This document shows, in pieces, positions 1 to 64,000 of a stretch of DNA of 64,000 nucleotides (positions are counted from its first letter, which is position 1; each line of letters begins with the position of its first letter). The stretch is from assembly GCA_030524345.1 (NCBI GenBank), contig JAUNGP010000002.1, forward strand, positions 62,001 to 126,000. Direction: 5' to 3'. The notes beneath the pieces are model-generated. The model was given only the letters and a program-made list of their open reading frames with translations. It was not told where the DNA came from and did not search any database. This stretch comes from Clostridia bacterium (GTDB lineage Bacteria; Bacillota; Clostridia; TANB77; CAG-465). A program made the position numbers and the translations under genes.

Positions 1-735
1 TTCACTTTGACTATCTCTTAGCTTTTCATATTCTTTTTCAAAGCACTTCAACTCTTTAGCATGATCCATCGTAACAAAAGCTTCAGTATAATAATCTAGG
101 TCGATGGTATCCTCAGGTATATATACAAAAGCTGTAATTCTACCACTTCCAAGAGTCGTTGTTCCCCTATTAAAGGTCATATACATAGGAGATTCTACTG
201 TGCCAACTATTGTATACTCTTTTATCGTTAAGGCATCATTGATAGTATCCTCAAGTCCTGTCTCAGATATTTTTAGCTTATCGCCAATTTTTAAATTTGA
301 AGTCTTCAAAAAAGATTCCTCAGTCACACATTCATCCTTTTTCTCTGGGAGCCTTCCATTTACCAACTCTACCTTATTAATATATGAAGCTTCTTCATTT
401 AAAAAAGGCAATGTCATAACCTTAATAACAAATTCTTTCTCATTTTCCTCAACAATGCCATCAAAAGAATAAGAGGGCATTACTTGATCTACTCCATCTA
501 CTTTCTGAATGGCTTTTACATCTTCCTCTGTTATTCCAAACGTAGAAAGAAGCTTAAAATCCATAAAATCAGATTCATCCAAATAATTATCTGCAGCAAT
601 TTTCATATCAGGACATATGGCTTTTATTCCAGCAAAAAAACCAGCTCCAAGAAGGATAATTAGCAAAATAGATATAAAACGCCTATATGTATTTTTTATT
701 TCCATTAGCATATCTTTAAACATTGCTTTTTTCAT
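1..735 (-). CDS. ABC transporter permease, FtsX/MacB type (partial)
   Basis: The reading frame is open from an ATG at 735 to the window edge (245 codons), so the gene is truncated by the window. The start follows a TAGAGGTG-type ribosome site. The protein begins MKKAMFKDMLMEIKNTYRRF, then has one membrane segment at about residues 19-37, followed by a long extracytoplasmic region with no further membrane segment in the visible part. This is the layout of FtsX/MacB permeases, whose other membrane segments lie near the C terminus. It starts 12 nt after the stop of the ATPase gene, so the two form one operon. The substrate is unknown; peptide or lipid export is usual in the family. Confidence 0.85.
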   Translation of the reverse strand, partial: MKKAMFKDMLMEIKNTYRRFISILLIILLGAGFFAGIKAICPDMKIAADNYLDESDFMDFKLLSTFGITEEDVKAIQKVDGVDQVMPSYSFDGIVEENEKEFVIKVMTLPFLNEEASYINKVELVNGRLPEKKDECVTEESFLKTSNLKIGDKLKISETGLEDTINDALTIKEYTIVGTVESPMYMTFNRGTTTLGSGRITAFVYIPEDTIDLDYYTEAFVTMDHAKELKCFEKEYEKLRDSQSE

Positions 736-747
736 ATCATTACACCT

Positions 748-1449
748 CTACCATTCTATGTCCTCTATTGGTGTAGGATACTCATTTTTTACAATGCTTT
801 CCGCTCTTCCATTTCTAAAACTGATAATTTTGTCTGCCATTGGAGTAATACTTTGGTTATGAGTGATAATAATCACTGTCATATTTTCTTTTCTACAAGT
901 ATCTTGTAGTAATTTTAATATCTGTTTACCCGTATTATAATCCAAAGCACCAGTTGGCTCATCGCAAAGTAAAAGTTTAGGATTTTTGGCAAGTGCTCTT
1001 GCAATAGCAACACGTTGCTGTTCACCACCAGAGAGTTGAGATGGAAAATTATGAATTCTTTTACTCAACCCAACCTTTTCTAATACAGTTCTAGGATCAA
1101 GAGGTTTCTTACAAATTTGAGTTGCAAGTTCTACATTTTCAATTGCAGTTAAATTTTGGACTAAATTATAAAATTGAAATACAAATCCTATATCATCTCT
1201 TCTATAACTGATCAGTTTTTTTCCTCTATATCTACTAATATCCTTATTATCTACAAATACTTTTCCACTTGTTACACTATCCATTCCACCAAGTATGTTA
1301 AGTGCTGTTGTTTTTCCAGCACCACTTGGTCCAACAATGACAGCAAGCTCTCCTTTTTCAATATCAAAACTTGTTTTATCCAAAGCTTGTATTTTAATTT
1401 CACCCATTATATATTCTTTTGTTACATTTTCAAATGTTATATATGACAT
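748..1449 (-). CDS. ABC transporter ATP-binding protein, LolD/MacB type
   Basis: A 233-residue nucleotide-binding subunit with Walker [10 protein letters not shown], signature LSGGEQQR, Walker [13 protein letters not shown] and switch histidine in IIITHN. This combination places it in the LolD/MacB/SalX group. An upstream in-frame ATG exists at 1509, but the ATG at 1449 ([13 protein letters not shown]) has AAGGAG 6 nt upstream and matches the family's usual N terminus, so it is preferred. It powers the permease encoded directly downstream. Confidence 0.93.
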
Positions 1450-1529
1450 ATACTCACTCCTTAGTGCAAAATAGATATTTATTAAATAATATACAATATA
1501 ATGCGACATAATTCAATATTTTTGTTCAT

Positions 1530-2363
1530 TTAACACAAATTTTTCACAATTATATATCGCCTCCAAAAACTCATATAGATATCAATATCTTGGGAATGGT
1601 ATTTGAGACATCTAGAAATTCTTGAATACAAAGTGATTGTTAGCATCATGTCAATTTTTTCTTTTGGTTCATTGATCATTTGGTATAATTTTTCTGGTGT
1701 TATCAATGATAAAATAGATACATTACTAACAATAGCAAATAGTAGATCATATAGCGAGTCTCCAATGACGGGCGTAGGATCAATTATTCCAACAAGTTTT
1801 CCATCTTGCTTAATAAAATTATGTGTTCCAAAATCTCCATGTAATAATTTTTTATCAAAGGAATATTTCTCTAGTTTGTAAATACATTTAAAAACAAGAG
1901 AATTATCTGGTATCATCTCTGATAAATTAGAACTACTATAAATCGTCTCTTCTTCTAAAAACTTCGTCCAAGTATCAACCTCTTCATTTAAATACCCAAA
2001 ACCATTTTTTTCATATTTTTGATAACCAGAAGTTATTTCTATAATCTTTTGTAGTAAATCATCAACATTTTCAACAGATTTCATAGTTTCTCCCTCTATA
2101 AAATCATATACAACGAATTCATAATTCAAATCAACTAATATTATTTTTTGAAATACTTCTGAATGATTTAAGGTTAAAAATTCTACTTCTGATTTTAAAA
2201 CATTCTTCTCATTTTGTTTAATAAGATACTTGCCATTTAATAAAATCACTCTACTTGAAGCACCATCATGAAAATATTTATGTGATTTATAAGAAATATT
2301 AAGTTGTTTTAGTATTTTATCTATGATTTTTCTATCTTTTTGATTTTCTATATCCACTATCAT
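1530..2363 (-). CDS. aminoglycoside phosphotransferase-family kinase
   Basis: About 278 residues. The APH/choline-kinase catalytic motif is seen as LLHGDFGTHNFI (HxDxxxxN, with D as catalytic base) followed by the metal-binding Asp in GIIDPTPVIGDSLYDL. The substrate cannot be told; members phosphorylate antibiotics, choline or small metabolites. The start is uncertain: ATG at 2372 has no ribosome site, ATG at 2363 has GGAG only 3 nt upstream, and GTG at 2354 has GGAG at 9 nt. The gene stands alone and is divergent from the GNAT gene. Confidence 0.75.
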   Translation of the reverse strand: MIVDIENQKDRKIIDKILKQLNISYKSHKYFHDGASSRVILLNGKYLIKQNEKNVLKSEVEFLTLNHSEVFQKIILVDLNYEFVVYDFIEGETMKSVENVDDLLQKIIEITSGYQKYEKNGFGYLNEEVDTWTKFLEEETIYSSSNLSEMIPDNSLVFKCIYKLEKYSFDKKLLHGDFGTHNFIKQDGKLVGIIDPTPVIGDSLYDLLFAIVSNVSILSLITPEKLYQMINEPKEKIDMMLTITLYSRISRCLKYHSQDIDIYMSFWRRYIIVKNLC

Positions 2364-2467
2364 ACACTCCATTATTTTTTATTATATGATTTTATCATCA
2401 TAAATTCAATGAAAAGATATGATTTATAATGCAAATATTGTATAATATCATTATCAAGGAGGACGTT

Positions 2468-2929
2468 ATGAAAATATATAATATCAAAGAAAAATTAGAA
2501 TTTTTAGAAGAAGTAGCAACACTTACACAGGAAGAATGGGGAAACAAATCTTATACAAAAATGCAAAAAGAAGAAAAAATAAAAAAGAAAATGGAAAAAA
2601 TAAAAAATAATCTCAATAATCCTAATTATTGTAAACTCATTTTAGTAGATAATAACACACTAGTAGGCTTTGTTTCTATATTTGAACACGACTCTAGTGA
2701 AAGAGAAGATTTAACACCTTGGTATGCAACATTATATATAAAAGAAAAATACAGAGGTATGGGACTTTCCAAAGTATTAAATGATGCTATCATAAATGAA
2801 GCACAAAAAAGACAATTTCAAAAAATATACTTAAAAACTTATTTAGTCAATTTTTATGAAAAATATGGATTTTTATACATGGAAACCTTAAATAATGGAG
2901 AACGTCTATATGTAAAAAACCTTAAATAA
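2468..2929 (+). CDS. GNAT family N-acetyltransferase
   Basis: A 153-residue acetyl-CoA-dependent acyltransferase. The acetyl-CoA-binding motif A is visible as LYIKEKYRGMGLSKVL (Q/RxxGxG/A type), preceded by the beta strand VGFVSIFEHD and followed by FYEKYGFLYME, the usual C-terminal signature. The start at 2468 is chosen over an in-frame ATG at 2429 because AAGGAGG lies 6 nt upstream. The acceptor is unknown. Confidence 0.85.
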   Translation: MKIYNIKEKLEFLEEVATLTQEEWGNKSYTKMQKEEKIKKKMEKIKNNLNNPNYCKLILVDNNTLVGFVSIFEHDSSEREDLTPWYATLYIKEKYRGMGLSKVLNDAIINEAQKRQFQKIYLKTYLVNFYEKYGFLYMETLNNGERLYVKNLK

Positions 2930-2980
2930 ATGAAACTTTTTTTCATCTTTTTTAAACTATATTAAAAAGGAGGAATTTCT

Positions 2981-3538
2981 ATGAAAAAGAAAACAATCAT
3001 ATTAGCTTTTGTTATACTAATTATCATTGGAATTATTGCGTATATTTTATCTAATAATAAAGAAATACTCAATCATCACATAGAAGAGAAAAAAACTACT
3101 AGTATCATAAAAAATAACATTGCACAGAATAAAGTATCTTTTGAGGATATCACAAATCTTCCAGAAGAATATACAACAGAACAAGCAGTAGAGGAGCATT
3201 TTGTCGTTATTACTCCGAAGGAAACTTATCATAAATCTTTATATGATGATTTTATGTTAGATTTGAATGCCAAAAAGGATTGTAGCCTAAAAATAATGAT
3301 GTATACAATAGAAGGTGATCCTATACTTGTAAAAGTGATATATGTTGCAGATGAAGAAAAGTTCTATGCTTGTGAGGATAACACAAGAGATAAATTCTCA
3401 AATAATGAAGATAGAAAATATCATTTTTATGAATTTGATGATTTAAGACACGATGAACTTAGTCAAAATTTTTACTTTATCAATGAGAATGATGAAGAAG
3501 TCTATCTTTTTTATATTCCAAATGAATTGAATCCATAA
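2981..3538 (+). CDS. membrane-anchored protein of unknown function
   Basis: 185 residues with an AAAGGAGG ribosome site. A single N-terminal hydrophobic segment (about residues 4-24, TIILAFVILIIIGIIAYIL) would anchor an acidic extracytoplasmic domain. No catalytic motif or lipobox is seen. It lies 51 bp after the GNAT gene on the same strand and may be co-transcribed. I do not recognise the family. Confidence 0.6.
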   Translation: MKKKTIILAFVILIIIGIIAYILSNNKEILNHHIEEKKTTSIIKNNIAQNKVSFEDITNLPEEYTTEQAVEEHFVVITPKETYHKSLYDDFMLDLNAKKDCSLKIMMYTIEGDPILVKVIYVADEEKFYACEDNTRDKFSNNEDRKYHFYEFDDLRHDELSQNFYFINENDEEVYLFYIPNELNP

Positions 3539-3560
3539 GGAAAGTCCTTATGGATTATTT
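3535..3560. terminator. inverted repeat between convergent genes
   Basis: An 11-bp arm (ATCCATAAGGA) pairs with TCCTTATGGAT across a 3-nt loop, between the ends of two convergent genes. Neither side has a clean T run, so the function as a bidirectional terminator is inferred from position and stem strength. Confidence 0.5.
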
Positions 3561-3563
3561 CAT

Positions 3564-3905
3564 TTACTCTTCTACATGATTTTTTAGATGATATTCTTTT
3601 TTCAATACCTCTTGGTATTTTATTTCATTTCTTGCATAAATTTGCCTTAGTCTTTTTTTCTCTTCCTCATCTTCACACCAATATTTCAAATTTAATAGTG
3701 CTATAATTCCCAGTGCTTCTTCCTTTAAATTTTGTTTTGATATAGGCATATTAGAATCTATACGTTTCATATAACTTTTATCTTTTTCTCGTTTAAAAAA
3801 CTCTCTTAGTTTCTTAGGAATCTTGTCTCTTTCTGACTCCTCTAACAATTCTAAAAAATTATCTACTTCTGCATAAGCCTGTCTTGTACTCAACGATACT
3901 TTCAT
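3564..3905 (-). CDS. uncharacterised conserved protein
   Basis: 113 residues, charged, mostly helical, with no membrane segment. Its start overlaps the stop of the upstream gene by 4 nt (ATGA), so the two are translationally coupled. Motifs such as IPKKLREFF and LNLKYWCEDEEEK resemble small hypothetical proteins common in gut Bacillota, but no function is known to me. Confidence 0.6.
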   Translation of the reverse strand: MKVSLSTRQAYAEVDNFLELLEESERDKIPKKLREFFKREKDKSYMKRIDSNMPISKQNLKEEALGIIALLNLKYWCEDEEEKKRLRQIYARNEIKYQEVLKKEYHLKNHVEE

Positions 3906-4690
3906 TCTCTCTTGATCCCACCTTGTTGATTTAGTTCTATCTTTTCTTTTTCATATTCCACTTCAATCATATTTTCTCCCTGTTGTTGAATGATACTTTC
4001 TCTAGTTACCATTTCGGTTTCTTGAATTATTTCTGCAATAAGATCTCTTTTAGGAAGTGCCTTTAACAGTTCTTTTTTTCTTTCATCTTTTTGCTTATTC
4101 CATTCATCAGAGAATAACACCTCCCTTGATAAAACTGCTCTCCCTAAACTATTTTTATCTTTAAACATAGGATAAAATTTTGATAATTCACTATCATTTT
4201 TTGCTTGCTCTATCCCCATTGTCTTAACATCAAATCCTAATCTTTCAAACATATTACTAATGGGTCTTTTCATAATATTAGAAACAGCACATATCTGTTT
4301 AACATTTTCAAACTCTTCTTTATCTTTTAATATGACTTGTATTTTTTCTAGGGCATCTATTAATGCTACCTCTGATTGATTTAACCCTTTTTTACTCAAT
4401 AATGCTCTAGCATCTTTTGGAACAACATGTATATGTATTACATTCTCATTATATCCATAAGAAATCAAATGATTCAAAGGTATAAATTCAGAATGTTCTT
4501 GTCTACTTAACATTCTAGTGACTAATTTTTTTAAATCCTCACTAGAATGAATCGCTTTTTCTATAAGAAACGCTTTCCATTCTTCCTCTTTCATTCTATT
4601 TATTTTTTCGATATATACCTTTACCTGATCACTATTTTGATTATTGAAAGACGTTTCCAATAATTTTATTGCTTCTTGTTTTGTAATCAT
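3902..4690 (-). CDS. uncharacterised protein, first gene of a coupled pair
   Basis: 262 residues. The start at 4690 is supported by GGAGGATTAT just before the ATG; an in-frame ATG at 4702 lies inside that ribosome site. The protein is soluble and helical. It contains ISYGYNENVIHIHVVPKD followed by LNQSEVALIDALEKIQVILKD and a histidine-poor C terminus. The segment IHIHVVPKDARALL may be a small alpha/beta core. I do not recognise it. The coupling to the 113-residue gene suggests that the two act together. Confidence 0.6.
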   Translation of the reverse strand: MITKQEAIKLLETSFNNQNSDQVKVYIEKINRMKEEEWKAFLIEKAIHSSEDLKKLVTRMLSRQEHSEFIPLNHLISYGYNENVIHIHVVPKDARALLSKKGLNQSEVALIDALEKIQVILKDKEEFENVKQICAVSNIMKRPISNMFERLGFDVKTMGIEQAKNDSELSKFYPMFKDKNSLGRAVLSREVLFSDEWNKQKDERKKELLKALPKRDLIAEIIQETEMVTRESIIQQQGENMIEVEYEKEKIELNQQGGIKRE

Positions 4691-4825
4691 ATAATCCTCC
4701 AACCATGTCTTATTATTTTATAACACATTATCGTACTTTCTGCAACTCATGTACTATAACATATACAAATTTCAGGTACATATACAAAAAAATATTCATA
4801 TGATACTACAAAGGAGAGACATCTT

Positions 4826-5785
4826 ATGAATCCAAATATTGTTTTAGAAAAAGAAGCATATAAAGTATCTAAACAAAGTTCCATTCCGCCACTCATTTTC
4901 AAACTTCCAGTATCACAAGGAAGAAATATACTAGAAACTGTTCAAAGTACTCACATTGACATGTGTCCAGCCCACATTAAAATAAGTTCAATTAATACAT
5001 ATTGTCATGGATACATTAATGTATATATAGTACTTCCTACATATCATATGCCCATTAGAAGTATTATCTTTTATATACATGGTGCCGGTTGGGTATTTGG
5101 CAGTTTTCATACACACGAAAAATTAGTAAGAGAACTTGCTTACAGAACAAATTCTGTTGTCATATTTCCAGAGTATACTCGTTCACCAGAAGTTAAATTT
5201 CCTGTAGCAATAGAAGAATGCTATTCCATATTAAGACAAATACCAAATATCCTACAATGTAACCATATCATTGCAAATCTAAATACATTAACAGTAGCAG
5301 GAGATAGTGTAGGAGGAAATATGGCAATTGCAATGACGCTTCTCTCAAAATTTAATCATGGGCCTAAAATTCATAAACAATTACTATATTATCCTGTAAC
5401 TGATGATGACTTCAACACCAACTCATATCTTGAATTTGCAACAGATTACTATTTATATCGTGATGGTATGAAGTGGTTTTGGAATCAATATAAACCAGAT
5501 TTAGTAAAAGGAGAATCTATACTAGCAACACCATTAAAAGCCGATGTCACTCAACTAACAAATCTTCCTGATGCAATTATTTTAAATGGTGAAGCAGATG
5601 TATTAAGAGATGAAGGAAAATCGTATGCCAATAAATTAAGATTGGCAGGTAATAATGTTACTGCAGTACAATTCCAAGGAATGATTCACGATTTTGTTAT
5701 GCTAAATAGTCTAGATCAAACGAATGCATGCAGAGCGGCAATGAATCTCTCAACTTCCTGGATTAATTGCAAAAATCAAAGTTAA
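4826..5785 (+). CDS. alpha/beta hydrolase, HSL-type esterase/lipase
   Basis: 319 residues. The oxyanion-hole motif appears as YIHGAGWVFG (HGGG variant). The nucleophile elbow is GDSVGG (Ser at about 166). The acid lies in the NGEADVLRDEG segment and the catalytic His in IHDFVM near the C terminus. This is the hormone-sensitive-lipase/acetyl-esterase arrangement. AAGGAGA precedes the ATG. It has no signal peptide and is probably cytoplasmic. The natural ester is unknown. Confidence 0.85.
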   Translation: MNPNIVLEKEAYKVSKQSSIPPLIFKLPVSQGRNILETVQSTHIDMCPAHIKISSINTYCHGYINVYIVLPTYHMPIRSIIFYIHGAGWVFGSFHTHEKLVRELAYRTNSVVIFPEYTRSPEVKFPVAIEECYSILRQIPNILQCNHIIANLNTLTVAGDSVGGNMAIAMTLLSKFNHGPKIHKQLLYYPVTDDDFNTNSYLEFATDYYLYRDGMKWFWNQYKPDLVKGESILATPLKADVTQLTNLPDAIILNGEADVLRDEGKSYANKLRLAGNNVTAVQFQGMIHDFVMLNSLDQTNACRAAMNLSTSWINCKNQS

Positions 5786-5828
5786 AGAAAATATAACTCT
5801 AAAAAATATATTTTCGGAGCTATTCCGC

Positions 5829-5857
5829 TTTACAAATTATGTATACTGTGATATAAT
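5829..5857 (+). promoter_or_regulatory. sigma-A promoter with TGTGATATAAT extended -10
   Basis: TTTACA, 17-bp spacer, TATAAT. The last spacer bases (TGTGA) are shared with the promoter at 31573-31601. A leader of about 140 nt with a small hairpin (TGCAC/GTGCA near 5908-5926) separates it from the downstream start. Confidence 0.65.
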
Positions 5858-6003
5858 CCATGTGTATTATTTTTTGTACTTGAGACATAATTGTAGCCTG
5901 AAAACTTGCACAAAACAATGTGCAGCACATGAAAGAAAGGAGAATGATTAAGCTCAATAAAAATGTAAGAACTCGTCAAACTATAACAACAAGGAGAGCA
6001 AAC

Positions 6004-6219
6004 ATGAGAACGAGAATGTATTATTCCAAAAATTCAAAATTCAAAAAAATAACTGATGTATTAGCAGTCATTGCTTTGGTAGTACTTTTGTTTACTTACG
6101 ATTTTGATTTTAAACTTTTGATTTTGGAAACGGGCATCATTCTTTTGCTGACATTTTTTATGATCGGAATTGGTCTCATTGCCACCAGATTCATGAAAGA
6201 TGATTCAAAAACTAAATAA
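6004..6219 (+). CDS. small two-segment membrane protein
   Basis: 71 residues from the ATG at 6004, which has AAGGAGAG 6 nt upstream. The frame stays open further upstream, but the ATG at 5944 touches its GGAG. Two hydrophobic segments (KITDVLAVIALVVLLFTY and LLILETGIILLLTFFMIG) are followed by a basic tail. The function is unknown. Codon use is a little more GC-rich than in neighbouring genes. Confidence 0.55.
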   Translation: MRTRMYYSKNSKFKKITDVLAVIALVVLLFTYDFDFKLLILETGIILLLTFFMIGIGLIATRFMKDDSKTK

Positions 6220-6257
6220 TGTTATAATGCACCTAAAATCAACTTTTAGGTGCATTA
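6220..6257. terminator. bidirectional terminator hairpin
   Basis: AATGCACCTAAAA and TTTTAGGTGCATT form a perfect 13-bp stem with a 5-nt loop, between the end of the small membrane protein gene and the convergent sigma factor gene. The T tract is weak on both sides. Confidence 0.6.
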
Positions 6258-6266
6258 CCCTTGATA

Positions 6267-6962
6267 CTATTCTTCATATTTTATATGTTTTTTTAGCTTA
6301 TTTTGGACTTTTGTTTCGATCCTTGATACATAGGAACGAGATATTCCAAGCTCATCTGCTATCTGTTGCTGTGTCTTTTGACTATTTCCATCAATTCCAT
6401 ATCTAAGCTGCATAATATATTTTTCTCTTTTTGGCAGTTTATTATTGATATAATCTATCACCTGCTTACTAATAACTGTATTATATATGGTATCAATAGC
6501 ATCTTTAGAATTAGAGTCTAGTGTCTCCATAAGTTCCATATCATTTCCATCTTTATCTGTCCCAATAATGGTATTCATAGATACCTCTGCTTTTTGCTTT
6601 TTTGTTGCTCGTATATACATCAGTATCTCATTATCTACACATTTACTTGCATAAGTGCTAATTTTATAACCTTTATCAGAACTAAAACTATTGATTGCCT
6701 TTATCAATCCTATTGTTCCTATTGATATTAAATCCTCCAACTCCTGTTCATCAGATGTATATTTTTTGGCAATATGTGCTACTAGCCTTAAATTATGTTC
6801 GATTAATTTATCTTTTGCCTCTTTATTTCCTTCAAAATATCTCCTTAAATAATATTCCTCTTCCGTCTTACTCAAAGGTTCTGGAAACAGATTATTATTT
6901 GAAATATATCCAAAGAGTAAATAAATATGTGATAATATATTTTGTATAAAATGAAGAAACAT
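6267..6962 (-). CDS. sigK: RNA polymerase sporulation sigma factor SigK
   Basis: 231 residues. It has region 2 (EHNLRLVAHIAKKY, then the DLISIGTIGLIKAI segment) and region 4 (QQIADELGISRSYVSRIETK, helix-turn-helix). The N terminus has a hydrophobic pro-sequence followed by GYISNNNLFPEPLS, which closely matches pro-SigK and is not found in SigE, SigF or SigG. SigK directs late mother-cell transcription during sporulation and is activated by removal of the pro-sequence. The gene is intact, with no skin-type interruption. GGAGG lies 7 nt before the ATG. Confidence 0.88.
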   Translation of the reverse strand: MFLHFIQNILSHIYLLFGYISNNNLFPEPLSKTEEEYYLRRYFEGNKEAKDKLIEHNLRLVAHIAKKYTSDEQELEDLISIGTIGLIKAINSFSSDKGYKISTYASKCVDNEILMYIRATKKQKAEVSMNTIIGTDKDGNDMELMETLDSNSKDAIDTIYNTVISKQVIDYINNKLPKREKYIMQLRYGIDGNSQKTQQQIADELGISRSYVSRIETKVQNKLKKHIKYEE

Positions 6963-7282
6963 AAACCTACCTCCAAACTACATTTGTTATATGTTTATGT
7001 TTCTCTCCTCTATTATTGCATGTCAATCTTGTACAAAATAAATTATTCTTGAGCCAATTGATTCACACTCGCACTAGTTCCGTACCTAACGTATTTGTAG
7101 AAATATACTCTATTTCTAAATAGAGTATGTTTTTACAATCTCATAAATTCTATTTTTTACAAAAATATACGCCATCTTTCTATTTATTCTAATAAACTTA
7201 CATTCTACTTTATATCCAAAAACACTAGCTGACTACCTCCTCTAAAAAAGGACACGCCAACCAATACAAGAATTTCTTTTAC
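6963..7282. other. intergenic region with a plus-strand terminator hairpin
   Basis: No gene is seen here. At 7105-7128 a perfect stem (ATACTCTATTT/AAATAGAGTAT) is followed by GTTTTT, which is a good terminator for a plus-strand transcript. No plus-strand gene precedes it. Either a short RNA ends here or it is a relic. Confidence 0.4.
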
Positions 7283-7825
7283 CTATTCATAATCAATGCC
7301 CTCGGGAACAATTTCAACTTCTGAAACATTGATTGCTTCCTCACTATTCAATTCAATAATGATATTTTTAGTAGTCATAACAGCGTTTCCCATTTCTGGT
7401 GCTACTCTTTTAATGAATACATTTATTTTATTAGCTTGCATATCTTTATTAACCCCTATAACTTCATCTAATATACCACCAGAATTTTCTTGAACCCTTA
7501 AAATGATTAACGATTTCGTAGAGAAATACTCATCATCATATTTTCTTAATGTATCCAAAAGTCCCTCTTCAGTTATACTACTACAATATTTTTGCAAATC
7601 ATCTGAACTGATAATCATAGTATTGCTATCATTTACCAATTCATATGTATCAACACTATATGATTCATATTGTATCTCTTTAAATCTATTATTACCACTA
7701 CTAGAATTGATATCATTATTGATACTATTATTCTTGCTTTCAAAAGGTTTCAATACAAATATTAGTATCACTGCTATTATAACAATGATGAGCAATGCTA
7801 TCACTATTTTCAATTTATCTTTCAT
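7283..7825 (-). CDS. membrane-anchored protein, possible PrcB_C-like domain
   Basis: 180 residues with an AGGAGG site. The N-terminal membrane anchor at about residues 5-27 is followed by an Asn/Ser-rich linker and a C-terminal region: KSLIILRVQENSGGILDEV, then VFIKRVAPEMGNAVMTTKNIIIEL. That spacing resembles PrcB C-terminal domains, where a strand, an SGG turn and a terminal strand recur. The assignment is tentative. It probably faces the outside of the cell. Confidence 0.5.
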   Translation of the reverse strand: MKDKLKIVIALLIIVIIAVILIFVLKPFESKNNSINNDINSSSGNNRFKEIQYESYSVDTYELVNDSNTMIISSDDLQKYCSSITEEGLLDTLRKYDDEYFSTKSLIILRVQENSGGILDEVIGVNKDMQANKINVFIKRVAPEMGNAVMTTKNIIIELNSEEAINVSEVEIVPEGIDYE

Positions 7826-7917
7826 ATATAATCCTCCTAATTATATATATATCATAAATGAAAAGAAAAGTCTAGACAAAAGAAAAATGCTGCATAAAAA
7901 TACAGCATTTTCTACCA

Positions 7918-8133
7918 TTATTCAGACCACATATCCTTCATTAATGTTTCAATTTCTTGTTTTCTTCTTTCAGTTTCTTCATGATCTATGGTAATTCTAT
8001 CCTCCTCAATGACTAATACATCACCTTCACAAACATCAGCAGGAAGCTTATCTTTTTCTATATTTATCATAGTCTTGTCTTCACATTCGCAAACTGCAAA
8101 TATATCTTCAAATCTATCTACAACTACTGTCAT
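7918..8133 (-). CDS. DUF3006 family small protein
   Basis: 71 residues. The start MTVVVDRFEDIFAVCE and the later LPADVCEGDVLVIE match DUF3006. Members of this family are usually encoded next to ComEC-like metallo-beta-lactamase proteins, as here (16 bp downstream of that gene, same operon). The biochemical function is unknown. Confidence 0.8.
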   Translation of the reverse strand: MTVVVDRFEDIFAVCECEDKTMINIEKDKLPADVCEGDVLVIEEDRITIDHEETERRKQEIETLMKDMWSE

Positions 8134-8149
8134 GACATTTCCTCCTTAT

Positions 8150-9115
8150 TTATTTTGTACTAACATAGTCATATGAACCTTTCTCTACATTAAATGTGAT
8201 ATTTTTTCCATCACTAACTGCAATGATTGTTTCCAACTCATCGGTTCTATACACATCAATATTTGCATTTTTTAGTCTTTCCATGACACTTTTTACAGGA
8301 TGATTATAGCTATTTCCTTTTCCCACACTGATGACTGCATATTTAGGATTTACAGCTTTTAAAAATTCATCACTCGTAGAGGTATAAGAACCATGATGCC
8401 CAATTTTTAATAAATCAGCACTGATATCAGAAAATTTAGCTAAAATTTCTTCTTCAGATAAAGTTTCGGCATCCCCTGTAAATAGGAATTTATTTCCTCC
8501 ATATGTTAGCCTAATTACGATCGAGTAATTGTTAGTACTTTCATATTTTTCAGAATTTGGAGCAAATACTTCAAAAGTTGCATCTCCAAGCTGATATGTT
8601 GAACCGACATTTGGAACTGTAAATTTAAGTCCTTTTGCATTTGCTGCACTTACTACGTCTTTAAATGTTTTTGTGTTAGCTGTAGCTTTTGGAAACAAAA
8701 AAGTCTCAATATCAAAATTACTAATTACATTATCAAGTCCACCGATATGGTCTTCATGCGGATGAGTACCAATCACATAATCAAACTTTTCAATACCTTG
8801 TGAATTTAAATAATCCACCACTGTTTCTGCGGCATCATTTGTTCCGGCATCAATTAGCATATTATGATCACCTTGAATAATCAATATACTATCTGCCTGC
8901 CCCACGTCAATAAAATGTATTTCCAACTCTCCTTCGAGATCTTCAACACTTACTAATGAATCAGTATTTACAGTTTGAATCGTATTATCTGTTGCAAATT
9001 CAATTGTTCCATCCTCATTAATAATTACTTTACCAAAAATGGCAGCAATCACAATGACAATTGCCAAAAGTATCTTTACAATATTTGGCATATTATTTTT
9101 TTCTTTTTTACTCAT
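8150..9115 (-). CDS. ComEC-like metallo-beta-lactamase-fold hydrolase, membrane-anchored
   Basis: 321 residues. The N-terminal signal anchor (about residues 10-28) is followed by a metallo-hydrolase domain: IGTHPHEDHIGG (HxHxDH), FLFTGDAE and LLKIGHHGSYTS. These are the metal-binding motifs of the ComEC/Rec2 C-terminal domain. The large competence channel domain is missing, so this is the stand-alone secreted form. It is likely a nuclease or phosphodiesterase at the cell surface. Confidence 0.85.
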   Translation of the reverse strand: MSKKEKNNMPNIVKILLAIVIVIAAIFGKVIINEDGTIEFATDNTIQTVNTDSLVSVEDLEGELEIHFIDVGQADSILIIQGDHNMLIDAGTNDAAETVVDYLNSQGIEKFDYVIGTHPHEDHIGGLDNVISNFDIETFLFPKATANTKTFKDVVSAANAKGLKFTVPNVGSTYQLGDATFEVFAPNSEKYESTNNYSIVIRLTYGGNKFLFTGDAETLSEEEILAKFSDISADLLKIGHHGSYTSTSDEFLKAVNPKYAVISVGKGNSYNHPVKSVMERLKNANIDVYRTDELETIIAVSDGKNITFNVEKGSYDYVSTK

Positions 9116-9285
9116 TTTCTCAACCTCTCTTATCCTTTAATGAATTTATTATAGCACAAATTGTAGATTTTTGAAATAAGAAACCTCTCCTTTTAAGAAT
9201 TCATTTCTAGTTTTATTCACAAAAAATCTTTTGTGCAAACAAATAAAATAATATTAATTATAACACTTTTTTCTTAAAAAGTACA

Positions 9286-10002
9286 CTACAGATTATCAAA
9301 AACAGAACCAATTTTTTCATGAATCACAATATTTGCTATATGGTCAAACGGTGTTTCATCTTGATTGATTAGTACTAAATTATCTCCTCTAAAATATTGT
9401 ATTAATGTATTTGCAGGACTTACAGTAAGTGAGGTACCACCCACAATTAGTGTATCTGCATTAATTATTTTCTTAATTGAATTTAGTAAAATATGATCAT
9501 CTAAATTTTCTCCATACAAAACTACATCTGGCTTGATAATACCACCACATTTACACTTGGGTACTCCTCGACTTTCAAAGACATGTTTAGCATCATAGAA
9601 ATGATTGCACTCCATACAATAGTTTCTCATAATACTCCCATGTAATTCATAAACATTTTTAGAACCTGCCTTCTGATGTAATCCATCTATATTCTGAGTG
9701 ATAATTGCTTTTAGCTTTCCAGATTGCTCTAACTTGGTAAGTTTGTAGTGTGTAATACTAGGTTGATATTCCAAAGAATTCATTTTATCTTTATAAAATT
9801 GATAAAACTCCTCTGTATTGTTTAAGAAAAAATCAATTCCAAGTATTTCTTCTGGTGGATATTTATATTTTAAATGATACAGTCCATCTTTTCCCCTAAA
9901 ATCCGGTATACCACTTTCTGTAGATACTCCAGCACCTCCAAAGAAAACAATATTTGTACTTTTTTCTATTATTTTTCTTAACTTTTCTATCGAATTTTCC
10001 AC
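9286..10002 (-). CDS. cobB: NAD-dependent protein deacylase, sirtuin family
   Basis: 238 residues. It shows NAD-binding GGAGVSTESGIPDFRG, catalytic QNIDGLHQKAG with the His in YELHG, and a four-Cys zinc site (YCMEC and PKCKCGG). It removes acyl groups from lysine using NAD. The GTG start at 10002 is chosen because AAGGTGA precedes it by 5 nt and the length before the GGAGVS motif then fits the family. An ATG at 10017 has no ribosome site. Confidence 0.92.
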   Translation of the reverse strand: MENSIEKLRKIIEKSTNIVFFGGAGVSTESGIPDFRGKDGLYHLKYKYPPEEILGIDFFLNNTEEFYQFYKDKMNSLEYQPSITHYKLTKLEQSGKLKAIITQNIDGLHQKAGSKNVYELHGSIMRNYCMECNHFYDAKHVFESRGVPKCKCGGIIKPDVVLYGENLDDHILLNSIKKIINADTLIVGGTSLTVSPANTLIQYFRGDNLVLINQDETPFDHIANIVIHEKIGSVFDNL

Positions 10003-10076
10003 ATAAATCACCTTCATTAGTATATCATATATCTTCCTATTTATCTAAATAGGAATTAAAATTTTTGTGTCTTTTT

Positions 10077-10105
10077 TTGATTTTTTCTTAATATTATGTT
10101 ATAAT
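10077..10105 (+). promoter_or_regulatory. promoter of the OLE-like RNA
   Basis: TTGATT, 17-bp spacer, TATAAT. Transcription would begin at about 10112, exactly at the 5' arm of the closing stem of the long RNA. Confidence 0.75.
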
Positions 10106-10110
10106 AGTAA

Positions 10111-10694
10111 AGATGGTGCATTATTCTAGTTGCATAATATATTAGGAGGGTGGGGCTAAAAATCCACTAAAAGGCATACAATGAAGTTTCTTGTTTATGC
10201 GCGATACGCCCAGTATTGTGTGTATTCAGGGAGTAAAGAATTTAGGGTACAATGTAATGGCATATATTGGATATTCCCTATTTTCGCTGAGCTCTACGAT
10301 ACTTATTTTCTCGAGTATACTGTAGATATAACCTATGTTGAGTGCCAAGACACAATATGCATAGTGTAGCCTGTCTTGAGTGATAATTCGGGATTTTTGT
10401 AACGATAAATAATCTGAAAAGGCCTTTTAAGATTATTTATTAAAATGAAATTATTATTGCAAAAGAGACTAATAATATAGATTTGCATTTAAGGAAAACT
10501 TCTAGAATGTTAGATGATAAAATTCTAAGTTATTTAAGGATTAAGGTACGGATTTAAGTGGTGATCTAGTTTTCTTATAGGTGACTTGAGAATATTTCTT
10601 TTAAACGGAAACGACTAAATAGTAATATTTAGCAGGAAATAGAGAAATTCTACTAGACCTGAAACCGTAAAATTTACTTACTTAACTACCATCT
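10111..10694 (+). ncRNA. candidate OLE RNA (ornate, large, extremophilic)
   Basis: A 584-nt stretch with no real gene (the only ORF is 62 codons with no ribosome site). It begins at a strong promoter and its ends pair: AGATGGT at 10111-10117 with ACCATCT at 10688-10694. Base composition is higher in GC than ordinary spacers here. It lies immediately upstream of a gene for a four-segment membrane protein of OapA type. OLE RNAs are about 600 nt and are almost always encoded next to oapA. The identification rests on size, closing stem, promoter and neighbour; I could not run a covariance model. Confidence 0.72.
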
Positions 10695-10720
10695 ACTTTT
10701 ACTATATTATAAAAGTGAGG

Positions 10721-11308
10721 ATGAAATATAAAATGAAATATAAGTCGAAAGACTACAATGAGAAAAAAGATTCTAATATTAAATGGATTATAACAGTATC
10801 TTTAGTCGCGCTGTTATTGTCCTTATTTTTGTCTTTTACGGCAACCAAAGCAATATCCAATCTAAATATAATACTAGCTATCGTACTTTTACTTGTTGTA
10901 ATATTGATTGGTATCATATTTGATATAGTGGCCGTTGGCGTAACAATAGCAAATGAAAATAACTTTCATGCCATGGCAAGTAAAAAGGTAAAAGGAGCTA
11001 AGACTTCTATTAAACTGATTAAAAACTCTCATAAAGTATCCAATTTCTGTGCAGATGTTATTGGTGATATATGTGGTGTATTAAGCGGTACTGTAAGTGC
11101 CATCATTGCACTAAAAATCAGTAGTTACTATAACTTAACATTTGATGTTCAAGCACTTATCACTTCATTTGTATCTGCCCTTACAATAGGTGGAAAAGCA
11201 ATTGGTAAAACAATAGCTAAAACGAATAGTACTAAAATTGTCGCTTTGGTAAGTAAATTCTTAAATTTCTTTTCCAAAGACAAAAAAGCATTGAAAAATC
11301 ATAATTAA
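10721..11308 (+). CDS. oapA: OapA-like membrane protein (OLE-associated protein A)
   Basis: About 195 residues with roughly four membrane segments (WIITVSLVALLLSLFLSF near the N terminus, a second around residues 45-70, and two in the C-terminal half). The conserved middle reads FHAMASKKVKGAKTSIKLI followed by VSNFCADVIGDICGVLSG, typical of proteins often labelled CorB/DUF21-like in Bacillota and of OapA. OapA binds OLE RNA at the membrane and affects stress and magnesium tolerance. GAGG abuts the ATG at 10721; ATG at 10733 is an alternative start. It is probably co-transcribed with the RNA. Confidence 0.75.
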   Translation: MKYKMKYKSKDYNEKKDSNIKWIITVSLVALLLSLFLSFTATKAISNLNIILAIVLLLVVILIGIIFDIVAVGVTIANENNFHAMASKKVKGAKTSIKLIKNSHKVSNFCADVIGDICGVLSGTVSAIIALKISSYYNLTFDVQALITSFVSALTIGGKAIGKTIAKTNSTKIVALVSKFLNFFSKDKKALKNHN

Positions 11309-11396
11309 TCATGTATAATAGTAATGCTTAAACACTAAGTATTACTAAATTAATGTAATACCAAAACCCTTTTTTTAACTAAAGGAGGTATATGCT

Positions 11397-11573
11397 ATGG
11401 GAATGACATGTTCTGAATGCTCAAGCTGTTGGTATGATAAACAGGACGGTGTCTACAGATGTTCTGAATATGGCAACAGAACCGTTTCAGGAAGTAGTGG
11501 ACCCGGGAACTGTGGAAAACAGGATTATGCAAGACGTGGCGATGCCAAAGATGATGATCGCAGAAGTCGATGA
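11397..11573 (+). CDS. small cysteine-rich protein
   Basis: 58 residues, with AAAGGAGG 8 nt before the ATG. It begins MGMTCSECSSCWYDKQDG and continues with YRCSEYG and GNCGKQDYA, so five or six cysteines could form one zinc site. The C terminus is very charged (Arg and Asp). The coding sequence is visibly more GC-rich than its neighbours. A perfect terminator follows at once, so it forms a complete small unit. The function is unknown. Confidence 0.65.
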   Translation: MGMTCSECSSCWYDKQDGVYRCSEYGNRTVSGSSGPGNCGKQDYARRGDAKDDDRRSR

Positions 11574-11575
11574 TC

Positions 11576-11612
11576 AAAAAAATAACGGAGTAGGATTACT
11601 CCGTTATTTTTA
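11576..11612 (+). terminator. rho-independent terminator
   Basis: AATAACGGAGTA and TACTCCGTTATT form a 12-bp stem with a 4-nt loop (GGAT), followed by a T-rich tail. It ends the small Cys-rich gene and may also serve adhE, which converges on it. Confidence 0.85.
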
Positions 11613-11613
11613 T

Positions 11614-14199
11614 TTATTTGCCATAATATGCTTCTAGCAATATTTCCTTTAATTCACTAACAAGTGGAAGTCTTGGATTTGCAGTCGTACATTGATCTTC
11701 AAATGCTCTATCAGCTAACAAATCTACTTTATTAAGATAATCTTCCTCTTCTATTCCTTCTTCTTTGAATGATTTTGTCATATTTAATTTTGTCATTAAG
11801 TCTTGTATCGCCTGAATTAAAGAATTCACCCCTTCTTCAGTTGTACTTGCAGAAAGTCCTAGTCTTCTTGCAATGTCTGCATATCTTTCATCTGCTATAA
11901 AATACTCATATTTTGGAAATGATACAAACTTTGTAGGTTTAGTAGCATTATATCTTATTACATATGGAAGTAAAATCGCGTTTGCTCTACCATGTGCCAC
12001 ATGATATTCAGCACCAATCTTATGTGCTATGCTATGATTAATTCCAAGAAAGGCATTTGAAAAAGCCATTCCAGCAATGGAACTTGCATTATGCATCTTC
12101 TCTCTTGCAACAGTATCATTTGCATCTTTATATGATCTTTCCAAATATTCAAATACAAGTTCAATCGCTTTTATTGCAAGACCATCCGTAAAATCAGACG
12201 CCATATTAGAAACATAAGCCTCAATTGCATGTGTCAAAACGTCCATTCCTGTATCCGCTACTACTTTTGCTGGTAGAGAATAAACAAGCTCTGGATCAAT
12301 GATTGCAATAGTTGGAACTAAAGCATAATCAGTGATTGGATACTTAATGTGATTTACCTTATCTGAAATAACAGCAAATGATGTAGTTTCAGAACCTGTA
12401 CCACTAGTTGTAGGTATTGCTACCATTTTAGCTTTCTTTCCTAAATCATCTATTTTATATACTTTTTTACGGATATCTAAAAATTTGCTCTTCATTGCAT
12501 CTAAATTAACATCTGGTTGCTCATATAAAAGCCACATTCCCTTAGCAGCATCCATTGGACTTCCCCCACCAAGAGCTATAATACAATCAGGTTTGAAATG
12601 ATTCATCATTTCTACACCTTTTTTTATTGTATCAAATGAAGGATCTGGTTCTACTTCAGAAAATATTTCACAATGCGCAGGCTCTTTTCTTTTTCTTAAA
12701 TAATATAATATTTTATTCACATATCCAAGTTTCATCATAGCTTCATCTGTTACAATAAATACTTTGGAGATGTCTTTCATCACTTCTAAATATTTAATTG
12801 CACCCTTTTCAAAAAATATCTTATTTGGCACTTTAAACCATTGCATGTTAACCCTCCTTTTAGCTACTCTTTTTATATTTAATAAATTTACTGCAGAAAC
12901 ATTAGCAGTAGTTGAATTTCCACCGAAAGTACCACACCCAAGGGTCAAAGATGGCAAATTAGTGTTATATATATCTCCAATTGCACCATGAGTAGAAGGT
13001 GAATTAACAATCAATCTTCCAGCTTTCATTTTATGTTCATATTTTAATATAATATCCTTATCCTCACTATGAATAACAGCAGAATGGCCTAGTCCACCAT
13101 AAGTCAAAAGCTTACTTGCAATATTCATTGCTTCATCTTCGTCTTTTACAATATAGTATGCAAGTATTGGACTTAATTTTTCTTTAGATAAAGGATACTT
13201 ATCACCTACTCCATCTAATTTAGCAAGCAAAATCTTTGTATCTTCTTTTACTTCAATTCCTGCCCATTTAGCAATCGTATATGCGCTCTGTCCTACAATT
13301 TTAGAATTTATTTTAGAACCATTTTCATCTTTTACAATGATATAATTTTCTAATTTTTGTGCTTCCTGACTATTTAAAAAATAACAGCCTGCCTCTTTCA
13401 TTAATTTTTCAAATTCCTTTGCAATTTCTTTATCCACAATTACAGATTGTTCAGATGCACAAATCATACCATTATCAAAAGTTTTAGACATAATTAAATC
13501 TGTAACCGCTCTTTTTAATTTTGCACTTTTATTAATGTAACAAGGAACATTACCAGGTCCAACTCCAAGAGCTGGTTTACCACAAGAATATGCAGCCTTT
13601 ACCATTCCCGATCCGCCAGTTGCAAGAATTAATTTTACATCTTTATGATTCATTAATTCATTTGTAGCATTAAGAGAAGGATTTTCAATCCACTGAATAC
13701 AATTTTTTGGTGCCCCTTCCTTTATTGCTGCTTCTCTAATAATCTTTGCTGCTTCTACACTGCATTTTTGAGCAGATGGATGAAAACCAAATATAATCGG
13801 ATTTTTTGTTTTCACAGAGATAAGAGATTTAAAAATTGTAGTTGAAGTAGGATTGGTAACAGGTGTTACACCTGCAATAATACCAACAGGCTCCGCAACC
13901 ATCTCATAATCTTCTAACTCATTATTGTCTATCACACCAACAGTTTTATTGTATTTGATACTATGATAAACATATTCGGAAGCAAACATATTTTTGGTGA
14001 TTTTATCCTCATATACTCCTCTTCCAGTCTCTTCAACTGCCATTTTAGCAAGCTTCATATGATTTCCTACCGCTGCAATTGACATAGCCTTTACAATTCT
14101 ATCGATTTGTTCTTGATTTAATCCTTCGTATTCAATTTCTGCTTCTTTTGCATGATCAATTAATAATTTAATTTCTTTTTGTTCACTTGTCTGACCCAT
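11614..14199 (-). CDS. adhE: bifunctional aldehyde/alcohol dehydrogenase AdhE
   Basis: 861 residues, the usual AdhE length. The N-terminal half is an acetylating aldehyde dehydrogenase (catalytic Cys in [10 protein letters not shown], GxGNVP and TGGSGMV nucleotide segments). The C-terminal half is an iron alcohol dehydrogenase ([13 protein letters not shown], then metal ligands Asp and His in [23 protein letters not shown] and HVAHGRANA). It converts acetyl-CoA to ethanol via acetaldehyde with two NADH, regenerating NAD in fermentation, and normally forms cytoplasmic spirosomes. It has a strong upstream ribosome site and a monocistronic layout. Confidence 0.97.
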
Positions 14200-14291
14200 A
14201 AACTACCTCCTAATTACATTTATATGCAAACTTATGATTGATAAAAATATTGTATCATTAAAAGAATGATCTTTCAACAAATACACCAAAA

Positions 14292-14329
14292 ATAATGTAC
14301 TAAAATATCAATATATTTTAGTACATTAT
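14292..14329 (-). terminator. terminator of the large surface-protein gene
   Basis: A long perfect inverted repeat (ATAATGTACTAAAATAT with its complement, 4-nt loop) is followed on the minus strand by a short T run. It lies just after the stop at 14332. Confidence 0.75.
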
Positions 14330-14331
14330 AA

Positions 14332-17300
14332 CTATCTTTTCTTCTTAGACATTTTTCTAGGCTTCTTATTATTTGAAATAAAAACAATTCCTCCAACTGC
14401 ACCTATCATCATCACTAAAAACAATATTACATATTTCCATATATTAATATCACTTGTATTTGGCAATAAAGTCTTTTTATATATAATATTGATCTCGTTT
14501 GGATCTTCTTGATAATCTATTCTTACGATTTTATCTTCTACATAATATCCTTCTTTTTCTGGCAAAACAATTTCACATATTTCACCTACATAGCCGTCTT
14601 TTTCTATTCTATCTAATACATTTCCGTCTTCATCTACTAGATTGATGATAACTTTACCTGGTATTTTTTCCATGATATATTTTACAGTTATCGTATCTAA
14701 TTCAAACACACCTTCTGTATTTTGTGGTTTTTCTTTTACTCTATAATTTCTAATTTCTTTTTCTTCTACTTTATATTCTTCATCTACTTTACCCTCTATT
14801 ATCTCTTTGAGAAGCTCATTTCCTTCTTCATCTTCATAAATAATCTCTACTTTCCCTATTTTCTTTTCATAGTAATATTCTACTTCTATTACTTCTTCTT
14901 TTAAATTACCTACTATGTTTTCAGTTGAGCCTAAATAGTTATATTTTTCAAAATTCTCTTTTTCAGTCCTATATTCTTCTCCCTCTAATCCATCAATTCT
15001 TTTTTCTTTTAATATTTCTTGAGTATCCTGATCTATATATCTAATAACTACTCCACCAGATATCTTTTTATACCAATATTTTACTACAATTCCTTCTCTT
15101 GTATAAACGCCATTTTCATTTTCTGTACTTTCTACAAGTTGATATCCATCTACTACTTTTCCTTCTGTTTGATAGTTTTCTCCTTCCAAGCCTTCTTTTT
15201 CTTCTAAATAAAGTTCTTCTCCGCTAATTTGATCTATTCCTAGTATTTGTACTTTAGATATCTTTTGATAGTAAAATTTTACCTCTTGCAAAGCTACTGT
15301 TAAAATAATTTCTTTATTCTCTGGACTTTGAACTAGCTCATATCCATCGATTTTTTTCTCCTCTAATGTAATAACATTATTTTCATTTCCAGTATACTGC
15401 TTTTCATCTAAAACTTCTCCAGTGATTTTATCTACATACTTAACAATAAGACCTTCTGATACTTTTTTATACTCATATACTACTTCAATGTTTTCTCTTC
15501 CCATCGTTCCAGTACTATTTTCTGGAACTTTTGTAACAACATAGCCACCTATATCTTCAGACTTTGTAGTATATGTTACTCCCTCTTTATATTCTTTTTC
15601 TGTTTGATTTGCAATTGCATTTCCGGTATTGGCATCTATATGTTTTATAATTACTTTTGATAATTTTCTATACTCATATGTGACTGTTATCTTTCCCACT
15701 GTCATCTTTCCAGTTGCATTTTCCGGTGTCAATACTAATTCATATCCATCTATTTTCTTTGGAATCGTTGTATACTCAGTTCCTTCCAATCCATCTTCAT
15801 GTTCTCCTGTATCAATTTCTTCTTTTGTCACTTGATCAATATACACAGTATCTACGCCTGATGATATTTTGCGATATTCATAGATAACTTCAATATTTTC
15901 TCTTCCTACTGTTCCATCTGTATTTTCTGTATTAGATATCAATTTATATCCATTAAAATTTTTTTCTTCTGTCTTGTATGGATCCCCCTCTTTATATTCA
16001 GTTACAATATTATCTATAATTGATGTACCTGTATTTTTATCTATATACTTAACCGTTACTGTTGATATCTTTCTATACTCATATGTGACTGTTATTTTTT
16101 CTACTGTCATTTTTCCAATGGCGTTTTCCGGTGTCAATACCAGTTCGTATCCCTCTATTTTCTTTGGAAGCGTTGTATAATCAGTTCCCTCCATTCCATC
16201 TTGGTGATCTCTTGTAACTATTTCACTTTTTGTTACTTGATCAATGTATACAATATCTACACCAGAAGATATTTTTCTATACCTATATACTACTTCAATA
16301 TTTTCTCTTCCTACTGTTCCACTTGTATTTTCTGTGTTAGATATAAGTGTATATTCATTAAACGTTTTTTGTTCTGTCTGATATGGATCTCCCTCTTTAT
16401 ACTCAGTTACAATATCGTTTACAATAGATGTATCTGTATTCATATCTATGTATTTAACTGTTACTGTTGATGTCTTTCTATACTCATATGTAACTATTAT
16501 TTTATCCATTGTAAAAATTCCACTAGCATTCTCTGGAGTTTTTACAAGCTCATAACCTGGAATGATTTCTGCCAATGTTGAATACTCAGTTCCTACATCA
16601 CCTGTTATTTTGTTACTTGAAATAATTTCATCTCCTGTAACTTGGTCTATATATTTGATTTCTACACCATCTGATGATATTGCTACTGGAACTACAACTT
16701 CTTTTTCGTTTCCTGCTACATCCACAACTTTAAAAGTATATTCTCCTGGTGATGTAACACTATATATCGCGTTATCGCCTGTTACTTCTCTACCATCTGG
16801 CAATATTATTTTTTCAACACCAGAAGCATCATCTGTTGCAGTAAAGTTTATGATTGCTGATCTTTCATCAATTGTTGGTTGTGTTATTTCTCCATTTCCA
16901 TTTGGCTGCGTTCTATCTATTTTATAAATACCTACTGTACGCTCTAGTAAATTTCCTGCATTATCATAAGCCTGTATATGTAAGTAATCTAAACCTTCTA
17001 CATCTATATTTAGAAGATATGATGTATCTGTTATATATTCACTCCAAACTGTATTTTCAGAAGTTTCCTGCTCACTATCGATTGCATATCTCCATTTTGA
17101 AAATCCTGAATCAGCATCACTAAATAGCAATGATACTTCTTGCATTTTTTTCCATTCACAATGAGTTGGATCAATAATTACTGCAGGTGCATCTGTATCA
17201 TCAATTACAGTAAATGATTTGGTAAATACCTCAGATTTAATTCCTTGACTATTGGTTACTACCAAGCTATATGAATAAGTACCTGTTCCTAAATCATCTG

Positions 17301-19311
17301 TGTTAAAATTAATAACAGAAGGTGTTTTTCCTGTGTAAGTGCCAACAATTACAGAACCTTTCTTTAAAGTCCATGTCCAATCAGTAATTTCATATCCAGA
17401 TGGATCATATGAAGTATCATTGATAACTAAATCTTGATATTTGGTTATCGTATTAGCACTATAATTAAAGCTTGCAACAGGACTTCCTATTCCTACATAT
17501 TTTGTAGTATAACTTGTTACTCCCTGAAAGTCTGTAACTTCTAATTTTATAACATAAATCTCTCCTTTATCAAAAGTCGTAAGTTTTCCTGGAGTCCAAT
17601 CTACATCGTTTGCCTTTTTGTAATACCAATTCTCACTGGAAATTCCATTTCCATAACCTATATCTTTATTTAAATCTAGGTCAAAAGAATTGGAAGAAAG
17701 ACTGATTGCACCATTATTAATATTAATAGAAAAGTCAGCAACTGGTCTTCTATGAGCATATACTGTTTTTACTAACTCATCATCAAAGAAAATATTATAT
17801 TCACCCGGCTTATCAAAAGTACATAATAAATCTGGTGTATAAACCTCTGTACTAGTTGATTGTCCTAAATTATTATCATAATATGTATAATTGTGATGTA
17901 TCATCCATCTACCGTTTGGAAAATCTACTGAAATAGCATTATTTTTTAATGACTCTGGTGTAACCAATATACTAGAGTCTTCACCAACTATTACATATTG
18001 TGATGAGCTCTCATTTTCAATTAATTTCTTTATATATTCTACTGTTGTATCTACGGCAGTTTCATAATCATTATTTGCTGTAAAAACTCCTTTATTGTCA
18101 TTTTTAGCTATAAAATCTTCAATAGCCACTTTATTTGTATCTGTTCCCCATTGAATGAAATGAATGTCATCATTTAGCGTTCTAGATAAAATCTCACCAA
18201 TTGTATCTGTTCCTGTTAAAGATTCATCAATTGTATCATCTACATTTACAACAATATGTTTTGCATCTTCTCTCCATGTTGGTTCTAACAATACATCTTT
18301 AAATGCTTTAGCATCAGTAGTTTCGACACTTACATCATTAAACTGAACATATGGTTGAGACCATGAAAAAAATCCATAAGAGCCACTTGGAATAGCATCA
18401 TCTGCAGTATCCGTATAATCTATTAATAATTTATCATTTTGATATATTTTTATATTATTATTCTTGCAAATAATTCTATATGATGACCAAGTATTTCTTG
18501 TCCATGTTTGAGTTGATGATGCAAGTTTTACAAAATGTGAATCAAATTTGTGTGCACTAGTAATATCTACTCCAGTTACAGGGCTTTTAGTTCCTGGATG
18601 TCCTCCAGCATCAAAGTAATAGTTTGTTAACTTATATAGTCCTGTTGGATATCCTTCTCCACCATCTTGTATAAATACATATGCAGTACATTTTTTAGTT
18701 GTATTGCTTGTCCCTTCACTTGTTATATTAAATCGAAACATACAACCTAAAACATCATTATCAGAATCTGTTGAACGTGCATTAAATGAAAATGTCATAT
18801 TTGTAGTATTAAAACCGTTTGGATCATAAAAACCTGTTAAACAAGCTGTATTTTCAGCATTCTGTATAGTATTTTTACCATTAACAGTAGTAATTGACCA
18901 TTGACCTGTTTGTCCAATTCTTCCCCAATTATCAAAGATAACAGATGCGTCCGTTGCATTCGTTGAGATGATATCTCTTTTGACAGTTTGGATCTGCACA
19001 TTGGATGTATCTAATCCATAGTCTTGAAGTCTTGCAATGATATCGCTATCAAAATTTGTCATATCTAGTTCACTATCTTTTTGTGTAACCATAATATCTA
19101 TTTTAGGATTATTAACAACATCAACTGTAACATTGGTTGCCAATTCTTGTTCATCATCAGCAAAATAACTTGCATTTGTATTGGAAGTCCTCACCACATT
19201 AGATTTTAAAAAAATCGTACCAAATATTCCTAATACCATTAGGAATAGAATTCTCCTCTTTTTGGCATATGCCTCTCTTCTTTTTTTCATATCCCCTCTT
19301 CTTTTTTTCAT
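14332..19311 (-). CDS. very large MucBP-repeat surface protein with C-terminal anchor
   Basis: 1659 residues. A basic N terminus and membrane segment (about 20-38) act as a signal sequence. Next comes a laminin-G/lectin-like domain (about 105-330), a VWA-like stretch (HIVVNVDDTIDE, about 345-440), PKD-like domains (about 500-710) and Ig-like domains (about 715-880). Eleven MucBP-like repeats of 65-68 residues (about 885-1610) follow, typified by VKYIDQ-TG and GYELV-PEN. The C terminus has LPNTS, a membrane segment and a basic tail, so wall sorting by a non-canonical sortase is possible. The role is probably adhesion to mucus or matrix. GGGGGA precedes the ATG at 19311. Confidence 0.88.
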   Translation of the reverse strand: MKKRRGDMKKRREAYAKKRRILFLMVLGIFGTIFLKSNVVRTSNTNASYFADDEQELATNVTVDVVNNPKIDIMVTQKDSELDMTNFDSDIIARLQDYGLDTSNVQIQTVKRDIISTNATDASVIFDNWGRIGQTGQWSITTVNGKNTIQNAENTACLTGFYDPNGFNTTNMTFSFNARSTDSDNDVLGCMFRFNITSEGTSNTTKKCTAYVFIQDGGEGYPTGLYKLTNYYFDAGGHPGTKSPVTGVDITSAHKFDSHFVKLASSTQTWTRNTWSSYRIICKNNNIKIYQNDKLLIDYTDTADDAIPSGSYGFFSWSQPYVQFNDVSVETTDAKAFKDVLLEPTWREDAKHIVVNVDDTIDESLTGTDTIGEILSRTLNDDIHFIQWGTDTNKVAIEDFIAKNDNKGVFTANNDYETAVDTTVEYIKKLIENESSSQYVIVGEDSSILVTPESLKNNAISVDFPNGRWMIHHNYTYYDNNLGQSTSTEVYTPDLLCTFDKPGEYNIFFDDELVKTVYAHRRPVADFSININNGAISLSSNSFDLDLNKDIGYGNGISSENWYYKKANDVDWTPGKLTTFDKGEIYVIKLEVTDFQGVTSYTTKYVGIGSPVASFNYSANTITKYQDLVINDTSYDPSGYEITDWTWTLKKGSVIVGTYTGKTPSVINFNTDDLGTGTYSYSLVVTNSQGIKSEVFTKSFTVIDDTDAPAVIIDPTHCEWKKMQEVSLLFSDADSGFSKWRYAIDSEQETSENTVWSEYITDTSYLLNIDVEGLDYLHIQAYDNAGNLLERTVGIYKIDRTQPNGNGEITQPTIDERSAIINFTATDDASGVEKIILPDGREVTGDNAIYSVTSPGEYTFKVVDVAGNEKEVVVPVAISSDGVEIKYIDQVTGDEIISSNKITGDVGTEYSTLAEIIPGYELVKTPENASGIFTMDKIIVTYEYRKTSTVTVKYIDMNTDTSIVNDIVTEYKEGDPYQTEQKTFNEYTLISNTENTSGTVGRENIEVVYRYRKISSGVDIVYIDQVTKSEIVTRDHQDGMEGTDYTTLPKKIEGYELVLTPENAIGKMTVEKITVTYEYRKISTVTVKYIDKNTGTSIIDNIVTEYKEGDPYKTEEKNFNGYKLISNTENTDGTVGRENIEVIYEYRKISSGVDTVYIDQVTKEEIDTGEHEDGLEGTEYTTIPKKIDGYELVLTPENATGKMTVGKITVTYEYRKLSKVIIKHIDANTGNAIANQTEKEYKEGVTYTTKSEDIGGYVVTKVPENSTGTMGRENIEVVYEYKKVSEGLIVKYVDKITGEVLDEKQYTGNENNVITLEEKKIDGYELVQSPENKEIILTVALQEVKFYYQKISKVQILGIDQISGEELYLEEKEGLEGENYQTEGKVVDGYQLVESTENENGVYTREGIVVKYWYKKISGGVVIRYIDQDTQEILKEKRIDGLEGEEYRTEKENFEKYNYLGSTENIVGNLKEEVIEVEYYYEKKIGKVEIIYEDEEGNELLKEIIEGKVDEEYKVEEKEIRNYRVKEKPQNTEGVFELDTITVKYIMEKIPGKVIINLVDEDGNVLDRIEKDGYVGEICEIVLPEKEGYYVEDKIVRIDYQEDPNEINIIYKKTLLPNTSDINIWKYVILFLVMMIGAVGGIVFISNNKKPRKMSKKKR
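14460..16680 (-). repeat. eleven tandem MucBP-type coding repeats
   Basis: Protein repeats of about 65-68 residues. Repeats 1, 3 and 5 resemble each other (GVxxVYIDQVT start), as do 2, 4 and 6 (TVTVKYID start, EYKEGDPY middle). The first six are therefore an older two-repeat unit of about 400 bp copied three times. Repeats 7-11 are more diverged and more charged. Confidence 0.85.
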
Positions 19312-19442
19312 ATATCTTCCCCCAAGTTAACGATCGTATAAACTATATTTTCTATTTCAATTATAAATTCTTATAAATAAGGTATCACATTTTAAAATTT
19401 ATTTCAATGGATATTGAAATAAAATTCTTTATGTGTTATCTT

Positions 19443-19471
19443 TTTACTATTTAATCGTTATATGTTATAAT
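19443..19471 (+). promoter_or_regulatory. sigma-A promoter of the VTT-protein gene
   Basis: TTTACT, 17-bp spacer, TATAAT. The in-frame ATG at 19470 lies inside the -10 box and cannot be in the transcript, which forces the start to 19488. Confidence 0.7.
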
Positions 19472-19487
19472 GAAAGCGGTGAAAAAA

Positions 19488-20180
19488 ATGACAAAACAAA
19501 AAAAACAAATGAAAGCTATAAAACTCATATTACTTGCAGCTTTTATATTACTACTGATATTTCTAACTATCAAATTATTTCCTTTGTTTAAAGATCTAGG
19601 CAGTGAAGCTGGTAGAATAGAATTTAAAAACAAAATAGATGAAATGGGAATATTAGGTCCTTTTATGATTATTGGACTTATATTCATACAACTCCTTGTT
19701 GCCTTCTTACCCGGGGAACCTCTTGAGATACTCGCTGGTATGTGCTATGGAACATTCGGTGGTATGTTACTCATTTTTGTGGGTGTTTTTCTGAGTAGTT
19801 TGATTGTGTTTTTTTCAGTGAAAAAATTTGGAAAAGATTTTATTGTTACTTTCTTTGGTGAAGAAGGATTCAAAAAGATCGAAAACAATAAGTTATTTAA
19901 AAATCCTAAAAAAGTGGAATTGATTTTATTTATACTATTTTTTATACCAGGTACACCAAAGGACCTATTTACATATATAGGTGGAATGATCCCCATAAAA
20001 CCTTTAAAATTTTTATTAATATCCACATTTGCTAGATTTCCATCAATTATCACTTCAACATTTGTAGGAGCAAATATTACTAATGGAAATTTACATTTAA
20101 CGATCTTTTCTTTTGTAATAACAATTATAATATCATTCATCGGACTTATGATATTTAATAAAATACAAAAAGATAATTAA
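19488..20180 (+). CDS. TVP38/TMEM64 (VTT domain) membrane protein
   Basis: 230 residues with about six membrane segments. The VTT/DedA core is visible: VAFLPGEPLEILAGMCYGTFGGMLLIFVG and later FFIPGTPKDLFTYIGGMIPI, the paired re-entrant loops of this family. Members act as lipid scramblases or transporters at the membrane. The start at 19488 is set by the promoter and has GCGGTGA upstream. Confidence 0.85.
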   Translation: MTKQKKQMKAIKLILLAAFILLLIFLTIKLFPLFKDLGSEAGRIEFKNKIDEMGILGPFMIIGLIFIQLLVAFLPGEPLEILAGMCYGTFGGMLLIFVGVFLSSLIVFFSVKKFGKDFIVTFFGEEGFKKIENNKLFKNPKKVELILFILFFIPGTPKDLFTYIGGMIPIKPLKFLLISTFARFPSIITSTFVGANITNGNLHLTIFSFVITIIISFIGLMIFNKIQKDN

Positions 20181-20196
20181 AAAGGAGACTATTATT

Positions 20197-20826
20197 ATGA
20201 TAATGGAACCTAAAATGTCCTTAAACTTACAGGACTTTTCTAATATAGAAAATTATTTTGAGACATCAGATACACTCAAAAATTCAAATATCATATCTGA
20301 AAATATCAACCATCTAAATATTAGTGAAATAGAATTTCATTCTTGTATGTTAAAAAATGTAGATTTTATCAATTGTAATCTTGATAAATCCTATTTTTTC
20401 AATACCATACTAGAAAACTGTGACCTTTCCAATATTAATTTAAATAAATCTACTTTTAAAAGGGTATTGTTTAAAAATTGTAAGCTAATTGGTACAAATC
20501 TTAATTCATCCTATTTAGAAAATGTAAAATTTATAGATTGTAATTTAAAAAATATATTTTTAGACGATAGCTCGCTAAATAAAGTTGCATTTTATCATTC
20601 AACCTTAAGAGACGCAATTTTTTCTAGTGCAACTTTAAAAGAAACTAGTTTTGAAGTCTCTGATTTAACGCTATGCGATTTTAGTAAAACTAGTCTCAAA
20701 AATATAGATCTTTCAAATTCTAATATAGAAGGAATCACTGTCTATCCAAATGACATCTGTGGAGTCACTTTAAATGAAATTCAAGCACTTGAATTCTTAA
20801 AGATTCTTGGAATCCGAATAAAATGA
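20197..20826 (+). CDS. pentapeptide repeat protein
   Basis: 209 residues. The centre shows a run of A(D/N)LxF-like five-residue repeats: VDFINCNLDKSYFFNTILEN, CDLSNINLNKSTFKRVLFKN, and so on to LKNIDLSNSNIEG. This folds as a right-handed quadrilateral beta helix. Some members shield DNA gyrase from inhibitors, but nothing here shows that role. It begins 16 bp after the VTT gene and is probably in its operon. Confidence 0.85.
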   Translation: MIMEPKMSLNLQDFSNIENYFETSDTLKNSNIISENINHLNISEIEFHSCMLKNVDFINCNLDKSYFFNTILENCDLSNINLNKSTFKRVLFKNCKLIGTNLNSSYLENVKFIDCNLKNIFLDDSSLNKVAFYHSTLRDAIFSSATLKETSFEVSDLTLCDFSKTSLKNIDLSNSNIEGITVYPNDICGVTLNEIQALEFLKILGIRIK

Positions 20827-20832
20827 CTTATG

Positions 20833-20861
20833 TTGATTTTTATGTAAATTTATGGTATAAT
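20833..20861 (+). promoter_or_regulatory. sigma-A promoter of the M23 peptidase gene
   Basis: TTGATT, 17-bp spacer, TATAAT. The expected transcript start at about 20868 leaves only a short leader. Confidence 0.7.
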
Positions 20862-20887
20862 TATTATTTGAAAGAGTGGTGAGCCTT

Positions 20888-21550
20888 TTGAAGAAAATTG
20901 ACATTGATTTATTAGACTTCCGATTAAAAAATAATGATCCATATGTCAAATCTAAAGTTAAAAAATGTAAAATTTTAGCTATTATTTTGGCTTTGTTTTT
21001 ACTCATATTAATCATTAACCCTCTTCATAAATTAAAAGAGGAATTTCATTATAAAATGGCTCATCCAAAAGTAGTAAAATTATACCCTGTAAAAAATGCT
21101 CAGGCAGATGCAAACGGAAAATACAATACAAAATATATTTATCCAACAGACGGAATAGTAACTTCTGAATACGGTTATAGAACAGATCCAATCACAGGAG
21201 GAGATTCATTTCATACTGGTATCGATATTTCATGCTATAATCACCATGATAATATACTTGCAGTTGCAAATGGAACTGTCACATTTGCCGGATCCCAAGA
21301 GGGATATGGATATTGTGTCGAAATCAGACATGATTTTGAAAATGAAACAATATATAGTTTTTATGCACACTTATCTAGTGTCCATGTATCAGAAGGACAG
21401 CAAGTACTACAGGGAGAAGTAATAGGAAATGAGGGTGGCGATCCCAATAGTGATCCAAATCCAGGATACAGCACAGGACACCATTTACATTTTGAGCTTA
21501 GAAACGCTTCCGGATATGGAAACGATATTGAACCTAATTTAGGACTTTAG
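20888..21550 (+). CDS. M23 family metallopeptidase, membrane-anchored
   Basis: About 220 residues. The N-terminal membrane segment (KILAIILALFLLILIIN) is followed by a LytM/M23 domain: SFHTGIDISC (HxxxD zinc ligands), YAHLSSV and HHLHFEL (HxH). It cleaves peptidoglycan cross-bridges or is a degenerate relative involved in sporulation or division, but the zinc ligands are intact. The start is taken as TTG at 20888, with GGTG 5 nt upstream; GTG at 20876 is possible. Confidence 0.85.
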   Translation: MKKIDIDLLDFRLKNNDPYVKSKVKKCKILAIILALFLLILIINPLHKLKEEFHYKMAHPKVVKLYPVKNAQADANGKYNTKYIYPTDGIVTSEYGYRTDPITGGDSFHTGIDISCYNHHDNILAVANGTVTFAGSQEGYGYCVEIRHDFENETIYSFYAHLSSVHVSEGQQVLQGEVIGNEGGDPNSDPNPGYSTGHHLHFELRNASGYGNDIEPNLGL

Positions 21551-21559
21551 CAAAATATG

Positions 21560-21597
21560 GAAGGGCACTTCACTTATGAAATGCCCTTTTTATTTAA
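21560..21597 (+). terminator. rho-independent terminator
   Basis: AAGGGCA and TGCCCTT with an inner TTCA/TGAA stem, followed by TTTTTATTT. It ends the M23 gene and overlaps the 3' end of the convergent fucO gene. Confidence 0.85.
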
Positions 21598-22748
21598 TAT
21601 GCAGTTTTAAATATTTCTATAATATCTTCAACACTCGGGTCGCGTGGATTTCCTGGTTTACAAGGATCTATCATTGCTTTTTTAGCAAGCATTGGAATAT
21701 CTTCCTTCTTAACTCCTACCTCAGATAATTTTTGTGTAATTCCAACAGAAGCAGATAGTTTTTTTATCATTTCTATAAACTTAGCTATTATTTCATTCTT
21801 ACTCATTCCTTCTGTTGATACATTTAATGCCTGTAATATTTCTGCAAATCTATCACTACATACAGCTCCATTATACCTCATTACATAAGGAAGTAAAATA
21901 GCATTAGCAAGCCCATGAGGAGTATCATATACAGCACCAAGTTGATGTGCCATGGAATGAACAATTCCAAGGCCAACATTTGAAAATCCCATACCGGCTA
22001 TATATTGAGCAAGCCCCATTTGCTCTACAGCTACAGGATCCTTTTTATTGACTGCATCTGGTAGATATTTAAATATCAACTGAATTGCTTTTAAATGGAA
22101 CATATCAGACATTTCCCATGCACCTTTTGTGATATATCCCTCTACTGCATGTGTTAAGGCATCCATTCCTGTTGCAGCAGCCAAAGATTTCGGCATTGAC
22201 TCCATAAGTTCAGAATCCACTATAGCAATTACCGGTATATCATGTGGATCAATGCAAACCATTTTCACTTCCTCTTCCTCATTTGTAATAACATAGTTTA
22301 TTGTTACCTCTGCAGCAGTACCTGCTGTTGTAGGTAGTGCAATTAAAGGCAATCCTTTATTTTTCGTATTTGCTACGCCATTAAGTGAAACAATATCACT
22401 AAAATCTGGATTTGTCATAACAATACTAATTGCTTTTGCAGTATCTATTGCTGAGCCTCCACCAACAGCCACTATTACATCAGTTTCATATTCTTTACAC
22501 TTTATAATGCCATCTTGTACATTTTTTATAGTAGGATTTGGCTTTACTTCATCATATACCGTAAACTCTATATTTGCTTTTTCTAATACATCTGTTACTT
22601 TGGATGTAACATCAGCACCTACCAATGCTTTATCTGTTACAACAAATATCTTTTTGTAACCTCTTGCTTTTAACTCTTCTGAAAGAATCTCTCTTGCTCC
22701 TCTTCCAAAATATGAAGTTTCATTTAGCATGAATCTATTTGTACTCAT
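21594..22748 (-). CDS. fucO: lactaldehyde reductase / 1,2-propanediol oxidoreductase
   Basis: 384 residues, iron-dependent alcohol dehydrogenase family. The N terminus NRFMLNETSYFGRGA, the ligand segment ATGMDALTHAVEGYITKGAWEMSD and GMGFSNVGLGIVHSMAHQLGA follow E. coli FucO closely. It reduces lactaldehyde to 1,2-propanediol with NADH during anaerobic fucose or rhamnose use, or the reverse. The gene stands alone, and no sugar-use genes are nearby. A cobalamin-type riboswitch lies upstream on the opposite strand. Confidence 0.9.
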   Translation of the reverse strand: MSTNRFMLNETSYFGRGAREILSEELKARGYKKIFVVTDKALVGADVTSKVTDVLEKANIEFTVYDEVKPNPTIKNVQDGIIKCKEYETDVIVAVGGGSAIDTAKAISIVMTNPDFSDIVSLNGVANTKNKGLPLIALPTTAGTAAEVTINYVITNEEEEVKMVCIDPHDIPVIAIVDSELMESMPKSLAAATGMDALTHAVEGYITKGAWEMSDMFHLKAIQLIFKYLPDAVNKKDPVAVEQMGLAQYIAGMGFSNVGLGIVHSMAHQLGAVYDTPHGLANAILLPYVMRYNGAVCSDRFAEILQALNVSTEGMSKNEIIAKFIEMIKKLSASVGITQKLSEVGVKKEDIPMLAKKAMIDPCKPGNPRDPSVEDIIEIFKTAY

Positions 22749-22937
22749 ATATCATTCCCCCCAAATATTAAGAAATATTGTATCAAAAGATAAAGCATTA
22801 ATCAATAATTAACACAAAAACTACACAAAACAATCTTCATACATATTTTATTCACAACCTGTAATATGTAAACTTAAATATTATTTTTCACGATATAATT
22901 TATAATATAGTAACTATTAATTTCCAAAAAATAATTT

Positions 22938-23170
22938 AAAGGAAAGACCTTGTCCCAAAAAGGTGTTAAAGATGTAATCTTAAGGGAACGAAACCCTCTC
23001 TAGTGAACAAGAATATAACCAGTACTGTAACACCGCTTTGGATGAGCCCATTTGGTTCCTTGCAACAAAACTACCACTGGATATTTCATTTAGAAAAAAT
23101 TATGATATAAAGACTGTGGGAAGTGTTATATAAAATATAGGTGGCCTGAATCATAATTTGGTCTACCTTT
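22938..23170 (+). ncRNA. cobalamin (B12) riboswitch, orphan and antisense-oriented
   Basis: The aptamer core is recognisable in order: CTTAAGGGAACG (J3/4 region), AGTGAAC, CCAGTACTGTAAC (CCGCNACTGTAA box), ACCACTGG (B12 box), and TGTGGGAAGTG (3' GGGAAG element). Helices: GGTGTTA 22962-22968 pairs with TAACACC 23028-23034; P1 pairs AAAGG..AGACC 22938-22949 with GGTCT.CCTTT 23160-23170. No plus-strand gene follows. Downstream it faces the 3' end of the ECF gene on the minus strand. Tandem -10-like TATAAT boxes lie at 22894-22906, but no good -35 is seen. Confidence 0.82.
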
Positions 23171-23172
23171 TT
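23139..23172 (+). terminator. riboswitch expression-platform hairpin
   Basis: AGGTGGCC can pair with GGTCTACCT (one bulge), followed by TTTTT. Its 3' arm is the same sequence as the 3' arm of P1, so ligand-stabilised P1 and this terminator would exclude each other. Confidence 0.55.
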
Positions 23173-23210
23173 AGCACGAAAAAATCATACCAATTACAAT
23201 TTAACTATCT

Positions 23211-23248
23211 TAAAACAAAAGAGTCAACAACTAAACAGTCATCGACTC
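23211..23248 (-). terminator. terminator of the ECF S-component gene
   Basis: On the minus strand, GAGTC..ACT..AGT..GACTC forms a hairpin followed by TTTTGTTTT, directly after the stop at 23257. It may also stop plus-strand readthrough from the riboswitch. Confidence 0.75.
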
Positions 23249-23256
23249 CCCTTTTC

Positions 23257-23784
23257 TTATTTGTTTATTATTTCTTTTAATTTTGGCTCTAAAAATCTAC
23301 AAATCGGTATGCTAATAATTATAACAAATGCATCTGCTACAAATGCATATACATTTTTTGTACATCTAAGTATAAAGGGCTGTGAATACAAGAAACTTTC
23401 TACACTTGATTTCACAATTAGCATCGCAATTGCTGTAGCAATCATAATTACTATTGAAGAGATAATTGTTTCCAGCAAGGGCTTTTTTAGCCTCTTAACC
23501 GCTTTAAAAGTAATCCCCATGATAATTCCAAGTAAAAGATTGGCAACTGCCCATCCTGGCATTCCTCTCAATCCATTAATTAGCAAACAATACAGTACGA
23601 CACCAATTGTTCCTACAATGGTTCCACTAATTGTACCTTTGACATAACAATAAACCGTCATTGCTATATATCCTAAGCAAAGATAATAGTTTTCAAATAC
23701 AGGAACTTGCAAACATAATGATAATACAACAAACAGTGCAATCCCCATCGCATTATTAGCAATACTTTTTGTTACAGATTTCAT
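23257..23784 (-). CDS. ECF transporter S component
   Basis: 175 residues with about five to six membrane segments and no ATPase. LSLCLQVPVFENYYLCLGYIAMT at the N terminus and LINGLRGMPGWAVANLLLGIIMG resemble the substrate-binding S subunits of energy-coupling-factor vitamin transporters. The shared T and A subunits are not in the window. The substrate is unknown; the B12 riboswitch reading toward its 3' end makes a corrinoid worth testing. AGGAGG precedes the ATG. Confidence 0.78.
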   Translation of the reverse strand: MKSVTKSIANNAMGIALFVVLSLCLQVPVFENYYLCLGYIAMTVYCYVKGTISGTIVGTIGVVLYCLLINGLRGMPGWAVANLLLGIIMGITFKAVKRLKKPLLETIISSIVIMIATAIAMLIVKSSVESFLYSQPFILRCTKNVYAFVADAFVIIISIPICRFLEPKLKEIINK

Positions 23785-24022
23785 AAAACTTTCCTCCTAA
23801 TTAGTTAGAATTAATAGACTACTCCAAACATTATATCACGTAATCAATTTTATGTCAATTAACATTGATATCCCTCAATGAGCAAAAATACCTTCCCCTA
23901 TTTAAAATAATGATTTAAGCTATATCATTTTTATCATAATTTGTTCAGGCAAATAAGAACTACTGATAGTAAGTCACAATTACTCACAATCAGTAGTATC
24001 ATTAACATATGAATTTTTTATA

Positions 24023-24051
24023 TTGATAAAATATTATTAATATAGTATAAT
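24023..24051 (+). promoter_or_regulatory. promoter of the 86-nt small RNA
   Basis: TTGATA, 17-bp spacer, TATAAT. The predicted start is about 24058, at the first base of the closing stem. Confidence 0.75.
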
Positions 24052-24057
24052 ATTTAT

Positions 24058-24143
24058 CAATTGGATTTGTATCACTACTCGTCTTGGGCGTTCTGTCTAG
24101 GGTTTGACTTACATTAGACATAGTGAAAAAAATCCAATTTTTT
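24058..24143 (+). ncRNA. candidate small structured RNA, about 86 nt
   Basis: A closing stem AATTGGATTT (24059-24068) pairs with AAATCCAATT (24130-24139), followed by a T run. Inside, TCACTA pairs with TAGTGA and holds two hairpins: CGTC/GGCG with a 3-nt loop, and TGTCTA/TAGACA with a 15-nt loop. It has its own promoter, no ORF, and ends 15 bp before the convergent tcdA stop. I do not recognise the family. Confidence 0.65.
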
Positions 24144-24158
24144 ATGATTCATTCATAT

Positions 24159-24848
24159 TTATTTTAACAAATCCTTTATCACCTCTGAGGCCATAATCAG
24201 TCCTGCAACAGAGGGAACAAATGATACGCTCCCTAATGTACTTGTTTCTACTTTCTTTTGAACTGGTATTTCTGTAGAAAAAACAACTTTTTGTTTTTTA
24301 ATACCAGCATCTTTTAATTTTCTTCTCATGCATTTAGCAAGAGGGCAAGTACTTGTTTTATATATATCTGCAACTTTAATATCTAATGGATTTAGTTTAT
24401 TTCCCATTCCCATACAGGAAATACATTTGATATTCTTTTTACTGCATTCTGTTATAATAGCTACTTTCGCCTCAATATTATCCACAGCATCAACAACATA
24501 ATCAATATCTCCCTTGATAATTTGATTAATATTTTCAGATGTAATATTTGCTTTTATTGCTTTGATATTTGCCTCTTTATGAATATCAATTAATCTTTCC
24601 TGGGCCACTTTCACCTTATCTTTTCCAACAGTACTCTCCAGTGCAATTAATTGTCTATTTATATTAGTTACATCTACTATATCTTTATCTATAATAGTAA
24701 TGTTTCCAACTCCACTTCTTGCTATAGCTTCTAAAGCATAGGATCCTACTCCACCTATTCCACAAACCAATACATGACTATTTTTTAATTTATTGATATT
24801 TTCCCTACCTATTACGATTTCTGTCCTTTGGTATATTGAATCTTCCAT
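24159..24848 (-). CDS. tcdA: tRNA threonylcarbamoyladenosine dehydratase, ThiF/E1 family
   Basis: 229 residues. ATP-binding GIGGVGSYALEAIARSG, DKDIVDVTNINRQLIA and the DYVVDAVDNIEAK segment are the E1-like adenylation motifs. The C-terminal half contains Cys residues in CISCMGMG. TcdA converts t6A37 of tRNA to cyclic ct6A. It follows the U32 gene by 4 bp in one operon. Length and domain content fit TcdA better than ThiF or MoeB. Confidence 0.88.
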   Translation of the reverse strand: MEDSIYQRTEIVIGRENINKLKNSHVLVCGIGGVGSYALEAIARSGVGNITIIDKDIVDVTNINRQLIALESTVGKDKVKVAQERLIDIHKEANIKAIKANITSENINQIIKGDIDYVVDAVDNIEAKVAIITECSKKNIKCISCMGMGNKLNPLDIKVADIYKTSTCPLAKCMRRKLKDAGIKKQKVVFSTEIPVQKKVETSTLGSVSFVPSVAGLIMASEVIKDLLK

Positions 24849-24852
24849 AAGT

Positions 24853-26100
24853 TTATTTTTTTCTCCTTATAACGGTATCACTGGCAAGTTCAAAAGGTAT
24901 TTCTATTTTTACCAGTTGTCCTTTAATACCAGGATTAATTGTATCAATAGGTTGTCCATTTTTAATATCATATAATTTTTCTATATGAAACACACATTCT
25001 TCAAAACTATCATGGCGTAGTACTTCTAGTTGATCCCCTAAACTTAATTTGTTTTTTATTTCAACTATATATAATCCTTCTCTTTCTTTTTCTATTACCC
25101 TAGCACCATACTCGTATTCCATATTTTCACTTTTTCCATCTAGGTCATGGATATCTTGATTTTTATCATCTACAAAGTAAAATTCAGAAAGTCCTCTAGT
25201 TTTTACTTTCAAAAGTTCCTTTAAATATTTGCTATAATCATATTCTTTTTCTCTTCCTTCAGATTTTAAATTCATATAGTCATCTATTGCCTGTCTATAC
25301 ACTCTCACCACAGTTGCCAAATAATAATCTGTTTTTAATCTTCCCTCTATTTTTAAGCTGTCAATTCCCATTTCAATCAATGTTGGAATTTCTTTTATTA
25401 AACACATATCTTTAGATGAGAATAAATATGTTCCTTTTTCATCAAAGTCAAGATTAATCACACTATCTTTATTATTTACCTCTGTTGCAGTAATGTTATA
25501 TTGCCATCTACATGGTTGTGCACAGTCTCCCAAATTTGCGCATCTATTAGCTAAATATTTACTTAAATAACATCTTCCAGAATAAGCATAGCAAATCGCC
25601 CCATGTACAAACATCTCTACTTCTAAATCTTTTGGTTTATTCTTCATAATATACTCGATTCTTTCCTTACTTAACTCACGAGCAAGAATCACCCTTTTAG
25701 CTCCATATTTATGCCAAAAGTTTGCTGAATGTAGACTCACAACATTTGCTTGGGTACTAATATGAATTTCCATATTAGGCGCTATTTCTTTTATTGTATC
25801 AATAACGCCAGGATCACTTGCAATAATCGCATCAGCCCCTACTTTATCAAGCCTTTTTACTTCTTCTATTATTTCATCATAATCAGTATCATTTGCATAA
25901 ATATTTAATGCAACATATACTTTTTTACCTATACTATGAGCATATCTACAAGTTTCCTCCAATGTATCGCTATTAAGTTCTGCTCTAGATCTAAGTGATA
26001 GTTTTGCTGTTCCAGCATATACTGCGTCTGCACCATACATAAATGCAATTTTTGCCTTCTCAATACTACCAGCAGGTGCCAATAATTCTATTTTTTTCAT
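24853..26100 (-). CDS. U32 family peptidase / tRNA hydroxylation protein TrhP-like
   Basis: 415 residues. It has MKKIELLAPAGS at the N terminus, the U32 signature EMFVHGAICYAYSGRCYLS, and an iron-sulfur type Cys set (RCANLGDCAQPCRW). TrhP-type members take part in 5-hydroxyuridine formation on tRNA, which would suit its tRNA-modifying neighbour TcdA; others were annotated as collagenase-like. Start and stop overlap the adjacent gene by 4 nt. Confidence 0.88.
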   Translation of the reverse strand: MKKIELLAPAGSIEKAKIAFMYGADAVYAGTAKLSLRSRAELNSDTLEETCRYAHSIGKKVYVALNIYANDTDYDEIIEEVKRLDKVGADAIIASDPGVIDTIKEIAPNMEIHISTQANVVSLHSANFWHKYGAKRVILARELSKERIEYIMKNKPKDLEVEMFVHGAICYAYSGRCYLSKYLANRCANLGDCAQPCRWQYNITATEVNNKDSVINLDFDEKGTYLFSSKDMCLIKEIPTLIEMGIDSLKIEGRLKTDYYLATVVRVYRQAIDDYMNLKSEGREKEYDYSKYLKELLKVKTRGLSEFYFVDDKNQDIHDLDGKSENMEYEYGARVIEKEREGLYIVEIKNKLSLGDQLEVLRHDSFEECVFHIEKLYDIKNGQPIDTINPGIKGQLVKIEIPFELASDTVIRRKK

Positions 26101-26957
26101 ACTATATTCTCCTTCATATTATACATCTCTTTCATTTTTAAAGCATCTATACTTTGCGTTCCAGCAGATTCACATATTATTCTTGGTTCTAGTTTCAATT
26201 TATCTAATACCGCCAAAACATGTTCAAAATATGGTCCACATTCTTGTTCTTCAAATGTTACATGTTTTTTCTCGCCACCCTTTAGAGTATATTCCATTTT
26301 GCTAAAATGACTATGAAAATGTTTCATTCTCTCATAACCTAATTGATCAATATATTTTGTTAATTCTCTTTCCCACTCTGCTATAGTATTTAACCTTCCT
26401 AAAGTTCGACAGTACAAGTGCCCAAAATCAATTGTAGGAATTAGTCTTTCATCTACCATACACATCTTAATAATTTCATCACTATTTCCAAGTTGATTTA
26501 TTTTCCCCATGGTCTCTGGACAAATAGTAACACTTCCAAGTCCTAACTCATCTGCCCTATCATATGCTTTCTTTAAAAGTCTACAACTACTTTCAACCGC
26601 ATATTCTCTTTCAAGTCCAAGTAAGGCCCCTGCATGTACTACAATTCTTGTAGCTCCCATTTTATTAGCTACTTGCATTGTATCAGTTATATACTGAATT
26701 GTTTTTTCCTTTTTTTCTTCTTCTTGAGTAGAAAGACTAATATAATATGGAGCATGTACACTAAGCAATATGTCGTATTTAAAAGCTTCTTCTTTCAGTC
26801 TAGAAGCTTTCTCATCACTTACCCTAACACCTCTTGAGCATTGATATTCATAAGCATCAAGTCCCATTTCATATAAATATTTAGGCATATCTTCTGATAC
26901 TTTAAACTTCTTATCATAGAAATCCGCAGGATTACCAGCTACTCCAAATGTTATCAT
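26097..26957 (-). CDS. AP endonuclease family 2 / endonuclease IV-like TIM barrel
   Basis: 286 residues. Metal-ligand segments of the endonuclease IV barrel appear in order: LSVHAPYYISL, RIVVHAGALLG, TICPETMGK, PTIDFGHLYC and KHFHSHFS. These carry the His, Glu and Asp residues of the tri-zinc site. It probably cuts DNA at abasic sites. It is coupled to neighbours on both sides by ATGA overlaps. Confidence 0.85.
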   Translation of the reverse strand: MITFGVAGNPADFYDKKFKVSEDMPKYLYEMGLDAYEYQCSRGVRVSDEKASRLKEEAFKYDILLSVHAPYYISLSTQEEEKKEKTIQYITDTMQVANKMGATRIVVHAGALLGLEREYAVESSCRLLKKAYDRADELGLGSVTICPETMGKINQLGNSDEIIKMCMVDERLIPTIDFGHLYCRTLGRLNTIAEWERELTKYIDQLGYERMKHFHSHFSKMEYTLKGGEKKHVTFEEQECGPYFEHVLAVLDKLKLEPRIICESAGTQSIDALKMKEMYNMKENIV

Positions 26958-27703
26958 TTAACCACCTTTTTTAATTCAATAGCAAAGCCATCAGATGGAA
27001 TAATAATATTCTTACTATTGATTTTTTCAGCTGCAACTCTTGTAGTGTCTTTCATATGTGTTGCAACAATTGTCTTGCTTGGCCTATTATTTGAAAGTGT
27101 AAGTATATTATCAATTCCCATATGAGAATCATCACCTACTTCATTTGACATATCAGCCACTAAGATATCAGATTTTTCTAACAGTTCATATACTCCATCA
27201 CATATTTTAGCATCTCCTGTAAAGCCGACACTCAATCCATCATTTACAAGTAAATACCCAAAAGAATTATATTTTTCACTATGTTCTACAGCATAGCTAC
27301 TAATTTTCATCTGAGGAAATAGTTCAAATTCCTTTAATTCTTCACATTCTATATACCTCAAATGTAAATTTTCTACCATTTGATCATAGTTTCCCTTAAA
27401 CGCAAGTTCTACTAAATCTTTTACTACTTTTTCTATCCCTTTCTCTCCTACTATAGTAAAAGCTGTTTCTCTCCTATTTAAATTCTTAAGTTGTGATAAA
27501 AGTAAAAATGGTAAATCAAAATAATGATCTCCGTGCAAATGTGTTATAATACAACAATCTATATCTTGTAAGTTATGTCCTAATTTTAGCAAACCCTTAC
27601 ATGCTCCATTTGGTATATCTACAAGTACCTTATCATTGATAAGGGTACATGCACTATTTGACTCTGAAAATATTGACCCTGTTCCTATTAATTCAATTTT
27701 CAT
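26954..27703 (-). CDS. MBL-fold hydrolase, ribonuclease Z-like
   Basis: 249 residues. IITHLHGDHYFDLPF is the HxHxDH zinc motif in the form typical of RNase Z; VGFTGDAKICD supplies the next ligand and IVATHMKDT the last. The long exosite of true tRNase Z is not evident, so the substrate is unsure. ATG at 27703 is chosen (GAGAGGA 7 nt upstream); an ATG at 27709 is too close. Confidence 0.82.
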   Translation of the reverse strand: MKIELIGTGSIFSESNSACTLINDKVLVDIPNGACKGLLKLGHNLQDIDCCIITHLHGDHYFDLPFLLLSQLKNLNRRETAFTIVGEKGIEKVVKDLVELAFKGNYDQMVENLHLRYIECEELKEFELFPQMKISSYAVEHSEKYNSFGYLLVNDGLSVGFTGDAKICDGVYELLEKSDILVADMSNEVGDDSHMGIDNILTLSNNRPSKTIVATHMKDTTRVAAEKINSKNIIIPSDGFAIELKKVVK

Positions 27704-27965
27704 ATTCATTCCTCTCTTTCCATATTTTTTTAATCACATCAAGTGATAACGTAGATAAGAAAAATCCAATTACTGGTACAGCAGAATTTAAAAATATATT
27801 TCCATCTTGATTGATATATATTGTAAATAGTATAACTACTATATAAGTTAGAATACATATACTAATTTTCCTAGTTAGACTAGTTTCCCATTTCTTATCT
27901 AATTCAACTTTTTTATTCCTTTCTTTAATTTGAATAATTTCTTTTTCCAATTCTTCGTTACTCAT
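27693..27965 (-). CDS. small coiled-coil, two-segment membrane protein
   Basis: 90 residues. A charged helical N terminus (EELEKEIIQIKERNKKVELDK) is followed by two membrane segments (ISICILTYIVVILFTIYI and LNSAVPVIGFFLSTLSL). GAGGAG lies 7 nt before the chosen ATG. It overlaps the start of the MBL gene. The function is unknown. Confidence 0.6.
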   Translation of the reverse strand: MSNEELEKEIIQIKERNKKVELDKKWETSLTRKISICILTYIVVILFTIYINQDGNIFLNSAVPVIGFFLSTLSLDVIKKIWKERNEYEN

Positions 27966-28061
27966 CATTAATCTCCTCAAAACACACCTATATTATACAC
28001 TATTCTATTCATTTTGTAAACATCGTCATAAATAGAAGATATTCGTCTTAATTGATTTTTC

Positions 28062-28811
28062 CTATCCGTTATTTTCCATAAAACAGTATATGACATCTGT
28101 GATTTTAGTTCCAAGCATACTACAAAATGATATATATACTTCAATAATATAGTCAGCAGGTATAAACATAATAAAAATAGTTGCAATTACAATAAATGGA
28201 CCAAATGGAATATAGGAGTTTTTATCTTTTTTCTTAAATATCAGTAGTATAATCCCCACGATTGCTCCAATTAAAAATGATAATAACGTTATAACAAGAA
28301 TATTCTTTACTCCAACAAATAATCCTAAAGATGCCATTAGTTTTACATCACCAAATCCCATACCTTCTTTTTTTAATATGAAATAAGAAAGATATGATAT
28401 GATAAAAAAGATTCCTCCACCAACAAGTGCTCCAAGTAAATAATCAAGAATATTATTTAAATGAAATATCATATTTATAATGGATAGTAAAATAATACAA
28501 ATGTGAGCTTCATCAGGTATTATTTGAAATTTGTAATCTATGCTAAATACAATTAATAATACAAGGAGCAAAGCCATATACAGATATGTTGTAATCATGT
28601 TTCCATGAAAATAGTACAGTAAATTAAAAAGTAAAACTAATATGATTGTATACTTTATATCAAATTTAAAATCCTTTTTTATATTTTTAAAAAATTCCTT
28701 ATAGTTTATTTGCTCTAAACTTAAAGGAATTAATTTTTTTTCAATATGTTTTACACCTTGTCCACATAAAATGGCAATAATTGTTAAGATAACATATACT
28801 ATTAAATTCAT
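28062..28811 (-). CDS. prepilin peptidase, A24 family
   Basis: 249 residues with about seven membrane segments. The aspartyl protease motifs are FSIDYKFQIIPDE and GMGFGDVKLMA (GxGD). The N-terminal Cys-containing methylase domain of classical PilD is absent, so this is the short form. No pilin genes are in the window. It begins in the stop codon of the YqeG gene (4-nt overlap). Confidence 0.87.
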   Translation of the reverse strand: MNLIVYVILTIIAILCGQGVKHIEKKLIPLSLEQINYKEFFKNIKKDFKFDIKYTIILVLLFNLLYYFHGNMITTYLYMALLLVLLIVFSIDYKFQIIPDEAHICIILLSIINMIFHLNNILDYLLGALVGGGIFFIISYLSYFILKKEGMGFGDVKLMASLGLFVGVKNILVITLLSFLIGAIVGIILLIFKKKDKNSYIPFGPFIVIATIFIMFIPADYIIEVYISFCSMLGTKITDVIYCFMENNG

Positions 28812-29356
28812 GATTTTTGTTCACCTTTTTTCTTATAATAATGCTTTAATATTATTTTCTCAAATGGTCTTTTTACTCTACTGACAATAATTTCTTTTTT
28901 ATTAATCGGTTTTACCAAAACTGTTTTGATGCCAAATCTATTTCCACCACATATGTCTGTAAACAGTTGATCGCCTATCATTAGTACGCTTTCTTTATCG
29001 ATTTTTGTCTCATTTAATATATGATAATATCCCTTAAGCCTTGGTTTACTTGCTTTATAATAGTATCTCATTCCAAGTTCTTTGGAGATTTTTTTTACCA
29101 TTGTCTCTGATATCGAATTACTAATGATGTATGCTTTTATTCCTTTAGATTTTATATATTTAACCCATTTTTTTAAATCTTTACTATAATTACCTTTGTT
29201 ATCTATTAAAGTATTATCCATATCTAAAAGTATTAGTTTAATCTTAAGTTCTTCTAATAATTCATATGGAATATTCTCAACCTTATCAAAAGTATATGTA
29301 GGATAAAACTTTCTAAAAAATAGTTTTATTTTGCTTGCTTTTTGATGATCTGTCAT
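28808..29356 (-). CDS. yqeG: YqeG family HAD-type phosphatase
   Basis: 182 residues. Motif I is LLDMDNTLID, then IISNSISE (motif II), and MIGDQLFTDICGGNRFG (motif IV). This is the YqeG/HAD-IIIA set; the family includes phosphatidylglycerophosphate phosphatase-like enzymes. AGGAGG lies upstream of the ATG. It is the first gene of the leftward operon ending near 26.95 kb or beyond. Confidence 0.87.
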   Translation of the reverse strand: MTDHQKASKIKLFFRKFYPTYTFDKVENIPYELLEELKIKLILLDMDNTLIDNKGNYSKDLKKWVKYIKSKGIKAYIISNSISETMVKKISKELGMRYYYKASKPRLKGYYHILNETKIDKESVLMIGDQLFTDICGGNRFGIKTVLVKPINKKEIIVSRVKRPFEKIILKHYYKKKGEQKS

Positions 29357-29577
29357 TTAAGTTATTTCCTCCTATCTATACATATTTATATATTACTATA
29401 TTTCATTATCTTTTGCAATGATTTTCCTTAATTTAGACAAATTTATATAAGTTATTCTATGCTATTTTATGTAATATGTTATGAATTTGCCATTTTCACT
29501 TTAAATTCCTATTTTTTCCTTTAAAATTATACTTTTTTATGGTATAATCAATATAGTTTTTTAAAGGTGGGAAAATT

Positions 29578-30822
29578 ATGAGTGAAACAAAAAATAATAA
29601 TATGAGTGTATATGATATATTAAAAGAAAGAGAATTAATTAAGCAAATTGCATTTGAGGATGAATTTAAAGAAATGGTATCTCATGAAAAAACTCATGTA
29701 TATCTTGGAATAGATCCAACTGCAGATAGTATCCACATTGGACATTTTATACCTCTTATGATGATGTCATATTTTCAAAAATGTGGTCATACACCTATTA
29801 TATTAATTGGTGGTGGTACTGCACTAATTGGTGACCCTAGTGGAAAAACTGATATGAGGCAGATGTTATCTCGTGAAGATATTTCTAGAAATGTAGACAA
29901 TATTATAAAACAAGTTAGTAGATTTGTATCATTTGAAGGTGAAAATGCAGCTATTATTGCTAATAATAGCGATTGGATTTTAGACTTAAATTATATGGAT
30001 TTTATTCGTACATATGGAATTCATTTTAATGTCAACAGAATGCTTGCCGCTGAATGTTATAAACAACGTATGGAAAAGGGGCTTACTTTCTTTGAACTTA
30101 ACTATATGCTTATGCAAAGCTATGACTTTTTACAATTATTTGAAAAACATGGTTGTAAGGTTCAAATTGGTGGAGACGATCAATGGTCTAACATGTTAAG
30201 TGGTGTTGAACTAATTCGTAAAATTCATAGAAACGGAAGTTTCTGTGTAACATGTCCTCTACTACTTACTGCTGAAGGTAAAAAAATGGGAAAAACTGTA
30301 AATGGTGCTCTATGGCTAGATGCTAAGAAAACTTCACCATATGAATTCTATCAATACTGGAGAAATATTCAAGATTCCGAAGTAAGAGATGTATTAAAAA
30401 TGCTAACTTTTCTTCCAATGAATGAAGTAAATAGACTTGCTTCTCTTGAGGGTGAAAAGATCAATGAAGCCAAAAAAATCGCAGCTTTTGAAATCACTAA
30501 GCTCATACATGGTGAAGAGGAGGCTTTAAAGGCGAAGAAAACATCTGAGGATTTATTTGAGAATCTAAACAATAGTGATAATATGCCTACTGAAAAAATC
30601 TCTAAAGAAGAGCTTGATTTATCTATACTTGATTTTCTAGTAAAGATCAAAATTGCACCATCTAAGGGGCAAGCGAAAACACTTGTTGAACAGGGTGGCA
30701 TATCGATTGATGATAATAAAATCACAGATATCAAATACACAATATCAAAAGAATTATTTAATAATAGCTTTATTGTCGTAAAAAAAGGAAAGAAAACTTT
30801 CATAAAAGTCGAATTGAACTAA
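29578..30822 (+). CDS. tyrS: tyrosyl-tRNA synthetase
   Basis: 414 residues. Class I motifs: HIGH as DSIHIGHF, KMSKS as GKKMGKT. The tyrosine pocket is seen in YMLMQSYDF and GGDDQWSNM. An S4 RNA-binding domain ends the protein (SKGQAKTLVEQGGISIDD). It charges tRNA-Tyr. GGTGGG precedes the ATG. No T-box leader is visible; a TATAAT lies about 35 bp upstream. Confidence 0.97.
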   Translation: MSETKNNNMSVYDILKERELIKQIAFEDEFKEMVSHEKTHVYLGIDPTADSIHIGHFIPLMMMSYFQKCGHTPIILIGGGTALIGDPSGKTDMRQMLSREDISRNVDNIIKQVSRFVSFEGENAAIIANNSDWILDLNYMDFIRTYGIHFNVNRMLAAECYKQRMEKGLTFFELNYMLMQSYDFLQLFEKHGCKVQIGGDDQWSNMLSGVELIRKIHRNGSFCVTCPLLLTAEGKKMGKTVNGALWLDAKKTSPYEFYQYWRNIQDSEVRDVLKMLTFLPMNEVNRLASLEGEKINEAKKIAAFEITKLIHGEEEALKAKKTSEDLFENLNNSDNMPTEKISKEELDLSILDFLVKIKIAPSKGQAKTLVEQGGISIDDNKITDIKYTISKELFNNSFIVVKKGKKTFIKVELN

Positions 30823-30835
30823 AGGGGATGATGTT

Positions 30836-31483
30836 TTGGGTTATTATACAAAAGGTGAAGAAATCGCAAACTCTGTAACACATGGAATAGGAGCTGTCTT
30901 TTCAATTGCTGCTCTTACTCTTATGGTAGTATTTGCAGCAATTTATGGAAATGCTTGGCAAGTTGTTAGTGTTTCTGTATATGGTTCTACCCTAATTATA
31001 CTCTATGTAATGTCCACGCTATATCATGCTATTACAAACGAAAAGGCAAAGAGGGTACTGCAGATATTTGATCATTCATCTGTATATCTATTAATCGCAG
31101 GTACTTATACACCTTATTCGCTTGTTATACTGAGACAAGATTCTTATAAAGGTTGGGTAGTATTTGGTGTTATTTGGGCAATGGCGGTTCTTGGTATCAC
31201 ACTTTATGCCATATTTCCAAGGCGATTTAAAATATTTAATATAGCCTCATATGTAGTCATGGGATGGATTATTGTTATCGCTTTTCCAGATTTACTAAGA
31301 GTAATGCAAAATTTAAATGCAATGAAAGGTATTTATTGGTTATTTGCTGGAGGTTTATGCTATACCATTGGAGTTATATTTTATGCACTAAAAAAGAAAA
31401 AATATTTTCATTCTATATGGCATGTATTCGTACTACTTGGTACAATTTGTCATTTTATATCCGTATTCTTTTATGTGATATAA
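30836..31483 (+). CDS. hemolysin III family membrane protein
   Basis: 215 residues, seven membrane segments. Family residues are visible: GEEIANSVTHGIGAVFSIAAL, STLYHAITNEKAKRVLQIFDHSSVYLLIAGTYTP, and FHSIWHVFVLLGTICHF. These carry the conserved Ser, His and Asp of the PAQR/YqfA superfamily. TTG is the start codon, with GGGG 8 nt upstream. It follows tyrS by 13 bp and is probably co-transcribed. Confidence 0.9.
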   Translation: MGYYTKGEEIANSVTHGIGAVFSIAALTLMVVFAAIYGNAWQVVSVSVYGSTLIILYVMSTLYHAITNEKAKRVLQIFDHSSVYLLIAGTYTPYSLVILRQDSYKGWVVFGVIWAMAVLGITLYAIFPRRFKIFNIASYVVMGWIIVIAFPDLLRVMQNLNAMKGIYWLFAGGLCYTIGVIFYALKKKKYFHSIWHVFVLLGTICHFISVFFYVI

Positions 31484-31498
31484 TATTATAAAAATAGT

Positions 31499-31537
31499 AA
31501 CTTATATTATGCAAAATGTATAATATAAGTTATTTTT
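31499..31537 (+). terminator. rho-independent terminator
   Basis: AACTTATATTAT and ATAATATAAGTT form a perfect 12-bp stem followed by ATTTTT. It ends the tyrS-hlyIII unit. Confidence 0.8.
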
Positions 31538-31572
31538 AAGCAAGAATGATATCACACACCAGTCTCAACTTG

Positions 31573-31601
31573 TTTACATAACTTCATTTTTGTGATATAA
31601 T
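31573..31601 (+). promoter_or_regulatory. sigma-A promoter with extended -10
   Basis: TTTACA, 17-bp spacer ending TGTGA, TATAAT. It drives a leader of about 140 nt before the ATG at 31749. Confidence 0.7.
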
Positions 31602-31624
31602 ATAAGTATAGATAATTTTTTATT

Positions 31625-31712
31625 ATCCATTAATTAAGGGATAGACCTGTATCCATGAAATAACTGAAATGGAAGAAAAGTTATCTTTACAACTAAATGA
31701 GGTGAAGAGCCC
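31625..31712 (+). promoter_or_regulatory. structured 5' leader, unassigned
   Basis: Three consecutive hairpins: GGATA/TATCC near 31640, ATAACT/AGTTAT near 31660-31685, and CTTTAC/GTGAAG near 31685-31708 followed by AGCCC. The region is more GC-rich than other spacers. It could be a riboswitch or a protein-binding leader; I match it to no known class. Confidence 0.4.
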
Positions 31713-31748
31713 AAAAAAATTATTATTTTATTGAAGGAGGACATTAAA

Positions 31749-32093
31749 ATGTCGAACAAGTTTACTTACAAGGAAATCGCAATGGAAGCTAGAGCTATTG
31801 AAAGTGATGTTAAAGAGTACCGGGAAAATTTTCTGAAAAATGTTGAACTCTTTGCGGATTTGGACAGTCGCGAACCTGGCTACTATGATCAGACAACCTA
31901 CGATAAGGTAGACCGTGATATCCAGCTGGCCGGTGTCGTTCTCCAGTATTTGGTTAAAGGGGAAATTCCTTACGAAGTAAAAGATATGTGGGGAATTGAA
32001 GTCTTTATGAAACTGCTGAAAAGTAATATGAAAGATCCGTCCGAAGAACTCAAAGAACTCTTAGCATTCTGCGAGGGTATCATCACCGTTTAA
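31749..32093 (+). CDS. small soluble protein of unknown function
   Basis: 114 residues, helical, acidic, with GAAGGAGG 7 nt before the ATG. Codons such as CTG, GCC, GTC and CGC are frequent, clearly unlike the A/T-ending codons of neighbouring genes. This suggests transfer or selection for expression. It has its own promoter, structured leader and a GC-rich terminator (GGTCAGCAC/GTGCTGGCC at about 32115-32143). I do not recognise it. Confidence 0.6.
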   Translation: MSNKFTYKEIAMEARAIESDVKEYRENFLKNVELFADLDSREPGYYDQTTYDKVDRDIQLAGVVLQYLVKGEIPYEVKDMWGIEVFMKLLKSNMKDPSEELKELLAFCEGIITV

Positions 32094-32214
32094 ACTATCG
32101 TAAAGATTTGACGAGGGTCAGCACCCAAAAAGTGCTGGCCTTTGCCATATAAAAATAATTTTTAATTTTAGTATATTTCAAATAGAATCGTAAATAATAC
32201 TAATGGTGATATAA

Positions 32215-32640
32215 ATGAATGAAATAGATATTTTAAAAGAAATCAATAAAAGTTCTAAAACTGGAATTGATGGAATAAATTATACTTTTAGTAAAGTAAA
32301 AGATAGTCAACTAAAAGATTTGCTTTACAAAGAAAAAGATGAATATCAAAATATTTATGATAGATCAAAGGAAATCCTCATTCAAAAAAATGAGGATACA
32401 GATGATACAAAAACAATGCAAAAAATTATGTCTTGGATGGGAATAGAACTTAATACTTTAACTGATAAAAGTAGTTCTCAAATAGCTGAAATGCTGATTC
32501 AAGGAAATAATATGGGTGTCATAAAAGGAACTAAATTACTCAATAATATGCAATTTGAAGATACACAGATACAAAACTTATTGGAAGATTTTATAAGGCT
32601 ACAACAAAAGAATATAGAAGATTTAAAGAAATATTTATAG
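32215..32640 (+). CDS. helical protein, possible ferritin-like/DUF2383-type fold
   Basis: 141 residues, predicted as four long helices (LKDLLYKEKDEYQNIYDRSKE, MQKIMSWMGIELNTL, SSQIAEMLIQGNNMGVIKGTK, LLEDFIRLQQKNIEDLKKYL). The layout resembles small ferritin-like or rubrerythrin-superfamily proteins without a clear metal site. The ribosome site is weak (GGTGAT). The function is unknown. Confidence 0.6.
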   Translation: MNEIDILKEINKSSKTGIDGINYTFSKVKDSQLKDLLYKEKDEYQNIYDRSKEILIQKNEDTDDTKTMQKIMSWMGIELNTLTDKSSSQIAEMLIQGNNMGVIKGTKLLNNMQFEDTQIQNLLEDFIRLQQKNIEDLKKYL

Positions 32641-32902
32641 TATATTTTTAATTTTAATTTTTATTTGACTATTATAATCTTTTCTCTTTAAGCCAATTGC
32701 TAAAAACTCTATATTCGCAAATCATTTTACTTCTATTTATATAAAAAAATACAAATACCTTTAAGATAAAAATATTGACAATAAATCTTTTGTTAAAGTC
32801 AATCAAAGGAAATGAAGTTGTGCATGGAATATAGAATAATTTTCTATATTCCATTAAAAGTAAAACAAATTATTCAATGTATTTAAGAATACTATTGTGG
32901 CT

Positions 32903-32922
32903 ATTTAATACATCTTATGCCT
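32903..32922. repeat. partial CRISPR-like repeat outside the array
   Basis: ATTTAATACATCTTATG matches the first 18 bases of the array repeat (plus-strand orientation) with one A deleted, then diverges. It lies about 840 bp beyond the degenerate end of the array. It could be a relic of an older array or a CreA-type pseudo-repeat. Confidence 0.5.
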
Positions 32923-33044
32923 TTACGCCTTTCTTATATTTTCTAGTAGGAAGATTAGGTGTACTAGATGCTCACCAACCTTTATATTAACAATTTCGAT
33001 TGGATTTAATATTTTTTGTACCTTTCCGGAGATTTTCAGTATTA

Positions 33045-33073
33045 TTGACGTAATTTTGACCTTGTGATATACT
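33045..33073 (+). promoter_or_regulatory. promoter of a short RNA near the array
   Basis: TTGACG, 17-bp spacer ending TGTGA, TATACT. Transcription would begin at about 33080. Confidence 0.7.
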
Positions 33074-33079
33074 ATTATT

Positions 33080-33129
33080 AATAGAACTACTGCTCGTAGG
33101 TGATTGGAACTTACCACCAGTAGTTTTTT
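33080..33129 (+). ncRNA. candidate 50-nt small RNA
   Basis: AACTACTG (33085-33092) pairs with CAGTAGTT (33118-33125), directly followed by TTTTTT. The 25-nt loop contains a weaker inner pairing (GGT/ACC). A near-consensus promoter sits just upstream and there is no ORF. It may be only a promoter plus attenuator, but no gene follows. Confidence 0.5.
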
Positions 33130-33741
33130 ATCTATCGCTCTTATTATTCTTTGGTCTATATCGTACAATAAGTTACCACTTTCAATATTTTTTTAATAAA
33201 ACTATCATAATTATCTTCTCTATATGCACTTGTCATTCTCTTTATGTCCATTCCTATATTATCAATATTGTTTTTTCGTCTAATTTTATACTGGCTATTA
33301 TTTTCCTATTTTGTTTATCAGACAAATCTATTGTTAATACTATACTATTTATCATCTGTATTAGATTTTACAATAATAGTTAGTATTTTTATATTTACCA
33401 CTTTCATTCATATAATATCTAAACGTTTTGGTGTCATTGTAATTGGTAAATTATTATATTCTAGCTCCTAAGTATTTCAGATGTAATTGATCATAAGATT
33501 AGCATATCTTTTTTAATATATACCAATTTACACATTATCTACTTGTTTTAAAAAATTATCTATATCATTTTTACTTGTGTTTCTTCACCACAAGTATAGC
33601 TACTTTTGCCTTAGTGTGTTCTTTTATTGAAAAAACTTTTTATCAACTTTAGCTTATTGTCCTTCTAGGCTACCTATTCATACAATTCCATTTATATTCA
33701 CTTTTTTAGAATACAATTTACTAGTATCTCCTCTAACAGCT

Positions 33742-36337
33742 CTTTAAATACACTTTATGTTAAAGTTAAATAACTTGCATAAACTACGCTGAAAATAACT
33801 ATGATTTATTTAAATACATCTTATGTTAAAGTTAAACCAATTCGATTAGGATTGCAACAAAATAAATTTGCATTATTTAAATACATCTTATGTTAAAGTT
33901 AAACACATATTGGAGCTTCTGCCCTACAAGGTAGACAAGTATTTAAATACATCTTATGTTAAAGTTAAACCTTCTTGGTTTTTTTATGACATCTTTATTT
34001 TCAAAATTTAAATACATCTTATGTTAAAGTTAAACGCATGTGATATTTCTATAAGAGTAAAAGCACTTGTGATTTAAATACATCTTATGTTAAAGTTAAA
34101 CTTCATTTCTTCTATTCCTAATTTTGACTGGTCATTATTTAAATACATCTTATGTTAAAGTTAAACTTAGACTTTAATTTAAATATATAGGTACAAATAT
34201 ATTTAAATACATCTTATGTTAAAGTTAAACTTTTATCAATTACGCTTTGAGAATATTGCCTTATAGATTTAAATACATCTTATGTTAAAGTTAAACGCAT
34301 ATAGTAATGTACTAGACTTGTATGTACTTAATTTAAATACATCTTATGTTAAAGTTAAACATTGTGATAAGCCTGAAGAAAATCATAAGTTGTAGCTCTA
34401 TTTAAATACATCTTATGTTAAAGTTAAACTATGAACATTATCTAGTAGTAGCTTTAAATAGTCGCATTTAAATACATCTTATGTTAAAGTTAAACTCTTT
34501 CCCATTGCACTTAATGGATCATTCTCTACACAATTTAAATACATCTTATGTTAAAGTTAAACTTATCAACAAATTTATTTGTTAAAATGTTTATTTCGAT
34601 TTAAATACATCTTATGTTAAAGTTAAACATGACTATTTTATAGTTTATTTGGTTGTGAGTTGGTATTTAAATACATCTTATGTTAAAGTTAAACAAAAAC
34701 AAATGATACGTTTGAATAATTATTTCAAATTTAAATACATCTTATGTTAAAGTTAAACTTGTAAATTGTATATCTTTTATAATTTTTAGACTAACATTTA
34801 AATACATCTTATGTTAAAGTTAAACCTTCTTTCTGCCATTTCAATTCTCTCTTTCTATCATATTTAAATACATCTTATGTTAAAGTTAAACAATAAGTAC
34901 ATACAAAACATGCAAGTGTTTTGTTGTGTATTTAAATACATCTTATGTTAAAGTTAAACAGGCATGTAGCATATCTACACGAGTAAAAGCAATTGTAATT
35001 TAAATACATCTTATGTTAAAGTTAAACGCAGAAGAATCTTAGTTCTAATTGATCTAAATACATTTAAATACATCTTATGTTAAAGTTAAACTTGATAATT
35101 CAGTTCGTGAATATAATTAAATACATTATTTAAATACATCTTATGTTAAAGTTAAACTATTTAGGATCTAAACTTTATGAAGCTTTTATGTAATTTAAAT
35201 ACATCTTATGTTAAAGTTAAACATGGAAAAATGTATAAAAATCAATGTAAAAACTGATTTAAATACATCTTATGTTAAAGTTAAACATATAGCACCTATT
35301 AAAAACTTGTAAGCATATTCATTTAAATACATCTTATGTTAAAGTTAAACTAGAATGAATGAAATTGAAAATTTAAAATTCGGAAATTTAAATACATCTT
35401 ATGTTAAAGTTAAACGGGCTGATAAAGCTTCTTCTAAAGTAGCTATAGCATATTTAAATACATCTTATGTTAAAGTTAAACAGTTAGTACAGATTGTTTA
35501 AAAAAGTTTTTTAGATTATTTAAATACATCTTATGTTAAAGTTAAACAAGAAGCACGAGGTGCATATCAAGATTATCAGAGATTTAAATACATCTTATGT
35601 TAAAGTTAAACCAATTAAAAGGTCCTATTGATTATAGAAATAAGAGGATTTAAATACATCTTATGTTAAAGTTAAACTTGCTCCCTGTATATTTGTCCAT
35701 ATATAAAAAAAGATTTAAATACATCTTATGTTAAAGTTAAACTCTTTTCGCCTATTATAACTTTATCATTTATATCCTATTTAAATACATCTTATGTTAA
35801 AGTTAAACGGAAGAATTAGGATTAGAAAAATTAGAAAATGAACTATTTAAATACATCTTATGTTAAAGTTAAACGTCTATTTTTTAGCCAAAATATCATA
35901 GCAGTAGTATCATTTAAATACATCTTATGTTAAAGTTAAACCATGGATACTTTAGGCGGTGAAGTAAAAAAATATGGATTTAAATACATCTTATGTTAAA
36001 GTTAAACGTGAATTTTTTAAAGGTACTAAATTAATATTTCTCAAATTTAAATACATCTTATGTTAAAGTTAAACTGGTTGGGAGGATAGTATAAATTATT
36101 TCAAAATGTTATTTAAATACATCTTATGTTAAAGTTAAACTGATAGTTCAACTAGGGATCTTCAAGATATAACAAATTTAAATACATCTTATGTTAAAGT
36201 TAAACTCCAAAAATATAATTGACTTTAAACTGACCATTAAAATTTAAATACATCTTATGTTAAAGTTAAACACTGCCTTTTCTATCATCCCAAATCATAT
36301 GAGCCACATTTAAATACATCTTATGTTAAAGTTAAAC
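33742..36337 (-). CRISPR. type I-B CRISPR array: 39 regular repeats plus one degenerate
   Basis: The 30-nt repeat, read on the plus strand, begins ATTTAAATACATC and ends TTAAAGTTAAAC. Regular copies run from 33808 to 36337 with spacers of about 34-39 nt. A degenerate copy (four differences) ends the array at 33742-33771. The minus-strand form begins GTTTAACTTTAAC and ends GTATTTAAAT, like other clostridial I-B repeats, giving an ATTTAAAT handle on crRNAs. The degenerate copy marks the old end, so the array is read leftward from the cas2 side. Hairpin ACAT/ATGT around AAG would be the Cas6 site. Confidence 0.98.
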
Positions 36338-36475
36338 TATTGAAATATCAACATTCTTAAAAGTAATAATAACATATAATTGCTGATATATCAACATTTT
36401 ATTATATTTTTTCCAGCAAATTTATCATTTTAAAAAATGCCTATTTTACTGGCTTTCCAGATTTTAGCTGGAAAA
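36338..36475 (-). promoter_or_regulatory. CRISPR leader with promoter
   Basis: An AT-rich region between cas2 and the first repeat. On the minus strand TTGATA (36389-36394), a 17-bp spacer and TATTAT (36366-36371) form a promoter starting at about 36360, some 20 nt before the first repeat. A TTCCAG/CTGGAA hairpin and a GCC/GGC hairpin with ATTTTTT, nearer cas2, probably end the cas transcript. Confidence 0.7.
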
Positions 36476-36769
36476 TTATAAGAATATGTCTTCCGTGTTT
36501 TTACTTATATTTCCTAAATTTGTTTCTCCTATTGTTTTAAAATTCATAATTTTAACAATAGATATAAAATCTTCCTCAGGATCTATTATTTTCTTTAATT
36601 CACTTTCTAGCTCTATGATATTTGACGGCGTTATTGAACCTCTAAATACAGATTTTTGCCAATGATTTAGGTATTTTTTACATTTTTTGAATACCTTATT
36701 TACTCTTTTTTCTTTCACATCATAAAACAAAAACACATAATTATAATTTATATTTTTACTATTTATCAT
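36476..36769 (-). CDS. cas2: CRISPR-associated endonuclease Cas2
   Basis: 97 residues. The ferredoxin-like start YVFLFYDVKEKRVNKVFKKCKKY has the catalytic Asp, followed by HWQKSVFRGSITPSN typical of Cas2. With Cas1 it integrates new spacers. It overlaps the cas1 stop by 4 nt and is the last gene before the array. Confidence 0.95.
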   Translation of the reverse strand: MINSKNINYNYVFLFYDVKEKRVNKVFKKCKKYLNHWQKSVFRGSITPSNIIELESELKKIIDPEEDFISIVKIMNFKTIGETNLGNISKNTEDIFL

Positions 36770-37767
36770 TGCTTTTCCTCCATGTTAAATGGCTTGAACC
36801 CTTTATTCTCTACTATATTTTTAATTAATTTATATCCATCTAGTTTTATAGCTTGTTTATAAGAAACTTGTCTTTTTAGCTTTGCATGCTCAAAAGTATT
36901 ATTCATTCTATCTTCAAAGGCATTGATAAATATTTTCTTTCCCTCTTCATTCAGTAGCGCATAATTATATCTTTTGTCAAAATGTTTTTCTACTCTTATT
37001 TTCTTATTGTTTACTAATTCAAATATAGTTTTATAAACAATAATAGGTTTAAATACTTCGCTCAAATCTAGAGATAATGAAAATCTTGCCTCACTTGGTT
37101 CATGTAAAAATGATATTGTTTGATCTAAATGAGTGTTATAAATTTGTGATATCGTTTTGGTATAAAGTAATGTATTACCAAATGATATTAATGCATTCAT
37201 TGGATTATCAGGTGGTCTCTTTACTCTCTTATTCATCAAGAATTCTTCTGGTAGAAAATATTTAAAAGTAGCATAAAATTCTGCCCATATTTTCCCTTCA
37301 ATGGCTAGTATAGATTTGATATCATCAACTTTTTCTAATAAACTAGGTACATTATCTTTATAAAAATCTAATACTTCTTTCAATTCTTTGCTACCATGTC
37401 TATAATAATGATATAAAACAGAATGAATATTATCTGCTATTCCTTGTACGATTGCTTTTGCAATACTGTTTCTATCATTTGAGAATTTTAGGGATTGTTT
37501 GACTACTAAACTTCCACTAACCAAATTCTCTTTTGGATAAAAAGTACCAACATAATTTTCATAATAATTAAAAAAATGAACTATGATTCCAGCCTTTGCT
37601 ATAGCTTCTAATAACTTTGTGGAAAGGGTTATTTCATTAAAACAATATATTTCTTTAATATTCTGAATAGGAAGGTAGAAATTTCCTTTATCATTTTTAT
37701 ATTTAATAGAAAAATCTTTTCTGCTTAAATCACCTTTAGAAAATATATATTTACTCTCTTCTTTCAT
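36766..37767 (-). CDS. cas1: CRISPR-associated integrase Cas1, type I-B
   Basis: 333 residues. Metal ligands are in the expected places: Glu in EGKIWAEFYATFKYF, His in ISFLHEPSEARFSLSLDLSEVFKP with the Asp following. GRKG-like N-terminal strands are present (YKNDKGNFYLPIQNIKEIYCF). The Cas1 dimers with Cas2 carry out protospacer integration. AGGGAGG precedes the ATG. Confidence 0.97.
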   Translation of the reverse strand: MKEESKYIFSKGDLSRKDFSIKYKNDKGNFYLPIQNIKEIYCFNEITLSTKLLEAIAKAGIIVHFFNYYENYVGTFYPKENLVSGSLVVKQSLKFSNDRNSIAKAIVQGIADNIHSVLYHYYRHGSKELKEVLDFYKDNVPSLLEKVDDIKSILAIEGKIWAEFYATFKYFLPEEFLMNKRVKRPPDNPMNALISFGNTLLYTKTISQIYNTHLDQTISFLHEPSEARFSLSLDLSEVFKPIIVYKTIFELVNNKKIRVEKHFDKRYNYALLNEEGKKIFINAFEDRMNNTFEHAKLKRQVSYKQAIKLDGYKLIKNIVENKGFKPFNMEEKQ

Positions 37768-37779
37768 TTAATTTCCTCC

Positions 37780-38271
37780 CTATAAATAACAATATTCATA
37801 ATAAGCACATTTTTTACAACTCTTTTTAATCTGAGGTAGCGGTGGGATGTCACTTTCTAGCAAAATATTAATTTCTTTTACACAATTATTAAGTTCCTCT
37901 CTGGATTTATCATTTAATTCTATTAATTCGACTGACTCATTACTATTTTTTTCATGAAACACTAATTTTCCGATACGCCTTATTCCCTTTTCTTCTAATT
38001 TTTTTAAATATAATAATACCTGAATCCTTGCTGCTTGAATATCTGAATCACTTTTTTTCACCTCAATAACATATTTATCTGTTATTTTATCAATTGAAAT
38101 ATTATCTAATTTTATTTCAGTATTACTTTTCTCCTCCAACTTTAATTCATGTAACACTTTACCAATTCTTACATCTTCGGAATTATCCTCCAGATTAATT
38201 CTATTAGAAAATAAATAACATTTTCTTTTGCAATGATAATAATAGTTCACAATGGTTCCTGTAATTTTCAT
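37780..38271 (-). CDS. cas4: CRISPR-associated exonuclease Cas4
   Basis: 163 residues. The iron-sulfur cysteines are visible: one in the N-terminal YYHCKRKCYLF and three in IKKSCKKCAYYEYCYL. The RecB nuclease motif is DKYVIEVKKSD, with QAARIQVLLYL after it. It trims and orients prespacers by PAM. It overlaps the cas3 stop by 4 nt. Confidence 0.95.
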   Translation of the reverse strand: MKITGTIVNYYYHCKRKCYLFSNRINLEDNSEDVRIGKVLHELKLEEKSNTEIKLDNISIDKITDKYVIEVKKSDSDIQAARIQVLLYLKKLEEKGIRRIGKLVFHEKNSNESVELIELNDKSREELNNCVKEINILLESDIPPLPQIKKSCKKCAYYEYCYL

Positions 38272-40694
38272 AAAAACATCCCCTTTGAATAAGAAAGATA
38301 AGCTTGTCTATCAAATTTTCCATCAACAATAAATTCTTCTCCATTTTCTACATAATACATTCCGCCAAATTCCTCAGTATAATACATTTGTCCTTTACTA
38401 ATATATTCCTGGATATTATAAGTAAATAGGTTCATCTTTTCTCTTAGCTTTGATAGTTCAACTTGTTTTTTTGAATAAGAGATAGTATCATTTAAACATA
38501 ACTCTTTGTATGCTTCCCAAATTTCTTTTCCAATTATCTTTTTATTTTCATATTCAATTGTATAATTGAAAAATACTTGGACCGATTTATTATCAATTAA
38601 TTTCATCTTTTCAGCAACATATTTATAACTGTTTTTTCCACAAGCATCATATAAATTTCTTATATTATTACTATCATACTTTTCTGTATTTCTACCGGTC
38701 TTATTTATAACAAGATTATAATAATACTCAAAATTCTTACTACTTAAAATATTTCTCATATCACTATTTAACAAATTATATTCTAGTCTGCTATCATTTT
38801 TATATATTCGGTTTGGCTCATCCATCTTAAAAAAATATGCATAACAAGCATACTCTTTCTTACTTGATCTATTAATTCTACCTAAAAACTGCTCTTCGCT
38901 ATCAAGTATAGATATATTCTTAAAACCTACATCCATATCAATATCTACACCTGCCTCTATCGTCTGAGTAGCTATTACCAATACATCATTTAGTTCATTA
39001 ATACTTGCTATTACTTGTTTTCTAGTATAATTATTATCATCACCGGTTATTTCATATACATTTTGAAAAGTATGATCATTTTTCATCATGTTATAGAAAT
39101 TCCTCGCAGTGCTTTTTTTTATAAATTCAACTAATATTTTTTTCCCTCTATATTTTTTGATATTTTCAGCCAAATCTGATAATTCCATTTTTTTATCTAA
39201 TAACGAATACTCTATTTTTACCCTATCTCTAAAGAAAGAATGGTTATAATAAACATTTGGATCTTCAATCAAATTACAGTACTTAGAATTTGTCTCTTTT
39301 AATAATTTATCTAATCTTGGTAACGTTGCAGACATAATAACAAATTTTATATTGAGAAGAGAGGCATACTTATCTAACATTACAATAATTTCTCTCCATA
39401 TACTATTAGAATAAGCCTGAATTTCATCTATGATGACCACACTATTTATAAAATCATATAAATTATAATTTGCCTCTCTTGAAATTCCAAATAAGGTATT
39501 AAATAAGTTAATATGAGATGTCAATTTTATTGGATACATTCTAAATAAATTTTTCAAATATAACTGGTTATAATTAACATCTTCTTCTCTTTCTTCATTT
39601 TTTATATCAGTATCATTTACCATAGATGTAATAGAATTAATAACAACAAAATCTTGATATTCACAAAAATAATTGTTAAATGTTCCGGCTGTTTGTTCTA
39701 TTAAATTATTAAATGGAAATATATAATTAATAGAATTTATTTCTTCTATACTTTCATAAAAAATTCTTGAGATATTAATTGCCATATTTGTTTTTCCACT
39801 ACCGGTTGGTGCTTCTAAATAAAATATATTTTTATCCAAATTATTGACTAAATTTTTCTCAACTTCCAAAAACATATCGCATCTTAATTTATTAATACCT
39901 TCTACTTCTTTCTTTCCCTGTTCATATTTTCTTATACTATGATATAAACTAGAATCCCTATATTGACCATATAATTCCTTATCTTTATACTCACTAAAAT
40001 TTATTCTTTCGTGATTCATATACTCATAAGTAGCATAATAATCACAAGAAACAATTAGAGAATACAATAGTTTCACTAAAATATAAATTGAAATCTTATC
40101 TATTTGATATCTATTGATAAACTCTTCTATACATTCGATATCAAGCATGCCTATATTAAATATTGGCTCATACATTTCAAAGAAGTCTACTTTTTTAATA
40201 CTATCAATATACTCTGATAATGTGGTAAGCGGAGTATGGTGTCTAGCAATAGCAAAGCTAAAATATAACGTGATATATAACAAAAATGTTGTATCTGCTT
40301 CATCATATTTATTCAGAATATCTTTCATAGTGGCATCAAAAAATATAGCAGCGGATAAATTTGCATGCTTACTATCTACATTATATCCTATATCTTTTAT
40401 TTTATTGTTCATTTTTTTCTGCTGAAATACAGGATTTATTTTTCCAATATCATGATAATAAATAGAAGCTTCAAATATATCATAAGTCTTATTTAAAATA
40501 TCATCTTTAATATCTTTATAGACATCCTTTATCATATTTTTGATAATATTTTCTAATTTCTTTTCTTTCTCCAACTGTTTATAATATTTATAAGTCAGTT
40601 TTAAATGCTCAAAAAGTGATTCCTTAGAATCACCTTTTGTATGTGCATAAAAACTGTTTCCTTCTAATATTTCATCAATATATTTGTTATTCAA
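38268..40694 (-). CDS. cas3: CRISPR-associated helicase/nuclease Cas3
   Basis: 808 residues. An N-terminal HD nuclease domain (SLFEHLKLTYKYY, YYHDIGKINPVFQ, FAIARHHTPL) is followed by a superfamily 2 helicase: Walker A APTGSGKTNMA, DEIQAYSN (DExH variant), MSATLPRLD, and the motif VI region LGRINRSSK. It degrades DNA after Cascade binding. The start codon is TTG, with GGAGG 6 nt upstream. Confidence 0.97.
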   Translation of the reverse strand: MNNKYIDEILEGNSFYAHTKGDSKESLFEHLKLTYKYYKQLEKEKKLENIIKNMIKDVYKDIKDDILNKTYDIFEASIYYHDIGKINPVFQQKKMNNKIKDIGYNVDSKHANLSAAIFFDATMKDILNKYDEADTTFLLYITLYFSFAIARHHTPLTTLSEYIDSIKKVDFFEMYEPIFNIGMLDIECIEEFINRYQIDKISIYILVKLLYSLIVSCDYYATYEYMNHERINFSEYKDKELYGQYRDSSLYHSIRKYEQGKKEVEGINKLRCDMFLEVEKNLVNNLDKNIFYLEAPTGSGKTNMAINISRIFYESIEEINSINYIFPFNNLIEQTAGTFNNYFCEYQDFVVINSITSMVNDTDIKNEEREEDVNYNQLYLKNLFRMYPIKLTSHINLFNTLFGISREANYNLYDFINSVVIIDEIQAYSNSIWREIIVMLDKYASLLNIKFVIMSATLPRLDKLLKETNSKYCNLIEDPNVYYNHSFFRDRVKIEYSLLDKKMELSDLAENIKKYRGKKILVEFIKKSTARNFYNMMKNDHTFQNVYEITGDDNNYTRKQVIASINELNDVLVIATQTIEAGVDIDMDVGFKNISILDSEEQFLGRINRSSKKEYACYAYFFKMDEPNRIYKNDSRLEYNLLNSDMRNILSSKNFEYYYNLVINKTGRNTEKYDSNNIRNLYDACGKNSYKYVAEKMKLIDNKSVQVFFNYTIEYENKKIIGKEIWEAYKELCLNDTISYSKKQVELSKLREKMNLFTYNIQEYISKGQMYYTEEFGGMYYVENGEEFIVDGKFDRQAYLSYSKGMFL

Positions 40695-40706
40695 TTCTTA
40701 CCTCCA

Positions 40707-41489
40707 TTAAAAGAAAAACATGATTTCATTATTTAGTTGATATAGTTGATCTGTAGATTCTTTTATATCTAAGTCATAATTTGTAAAAACAAATTCTTTA
40801 TAGTCAATATATCCAAGTACTGAATCTAATTTGGTTGGCATTACTTCTTTAAATATAAACTTGTTTTCACTCGAACTCTTTGGTTTTATAAATGCTGCTA
40901 AATCAATTTCTTTTATTCTTTCAAATTCTATATCACAGAAAATACTATTGATTTTCTTTACTCTTTTTACATCTTCTACTCTATCAGCATTTAAAATTTC
41001 CACCTCAGAAATATCTGCGAAATGATCATTTTTTCCTAAGTACGGAATATACTCACATTTCTGATTAATTAAATATTCCTTAATCTTTTCATATTGTTCT
41101 GTTTCATTACCTAGTATATAAATGTCCCAAGAAGGATTTTCTAACCACTGCTCATCTACGATCAAAGTTGTTGGTACTTTATCATTGATATTAGCATATC
41201 CAACACTATTATTAAAACTCTGCATTCCCTTCACAAAACTTCCACTATAAGTATTAGGTTTTACCGCAATCTTGATATTACTCAAATTCTTATAAAATTC
41301 TGGTAATTCTTTTGCTTTGTCTTTAAATAGCATATTATAATTATACCCATTTTCTCCTATAATACTTCCTAATATTCCAAGTATTATAATTTTATGAACA
41401 TTATTATATGTAAAGTATATATTATTGCTTTCTGGCTTTCGAAAAATAGCACTAGCTCCTTTTAATCTAAATTTTATTACTTCTTGCAT
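40707..41489 (-). CDS. cas5: Cascade subunit Cas5 (type I-B)
   Basis: 260 residues. N-terminal VIKFRLKGASAIFRKPESN and YTYNNVHKIIILGILGSIIG follow Cas5 proteins of type I-B; a Gly-rich loop is seen around GSFVKGMQSFNN. Cas5 caps the 5' handle of crRNA in Cascade. It lies between cas7 and cas3, spaced 9-12 bp from each. Confidence 0.92.
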   Translation of the reverse strand: MQEVIKFRLKGASAIFRKPESNNIYFTYNNVHKIIILGILGSIIGENGYNYNMLFKDKAKELPEFYKNLSNIKIAVKPNTYSGSFVKGMQSFNNSVGYANINDKVPTTLIVDEQWLENPSWDIYILGNETEQYEKIKEYLINQKCEYIPYLGKNDHFADISEVEILNADRVEDVKRVKKINSIFCDIEFERIKEIDLAAFIKPKSSSENKFIFKEVMPTKLDSVLGYIDYKEFVFTNYDLDIKESTDQLYQLNNEIMFFF

Positions 41490-41498
41490 AAGAGCCTC

Positions 41499-42419
41499 CT
41501 AAAAAAGTTTGTTTATTTTATAGCTATCGTTGATTCCTACTAACTCTATACTATAATCATTATAATATAACTCTATATGATCAATTTCTCCCTTTGCGTC
41601 TTCAAGTATTGAAGTCAGTTTGCTAAAATCAATAATATCCTTTCCATCTTTAACTTTTTTAAAAGTAATATATTGATCTAAATTTGCAAGGTATAATTTA
41701 CTTTCTTCTTTACATTCAACAAATAATGCAAATTCATTTTCACATCCTGATTTACTATTGGTATTAAAAGCTGTTGCAGCTACAAGGCAAGCCTCTTTAA
41801 ATTTTTTATATGCTTCCTTTGTGTATCCAGTAAAATCTGATACTACTTCATGATAAACATCATAATTTTTAGGATTAACTGAAAATGGGTAAAAATAATG
41901 TGCTTCATCTGACACAATCTTTGTACCGATAGAACTATTTGTGTTATTCTCATTATTAGAATTTCTAAAAGGAGATAATATTTCAATTACTTCGACATTT
42001 GAATCTTCATATTTATTAAATCCTTGTCCAACTTGAACTGCTCCAGTAATTCCAATATTATTATCCTTAGCTGCAAAAGTCGCACCAAAATTCATAACAT
42101 CAATCGCAGAAAATAGATGTTTTAATACTTTTTCTTTATCCTTAATATTATTTACATCTTCTCCAAAGATCTGTTCATATCTTTCATTTAAATCTTTAGG
42201 TTGTATATTAGATTTTTCTTTTTTATATGACTTAACATATAACACTTTTTCACCATTTGCTTCCCACATCTTTTTAATTGGATATTTAAAGGCCTTATCA
42301 CTTCCAAAAATTTCATTATTAGAGGTAACTCTTGGCCTACCTGAAAAGTTAGCATTCCAGTTTGCCATTACACTTTTTATTCCTACCACACCATATACTC
42401 TATTTCTCATCTCTTCCAT
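41499..42419 (-). CDS. cas7: Cascade backbone subunit Cas7 (type I-B, Csh2-like)
   Basis: 306 residues. The N terminus RVYGVVGIKSVMANWNANFSG and the following PRVTSNNEIFGSDKAFKYPIKKMW are the RRM fold and first conserved loop of I-B Cas7. Several copies line crRNA along the spacer. AGGAGG lies 7 nt before the ATG. Confidence 0.93.
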   Translation of the reverse strand: MEEMRNRVYGVVGIKSVMANWNANFSGRPRVTSNNEIFGSDKAFKYPIKKMWEANGEKVLYVKSYKKEKSNIQPKDLNERYEQIFGEDVNNIKDKEKVLKHLFSAIDVMNFGATFAAKDNNIGITGAVQVGQGFNKYEDSNVEVIEILSPFRNSNNENNTNSSIGTKIVSDEAHYFYPFSVNPKNYDVYHEVVSDFTGYTKEAYKKFKEACLVAATAFNTNSKSGCENEFALFVECKEESKLYLANLDQYITFKKVKDGKDIIDFSKLTSILEDAKGEIDHIELYYNDYSIELVGINDSYKINKLF

Positions 42420-42430
42420 ATTGATTCCTC

Positions 42431-44248
42431 CTAATCTTCTATCTCTTCCTTATTTTCTTTATCACTCTTAAAAAACAAATTATCTGCTAATATTCCAGCA
42501 AGAAGTGCAAACTTATTTTCTTTTTCTCGTATACTTGTCATTGGTTCTTCTATCATAAGCATAGAAAATACATTATTAAATCTTTTAGCGTTTAAATATA
42601 ACTTATAATCATATTTTTGTCTTAAATAATATAATTCATTTTTTAACTTATTATTATTATTAGACTCTATAATTGGTTCAAACAAATCTTGTGTTAATTT
42701 ATTTGCCTCACTCTGAGAAAGTAAATATCTAGTTACTTGCCCTGCTATATAAAAATATAATTTATCATCAATAGAATCTATTTCTTTTTGCTCTATAATA
42801 ATCTCTCTACTTTTAGTTTTTATCTCCTCTAATTTCATTTTTAAACTCATCTCTTTTCTTTTAAAATATTCATCTAAGCAAATCCATAGATTAAATGCAT
42901 TTGCTGTTTGATAAGTATGTTTTTCTGTCAATTCCTCTTTTAATTGACTTTTTACGACCTTTAAAGCCATATCATCTAAATGCTGTAAAAACATAGACTC
43001 ATCTTCTTTATTAAATAGTTCAAAAAACACTCTATTGTAATCTCTTAATAGTTCTACTCTCCATCCACTCAACTTAGATAATTTTATATTTTCCTCATTG
43101 ATATCATTTAGCTTTATAAATACGCCTGGAAACCATGTTTTTCTAATAAATGTTTCAAAGTCTTGTAACTTATTAACAGACGTATTTAGTCCTTTTAAAT
43201 TAGTCTCTGAATTGACATAATTATAGTATTTGAATTCTTTAATTCTATTAGTAAAATTTGGAATATATTCAAAATACTCAACAGAAGCAGCCCCATTATC
43301 ATTACTGGACTTCATTAGATATACTGGTTTGGAACAAATCTCGTCTTGCTCTGTATTTCCTTTAAATTCAAAGTCGATTGGAAGCAATACATTTCCACGA
43401 CCAGTAGTATTTTTTAAAATCCATATAAATAGATTTCTAATTGCTTTTATATCTTGTATTGTAACTAAACTTGGAATTTTATATGATGTAGTCTTTAATT
43501 CTATAAACTCCTTGTTTTTGTTCATTCCAAAATTATAATTATTAATCCCGTATGTAGTCTTTTCTGTTTTTACATTATTAGAATTTTTATTAAATATTTT
43601 TAATGCTATATATTTATTAGATGCTTTTTCATACTCTTCACTAGAAGCTTCAATAAATATTTTTATCCATATGTCCTTTGGAAGTTTACTATCACCATTA
43701 TTAATATGGTTGATTGCATTCTGATAGCATTTTTTCATCAAATCTCGATATAGCAATATTTCTTCTTTAGTTGAAATATCGTTTCGAATACTATCTAATA
43801 TCATCTTTTCTTCCTTTTTATCCTCTCCCATAGTAGACAAAGACTCATAATATTTATCAATTCCTTTGAAAAATAAATGAATAGGAATAGCAGATTTATC
43901 ATCAGATATTTCTTTTACAAATTTATTTTTAAAAAAGAGTGTATATTGATTATTACTACATATTTTTCTATCCATAGAATAGTTTGTCCCATCTATTTCT
44001 TCCTTTACTATAGTATCAATGGCTTTATTTGATGATAAGTATTTGCTATAAAAATCTCTTCTTTTAAAGTAATCATAGATATCACTTTGGGTAGCATCTT
44101 TCTTTTCATTCTCAATTAAGAGCTCAGATTTTAGATTTCCTTCTATGTCAAATAAAAGGTACAATCCTTTTTCCAAAGTATAACTATCAATTACCACATT
44201 ACTGTTTGAAAAATATTGTTCAAAATTCTTTAACAAATCGTTTGTCAT
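42431..44248 (-). CDS. cas8b: Cascade large subunit Cas8b (type I-B)
   Basis: 605 residues from the ATG at 44248 (AGGAGG 5 nt upstream); the frame is open to an ATG at 44287 that lacks a site and would overlap cas6. The sequence is fast-evolving, and identity rests on length, position between cas6 and cas7, and Csh1-like elements such as WILKNTTGRGNVLLPIDFEF and a helical C terminus. It recognises the PAM and recruits Cas3. Confidence 0.88.
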   Translation of the reverse strand: MTNDLLKNFEQYFSNSNVVIDSYTLEKGLYLLFDIEGNLKSELLIENEKKDATQSDIYDYFKRRDFYSKYLSSNKAIDTIVKEEIDGTNYSMDRKICSNNQYTLFFKNKFVKEISDDKSAIPIHLFFKGIDKYYESLSTMGEDKKEEKMILDSIRNDISTKEEILLYRDLMKKCYQNAINHINNGDSKLPKDIWIKIFIEASSEEYEKASNKYIALKIFNKNSNNVKTEKTTYGINNYNFGMNKNKEFIELKTTSYKIPSLVTIQDIKAIRNLFIWILKNTTGRGNVLLPIDFEFKGNTEQDEICSKPVYLMKSSNDNGAASVEYFEYIPNFTNRIKEFKYYNYVNSETNLKGLNTSVNKLQDFETFIRKTWFPGVFIKLNDINEENIKLSKLSGWRVELLRDYNRVFFELFNKEDESMFLQHLDDMALKVVKSQLKEELTEKHTYQTANAFNLWICLDEYFKRKEMSLKMKLEEIKTKSREIIIEQKEIDSIDDKLYFYIAGQVTRYLLSQSEANKLTQDLFEPIIESNNNNKLKNELYYLRQKYDYKLYLNAKRFNNVFSMLMIEEPMTSIREKENKFALLAGILADNLFFKSDKENKEEIED

Positions 44249-44258
44249 ATCGTACCTC

Positions 44259-44939
44259 CTATCTTGCTTTAACAAATCCAAATCCAATAGAATTTTTCTC
44301 TAACGTACCTGTTGATAACAATAAATATGCTAATTTTTGTGAATTTTCATCTTGTTCAACCTCAATTTCAAATTTATTTCCCAAAAAATGCATATTTTTA
44401 TATGGCAGCTTTATTGGTGTACGATTAATTTTTGTAATACTTTTGATAAAATCACAAGATATTTTTTCATTATATATTTCTTTATATTTTTTCTCGGCAT
44501 TTGCAGTAATACGTGTCTTTACTAATTCAAGATCATCTTTTATATCATAATCTCCCTTAGGAGTAGTTAAAACACATGGAGTAAGACTAATTAATTTATT
44601 TATTTTTCTATATTCATTTACCTGTAAATTTGACATGATAATTTTAAAGCTACTGCCATTTACTCTATCTAGTAATTGTTTTAAAGTAGTAGCAAACTGT
44701 AAATCAACAAATCTAATATCAAAAATATATATTTTATTCTTCTTATAAATACCATCTTTCTCAAATGGATATAATGAGCAAAAGTTATAAAACTTATAGC
44801 AATTTTTTTCATGAAATTCTTTCATTTTCTCATTATTTAACATAGAAAGCGATATTAAATTAGCTAATTTTTCATAAGTATTTTCATATTTGATATCTTC
44901 CTTTAACATTAATGTTACTTTTAAATTATAATATACCAT
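44259..44939 (-). CDS. cas6: CRISPR RNA endoribonuclease Cas6
   Basis: 226 residues. Tandem ferredoxin-like folds; the C-terminal Gly-rich loop appears as LLSTGTLEKNSIGFGFVKAR, the Cas6 signature. The mid-region YNLKVTLMLKEDI at the N terminus is the first strand. It cuts repeat RNA at the hairpin to leave the ATTTAAAT handle. It is first in the operon, directly behind the promoter, and is the expected target of the prophage repeat mimics. Confidence 0.93.
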   Translation of the reverse strand: MVYYNLKVTLMLKEDIKYENTYEKLANLISLSMLNNEKMKEFHEKNCYKFYNFCSLYPFEKDGIYKKNKIYIFDIRFVDLQFATTLKQLLDRVNGSSFKIIMSNLQVNEYRKINKLISLTPCVLTTPKGDYDIKDDLELVKTRITANAEKKYKEIYNEKISCDFIKSITKINRTPIKLPYKNMHFLGNKFEIEVEQDENSQKLAYLLLSTGTLEKNSIGFGFVKAR

Positions 44940-44987
44940 AATTCACCTCCCATTATACTTACTACACTTGTAGACTCTTATAGCAAT

Positions 44988-45015
44988 ATAATATCATATT
45001 AAAAAAAATTGTCAA
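44988..45015 (-). promoter_or_regulatory. cas operon promoter
   Basis: On the minus strand TTGACA (45010-45015), a 16-bp spacer and TATTAT (44988-44993), about 45 bp before the cas6 start. The following leader contains GGGAGG. Confidence 0.7.
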
Positions 45016-45177
45016 TGAAAATATATAGATTGGCAGAATAAGCAAATTCGAAAAAACAACGGTAAAGTGTACTTTGAATTTTAGAACTATTATCAGTTCT
45101 TATATTTTACTATAATATTTTCATATTATTTTTTATGATATAACCTTAATATGATATTTTAAAAAAGAGAAAATAAA

Positions 45178-45894
45178 ATGGGATTTGGATTTAGAAAATG
45201 TATCAAACTTTTTAAAAGAGTCAATTTAAACTTAAATAAAAATTCAGTTGGAATCAATATAGGAACAAAAGACACAAGATGCTCTGTTAACTCCAAAGGT
45301 GAAAAACAGCTACTGTCAGTTATCTAGTACAGTACTATATTATACAAAATATTTTGATTCACAGAAAAACAGTAATATTTCCAATATAAACGAACTTCAC
45401 TCTTTTAATGCTAAAATAATTATAAGTAAAAGCAATAAAATAGTAAAAACTCTAAATACTACAGATAATCCGATAACTTTTTTTGAGCATGTTGATATCT
45501 ACCGTAATTTTCTGAATTCTATTCAAAAATACTATAACAAAAAACTTCTAAATAGAACATCACCAAAAACACAACTAGAGAATTTTGATAAAACATTACC
45601 ATTTCAAGTTAACCTTATGATTCAGAGATATGTTGAAAAAACTGAAATCAAATTATTAAATTTAAAGACACATACTTCAAAAATTAATAATTTGAATGTA
45701 TTCCTAAATACTTTAGATCATCATTCCAACAGAATGAATCCAATAAATATTAATTTATACAAAAGAATATATCAAGAACTTACAAATAAATACATACTAA
45801 ATATGAAACCAATGGAAATCTTTTCTGTAACAATTGTGGTAAAAAGATAGACATTGATAGTAAATTTTGTTCCCTTTGTGGAAAACAACTTTAA
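45178..45894 (+). pseudogene. DUF4236 protein with zinc ribbon, frameshifted
   Basis: The first frame begins MGFGFRKCIKLFKRVNLNLN and continues NSVGINIGTKDTRCSVNSKG, the DUF4236 signature, but stops near 45327. The sequence continues in another frame (45299-45850; STVLYYTKYF fits the next DUF4236 motif). It returns to a third frame for FCNNCGKKIDIDSKFCSLCG, a C-terminal zinc ribbon ending at 45894. Two frameshifts are therefore needed to join the domains. The gene is probably dead, unless sequencing errors are present. Confidence 0.75.
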
Positions 45895-46650
45895 AAAATC
45901 AGTGATATAAAACTTCCTTCTAAATATAGAAGGAAGTTAGTTTATATTACAATCTATTTTTCTCAAAAAGTTAGCCTATTTTATATCTTTATTTACCATT
46001 AAACTATTAAGATAGAAAGAATTATCTTAATGGTTCTTCTTTTACCTATTTAACATTTTTCTTGTTAATATATAAGGTTCCAATACCCATTATAATACTA
46101 CTAAAACAGCAAATCGTCCTTAAGATCCCAATATCTATATCTTCTTCTTTTTCTGCATGAGCAATAATAAAAACAAATTTATAATTACTTGTTTTCACCG
46201 TAATAGTAGTCTCTTTTCCATTTCTGGTTGTTGCAGTAATTATTAATCCTTCCTATATTTATCATCTTGGACAATTTAACTTATTCAATGCAAAATTAAA
46301 AATTTATTAGTTTTTTCAAATATAAAGTCGATTGTACACTCAAATTCACCAAAATTCTATATAAATTAACAATTATAGAAAATTCGCATTTAATATAAGT
46401 TCATACACTAAGCTTTTAATATATTTTTAATTGCTAAATCAGTATTGCACTTATCTTAAAATCGTGTGAACTAGCTCCTACTGTTAATTTATAAATACTA
46501 ACCATTTCAAGCTCTTAATTTATAATATATGCTTTTATCAAATTTTGAAATACATCATTATAATGTTTTAATAACCTCTTAGTATTTTTAGGCAAACATC
46601 AACTGCCATTAGAATCCGAATATTTAGAATTTTTTATATTGACAAGGTTT
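45895..46650. other. spacer with a hairpin and a surface-protein remnant
   Basis: A perfect ACTTCCTTCT/AGAAGGAAGT hairpin follows the pseudogene (45910-45935). The rest has no intact gene. Apart from the fragment listed at 46046-46249, I see only AT-rich sequence. Confidence 0.45.
46046..46249 (-). pseudogene. C-terminal remnant of a membrane-anchored protein
   Basis: An open frame without a start codon reads GLIITATTRNGKETTITVKT, then an acidic linker, a hydrophobic segment (TICCFSSIIMGIGTLYI) and NKKNVK before the stop. That is the shape of a C-terminal membrane anchor. A stop codon lies directly upstream in frame. Confidence 0.35.
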
Positions 46651-48180
46651 TCAATAATTTTTAGTAATTTTTTTCAATGTTGTTTTTAATATACCTATAT
46701 AATATTTAAATTCATTGGTTCTATAGAACAATATTACATAGAATATATTTGGAACTACAATGCAAATTATAGCATTTATGAATAGGGTTATAAATAAATT
46801 AGATATATTTATTTTACTAGTTATTATAGCTGTGATAGCAGTTACAATTATAGATATAATAAAATACTTCAGATGTTCTCTAATAAATTCAGCATACCTT
46901 CTATGAAATAATTTCTTATATACAAATATTGGATAACTATATAGAAATAATACCATAGAGCTTAAAGATGTACCAATAAATATACCAATAAGTCCAAACA
47001 TTTTTGCTAGTATTATCGAAGCAACTATATTTATAACAGATTCTATTATTGGCACAAATCTATCCTCATAAAATATACCTGCTGCTTCTTTAAAAGTATT
47101 ACTTGTGGCTCTCATACCTTGTATATAAAAATTAATAATCAAAACAATTATCACTCCGTAAGGTAATAAGTACTCTTGTCCCATCCATAATGTTATAAAT
47201 GGTTGTAATAAACATAACAAACATGTTCCGCAAAAACAATATAGCCATGAATTTAAGAACAACATTTTATGATATATATCAAATGATTTGTTTCTATCAT
47301 TTTCTATTAACAAATTTCCGATAGTTGCAATGATAGAATTAAATACTTGTCCTAATAAATTAGTTAATGCATTTATAATCATACTATAATTTGAATATAA
47401 ACCAACTGCAATTACTCCTATTGCATTAGAAATAATTATATTGTCTGTTCCCAAGACTAGTGAACCACCTATTCTATGAAATAAAAGTCCCTTAACCTTA
47501 TGTAATATATCTAATCTTAGTTCAGAACTTATATTTTCGTTTACTTTGTCTAGTATAAAAGGATACTTTTTATTAGCTATTACGGAAATAACTATATTTT
47601 CTAATAGCCTAAAGACAATTTTTATCATTAGATATAATAAATAATTTTTAGTTAAAAGAAGTAACGTGACTTCACAAATATTCATTAAAACTATATATCC
47701 TATATGTACTAGATTAATTATATAAGTTTTTTGGTCTGCATATAAAATTGATCTTTTATATGTTAAAAGATATGATGCAACAATATCGATTAATGCCAAT
47801 AAAAATAATAAATATAAGTTCTCTGATATAGTAATTTCTCCTACAATATACTTCATAAACGGCATAACACTTAATCCTAAAACAAATATTATACTAGCAA
47901 TTATTCTATAGGTTTTTTTATAAAATCGCATTAAAATCGTTATTTCTTTTTCATTATGCTCAGCAACAGGTTTATATAAATGATATATAATTGCTGATCC
48001 AAATCCCAATTCCACAACTGCTAATATCGAAAGTATATTGCTAAATAATCCATTGAGTCCTAAATATTCATTTCCTAATGAAATTACAAATATTTTCTGT
48101 ACCAAAAATCCAACTAGAATTGTAATAATATTCATTATTGTCGCTACCACTGCATTTTTTATTGAATTACTTGATCTCAT
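46651..48180 (-). CDS. polysaccharide flippase, Wzx/MATE-like
   Basis: 509 residues with about 14 membrane segments, starting MRSSNSIKNAVVATIMNIITILVGFLVQKIFV, as in the oligosaccharide-lipid flippase family. The second half mirrors the first. It would move undecaprenyl-linked repeat units across the membrane. It is the last gene of the exopolysaccharide operon. Confidence 0.9.
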   Translation of the reverse strand: MRSSNSIKNAVVATIMNIITILVGFLVQKIFVISLGNEYLGLNGLFSNILSILAVVELGFGSAIIYHLYKPVAEHNEKEITILMRFYKKTYRIIASIIFVLGLSVMPFMKYIVGEITISENLYLLFLLALIDIVASYLLTYKRSILYADQKTYIINLVHIGYIVLMNICEVTLLLLTKNYLLYLMIKIVFRLLENIVISVIANKKYPFILDKVNENISSELRLDILHKVKGLLFHRIGGSLVLGTDNIIISNAIGVIAVGLYSNYSMIINALTNLLGQVFNSIIATIGNLLIENDRNKSFDIYHKMLFLNSWLYCFCGTCLLCLLQPFITLWMGQEYLLPYGVIIVLIINFYIQGMRATSNTFKEAAGIFYEDRFVPIIESVINIVASIILAKMFGLIGIFIGTSLSSMVLFLYSYPIFVYKKLFHRRYAEFIREHLKYFIISIIVTAITAIITSKINISNLFITLFINAIICIVVPNIFYVILFYRTNEFKYYIGILKTTLKKITKNY

Positions 48181-48248
48181 TTTTTCCCAACTTTCTTGTT
48201 ATAAACTTTTGTTTTATTTACTTATATAAAAACAAATAATTACCTTTG

Positions 48249-48782
48249 TCAAATGATATACCCCTCATTTGATTCCAAATCCTTATTCATTTGAACTTTT
48301 TTCTCTGTGGATATATTATTTATTTTATATTCTTCATTATAATATATACCTTTTTCTTTTTTTGACCTGTGCTTATTTAAAAAAACATCTAACTTACAAA
48401 TTGGTACGGCTGGATTACCTGCATAAACCAAACCACCTTCTAAATCTTTAGTAACAACACTTCCTGCTCCTATAATAACATTATCATTAATGTATACCCC
48501 TGGTAAAATAATAGTTCCTGCACCAATAAAAACATTATTACCAATTTTGGTCTTAGCCACTTTAGTATAACCTAAAAATTTTTTCATTGAAGCATCATGA
48601 GCAAGAATATGTACATATGGTGCCAATGTTACATTATTGCCAATTGAAATTAGCCAACAGTGACCTGGATCAATTATAACACCATATTGAACATCAAAAT
48701 TGCTTCCATATGTTAATCCATTCTTTTTTAGTTTTGCCAAATCAATTGTCCCTCTGATCTTTGCTTTTACTCTTTCTAGCAT
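48249..48782 (-). CDS. hexapeptide-repeat O-acyltransferase
   Basis: 177 residues. Left-handed beta-helix hexads are visible: IGNNVTLAPYVHIL, TKIGNNVFIGAGTIILPGVYINDNVIIGAGSVVTKD, and the closing GNPAVPIC. This is the WcaF/CysE-like group, which acetylates sugars in capsule and EPS. It overlaps the end of the GT2 gene by 41 nt. Confidence 0.88.
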   Translation of the reverse strand: MLERVKAKIRGTIDLAKLKKNGLTYGSNFDVQYGVIIDPGHCWLISIGNNVTLAPYVHILAHDASMKKFLGYTKVAKTKIGNNVFIGAGTIILPGVYINDNVIIGAGSVVTKDLEGGLVYAGNPAVPICKLDVFLNKHRSKKEKGIYYNEEYKINNISTEKKVQMNKDLESNEGYII

Positions 48783-49788
48783 AACTTTTCCCTCCCATAT
48801 TTTTTAAAAACAAAATAAAACTCATATAAATAAAAAAGAATAAATACAATTTATGCTTCATTAGAAATACCTTAATTTTTATACTTAATTTATATCTTTT
48901 TAAACTAGCGCAAATAAAAGTTTCTTCTAAGTTATACATTTTTATCAAATCTCTAATATCATTGCTATTATTAAATTTATTGATTGCCATATATCTTTCG
49001 ATCATAGTTAATATGTCTATTATATATTTTTCACTTAGTGCATCTATGACCATTATATCTTCTCCGAATATCTTTAAAATCATCTTTATGCTTAAACTAT
49101 AAACTGATGTCAAGTTTGCGAAACCATTTTTTATCAATCCACTAGATAAGCTACCACTATTGTATATTTTATAAAAATATATCGATTTCTCAATCAACGA
49201 AATATTTCTACAATTACATAGATAATTTAAATTAAATAAAAAATCTTCACCTAAATTTATCTCTTCTTCGAATTTAAAATCAATAAGCTTTCTCTTATAA
49301 CATTTTGCCCAAGGACTATTAAAAAAACAATTTAAATATAAAGAAGGAAATATTTTTTTGAACTCTTCTATATTATAAGTTTTAATATCTGCTTGAATTA
49401 TTTTTTCTATAGTATTTCCATTTTCATAGCAACATGTATAATTTCCTATACAAAAATCTACATGTGACATTCTATCTATAAATACATCACATATATCAGA
49501 TCTCAAACAGTCATCAGAATCCAAAAATATAACATAATCACCTTCAGCTACATCTAACCCCTTATTTCTTGCACTTGATACACCACCATTATTCTTATCA
49601 ATTATTTTTATTCTATTATCATATAAATATCTCTGACAAATAGCTAAAGTATCATCTTTTGAACCATCATTAATAATTATTAATTCCCAATTTTTATATT
49701 TTAAATTTAGAACTGATTCTATGGCTCTATGTATGGTAAATTGAGCATTATATGCTGGCATTATTATAGAAAATTTACAATTTTTCAT
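48742..49788 (-). CDS. glycosyltransferase family 2
   Basis: 348 residues. GT-A fold motifs: FSIIMPAYNAQFTIHRAIESVL, IIINDGSKDDT, ARNKGLDVAEGDYVIFLDSDDCL (DxD metal site). A C-terminal hydrophobic stretch (LYLFFFIYMSFILFL) may touch the membrane. It adds one sugar to the lipid-linked EPS unit. Confidence 0.92.
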   Translation of the reverse strand: MKNCKFSIIMPAYNAQFTIHRAIESVLNLKYKNWELIIINDGSKDDTLAICQRYLYDNRIKIIDKNNGGVSSARNKGLDVAEGDYVIFLDSDDCLRSDICDVFIDRMSHVDFCIGNYTCCYENGNTIEKIIQADIKTYNIEEFKKIFPSLYLNCFFNSPWAKCYKRKLIDFKFEEEINLGEDFLFNLNYLCNCRNISLIEKSIYFYKIYNSGSLSSGLIKNGFANLTSVYSLSIKMILKIFGEDIMVIDALSEKYIIDILTMIERYMAINKFNNSNDIRDLIKMYNLEETFICASLKRYKLSIKIKVFLMKHKLYLFFFIYMSFILFLKNMGGKSYARKSKSKDQRDN

Positions 49789-50981
49789 TGATCCACCTCA
49801 TCACTTTCATCTATATATTCTAATAGATATGGCAATTCAAATATCATATAAATAAATGGAAAATAAAGTTGTATTTCAGTTATGCAACCAATCAAAATTG
49901 ATATAATAAATACACAGATAAGATTATTATTTTTACTCATGCTCTGTGATTTTAATTTTAAGCAAGAAAAATAAAATGAAATTATCAATATTATCATGCC
50001 AATATAACCGCTCATTAATCCTATATGAAGCCAATGATTATGGGCTGGTTTTAAAATTCCATAAATATTGACAGTTGATTCTAAACCATATCCTAACAAA
50101 GGATTTTGATTTAACTTATTTACGGCACATTCCCATATATATGTTCTTCCACTTAAAGTAATATCCTTATTTAGTAAGTTGGCTATAAAAGAAACTATAC
50201 TAAACGAATCGCCTATTAAAGTCATGGAAAAATTAATAATCATAATACTAATAAAAATTATGCGAATATATTTATTTAATTTCTTATCTTTCCTTAAAAC
50301 AAATAATATGTATAAAATAAGCGTTATAAAGACCTCAATTATTCCAGTTACAACCCATTCGGAAATTAGAGAATATAGACCTAAAATCAAACATATAACT
50401 GTTTTTAATGAAAATTTATCATTGTTGTTTATATTATCATCTATAAAATTAAAAAGAAAACTTGGAATTATTACTAAAGAAAATCCAGTTCTTAATCCAA
50501 ATAAATAAACATTTCCATTTTTTGACATAGGTATTAAACCATTAGGAAATAAAACTAAAGTTAAAAAATTTAGGATGACCATAAAAGTAAAAATACTACT
50601 GATTCCACTAATACTTTTTTTATAATTAACTTTTAAGGCAATATCAATAAATGAAATCATGCCTAGTGACTCTAACAAATAATAAATACTTTCAGAGGTA
50701 TGTCCCCCCAGTAAAGGAGAAATAATATAATTCCAAAAACTAAACAAAATCATCATTATAAAAAATTTAGATTTATTTTTAGAACAAATATTTATAAAAA
50801 ATAGCATTAAACATTCAATAGCTAAAATGACATTAGTAATTTCTGCTAAACATGGTATACAATTAAATGCTTCTGACTTAAAAAATGGAAATAGCAACAA
50901 ACTAACTAAGAATTTAGAAGAAAATATTTTTTCTATTAACTTAATATCACCCTTTTTTATTTCAAAGCCTAATCTATTCAT
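49785..50981 (-). CDS. O-antigen ligase/polymerase-like membrane protein (Wzy)
   Basis: 398 residues with about 10-11 membrane segments and a periplasm-facing loop ending LGYGLESTVNIYGILKPAHNHWLHIGLMSGYIGM. The HNHWLH element matches the conserved His region of the Wzy_C/WaaL family. It would polymerise the repeat units. It is coupled to neighbours by short overlaps. Confidence 0.87.
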   Translation of the reverse strand: MNRLGFEIKKGDIKLIEKIFSSKFLVSLLLFPFFKSEAFNCIPCLAEITNVILAIECLMLFFINICSKNKSKFFIMMILFSFWNYIISPLLGGHTSESIYYLLESLGMISFIDIALKVNYKKSISGISSIFTFMVILNFLTLVLFPNGLIPMSKNGNVYLFGLRTGFSLVIIPSFLFNFIDDNINNNDKFSLKTVICLILGLYSLISEWVVTGIIEVFITLILYILFVLRKDKKLNKYIRIIFISIMIINFSMTLIGDSFSIVSFIANLLNKDITLSGRTYIWECAVNKLNQNPLLGYGLESTVNIYGILKPAHNHWLHIGLMSGYIGMIILIISFYFSCLKLKSQSMSKNNNLICVFIISILIGCITEIQLYFPFIYMIFELPYLLEYIDESDEVDQ

Positions 50982-52176
50982 CGTTTATTCCTCTCATTTC
51001 ATAACTATCAAGTAAGTCATAATATTGACTGATTTCTTCTTGATTTCCATATTCATTCTCCTTTAAGAAATTAATATATCTTTCTTTATTCTTCAACATT
51101 TTTTCAATCCCATCAGCAATTGCTGTATAATTCATTTCAACTATTAATCCTTCTTCTTCCCTGATTTGATCACCTACAGTATCATAATTTGTTACAATAA
51201 TGGGCCTTCTTAGGATCTTTGCTTCGTCTAGTACCATAGATTTTCCTTCATATCTTGAGGTCTGTATTATAATGTCTGCATTTTTCATATATACATATGG
51301 ATTTTCTTTAGAACCAATAAATTCAATAAATTCATCCACATTATATTTCTTGGCCATTAGCTTTAAATTCTTCCTTAATTCTCCATCTCCTAAAATAAAC
51401 CATTTAAATTTTAATCCCCTGCTTTTTAAAACTGCCGTTGCTTGTATTGCCATATCAAATCCCTTAAGATAAACTAATCTTCCAACAGAAACAAACTTAA
51501 ACCCTTCAAATTCAAATTCCTTTGGATAGTATGTATTGGCTAAAGAAGTAATAGCTCTAGAATTAGTTAAGTTAGGTAATGTGACTATTTTATCTAAAAC
51601 CTCTGGGAACAATTTAGTTAATACATTTTTACATTCATTTGAAATAGTTACAATCTTGTCAACTTCTTTAAAATAACTTAAATCGTATTCAAGATCTGCC
51701 TTTATTTTAGAATAATCAGTATGTATCCATGCTATTTTTTGTTCAGATTTTACTTTATCAACCAAATAATACAAAGTTTCACCTTCAAGATATGAAATTG
51801 CTATGTCATATTTTATATTGAAATCAGGAATCACTTTTTTATAGAACTTTTTCCATCGATATTGGCCTTTTTGAAACCCGGATCTCGTACAGATTTTCGA
51901 ATACACTGTACCAAATAAATGAATAAAAGTATAATATAATTTTTTAAAACCAATTGAATTCTTTAATGAGTCGCTATACATTAAATGTAAAATATCACAG
52001 TCTGATCTTAAATTAACTTGTTCTGGAATTTGTCCAAGAAAAAGCCCTCTCTCTTTAAAAAGTATTAAATCTACTTCAAATTTTTCATAATCAAATAACT
52101 TTAAAAGATTTATAAGGCTTCTTTCTCCTCCACCATTATCAAGACACCCCATTATAAATAATATTTTTTTCTTCAT
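50974..52176 (-). CDS. glycosyltransferase family 4
   Basis: 400 residues from the ATG at 52176, chosen because AGGAAAAG lies upstream (an ATG at 52200 lacks a site). GT-B motifs: FIMGCLDNGGGERSLINLL near the N terminus, FVSVGRLVYLKGFDMAIQA, and the donor-site E(x7)E in YEGKSMVLDEAKIL. It is a retaining transferase of the EPS pathway. Confidence 0.9.
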   Translation of the reverse strand: MKKKILFIMGCLDNGGGERSLINLLKLFDYEKFEVDLILFKERGLFLGQIPEQVNLRSDCDILHLMYSDSLKNSIGFKKLYYTFIHLFGTVYSKICTRSGFQKGQYRWKKFYKKVIPDFNIKYDIAISYLEGETLYYLVDKVKSEQKIAWIHTDYSKIKADLEYDLSYFKEVDKIVTISNECKNVLTKLFPEVLDKIVTLPNLTNSRAITSLANTYYPKEFEFEGFKFVSVGRLVYLKGFDMAIQATAVLKSRGLKFKWFILGDGELRKNLKLMAKKYNVDEFIEFIGSKENPYVYMKNADIIIQTSRYEGKSMVLDEAKILRRPIIVTNYDTVGDQIREEEGLIVEMNYTAIADGIEKMLKNKERYINFLKENEYGNQEEISQYYDLLDSYEMRGINDE

Positions 52177-52225
52177 ATTAATACTTTTCCTTTCGTGCAA
52201 CTAATTTAATTCTTTTGACTATACA

Positions 52226-53242
52226 TTATAATTTACCATCTACAAGCATTCCGTAAAAAGTTTTTTTACCATCTTTTTCTTTAGGAAAAGATTGCTTCCA
52301 CGTTAATTTAAATAATATTGTATCTTTTGATAACTTTTCCCACAACTGTTGCTCATAAGGTTCTTGCAATATTTTAAATAATTCATCACACTCAGGATTA
52401 CTATTTGGTATCGCTTCAAAAGCTTCAGCAATAGCTTTATCATGTCTTTGTGCAAGTACTATTAGATAGTCAGTTAAAAGATAATCTATTATTTCATTGT
52501 TTTCACTCCAATATTGTAATAAAAAATCTCTAATAACAGCAAATATTTTTCTATTTTCATAATTACACCCCAATGAATAATTTGCAAAGTATCCGCAAGC
52601 AACTGAACAATGACCATAATCTGGTCTTTTAATAGACCATAATGGATAATTAAAATATTCTTCAATTTTGGGACTATTACAAAAAAATGTAGAATCAAGC
52701 CATATTCCACCATAATTAGCTAATATTTCAAGTCTTAGCAAATCAGAATAATGTGTTCTTGAAATGATTCCCTTCTTCTTTTTTTCCTCAATCCAATCAG
52801 GAAATTTTACATACTCATGATAGTTTTCTTCAGTAAGAATAATTATCTCATGTTGCTTTATATATTTTTTTATGGAATTTATACAACTTCTCACTATTTC
52901 TGGTGCATTTTCCACACCTTGCCACCAGCATATCCAAATCTTATCTTTTAACTTTTTATCTGAATCTATTAACTTTACATTGTCAAAATCATAATCTTTT
53001 ATAAAATTTGAAAAATCCTTTTCTATATATTCCATCATAACTTCATGTTTTTTCATTAGCCTTTTTGTAATTTTTTGTGACTCTTCATAAGAATTATGGT
53101 TCATTATTTGAATATCTACCTTTGCTATTAATGTTGAGAAAGCTTTTCTCCAAGAGGTTTTTTGGGCAATTTTTTTCGTTGCACTTAATTCCTCAAAAAT
53201 CCTATGTTTAATTCTTTTTAGATTGTTATGTTTATTTCTCAT
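52226..53242 (-). CDS. capsular polysaccharide synthesis glycosyltransferase (Caps_synth type)
   Basis: 338 residues from the ATG at 53242, which has GGAGG 9 nt upstream and lies 1 nt after the previous stop. The core reads IWICWWQGVENAPEIVRSCI, then SRTHYSDLLRLEILANYGGIWLDSTFF; the DxT/S form replaces the usual DxD. This matches the Caps_synth/OCH1-like group. The donor sugar is unknown. Confidence 0.87.
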   Translation of the reverse strand: MRNKHNNLKRIKHRIFEELSATKKIAQKTSWRKAFSTLIAKVDIQIMNHNSYEESQKITKRLMKKHEVMMEYIEKDFSNFIKDYDFDNVKLIDSDKKLKDKIWICWWQGVENAPEIVRSCINSIKKYIKQHEIIILTEENYHEYVKFPDWIEEKKKKGIISRTHYSDLLRLEILANYGGIWLDSTFFCNSPKIEEYFNYPLWSIKRPDYGHCSVACGYFANYSLGCNYENRKIFAVIRDFLLQYWSENNEIIDYLLTDYLIVLAQRHDKAIAEAFEAIPNSNPECDELFKILQEPYEQQLWEKLSKDTILFKLTWKQSFPKEKDGKKTFYGMLVDGKL

Positions 53243-53243
53243 C

Positions 53244-54377
53244 TTACTTGTCCTCCATAATACTTTTATACAGATCAAAGTAAAAATTTTCTAATACTTT
53301 ATGAGTATTTTTGATATCATAATTATTATCAATAGCATCATTGCGTTTGTTCACTCTTTTTAAATCCTTTACCTTTATGATTTCCTGTGCCCACTCAAAA
53401 GGAGAATTATCCAAAGATACAAATTTAGTTTTTTCATTAAATTTTGCTTCTTTGGGAACTCTATCTGAAAAAAAACATGGTAAATCAGAAAATTGAGCCT
53501 CTATTCCTACCAACGGAATTCCTTCAAAAAGTGAAGGTAGTACAAAAACGTCCATGGCTTGGTATAATTCTGATACATCATTTCTACTTCCCAAAAATTT
53601 AATTTTTTCTTCTAAGCTCTTGCTTTTTACATATTCCTTAATTTCTTCTTCCTTTTCTCCCATTCCTACAATTAATAACTTAGATTTGGAATATATTCTG
53701 ATTATTTCTTCAAATATATCAATTAAAAATTTGTGATTTTTTGGATAACATATTCGACCAATATGTCCTACGACAAATTCATCATCAATATTTAATTCTT
53801 TTCTTTTTAACTTTCGTATTTTTTCAACATAATAAAATTTTGATGCATCTACTGCATTTGAAATTATTTTGAATTTTCTCCCTTTAAATAAAAATTTCCC
53901 AGCTTCATATCCACAAGCCAAATTATGTGTTGATACTTTATTTATTTTCATTCTATAGTACTGTTTAAGTAAATATTTAAAATCCTTGTCAATCGACGTA
54001 CTATGGCTGTGTGCTATTCTTATAGGAATATTATTTTTTTTAGCTGCAAGCAAAGGAATATAACTCATTGCATCAATATGAGAATGAACTATTTTGTATT
54101 CTGGATGTTCCAAAAAGAATTCTTTCATCCATTTAAAATATTTTGGATAATTTTGAGGATATAATCTTGGTGCATAATATACTCTTCCGCCAAGTTTTAT
54201 TATCTCTCCATCATAATCACTTTTATATGGTCTATGTGTCAAAAAATCAAACTGTATCTTATCTCTATCAATATTTCTATAATAATTCATTAGCATAGTT
54301 TCTAGTCCAGCTCGATGCATATCATTAACACATTGCAATATTCTTATTGGCTCTTCTTTTTCTTTCACTAATTTCAC
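53244..54377 (-). CDS. glycosyltransferase family 4, EpsF-like
   Basis: 377 residues. RILQCVNDMHRAGLETMLMNYYR at the N terminus and FVLPSLFEGIPLVGIEAQFSDLP near the C terminus are typical of EpsF/EpsD-like GT4 enzymes. It overlaps the previous gene by 4 nt. Confidence 0.92.
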   Translation of the reverse strand: MKLVKEKEEPIRILQCVNDMHRAGLETMLMNYYRNIDRDKIQFDFLTHRPYKSDYDGEIIKLGGRVYYAPRLYPQNYPKYFKWMKEFFLEHPEYKIVHSHIDAMSYIPLLAAKKNNIPIRIAHSHSTSIDKDFKYLLKQYYRMKINKVSTHNLACGYEAGKFLFKGRKFKIISNAVDASKFYYVEKIRKLKRKELNIDDEFVVGHIGRICYPKNHKFLIDIFEEIIRIYSKSKLLIVGMGEKEEEIKEYVKSKSLEEKIKFLGSRNDVSELYQAMDVFVLPSLFEGIPLVGIEAQFSDLPCFFSDRVPKEAKFNEKTKFVSLDNSPFEWAQEIIKVKDLKRVNKRNDAIDNNYDIKNTHKVLENFYFDLYKSIMEDK

Positions 54378-55510
54378 CTACTCTTATATAGCTTTAATGT
54401 ATCTTCAACCACTTTATCCCAATTATATTTTTCTAATACATATTCTTGAGCTTCATTTTTATATTTTTTAACAATATCAGTATTATCTATCAAGTATTGT
54501 AGTTTATCTTTTAAATCTTCTACATTAGATTTTTTAAAAGTAATTCCCTTATTTTCTATTACTGTTTGGCACTCAGGTATATCTGATGTTAAACAACAAT
54601 TTTTATAGCTCATCGCTTCTAGTAAAGATAGTGGCATCCCTTCTAAGTCACTAGGTAATGTATATATATATGCATTGCTATACAATTCTTCTAATGCTTG
54701 TCCTTGAATAAAGCCAGTAAATATTATGTTCTCATAATCTTTGGATGAATCAATTAATTTTTGGTAGTAAGAACTAGTATCACTTGCTCCACCAGCAATT
54801 ACCAATTTTTTATCTGTTTTTATTTGTTTATATGCATCTATTAAATAATGAATCCCCTTTTCAGGAACTATTCTTCCCAAGAATAATATATAATTATCTT
54901 TTTTCAAATTGTACTTTTCTTCTAACATTTTAGTTTGTTTTATTTCAGGTTTATTTACCCCATTGGGTATAAAATGTGTATCTCTATTATATGCTTCTAA
55001 AAAATACTTTTTTACATTTTCACTTAATACTATTATTTCATCTGCATATTTGACTGCCATTTTTTCACCAAACTTAATATAATTTGTAGCAAAGCTTCCC
55101 CATTTTGCTCTTTGCCAGTCTAGTCCATGTATTGTAACTATGATTTTCTTTTGACTAAAGAACTTTATTATAGGTAGCATAGTACTCGGTCCCTCTGCAT
55201 GAAAATGAACTATATTATTTTGAGAGAAGAGTATTTTTATACTTCCAAAAAAGGACGATGTCATAGCCGCCAATCCTTTTTTATCTATTGTGAATACCTT
55301 TTTTAATTTAACGCCATTATATTCTTTAATTTTTTTTACCTTCTGATCCTTATCTAAAGCGTGTTTCCCAGAACGGTTATAACATGTAACATCTATTCCT
55401 CTTTCTACCATTCTAGTAGAAAGTTCTTCGACAACAATTTCCACTCCTCCCTCTCTAGAGGGAATATGCTTATGTCCAATCATTGCCACTTTTAGCTTAT
55501 TATCTTGCAT
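54374..55510 (-). CDS. glycosyltransferase family 4
   Basis: 378 residues. The N terminus VAMIGHKHIPSREGGVEIVVEEL is that of rhamnosyl/galactosyl GT4 enzymes. The donor region is LFLGRIVPEKGIHYLIDAYKQ and LPSDLEGMPLSLLEAMSYKN (E(x7)E). It overlaps the sugar transferase stop by one base. It probably adds the second sugar. Confidence 0.92.
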   Translation of the reverse strand: MQDNKLKVAMIGHKHIPSREGGVEIVVEELSTRMVERGIDVTCYNRSGKHALDKDQKVKKIKEYNGVKLKKVFTIDKKGLAAMTSSFFGSIKILFSQNNIVHFHAEGPSTMLPIIKFFSQKKIIVTIHGLDWQRAKWGSFATNYIKFGEKMAVKYADEIIVLSENVKKYFLEAYNRDTHFIPNGVNKPEIKQTKMLEEKYNLKKDNYILFLGRIVPEKGIHYLIDAYKQIKTDKKLVIAGGASDTSSYYQKLIDSSKDYENIIFTGFIQGQALEELYSNAYIYTLPSDLEGMPLSLLEAMSYKNCCLTSDIPECQTVIENKGITFKKSNVEDLKDKLQYLIDNTDIVKKYKNEAQEYVLEKYNWDKVVEDTLKLYKSR

Positions 55511-56235
55511 TATTCTGCTCCATCCTTTTTAACAACTACACCTATGGTTTTAAAAAGTAGTCCCATATCATTTGCAAATGATTTATTTTCGTTGTATTCC
55601 ATATCAAATTTCATTCTTTCTTTAAAAGTTGTGTTTGACCTACCTGATACCTGCCAAAGTCCTGTTATTCCTGGCTTTGATTCTATAATTGTATTATAGT
55701 ATTCCCCCATATCTTCCTTTTCTCTTGGCAAATATGGTCTAGGTCCCACAAGTGACATATCTCCTTTTAAAACATTGATTAGTTGTGGTAGTTCATCAAT
55801 GCTTGTTTTTCTTAAAAAATTCCCAAGTTTTGTTATTCTGGGATCATTTTTTAATTTCTTATTAATTTTATATTCTTTTGCTGCCTCCTCGTCTATTGCA
55901 AGTAGTTCAAATAGCTTTTTATCTGCATCTGGTACCATAGTTCTAAATTTATATATTTCAAAAAGTTTTCCATTCTTTCCAATTCTTTGTTGCTTAAACA
56001 TAGCAGGTCCTTCTGAATCTTTACGTATTGCCAAAGTAGTTACAAGAAATACAGGTGAAAGTATTGTAAGTGCAATAGATGATGCAGTTACATCTAATGC
56101 CCTTTTAAAAAAATCATATGAACTTTTTACCTCTACATTTTTTTCTTCAAATTTTAATACATTGTTACTAGGTATCTTAACAGGACTATCAACACTTAAA
56201 TATTTAAAATTCCCCTTCTCTTTTGTAAATGCCAT
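55510..56235 (-). CDS. undecaprenyl-phosphate sugar phosphotransferase (initiating)
   Basis: 241 residues. One hydrophobic segment (ALDVTASSIALTILSPVFLVTTLAIR) is followed by the conserved GPAMFKQQRIGKNGKLFEIYKFRTM, then TSIDELPQLINVLKGDMSLVGPRPY and KPGITGLWQVSGRS. This is the short WcaJ/EpsL-type enzyme that places the first sugar phosphate on the lipid carrier. Confidence 0.95.
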   Translation of the reverse strand: MAFTKEKGNFKYLSVDSPVKIPSNNVLKFEEKNVEVKSSYDFFKRALDVTASSIALTILSPVFLVTTLAIRKDSEGPAMFKQQRIGKNGKLFEIYKFRTMVPDADKKLFELLAIDEEAAKEYKINKKLKNDPRITKLGNFLRKTSIDELPQLINVLKGDMSLVGPRPYLPREKEDMGEYYNTIIESKPGITGLWQVSGRSNTTFKERMKFDMEYNENKSFANDMGLLFKTIGVVVKKDGAE

Positions 56236-56246
56236 AATGGATCCTC

Positions 56247-56762
56247 CTATTTTTTAAAATACAAACAATTCTTTTTAAAAATCTGATAAACCATTATAAA
56301 TAATATTAAACCTGTCATTATGCCCAAAGTATCTATTCCAACATCTACTATGCTACTTGTCCTCCCTGGAACAAAAATTTGATGGAACTCATCAGATATT
56401 GCATATAATATTCCTATTATCATTGTTAATATGGCATATTTCATATTTACAAATATGTAAAAAAATATAGACAGAAGTACTCCACCTACTAAGTATAAAA
56501 AATAATGAGCATTTTTCCTTACTACACTTTGTATATTTGAAGGATAGTTATACACATTATTCACATCCTGCTCTTCCTCTTCCCTAATCTGTAACTGTTC
56601 TAAATCCTTTTCAGAAGAAATAACTGTATTAATTTTATTAATTACTATTCCACTAGTTCTATTAGATTCCTTTCCATTTTGACTCGAAAACAGGAAAACA
56701 ACTATCATCCAACTCAAAACTAAAAAAGTAGAACTTATTTTTAATAATCCCTTAATTTTCAC
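56247..56762 (-). CDS. VanZ family membrane protein
   Basis: 171 residues with about four to five membrane segments. The VanZ core is visible: FSSQNGKESN, VRKNAHYFLYLVGGVLLSIFFY, and YAISDEFHQIFVPGRTSSIVDVGIDTLG. VanZ-like proteins are often found at the start of polysaccharide or glycopeptide-resistance loci; the role is unclear. First gene of the EPS operon. Confidence 0.9.
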   Translation of the reverse strand: MKIKGLLKISSTFLVLSWMIVVFLFSSQNGKESNRTSGIVINKINTVISSEKDLEQLQIREEEEQDVNNVYNYPSNIQSVVRKNAHYFLYLVGGVLLSIFFYIFVNMKYAILTMIIGILYAISDEFHQIFVPGRTSSIVDVGIDTLGIMTGLILFIMVYQIFKKNCLYFKK

Positions 56763-57045
56763 TATATTTTCCCCATAATATAAATAACAAGGTATAACAT
56801 ATTTAAAAATGTTATATCACTTTTTTTGACGATTTTTATTCTACCACTTACCTTATAATAAGTCAATAAAATTTGTCGTATTTTGTAATAAAAAATCGCT
56901 TAGTATCAAGCTTTTCCAATATTATGTAACATATTTGTAACACAATATATTTATTTCAATAGTATGTAAAAAGTAACAATTTTTCAATTTTTTTGATTAA
57001 AAATATTTACTAATAAAAAAAGATATGTTATAATAGCAGAGTAAT
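56763..57045. other. spacer between the EPS operon and the tRNA
   Basis: No gene is seen. It holds the presumed leftward promoter region of the EPS operon and the rightward tRNA promoter. Confidence 0.4.
57006..57034 (+). promoter_or_regulatory. tRNA promoter
   Basis: TTTACT, 17-bp spacer, TATAAT, ending 11 bp before the mature tRNA. Confidence 0.7.
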
Positions 57046-57120
57046 GGCCCCTTGGTCAAGCGGTTAAGACGCGACCCTCTCAAGGTCGAATCATGGGTTC
57101 GATTCCCGTAGGGGTCACCA
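57046..57120 (+). tRNA. tRNA-Glu (anticodon CUC)
   Basis: A 75-nt cloverleaf: acceptor GGCCCCT with AGGGGTC, anticodon arm CGACC/GGTCG around loop CTCTCAA, T arm with GTTCGATTC, encoded CCA. The CUC anticodon reads GAG; clostridia usually rely on a UUC isoacceptor, so this is a second, specialised tRNA-Glu. Prophage-type genes begin right after it, so it is a plausible attachment site. Confidence 0.95.
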
Positions 57121-57124
57121 TTAT

Positions 57125-64000: not shown

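Follow-up and report, generated by a model that had tools for sequence, protein, structure and literature searches.

To our knowledge, OLE, a membrane-bound RNA, ranks with the largest of the structured bacterial RNAs that still lack a known biochemical function. Using scores from their own model, Fernando and Breaker (2024; PMC11332333) distinguish full-length OLE (at least 390 bits) from two reduced forms, variant 1 (310 to <390 bits) and variant 2 (235 to <310 bits). Variant 1 is found mostly in TANB77 and variant 2 is assigned to RF39, clades whose members include reduced-genome microbes of the gut that have not been cultured; the GTDB survey in the same report finds the protein partners OapB and OapC largely missing from both. 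Variant 1 is also described as having shorter P7, P8, and P9 and as often missing the P13 site (PMC11332333). In the parts of the OLE literature that we draw on here, OapC (YbxF) binds the kink-turn and OapB binds P12.2/P13 (PMC9723947), and dimer contacts are placed at L4, L5.1/L6.1, and L9 (PMC12286853; PMC12265935).

Here we analyze an OLE locus in a 64,000-nucleotide stretch of DNA (the window; positions 62,001–126,000 of contig JAUNGP010000002.1, assembly GCA_030524345.1) from a clostridium that GTDB places in TANB77. We conclude that the locus probably codes for a reduced OLE ribonucleoprotein ("variant 1") whose only components, on the evidence of the genome, are OLE RNA and OapA. All coordinates are those of the window.

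Results

In a cmscan search, positions 10097–10708 (+) matched the Rfam OLE family (RF01071) over model positions 1–616 of 616, with 337.6 bits and an E value of 1.7e-95; the match clears the gathering score of 50 bits over the whole model, and it is the only copy in the genome. An earlier note, made from the letters of this DNA, had proposed a 584-nt promoter-driven RNA with pairing ends, resembling OLE, at positions 10111–10694. Its identity is borne out by the Rfam model and its coordinates hold, with the likely extent of the RNA (~10111–10694, +) lying inside the Rfam match. A sigma-A type promoter can be read from the sequence at 10077–10105 (+), with TTGATT at 10077–10082 and TATAAT at 10100–10105 separated by a 17-bp spacer, and this layout (TTG..., 17 bp, TATAAT) is common to all 16 OLE loci of the genus with a complete 5′ end. 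The ends of the RNA pair to form P1, in which GAUGGU (10112–10117, +) faces ACCAUC (10688–10693, +); on 16 sequences, 92.7% of P1 cells are paired and three of the six pairs show changes on both sides.

Immediately downstream, where the earlier note had placed an OapA-type membrane gene, lies oapA (OLE-associated protein A; 10733–11308, +), which encodes a CNNM-like membrane protein. The longest frame starts at a GTG (10715–11308), and the N termini of homologues indicate that the start is likely the ATG at 10733, giving a protein of 191 amino acids. The match of the protein to the Pfam CNNM family is weak (E = 5.7e-6) and falls below the curated cut-off. Its AlphaFold model (mean pLDDT 82.4) aligns to the CNNM domain of MtCorB (7m1t_A) with a Z score of 14.2 and an rmsd of 2.3 over 129 residues, and OapA is thus predicted to share the CNNM Mg2+-transporter fold, as has been published for H. 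halodurans OapA (PMC11332333). The DxxxD motif that distinguishes OapA from CNNM proteins (PMC11332333) reads DVIGD in the window protein, and its acidic residues are invariant in an alignment of 17 OapA sequences. The genome has a separate CNNM-CBS type gene, on contig C37.

OLE is present in 17 of the 28 genomes of the genus (in one, G010, it runs off the contig end), and OapA is present in the same 17. Four of these (G017, G018, G026, and G003; loci L051, L052, L053, and L054) make up a second OLE/OapA lineage, lineage II, with other gene neighborhoods and OapA proteins that are 36–39% identical to the window OapA over the alignment. All 17 have ole immediately before oapA in the same orientation, an arrangement that would also be expected if OLE RNA were a mere long leader regulating oapA in cis. 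We regard a leader as highly improbable: the ends of the RNA pair in P1, the dimer loops described below are kept although a leader has no need of them, H. halodurans makes OLE as an abundant RNA of its own (PMC9723947), and one relative (L078) has ~1.1 kb between OLE and oapA.

The 16 complete OLE copies of the genus score 326.9–390 bits with the Rfam model. The 337.6 bits of the window copy fall inside the 310–390 band of variant 1, in a comparison that sets a score from the Rfam model against a band defined with the authors' model. The region from J6/7 to P7 measures 41 nt, against a median of 52, whereas P8 (43 nt) and P9 (99 nt) equal their medians of 43 and 99. Beyond the genus, OLE occurs in 290 of the 398 genomes of our phylum sample and, within the same class, in 3 of the 16 other genomes listed. 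The expectation in the earlier note that OLE in such a bacterium would widen the known range has been overtaken by this breadth and by the prior description of variant 1 in TANB77 gut bacteria (PMC11332333). An OapA-like gene also lies at L132:6001–6516, with no OLE within its 11.9-kb locus.

We searched the genus for the two remaining partners, as the earlier note had proposed, and found neither. A profile search detected OapB in none of the 28 genus genomes and, as a positive control, in 38 of 45 other OLE genomes; the profile has two rows, a hand-written consensus and the solved OapB 7k9b, which is also the best PDB match of that consensus. The L7Ae family, which includes OapC, scored above the cut-off in none of the 28 genomes, whereas 386 of the 398 phylum-sample genomes had such a hit, and the single stretch seen below the cut-off, in G000, reached 17.8 bits and contains 5 stops. 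Among the 290 OLE-bearing genomes of the phylum sample, G000 and G039 are the only ones without L7Ae. All of these genomes are drafts, yet gaps do not plausibly explain an absence from all 28. The earlier note would have taken an OapA gene lacking its known partners as grounds to reject OLE. OapB and OapC were indeed not found, but OLE stands, since the partner-less state is the published state of variant 1.

Because OapB and OapC are essential in H. halodurans (PMC11332333; PMC9723947; PMC12054373), it is plausible that unrelated proteins stand in for them here in a complete OLE particle. We consider such replacement unlikely. No candidate was seen, both proteins are held in the literature to be dispensable in certain species (PMC11332333), and the P13 tip that OapB binds is altered in this RNA, which suggests that the site has been free to change. 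We therefore continue to favor a particle made of OLE RNA and OapA.

To compare individual sites, we aligned 108 OLE sequences, 17 from the genus and 91 others, using Rfam numbering, which coincides with that of H. halodurans at the kink-turn (U84 and C85 as in PMC9723947). The 91 comparison sequences are a non-random set made up of the 30 best-scoring of 290, 21 chosen copies (mostly low-scoring or of the same class), and 40 picked from among those listed; OapB presence was checked for 45 of the 91 genomes. Every published dimer loop is present, at the level of sequence, in the window copy. The A-rich L4 loop, CUAAAAAUC (10156–10164, +), is identical in all 16 genus sequences that cover it, and the kissing loop L5.1 (CGCCCAG, 10207–10213, +), its partner L6.1 (GGCAU, 10259–10263, +), and the L9 kissing palindrome GGCC (10421–10424, +) are each found in 17 of 17.

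The kink-turn, which the earlier note had assigned to OapB, is the OapC (YbxF) site (PMC9723947). It can take two forms, 1a with C-helix pairs 85–144 and 84–145 and 1b with pairs 85–196 and 84–197. Its 5′ part in the window copy (C85, bulge AAU, and GAAG, in J4a/5) lies at 10179–10186 (+), and the other half of form 1b, G194-A195-G196 in J6/7 (10289–10291, +), is found in 17 of 17 genus sequences. The core pair C85–G196 and the tandem G–A pairs are retained and the second C-helix pair is gone; because column 84 is deleted, neither form has two C-helix pairs in this copy, which in this respect counts with the weaker copies of the genus. Across the genus, form 1b is kept in 15 of 17 sequences (73 of 91 elsewhere) and form 1a in only one (75 of 91 elsewhere). 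We considered and rejected kink-turn decay as a general consequence of OapC loss. G039, which has OLE without L7Ae, kept form 1a and lost form 1b, and both forms persist in 48 of 75 named relatives from the wider clade. Since G039 and most of these relatives do not follow the pattern, OapC loss does not, as a rule, explain the loss of form 1a.

At the tip of P13 the window copy carries A-GUAA-U (10621–10626, +), where OapB-bearing genomes have G-GNRA-C. The latter is present in 38 of 38 OapB-bearing genomes and in none of the 13 lineage I members of the genus, window included. Five of seven other OapB-less genomes also have G-GNRA-C (the exceptions are G242 and G380). The named relatives are metagenome-assembled genomes, and several of their titles mention gut sites or animals. 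Of 80 named-relative loci, five were left out (three because the upstream 1 kb contained no OLE and two because it contained just a fragment), and the remaining 75, with OLE at full length, include five re-finds of genus genomes (G021, G016, G004, G006, and G014). Since 68 of these 75 carry A-GNRA-U at the P13 tip, we take it to be a mark of the wider clade, a distribution consistent with the frequent lack of the P13 site in variant 1 (PMC11332333). The P12.2 tip, G-GUGA-C in the window copy (10580–10585, +), is found in 13 of 13 lineage I sequences and in none of the four of lineage II, and 36 of the 38 OapB-bearing genomes have G-GNRA-C at this position. Lineage II has lost the P12.2 hairpin and kept G-GNRA-C at P13 in all four members. 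There is no strict link between the P12.2 tip and OapB.

On a covariation alignment of 16 genus sequences, for which the structure was that of Rfam with P1 added, standard pairs filled 85.2% of cells, compared with 75.7% after shuffling. Pairs changed on both sides numbered 74 versus 46 in shuffled alignments, with none of 500 shuffles as high, and pairing fell to 41–48% when partners were slid. The OLE structure covaries strongly in the genus and is under selection. The 3′ domain (helices 17–22) is best kept, with 86–100% pairing across the genus, and pairing is weakest in P7, P8, and parts of P9.

How did the ole-oapA cassette come to be present in some members of the genus and missing from others? 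When 26 of the 28 genomes are placed on an rpoB tree, the "no OLE" state needs six changes, five of them forced by well-supported branches, and the cassette has therefore been gained or lost repeatedly. Of the genomes sampled, G007 stands closest to the window genome on this tree, and it lacks both ole and oapA. In three OLE-free genomes of one clade (G008, G009, and G013), the two genes that bracket ole-oapA in their sisters, an MBL-fold gene and a DUF3137 gene, are separated by ~107–116 bp with nothing between them, compared with ~1.35–1.45 kb in sisters that have the cassette at this site and no further insertion. These three genomes, of the 11 in the genus without OLE, display a clean empty site of ole-oapA.

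Such patchiness could mean that OLE is being lost across the genus and that the window copy is a decaying relic on its way out. Both genes are absent from 11 of the 28 genomes, the well-supported branches of the rpoB tree require at least five changes, and the window copy has lost a kink-turn base. We find this reading quite improbable, as the promoter, dimer loops, and oapA frame are intact and the substitutions covary; in a relic, long-range pairs would not survive sequence drift. The reduced OLE ribonucleoprotein remains the interpretation that we prefer.

Other features of the window and of the neighboring genes were also considered. Nine of the 17 OLE genomes have a CNNM-CBS gene ~3.8–5.5 kb downstream of OLE, and we rejected a link between MpfA/CNNM-CBS proteins and OLE on this basis. 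The proximity is no evidence of such a link because it reflects gene order shared within one clade, OLE-free members included, and because the gene (at loci L039–L047, L058, L277, and L278) has no CorC_HlyC match and lies a few kb from the ole-oapA site even where the cassette is missing. The published anticorrelation of MpfA and OLE is absent in this genus: full CNNM hits occur in 17 of 17 OLE genomes and in 10 of 11 OLE-free genomes, one of these ten hits being cut by a contig end.

A SigK-like sporulation sigma factor is encoded near OLE at 6267–6962 (−), and its place upstream of the RNA is kept in most of lineage I. Sporulation was rejected as an explanation of OLE presence, as 27 of the 28 genomes, with or without OLE, have a SpoIVA hit above the cut-off. 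In H. halodurans, alcohol tolerance has been associated with OLE. An AdhE-type aldehyde/alcohol dehydrogenase is encoded directly downstream of oapA (11614–14199), and a second, iron-type alcohol dehydrogenase is found ~10 kb further (21594–22748, −). AdhE beside OLE was set aside as a sign of an alcohol link, as, of the 17 OLE loci, the one in the window genome alone has this neighbor. The mucin-binding surface gene of the earlier note is present as a protein of 1659 amino acids with ten MucBP repeats (14332–19311, −). The window also holds a Type I-B CRISPR-Cas system (33808–36337 and 36766–44939), with 39 repeat hits that adjoin genes matching Cas1b, Cas3b, Cas5b, Cas7b, Cas8b, and Cas6b.

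Discussion

Direct evidence at this locus comes from the identity of the RNA, its conserved promoter, the covariation of its structure, the dimer loops, the pairing of ole with oapA, and the failure to find OapB or OapC in the genus. How might such a particle work? The ole gene would be transcribed from its own sigma-A promoter, and the RNA may fold and dimerize through the published loop contacts. By analogy with H. halodurans, OapA, as a CNNM-like membrane protein, could hold the RNA at the membrane, where the particle may help the cell withstand stresses such as divalent metal, alcohol, cold, or a poor carbon source.

Both OLE as a class and its occurrence in gut bacteria have been published before, and the comparison of presence and absence within one genus is a useful new addition. 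In the passages of the OLE literature that we consulted, PMC11332333 included, we found no statement on loss of an ole-oapA cassette from a precise site and no dimer-loop counts for genomes without the protein partners. One possibility, which we offer tentatively and do not hold to be probable, is that the genus is a natural experiment in which a two-part particle of RNA and OapA suffices for a function under selection. On this view, the dimer loops and 3′ domain would persist without OapB and OapC, form 1a of the kink-turn would be dispensable and the protein-free form 1b kept, and ole-oapA would be gained or lost as a unit. Lineages that have the RNA and OapA but not OapB and OapC can reveal which RNA elements are indispensable by themselves; in this genus, it is the dimer loops and 3′ domain that are kept. 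If any of these bacteria can be cultured, sister species with and without the cassette would provide a comparison.

Among known systems, MpfA and other CNNM-CBS Mg2+ transporters have the CNNM fold in common with OapA, as judged from the model (Z score 14.2), but OapA carries the DxxxD motif and is without a CBS domain. With the full-length OLE of H. halodurans, C. acetobutylicum, and C. botulinum, the window copy shares the whole of RF01071, the order of promoter, ole, and oapA, the dimer loops, and the 3′ domain. It differs from full-length OLE in its shorter P7, altered P13 tip, and weak kink-turn, and its genome differs from those of full-length OLE hosts in that no OapB or OapC was found. 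The closest likeness is to OLE variant 1 as described in PMC11332333, which the window copy resembles in its altered P13 tip, absence of OapB and OapC, and small-genome relatives from gut samples and, so far as an Rfam score can be set against the authors' band, in score, although its P9 is not shorter. The window copy, the scores of its genus, and the loss of its partners fit variant 1, an already described reduced branch of the OLE family.
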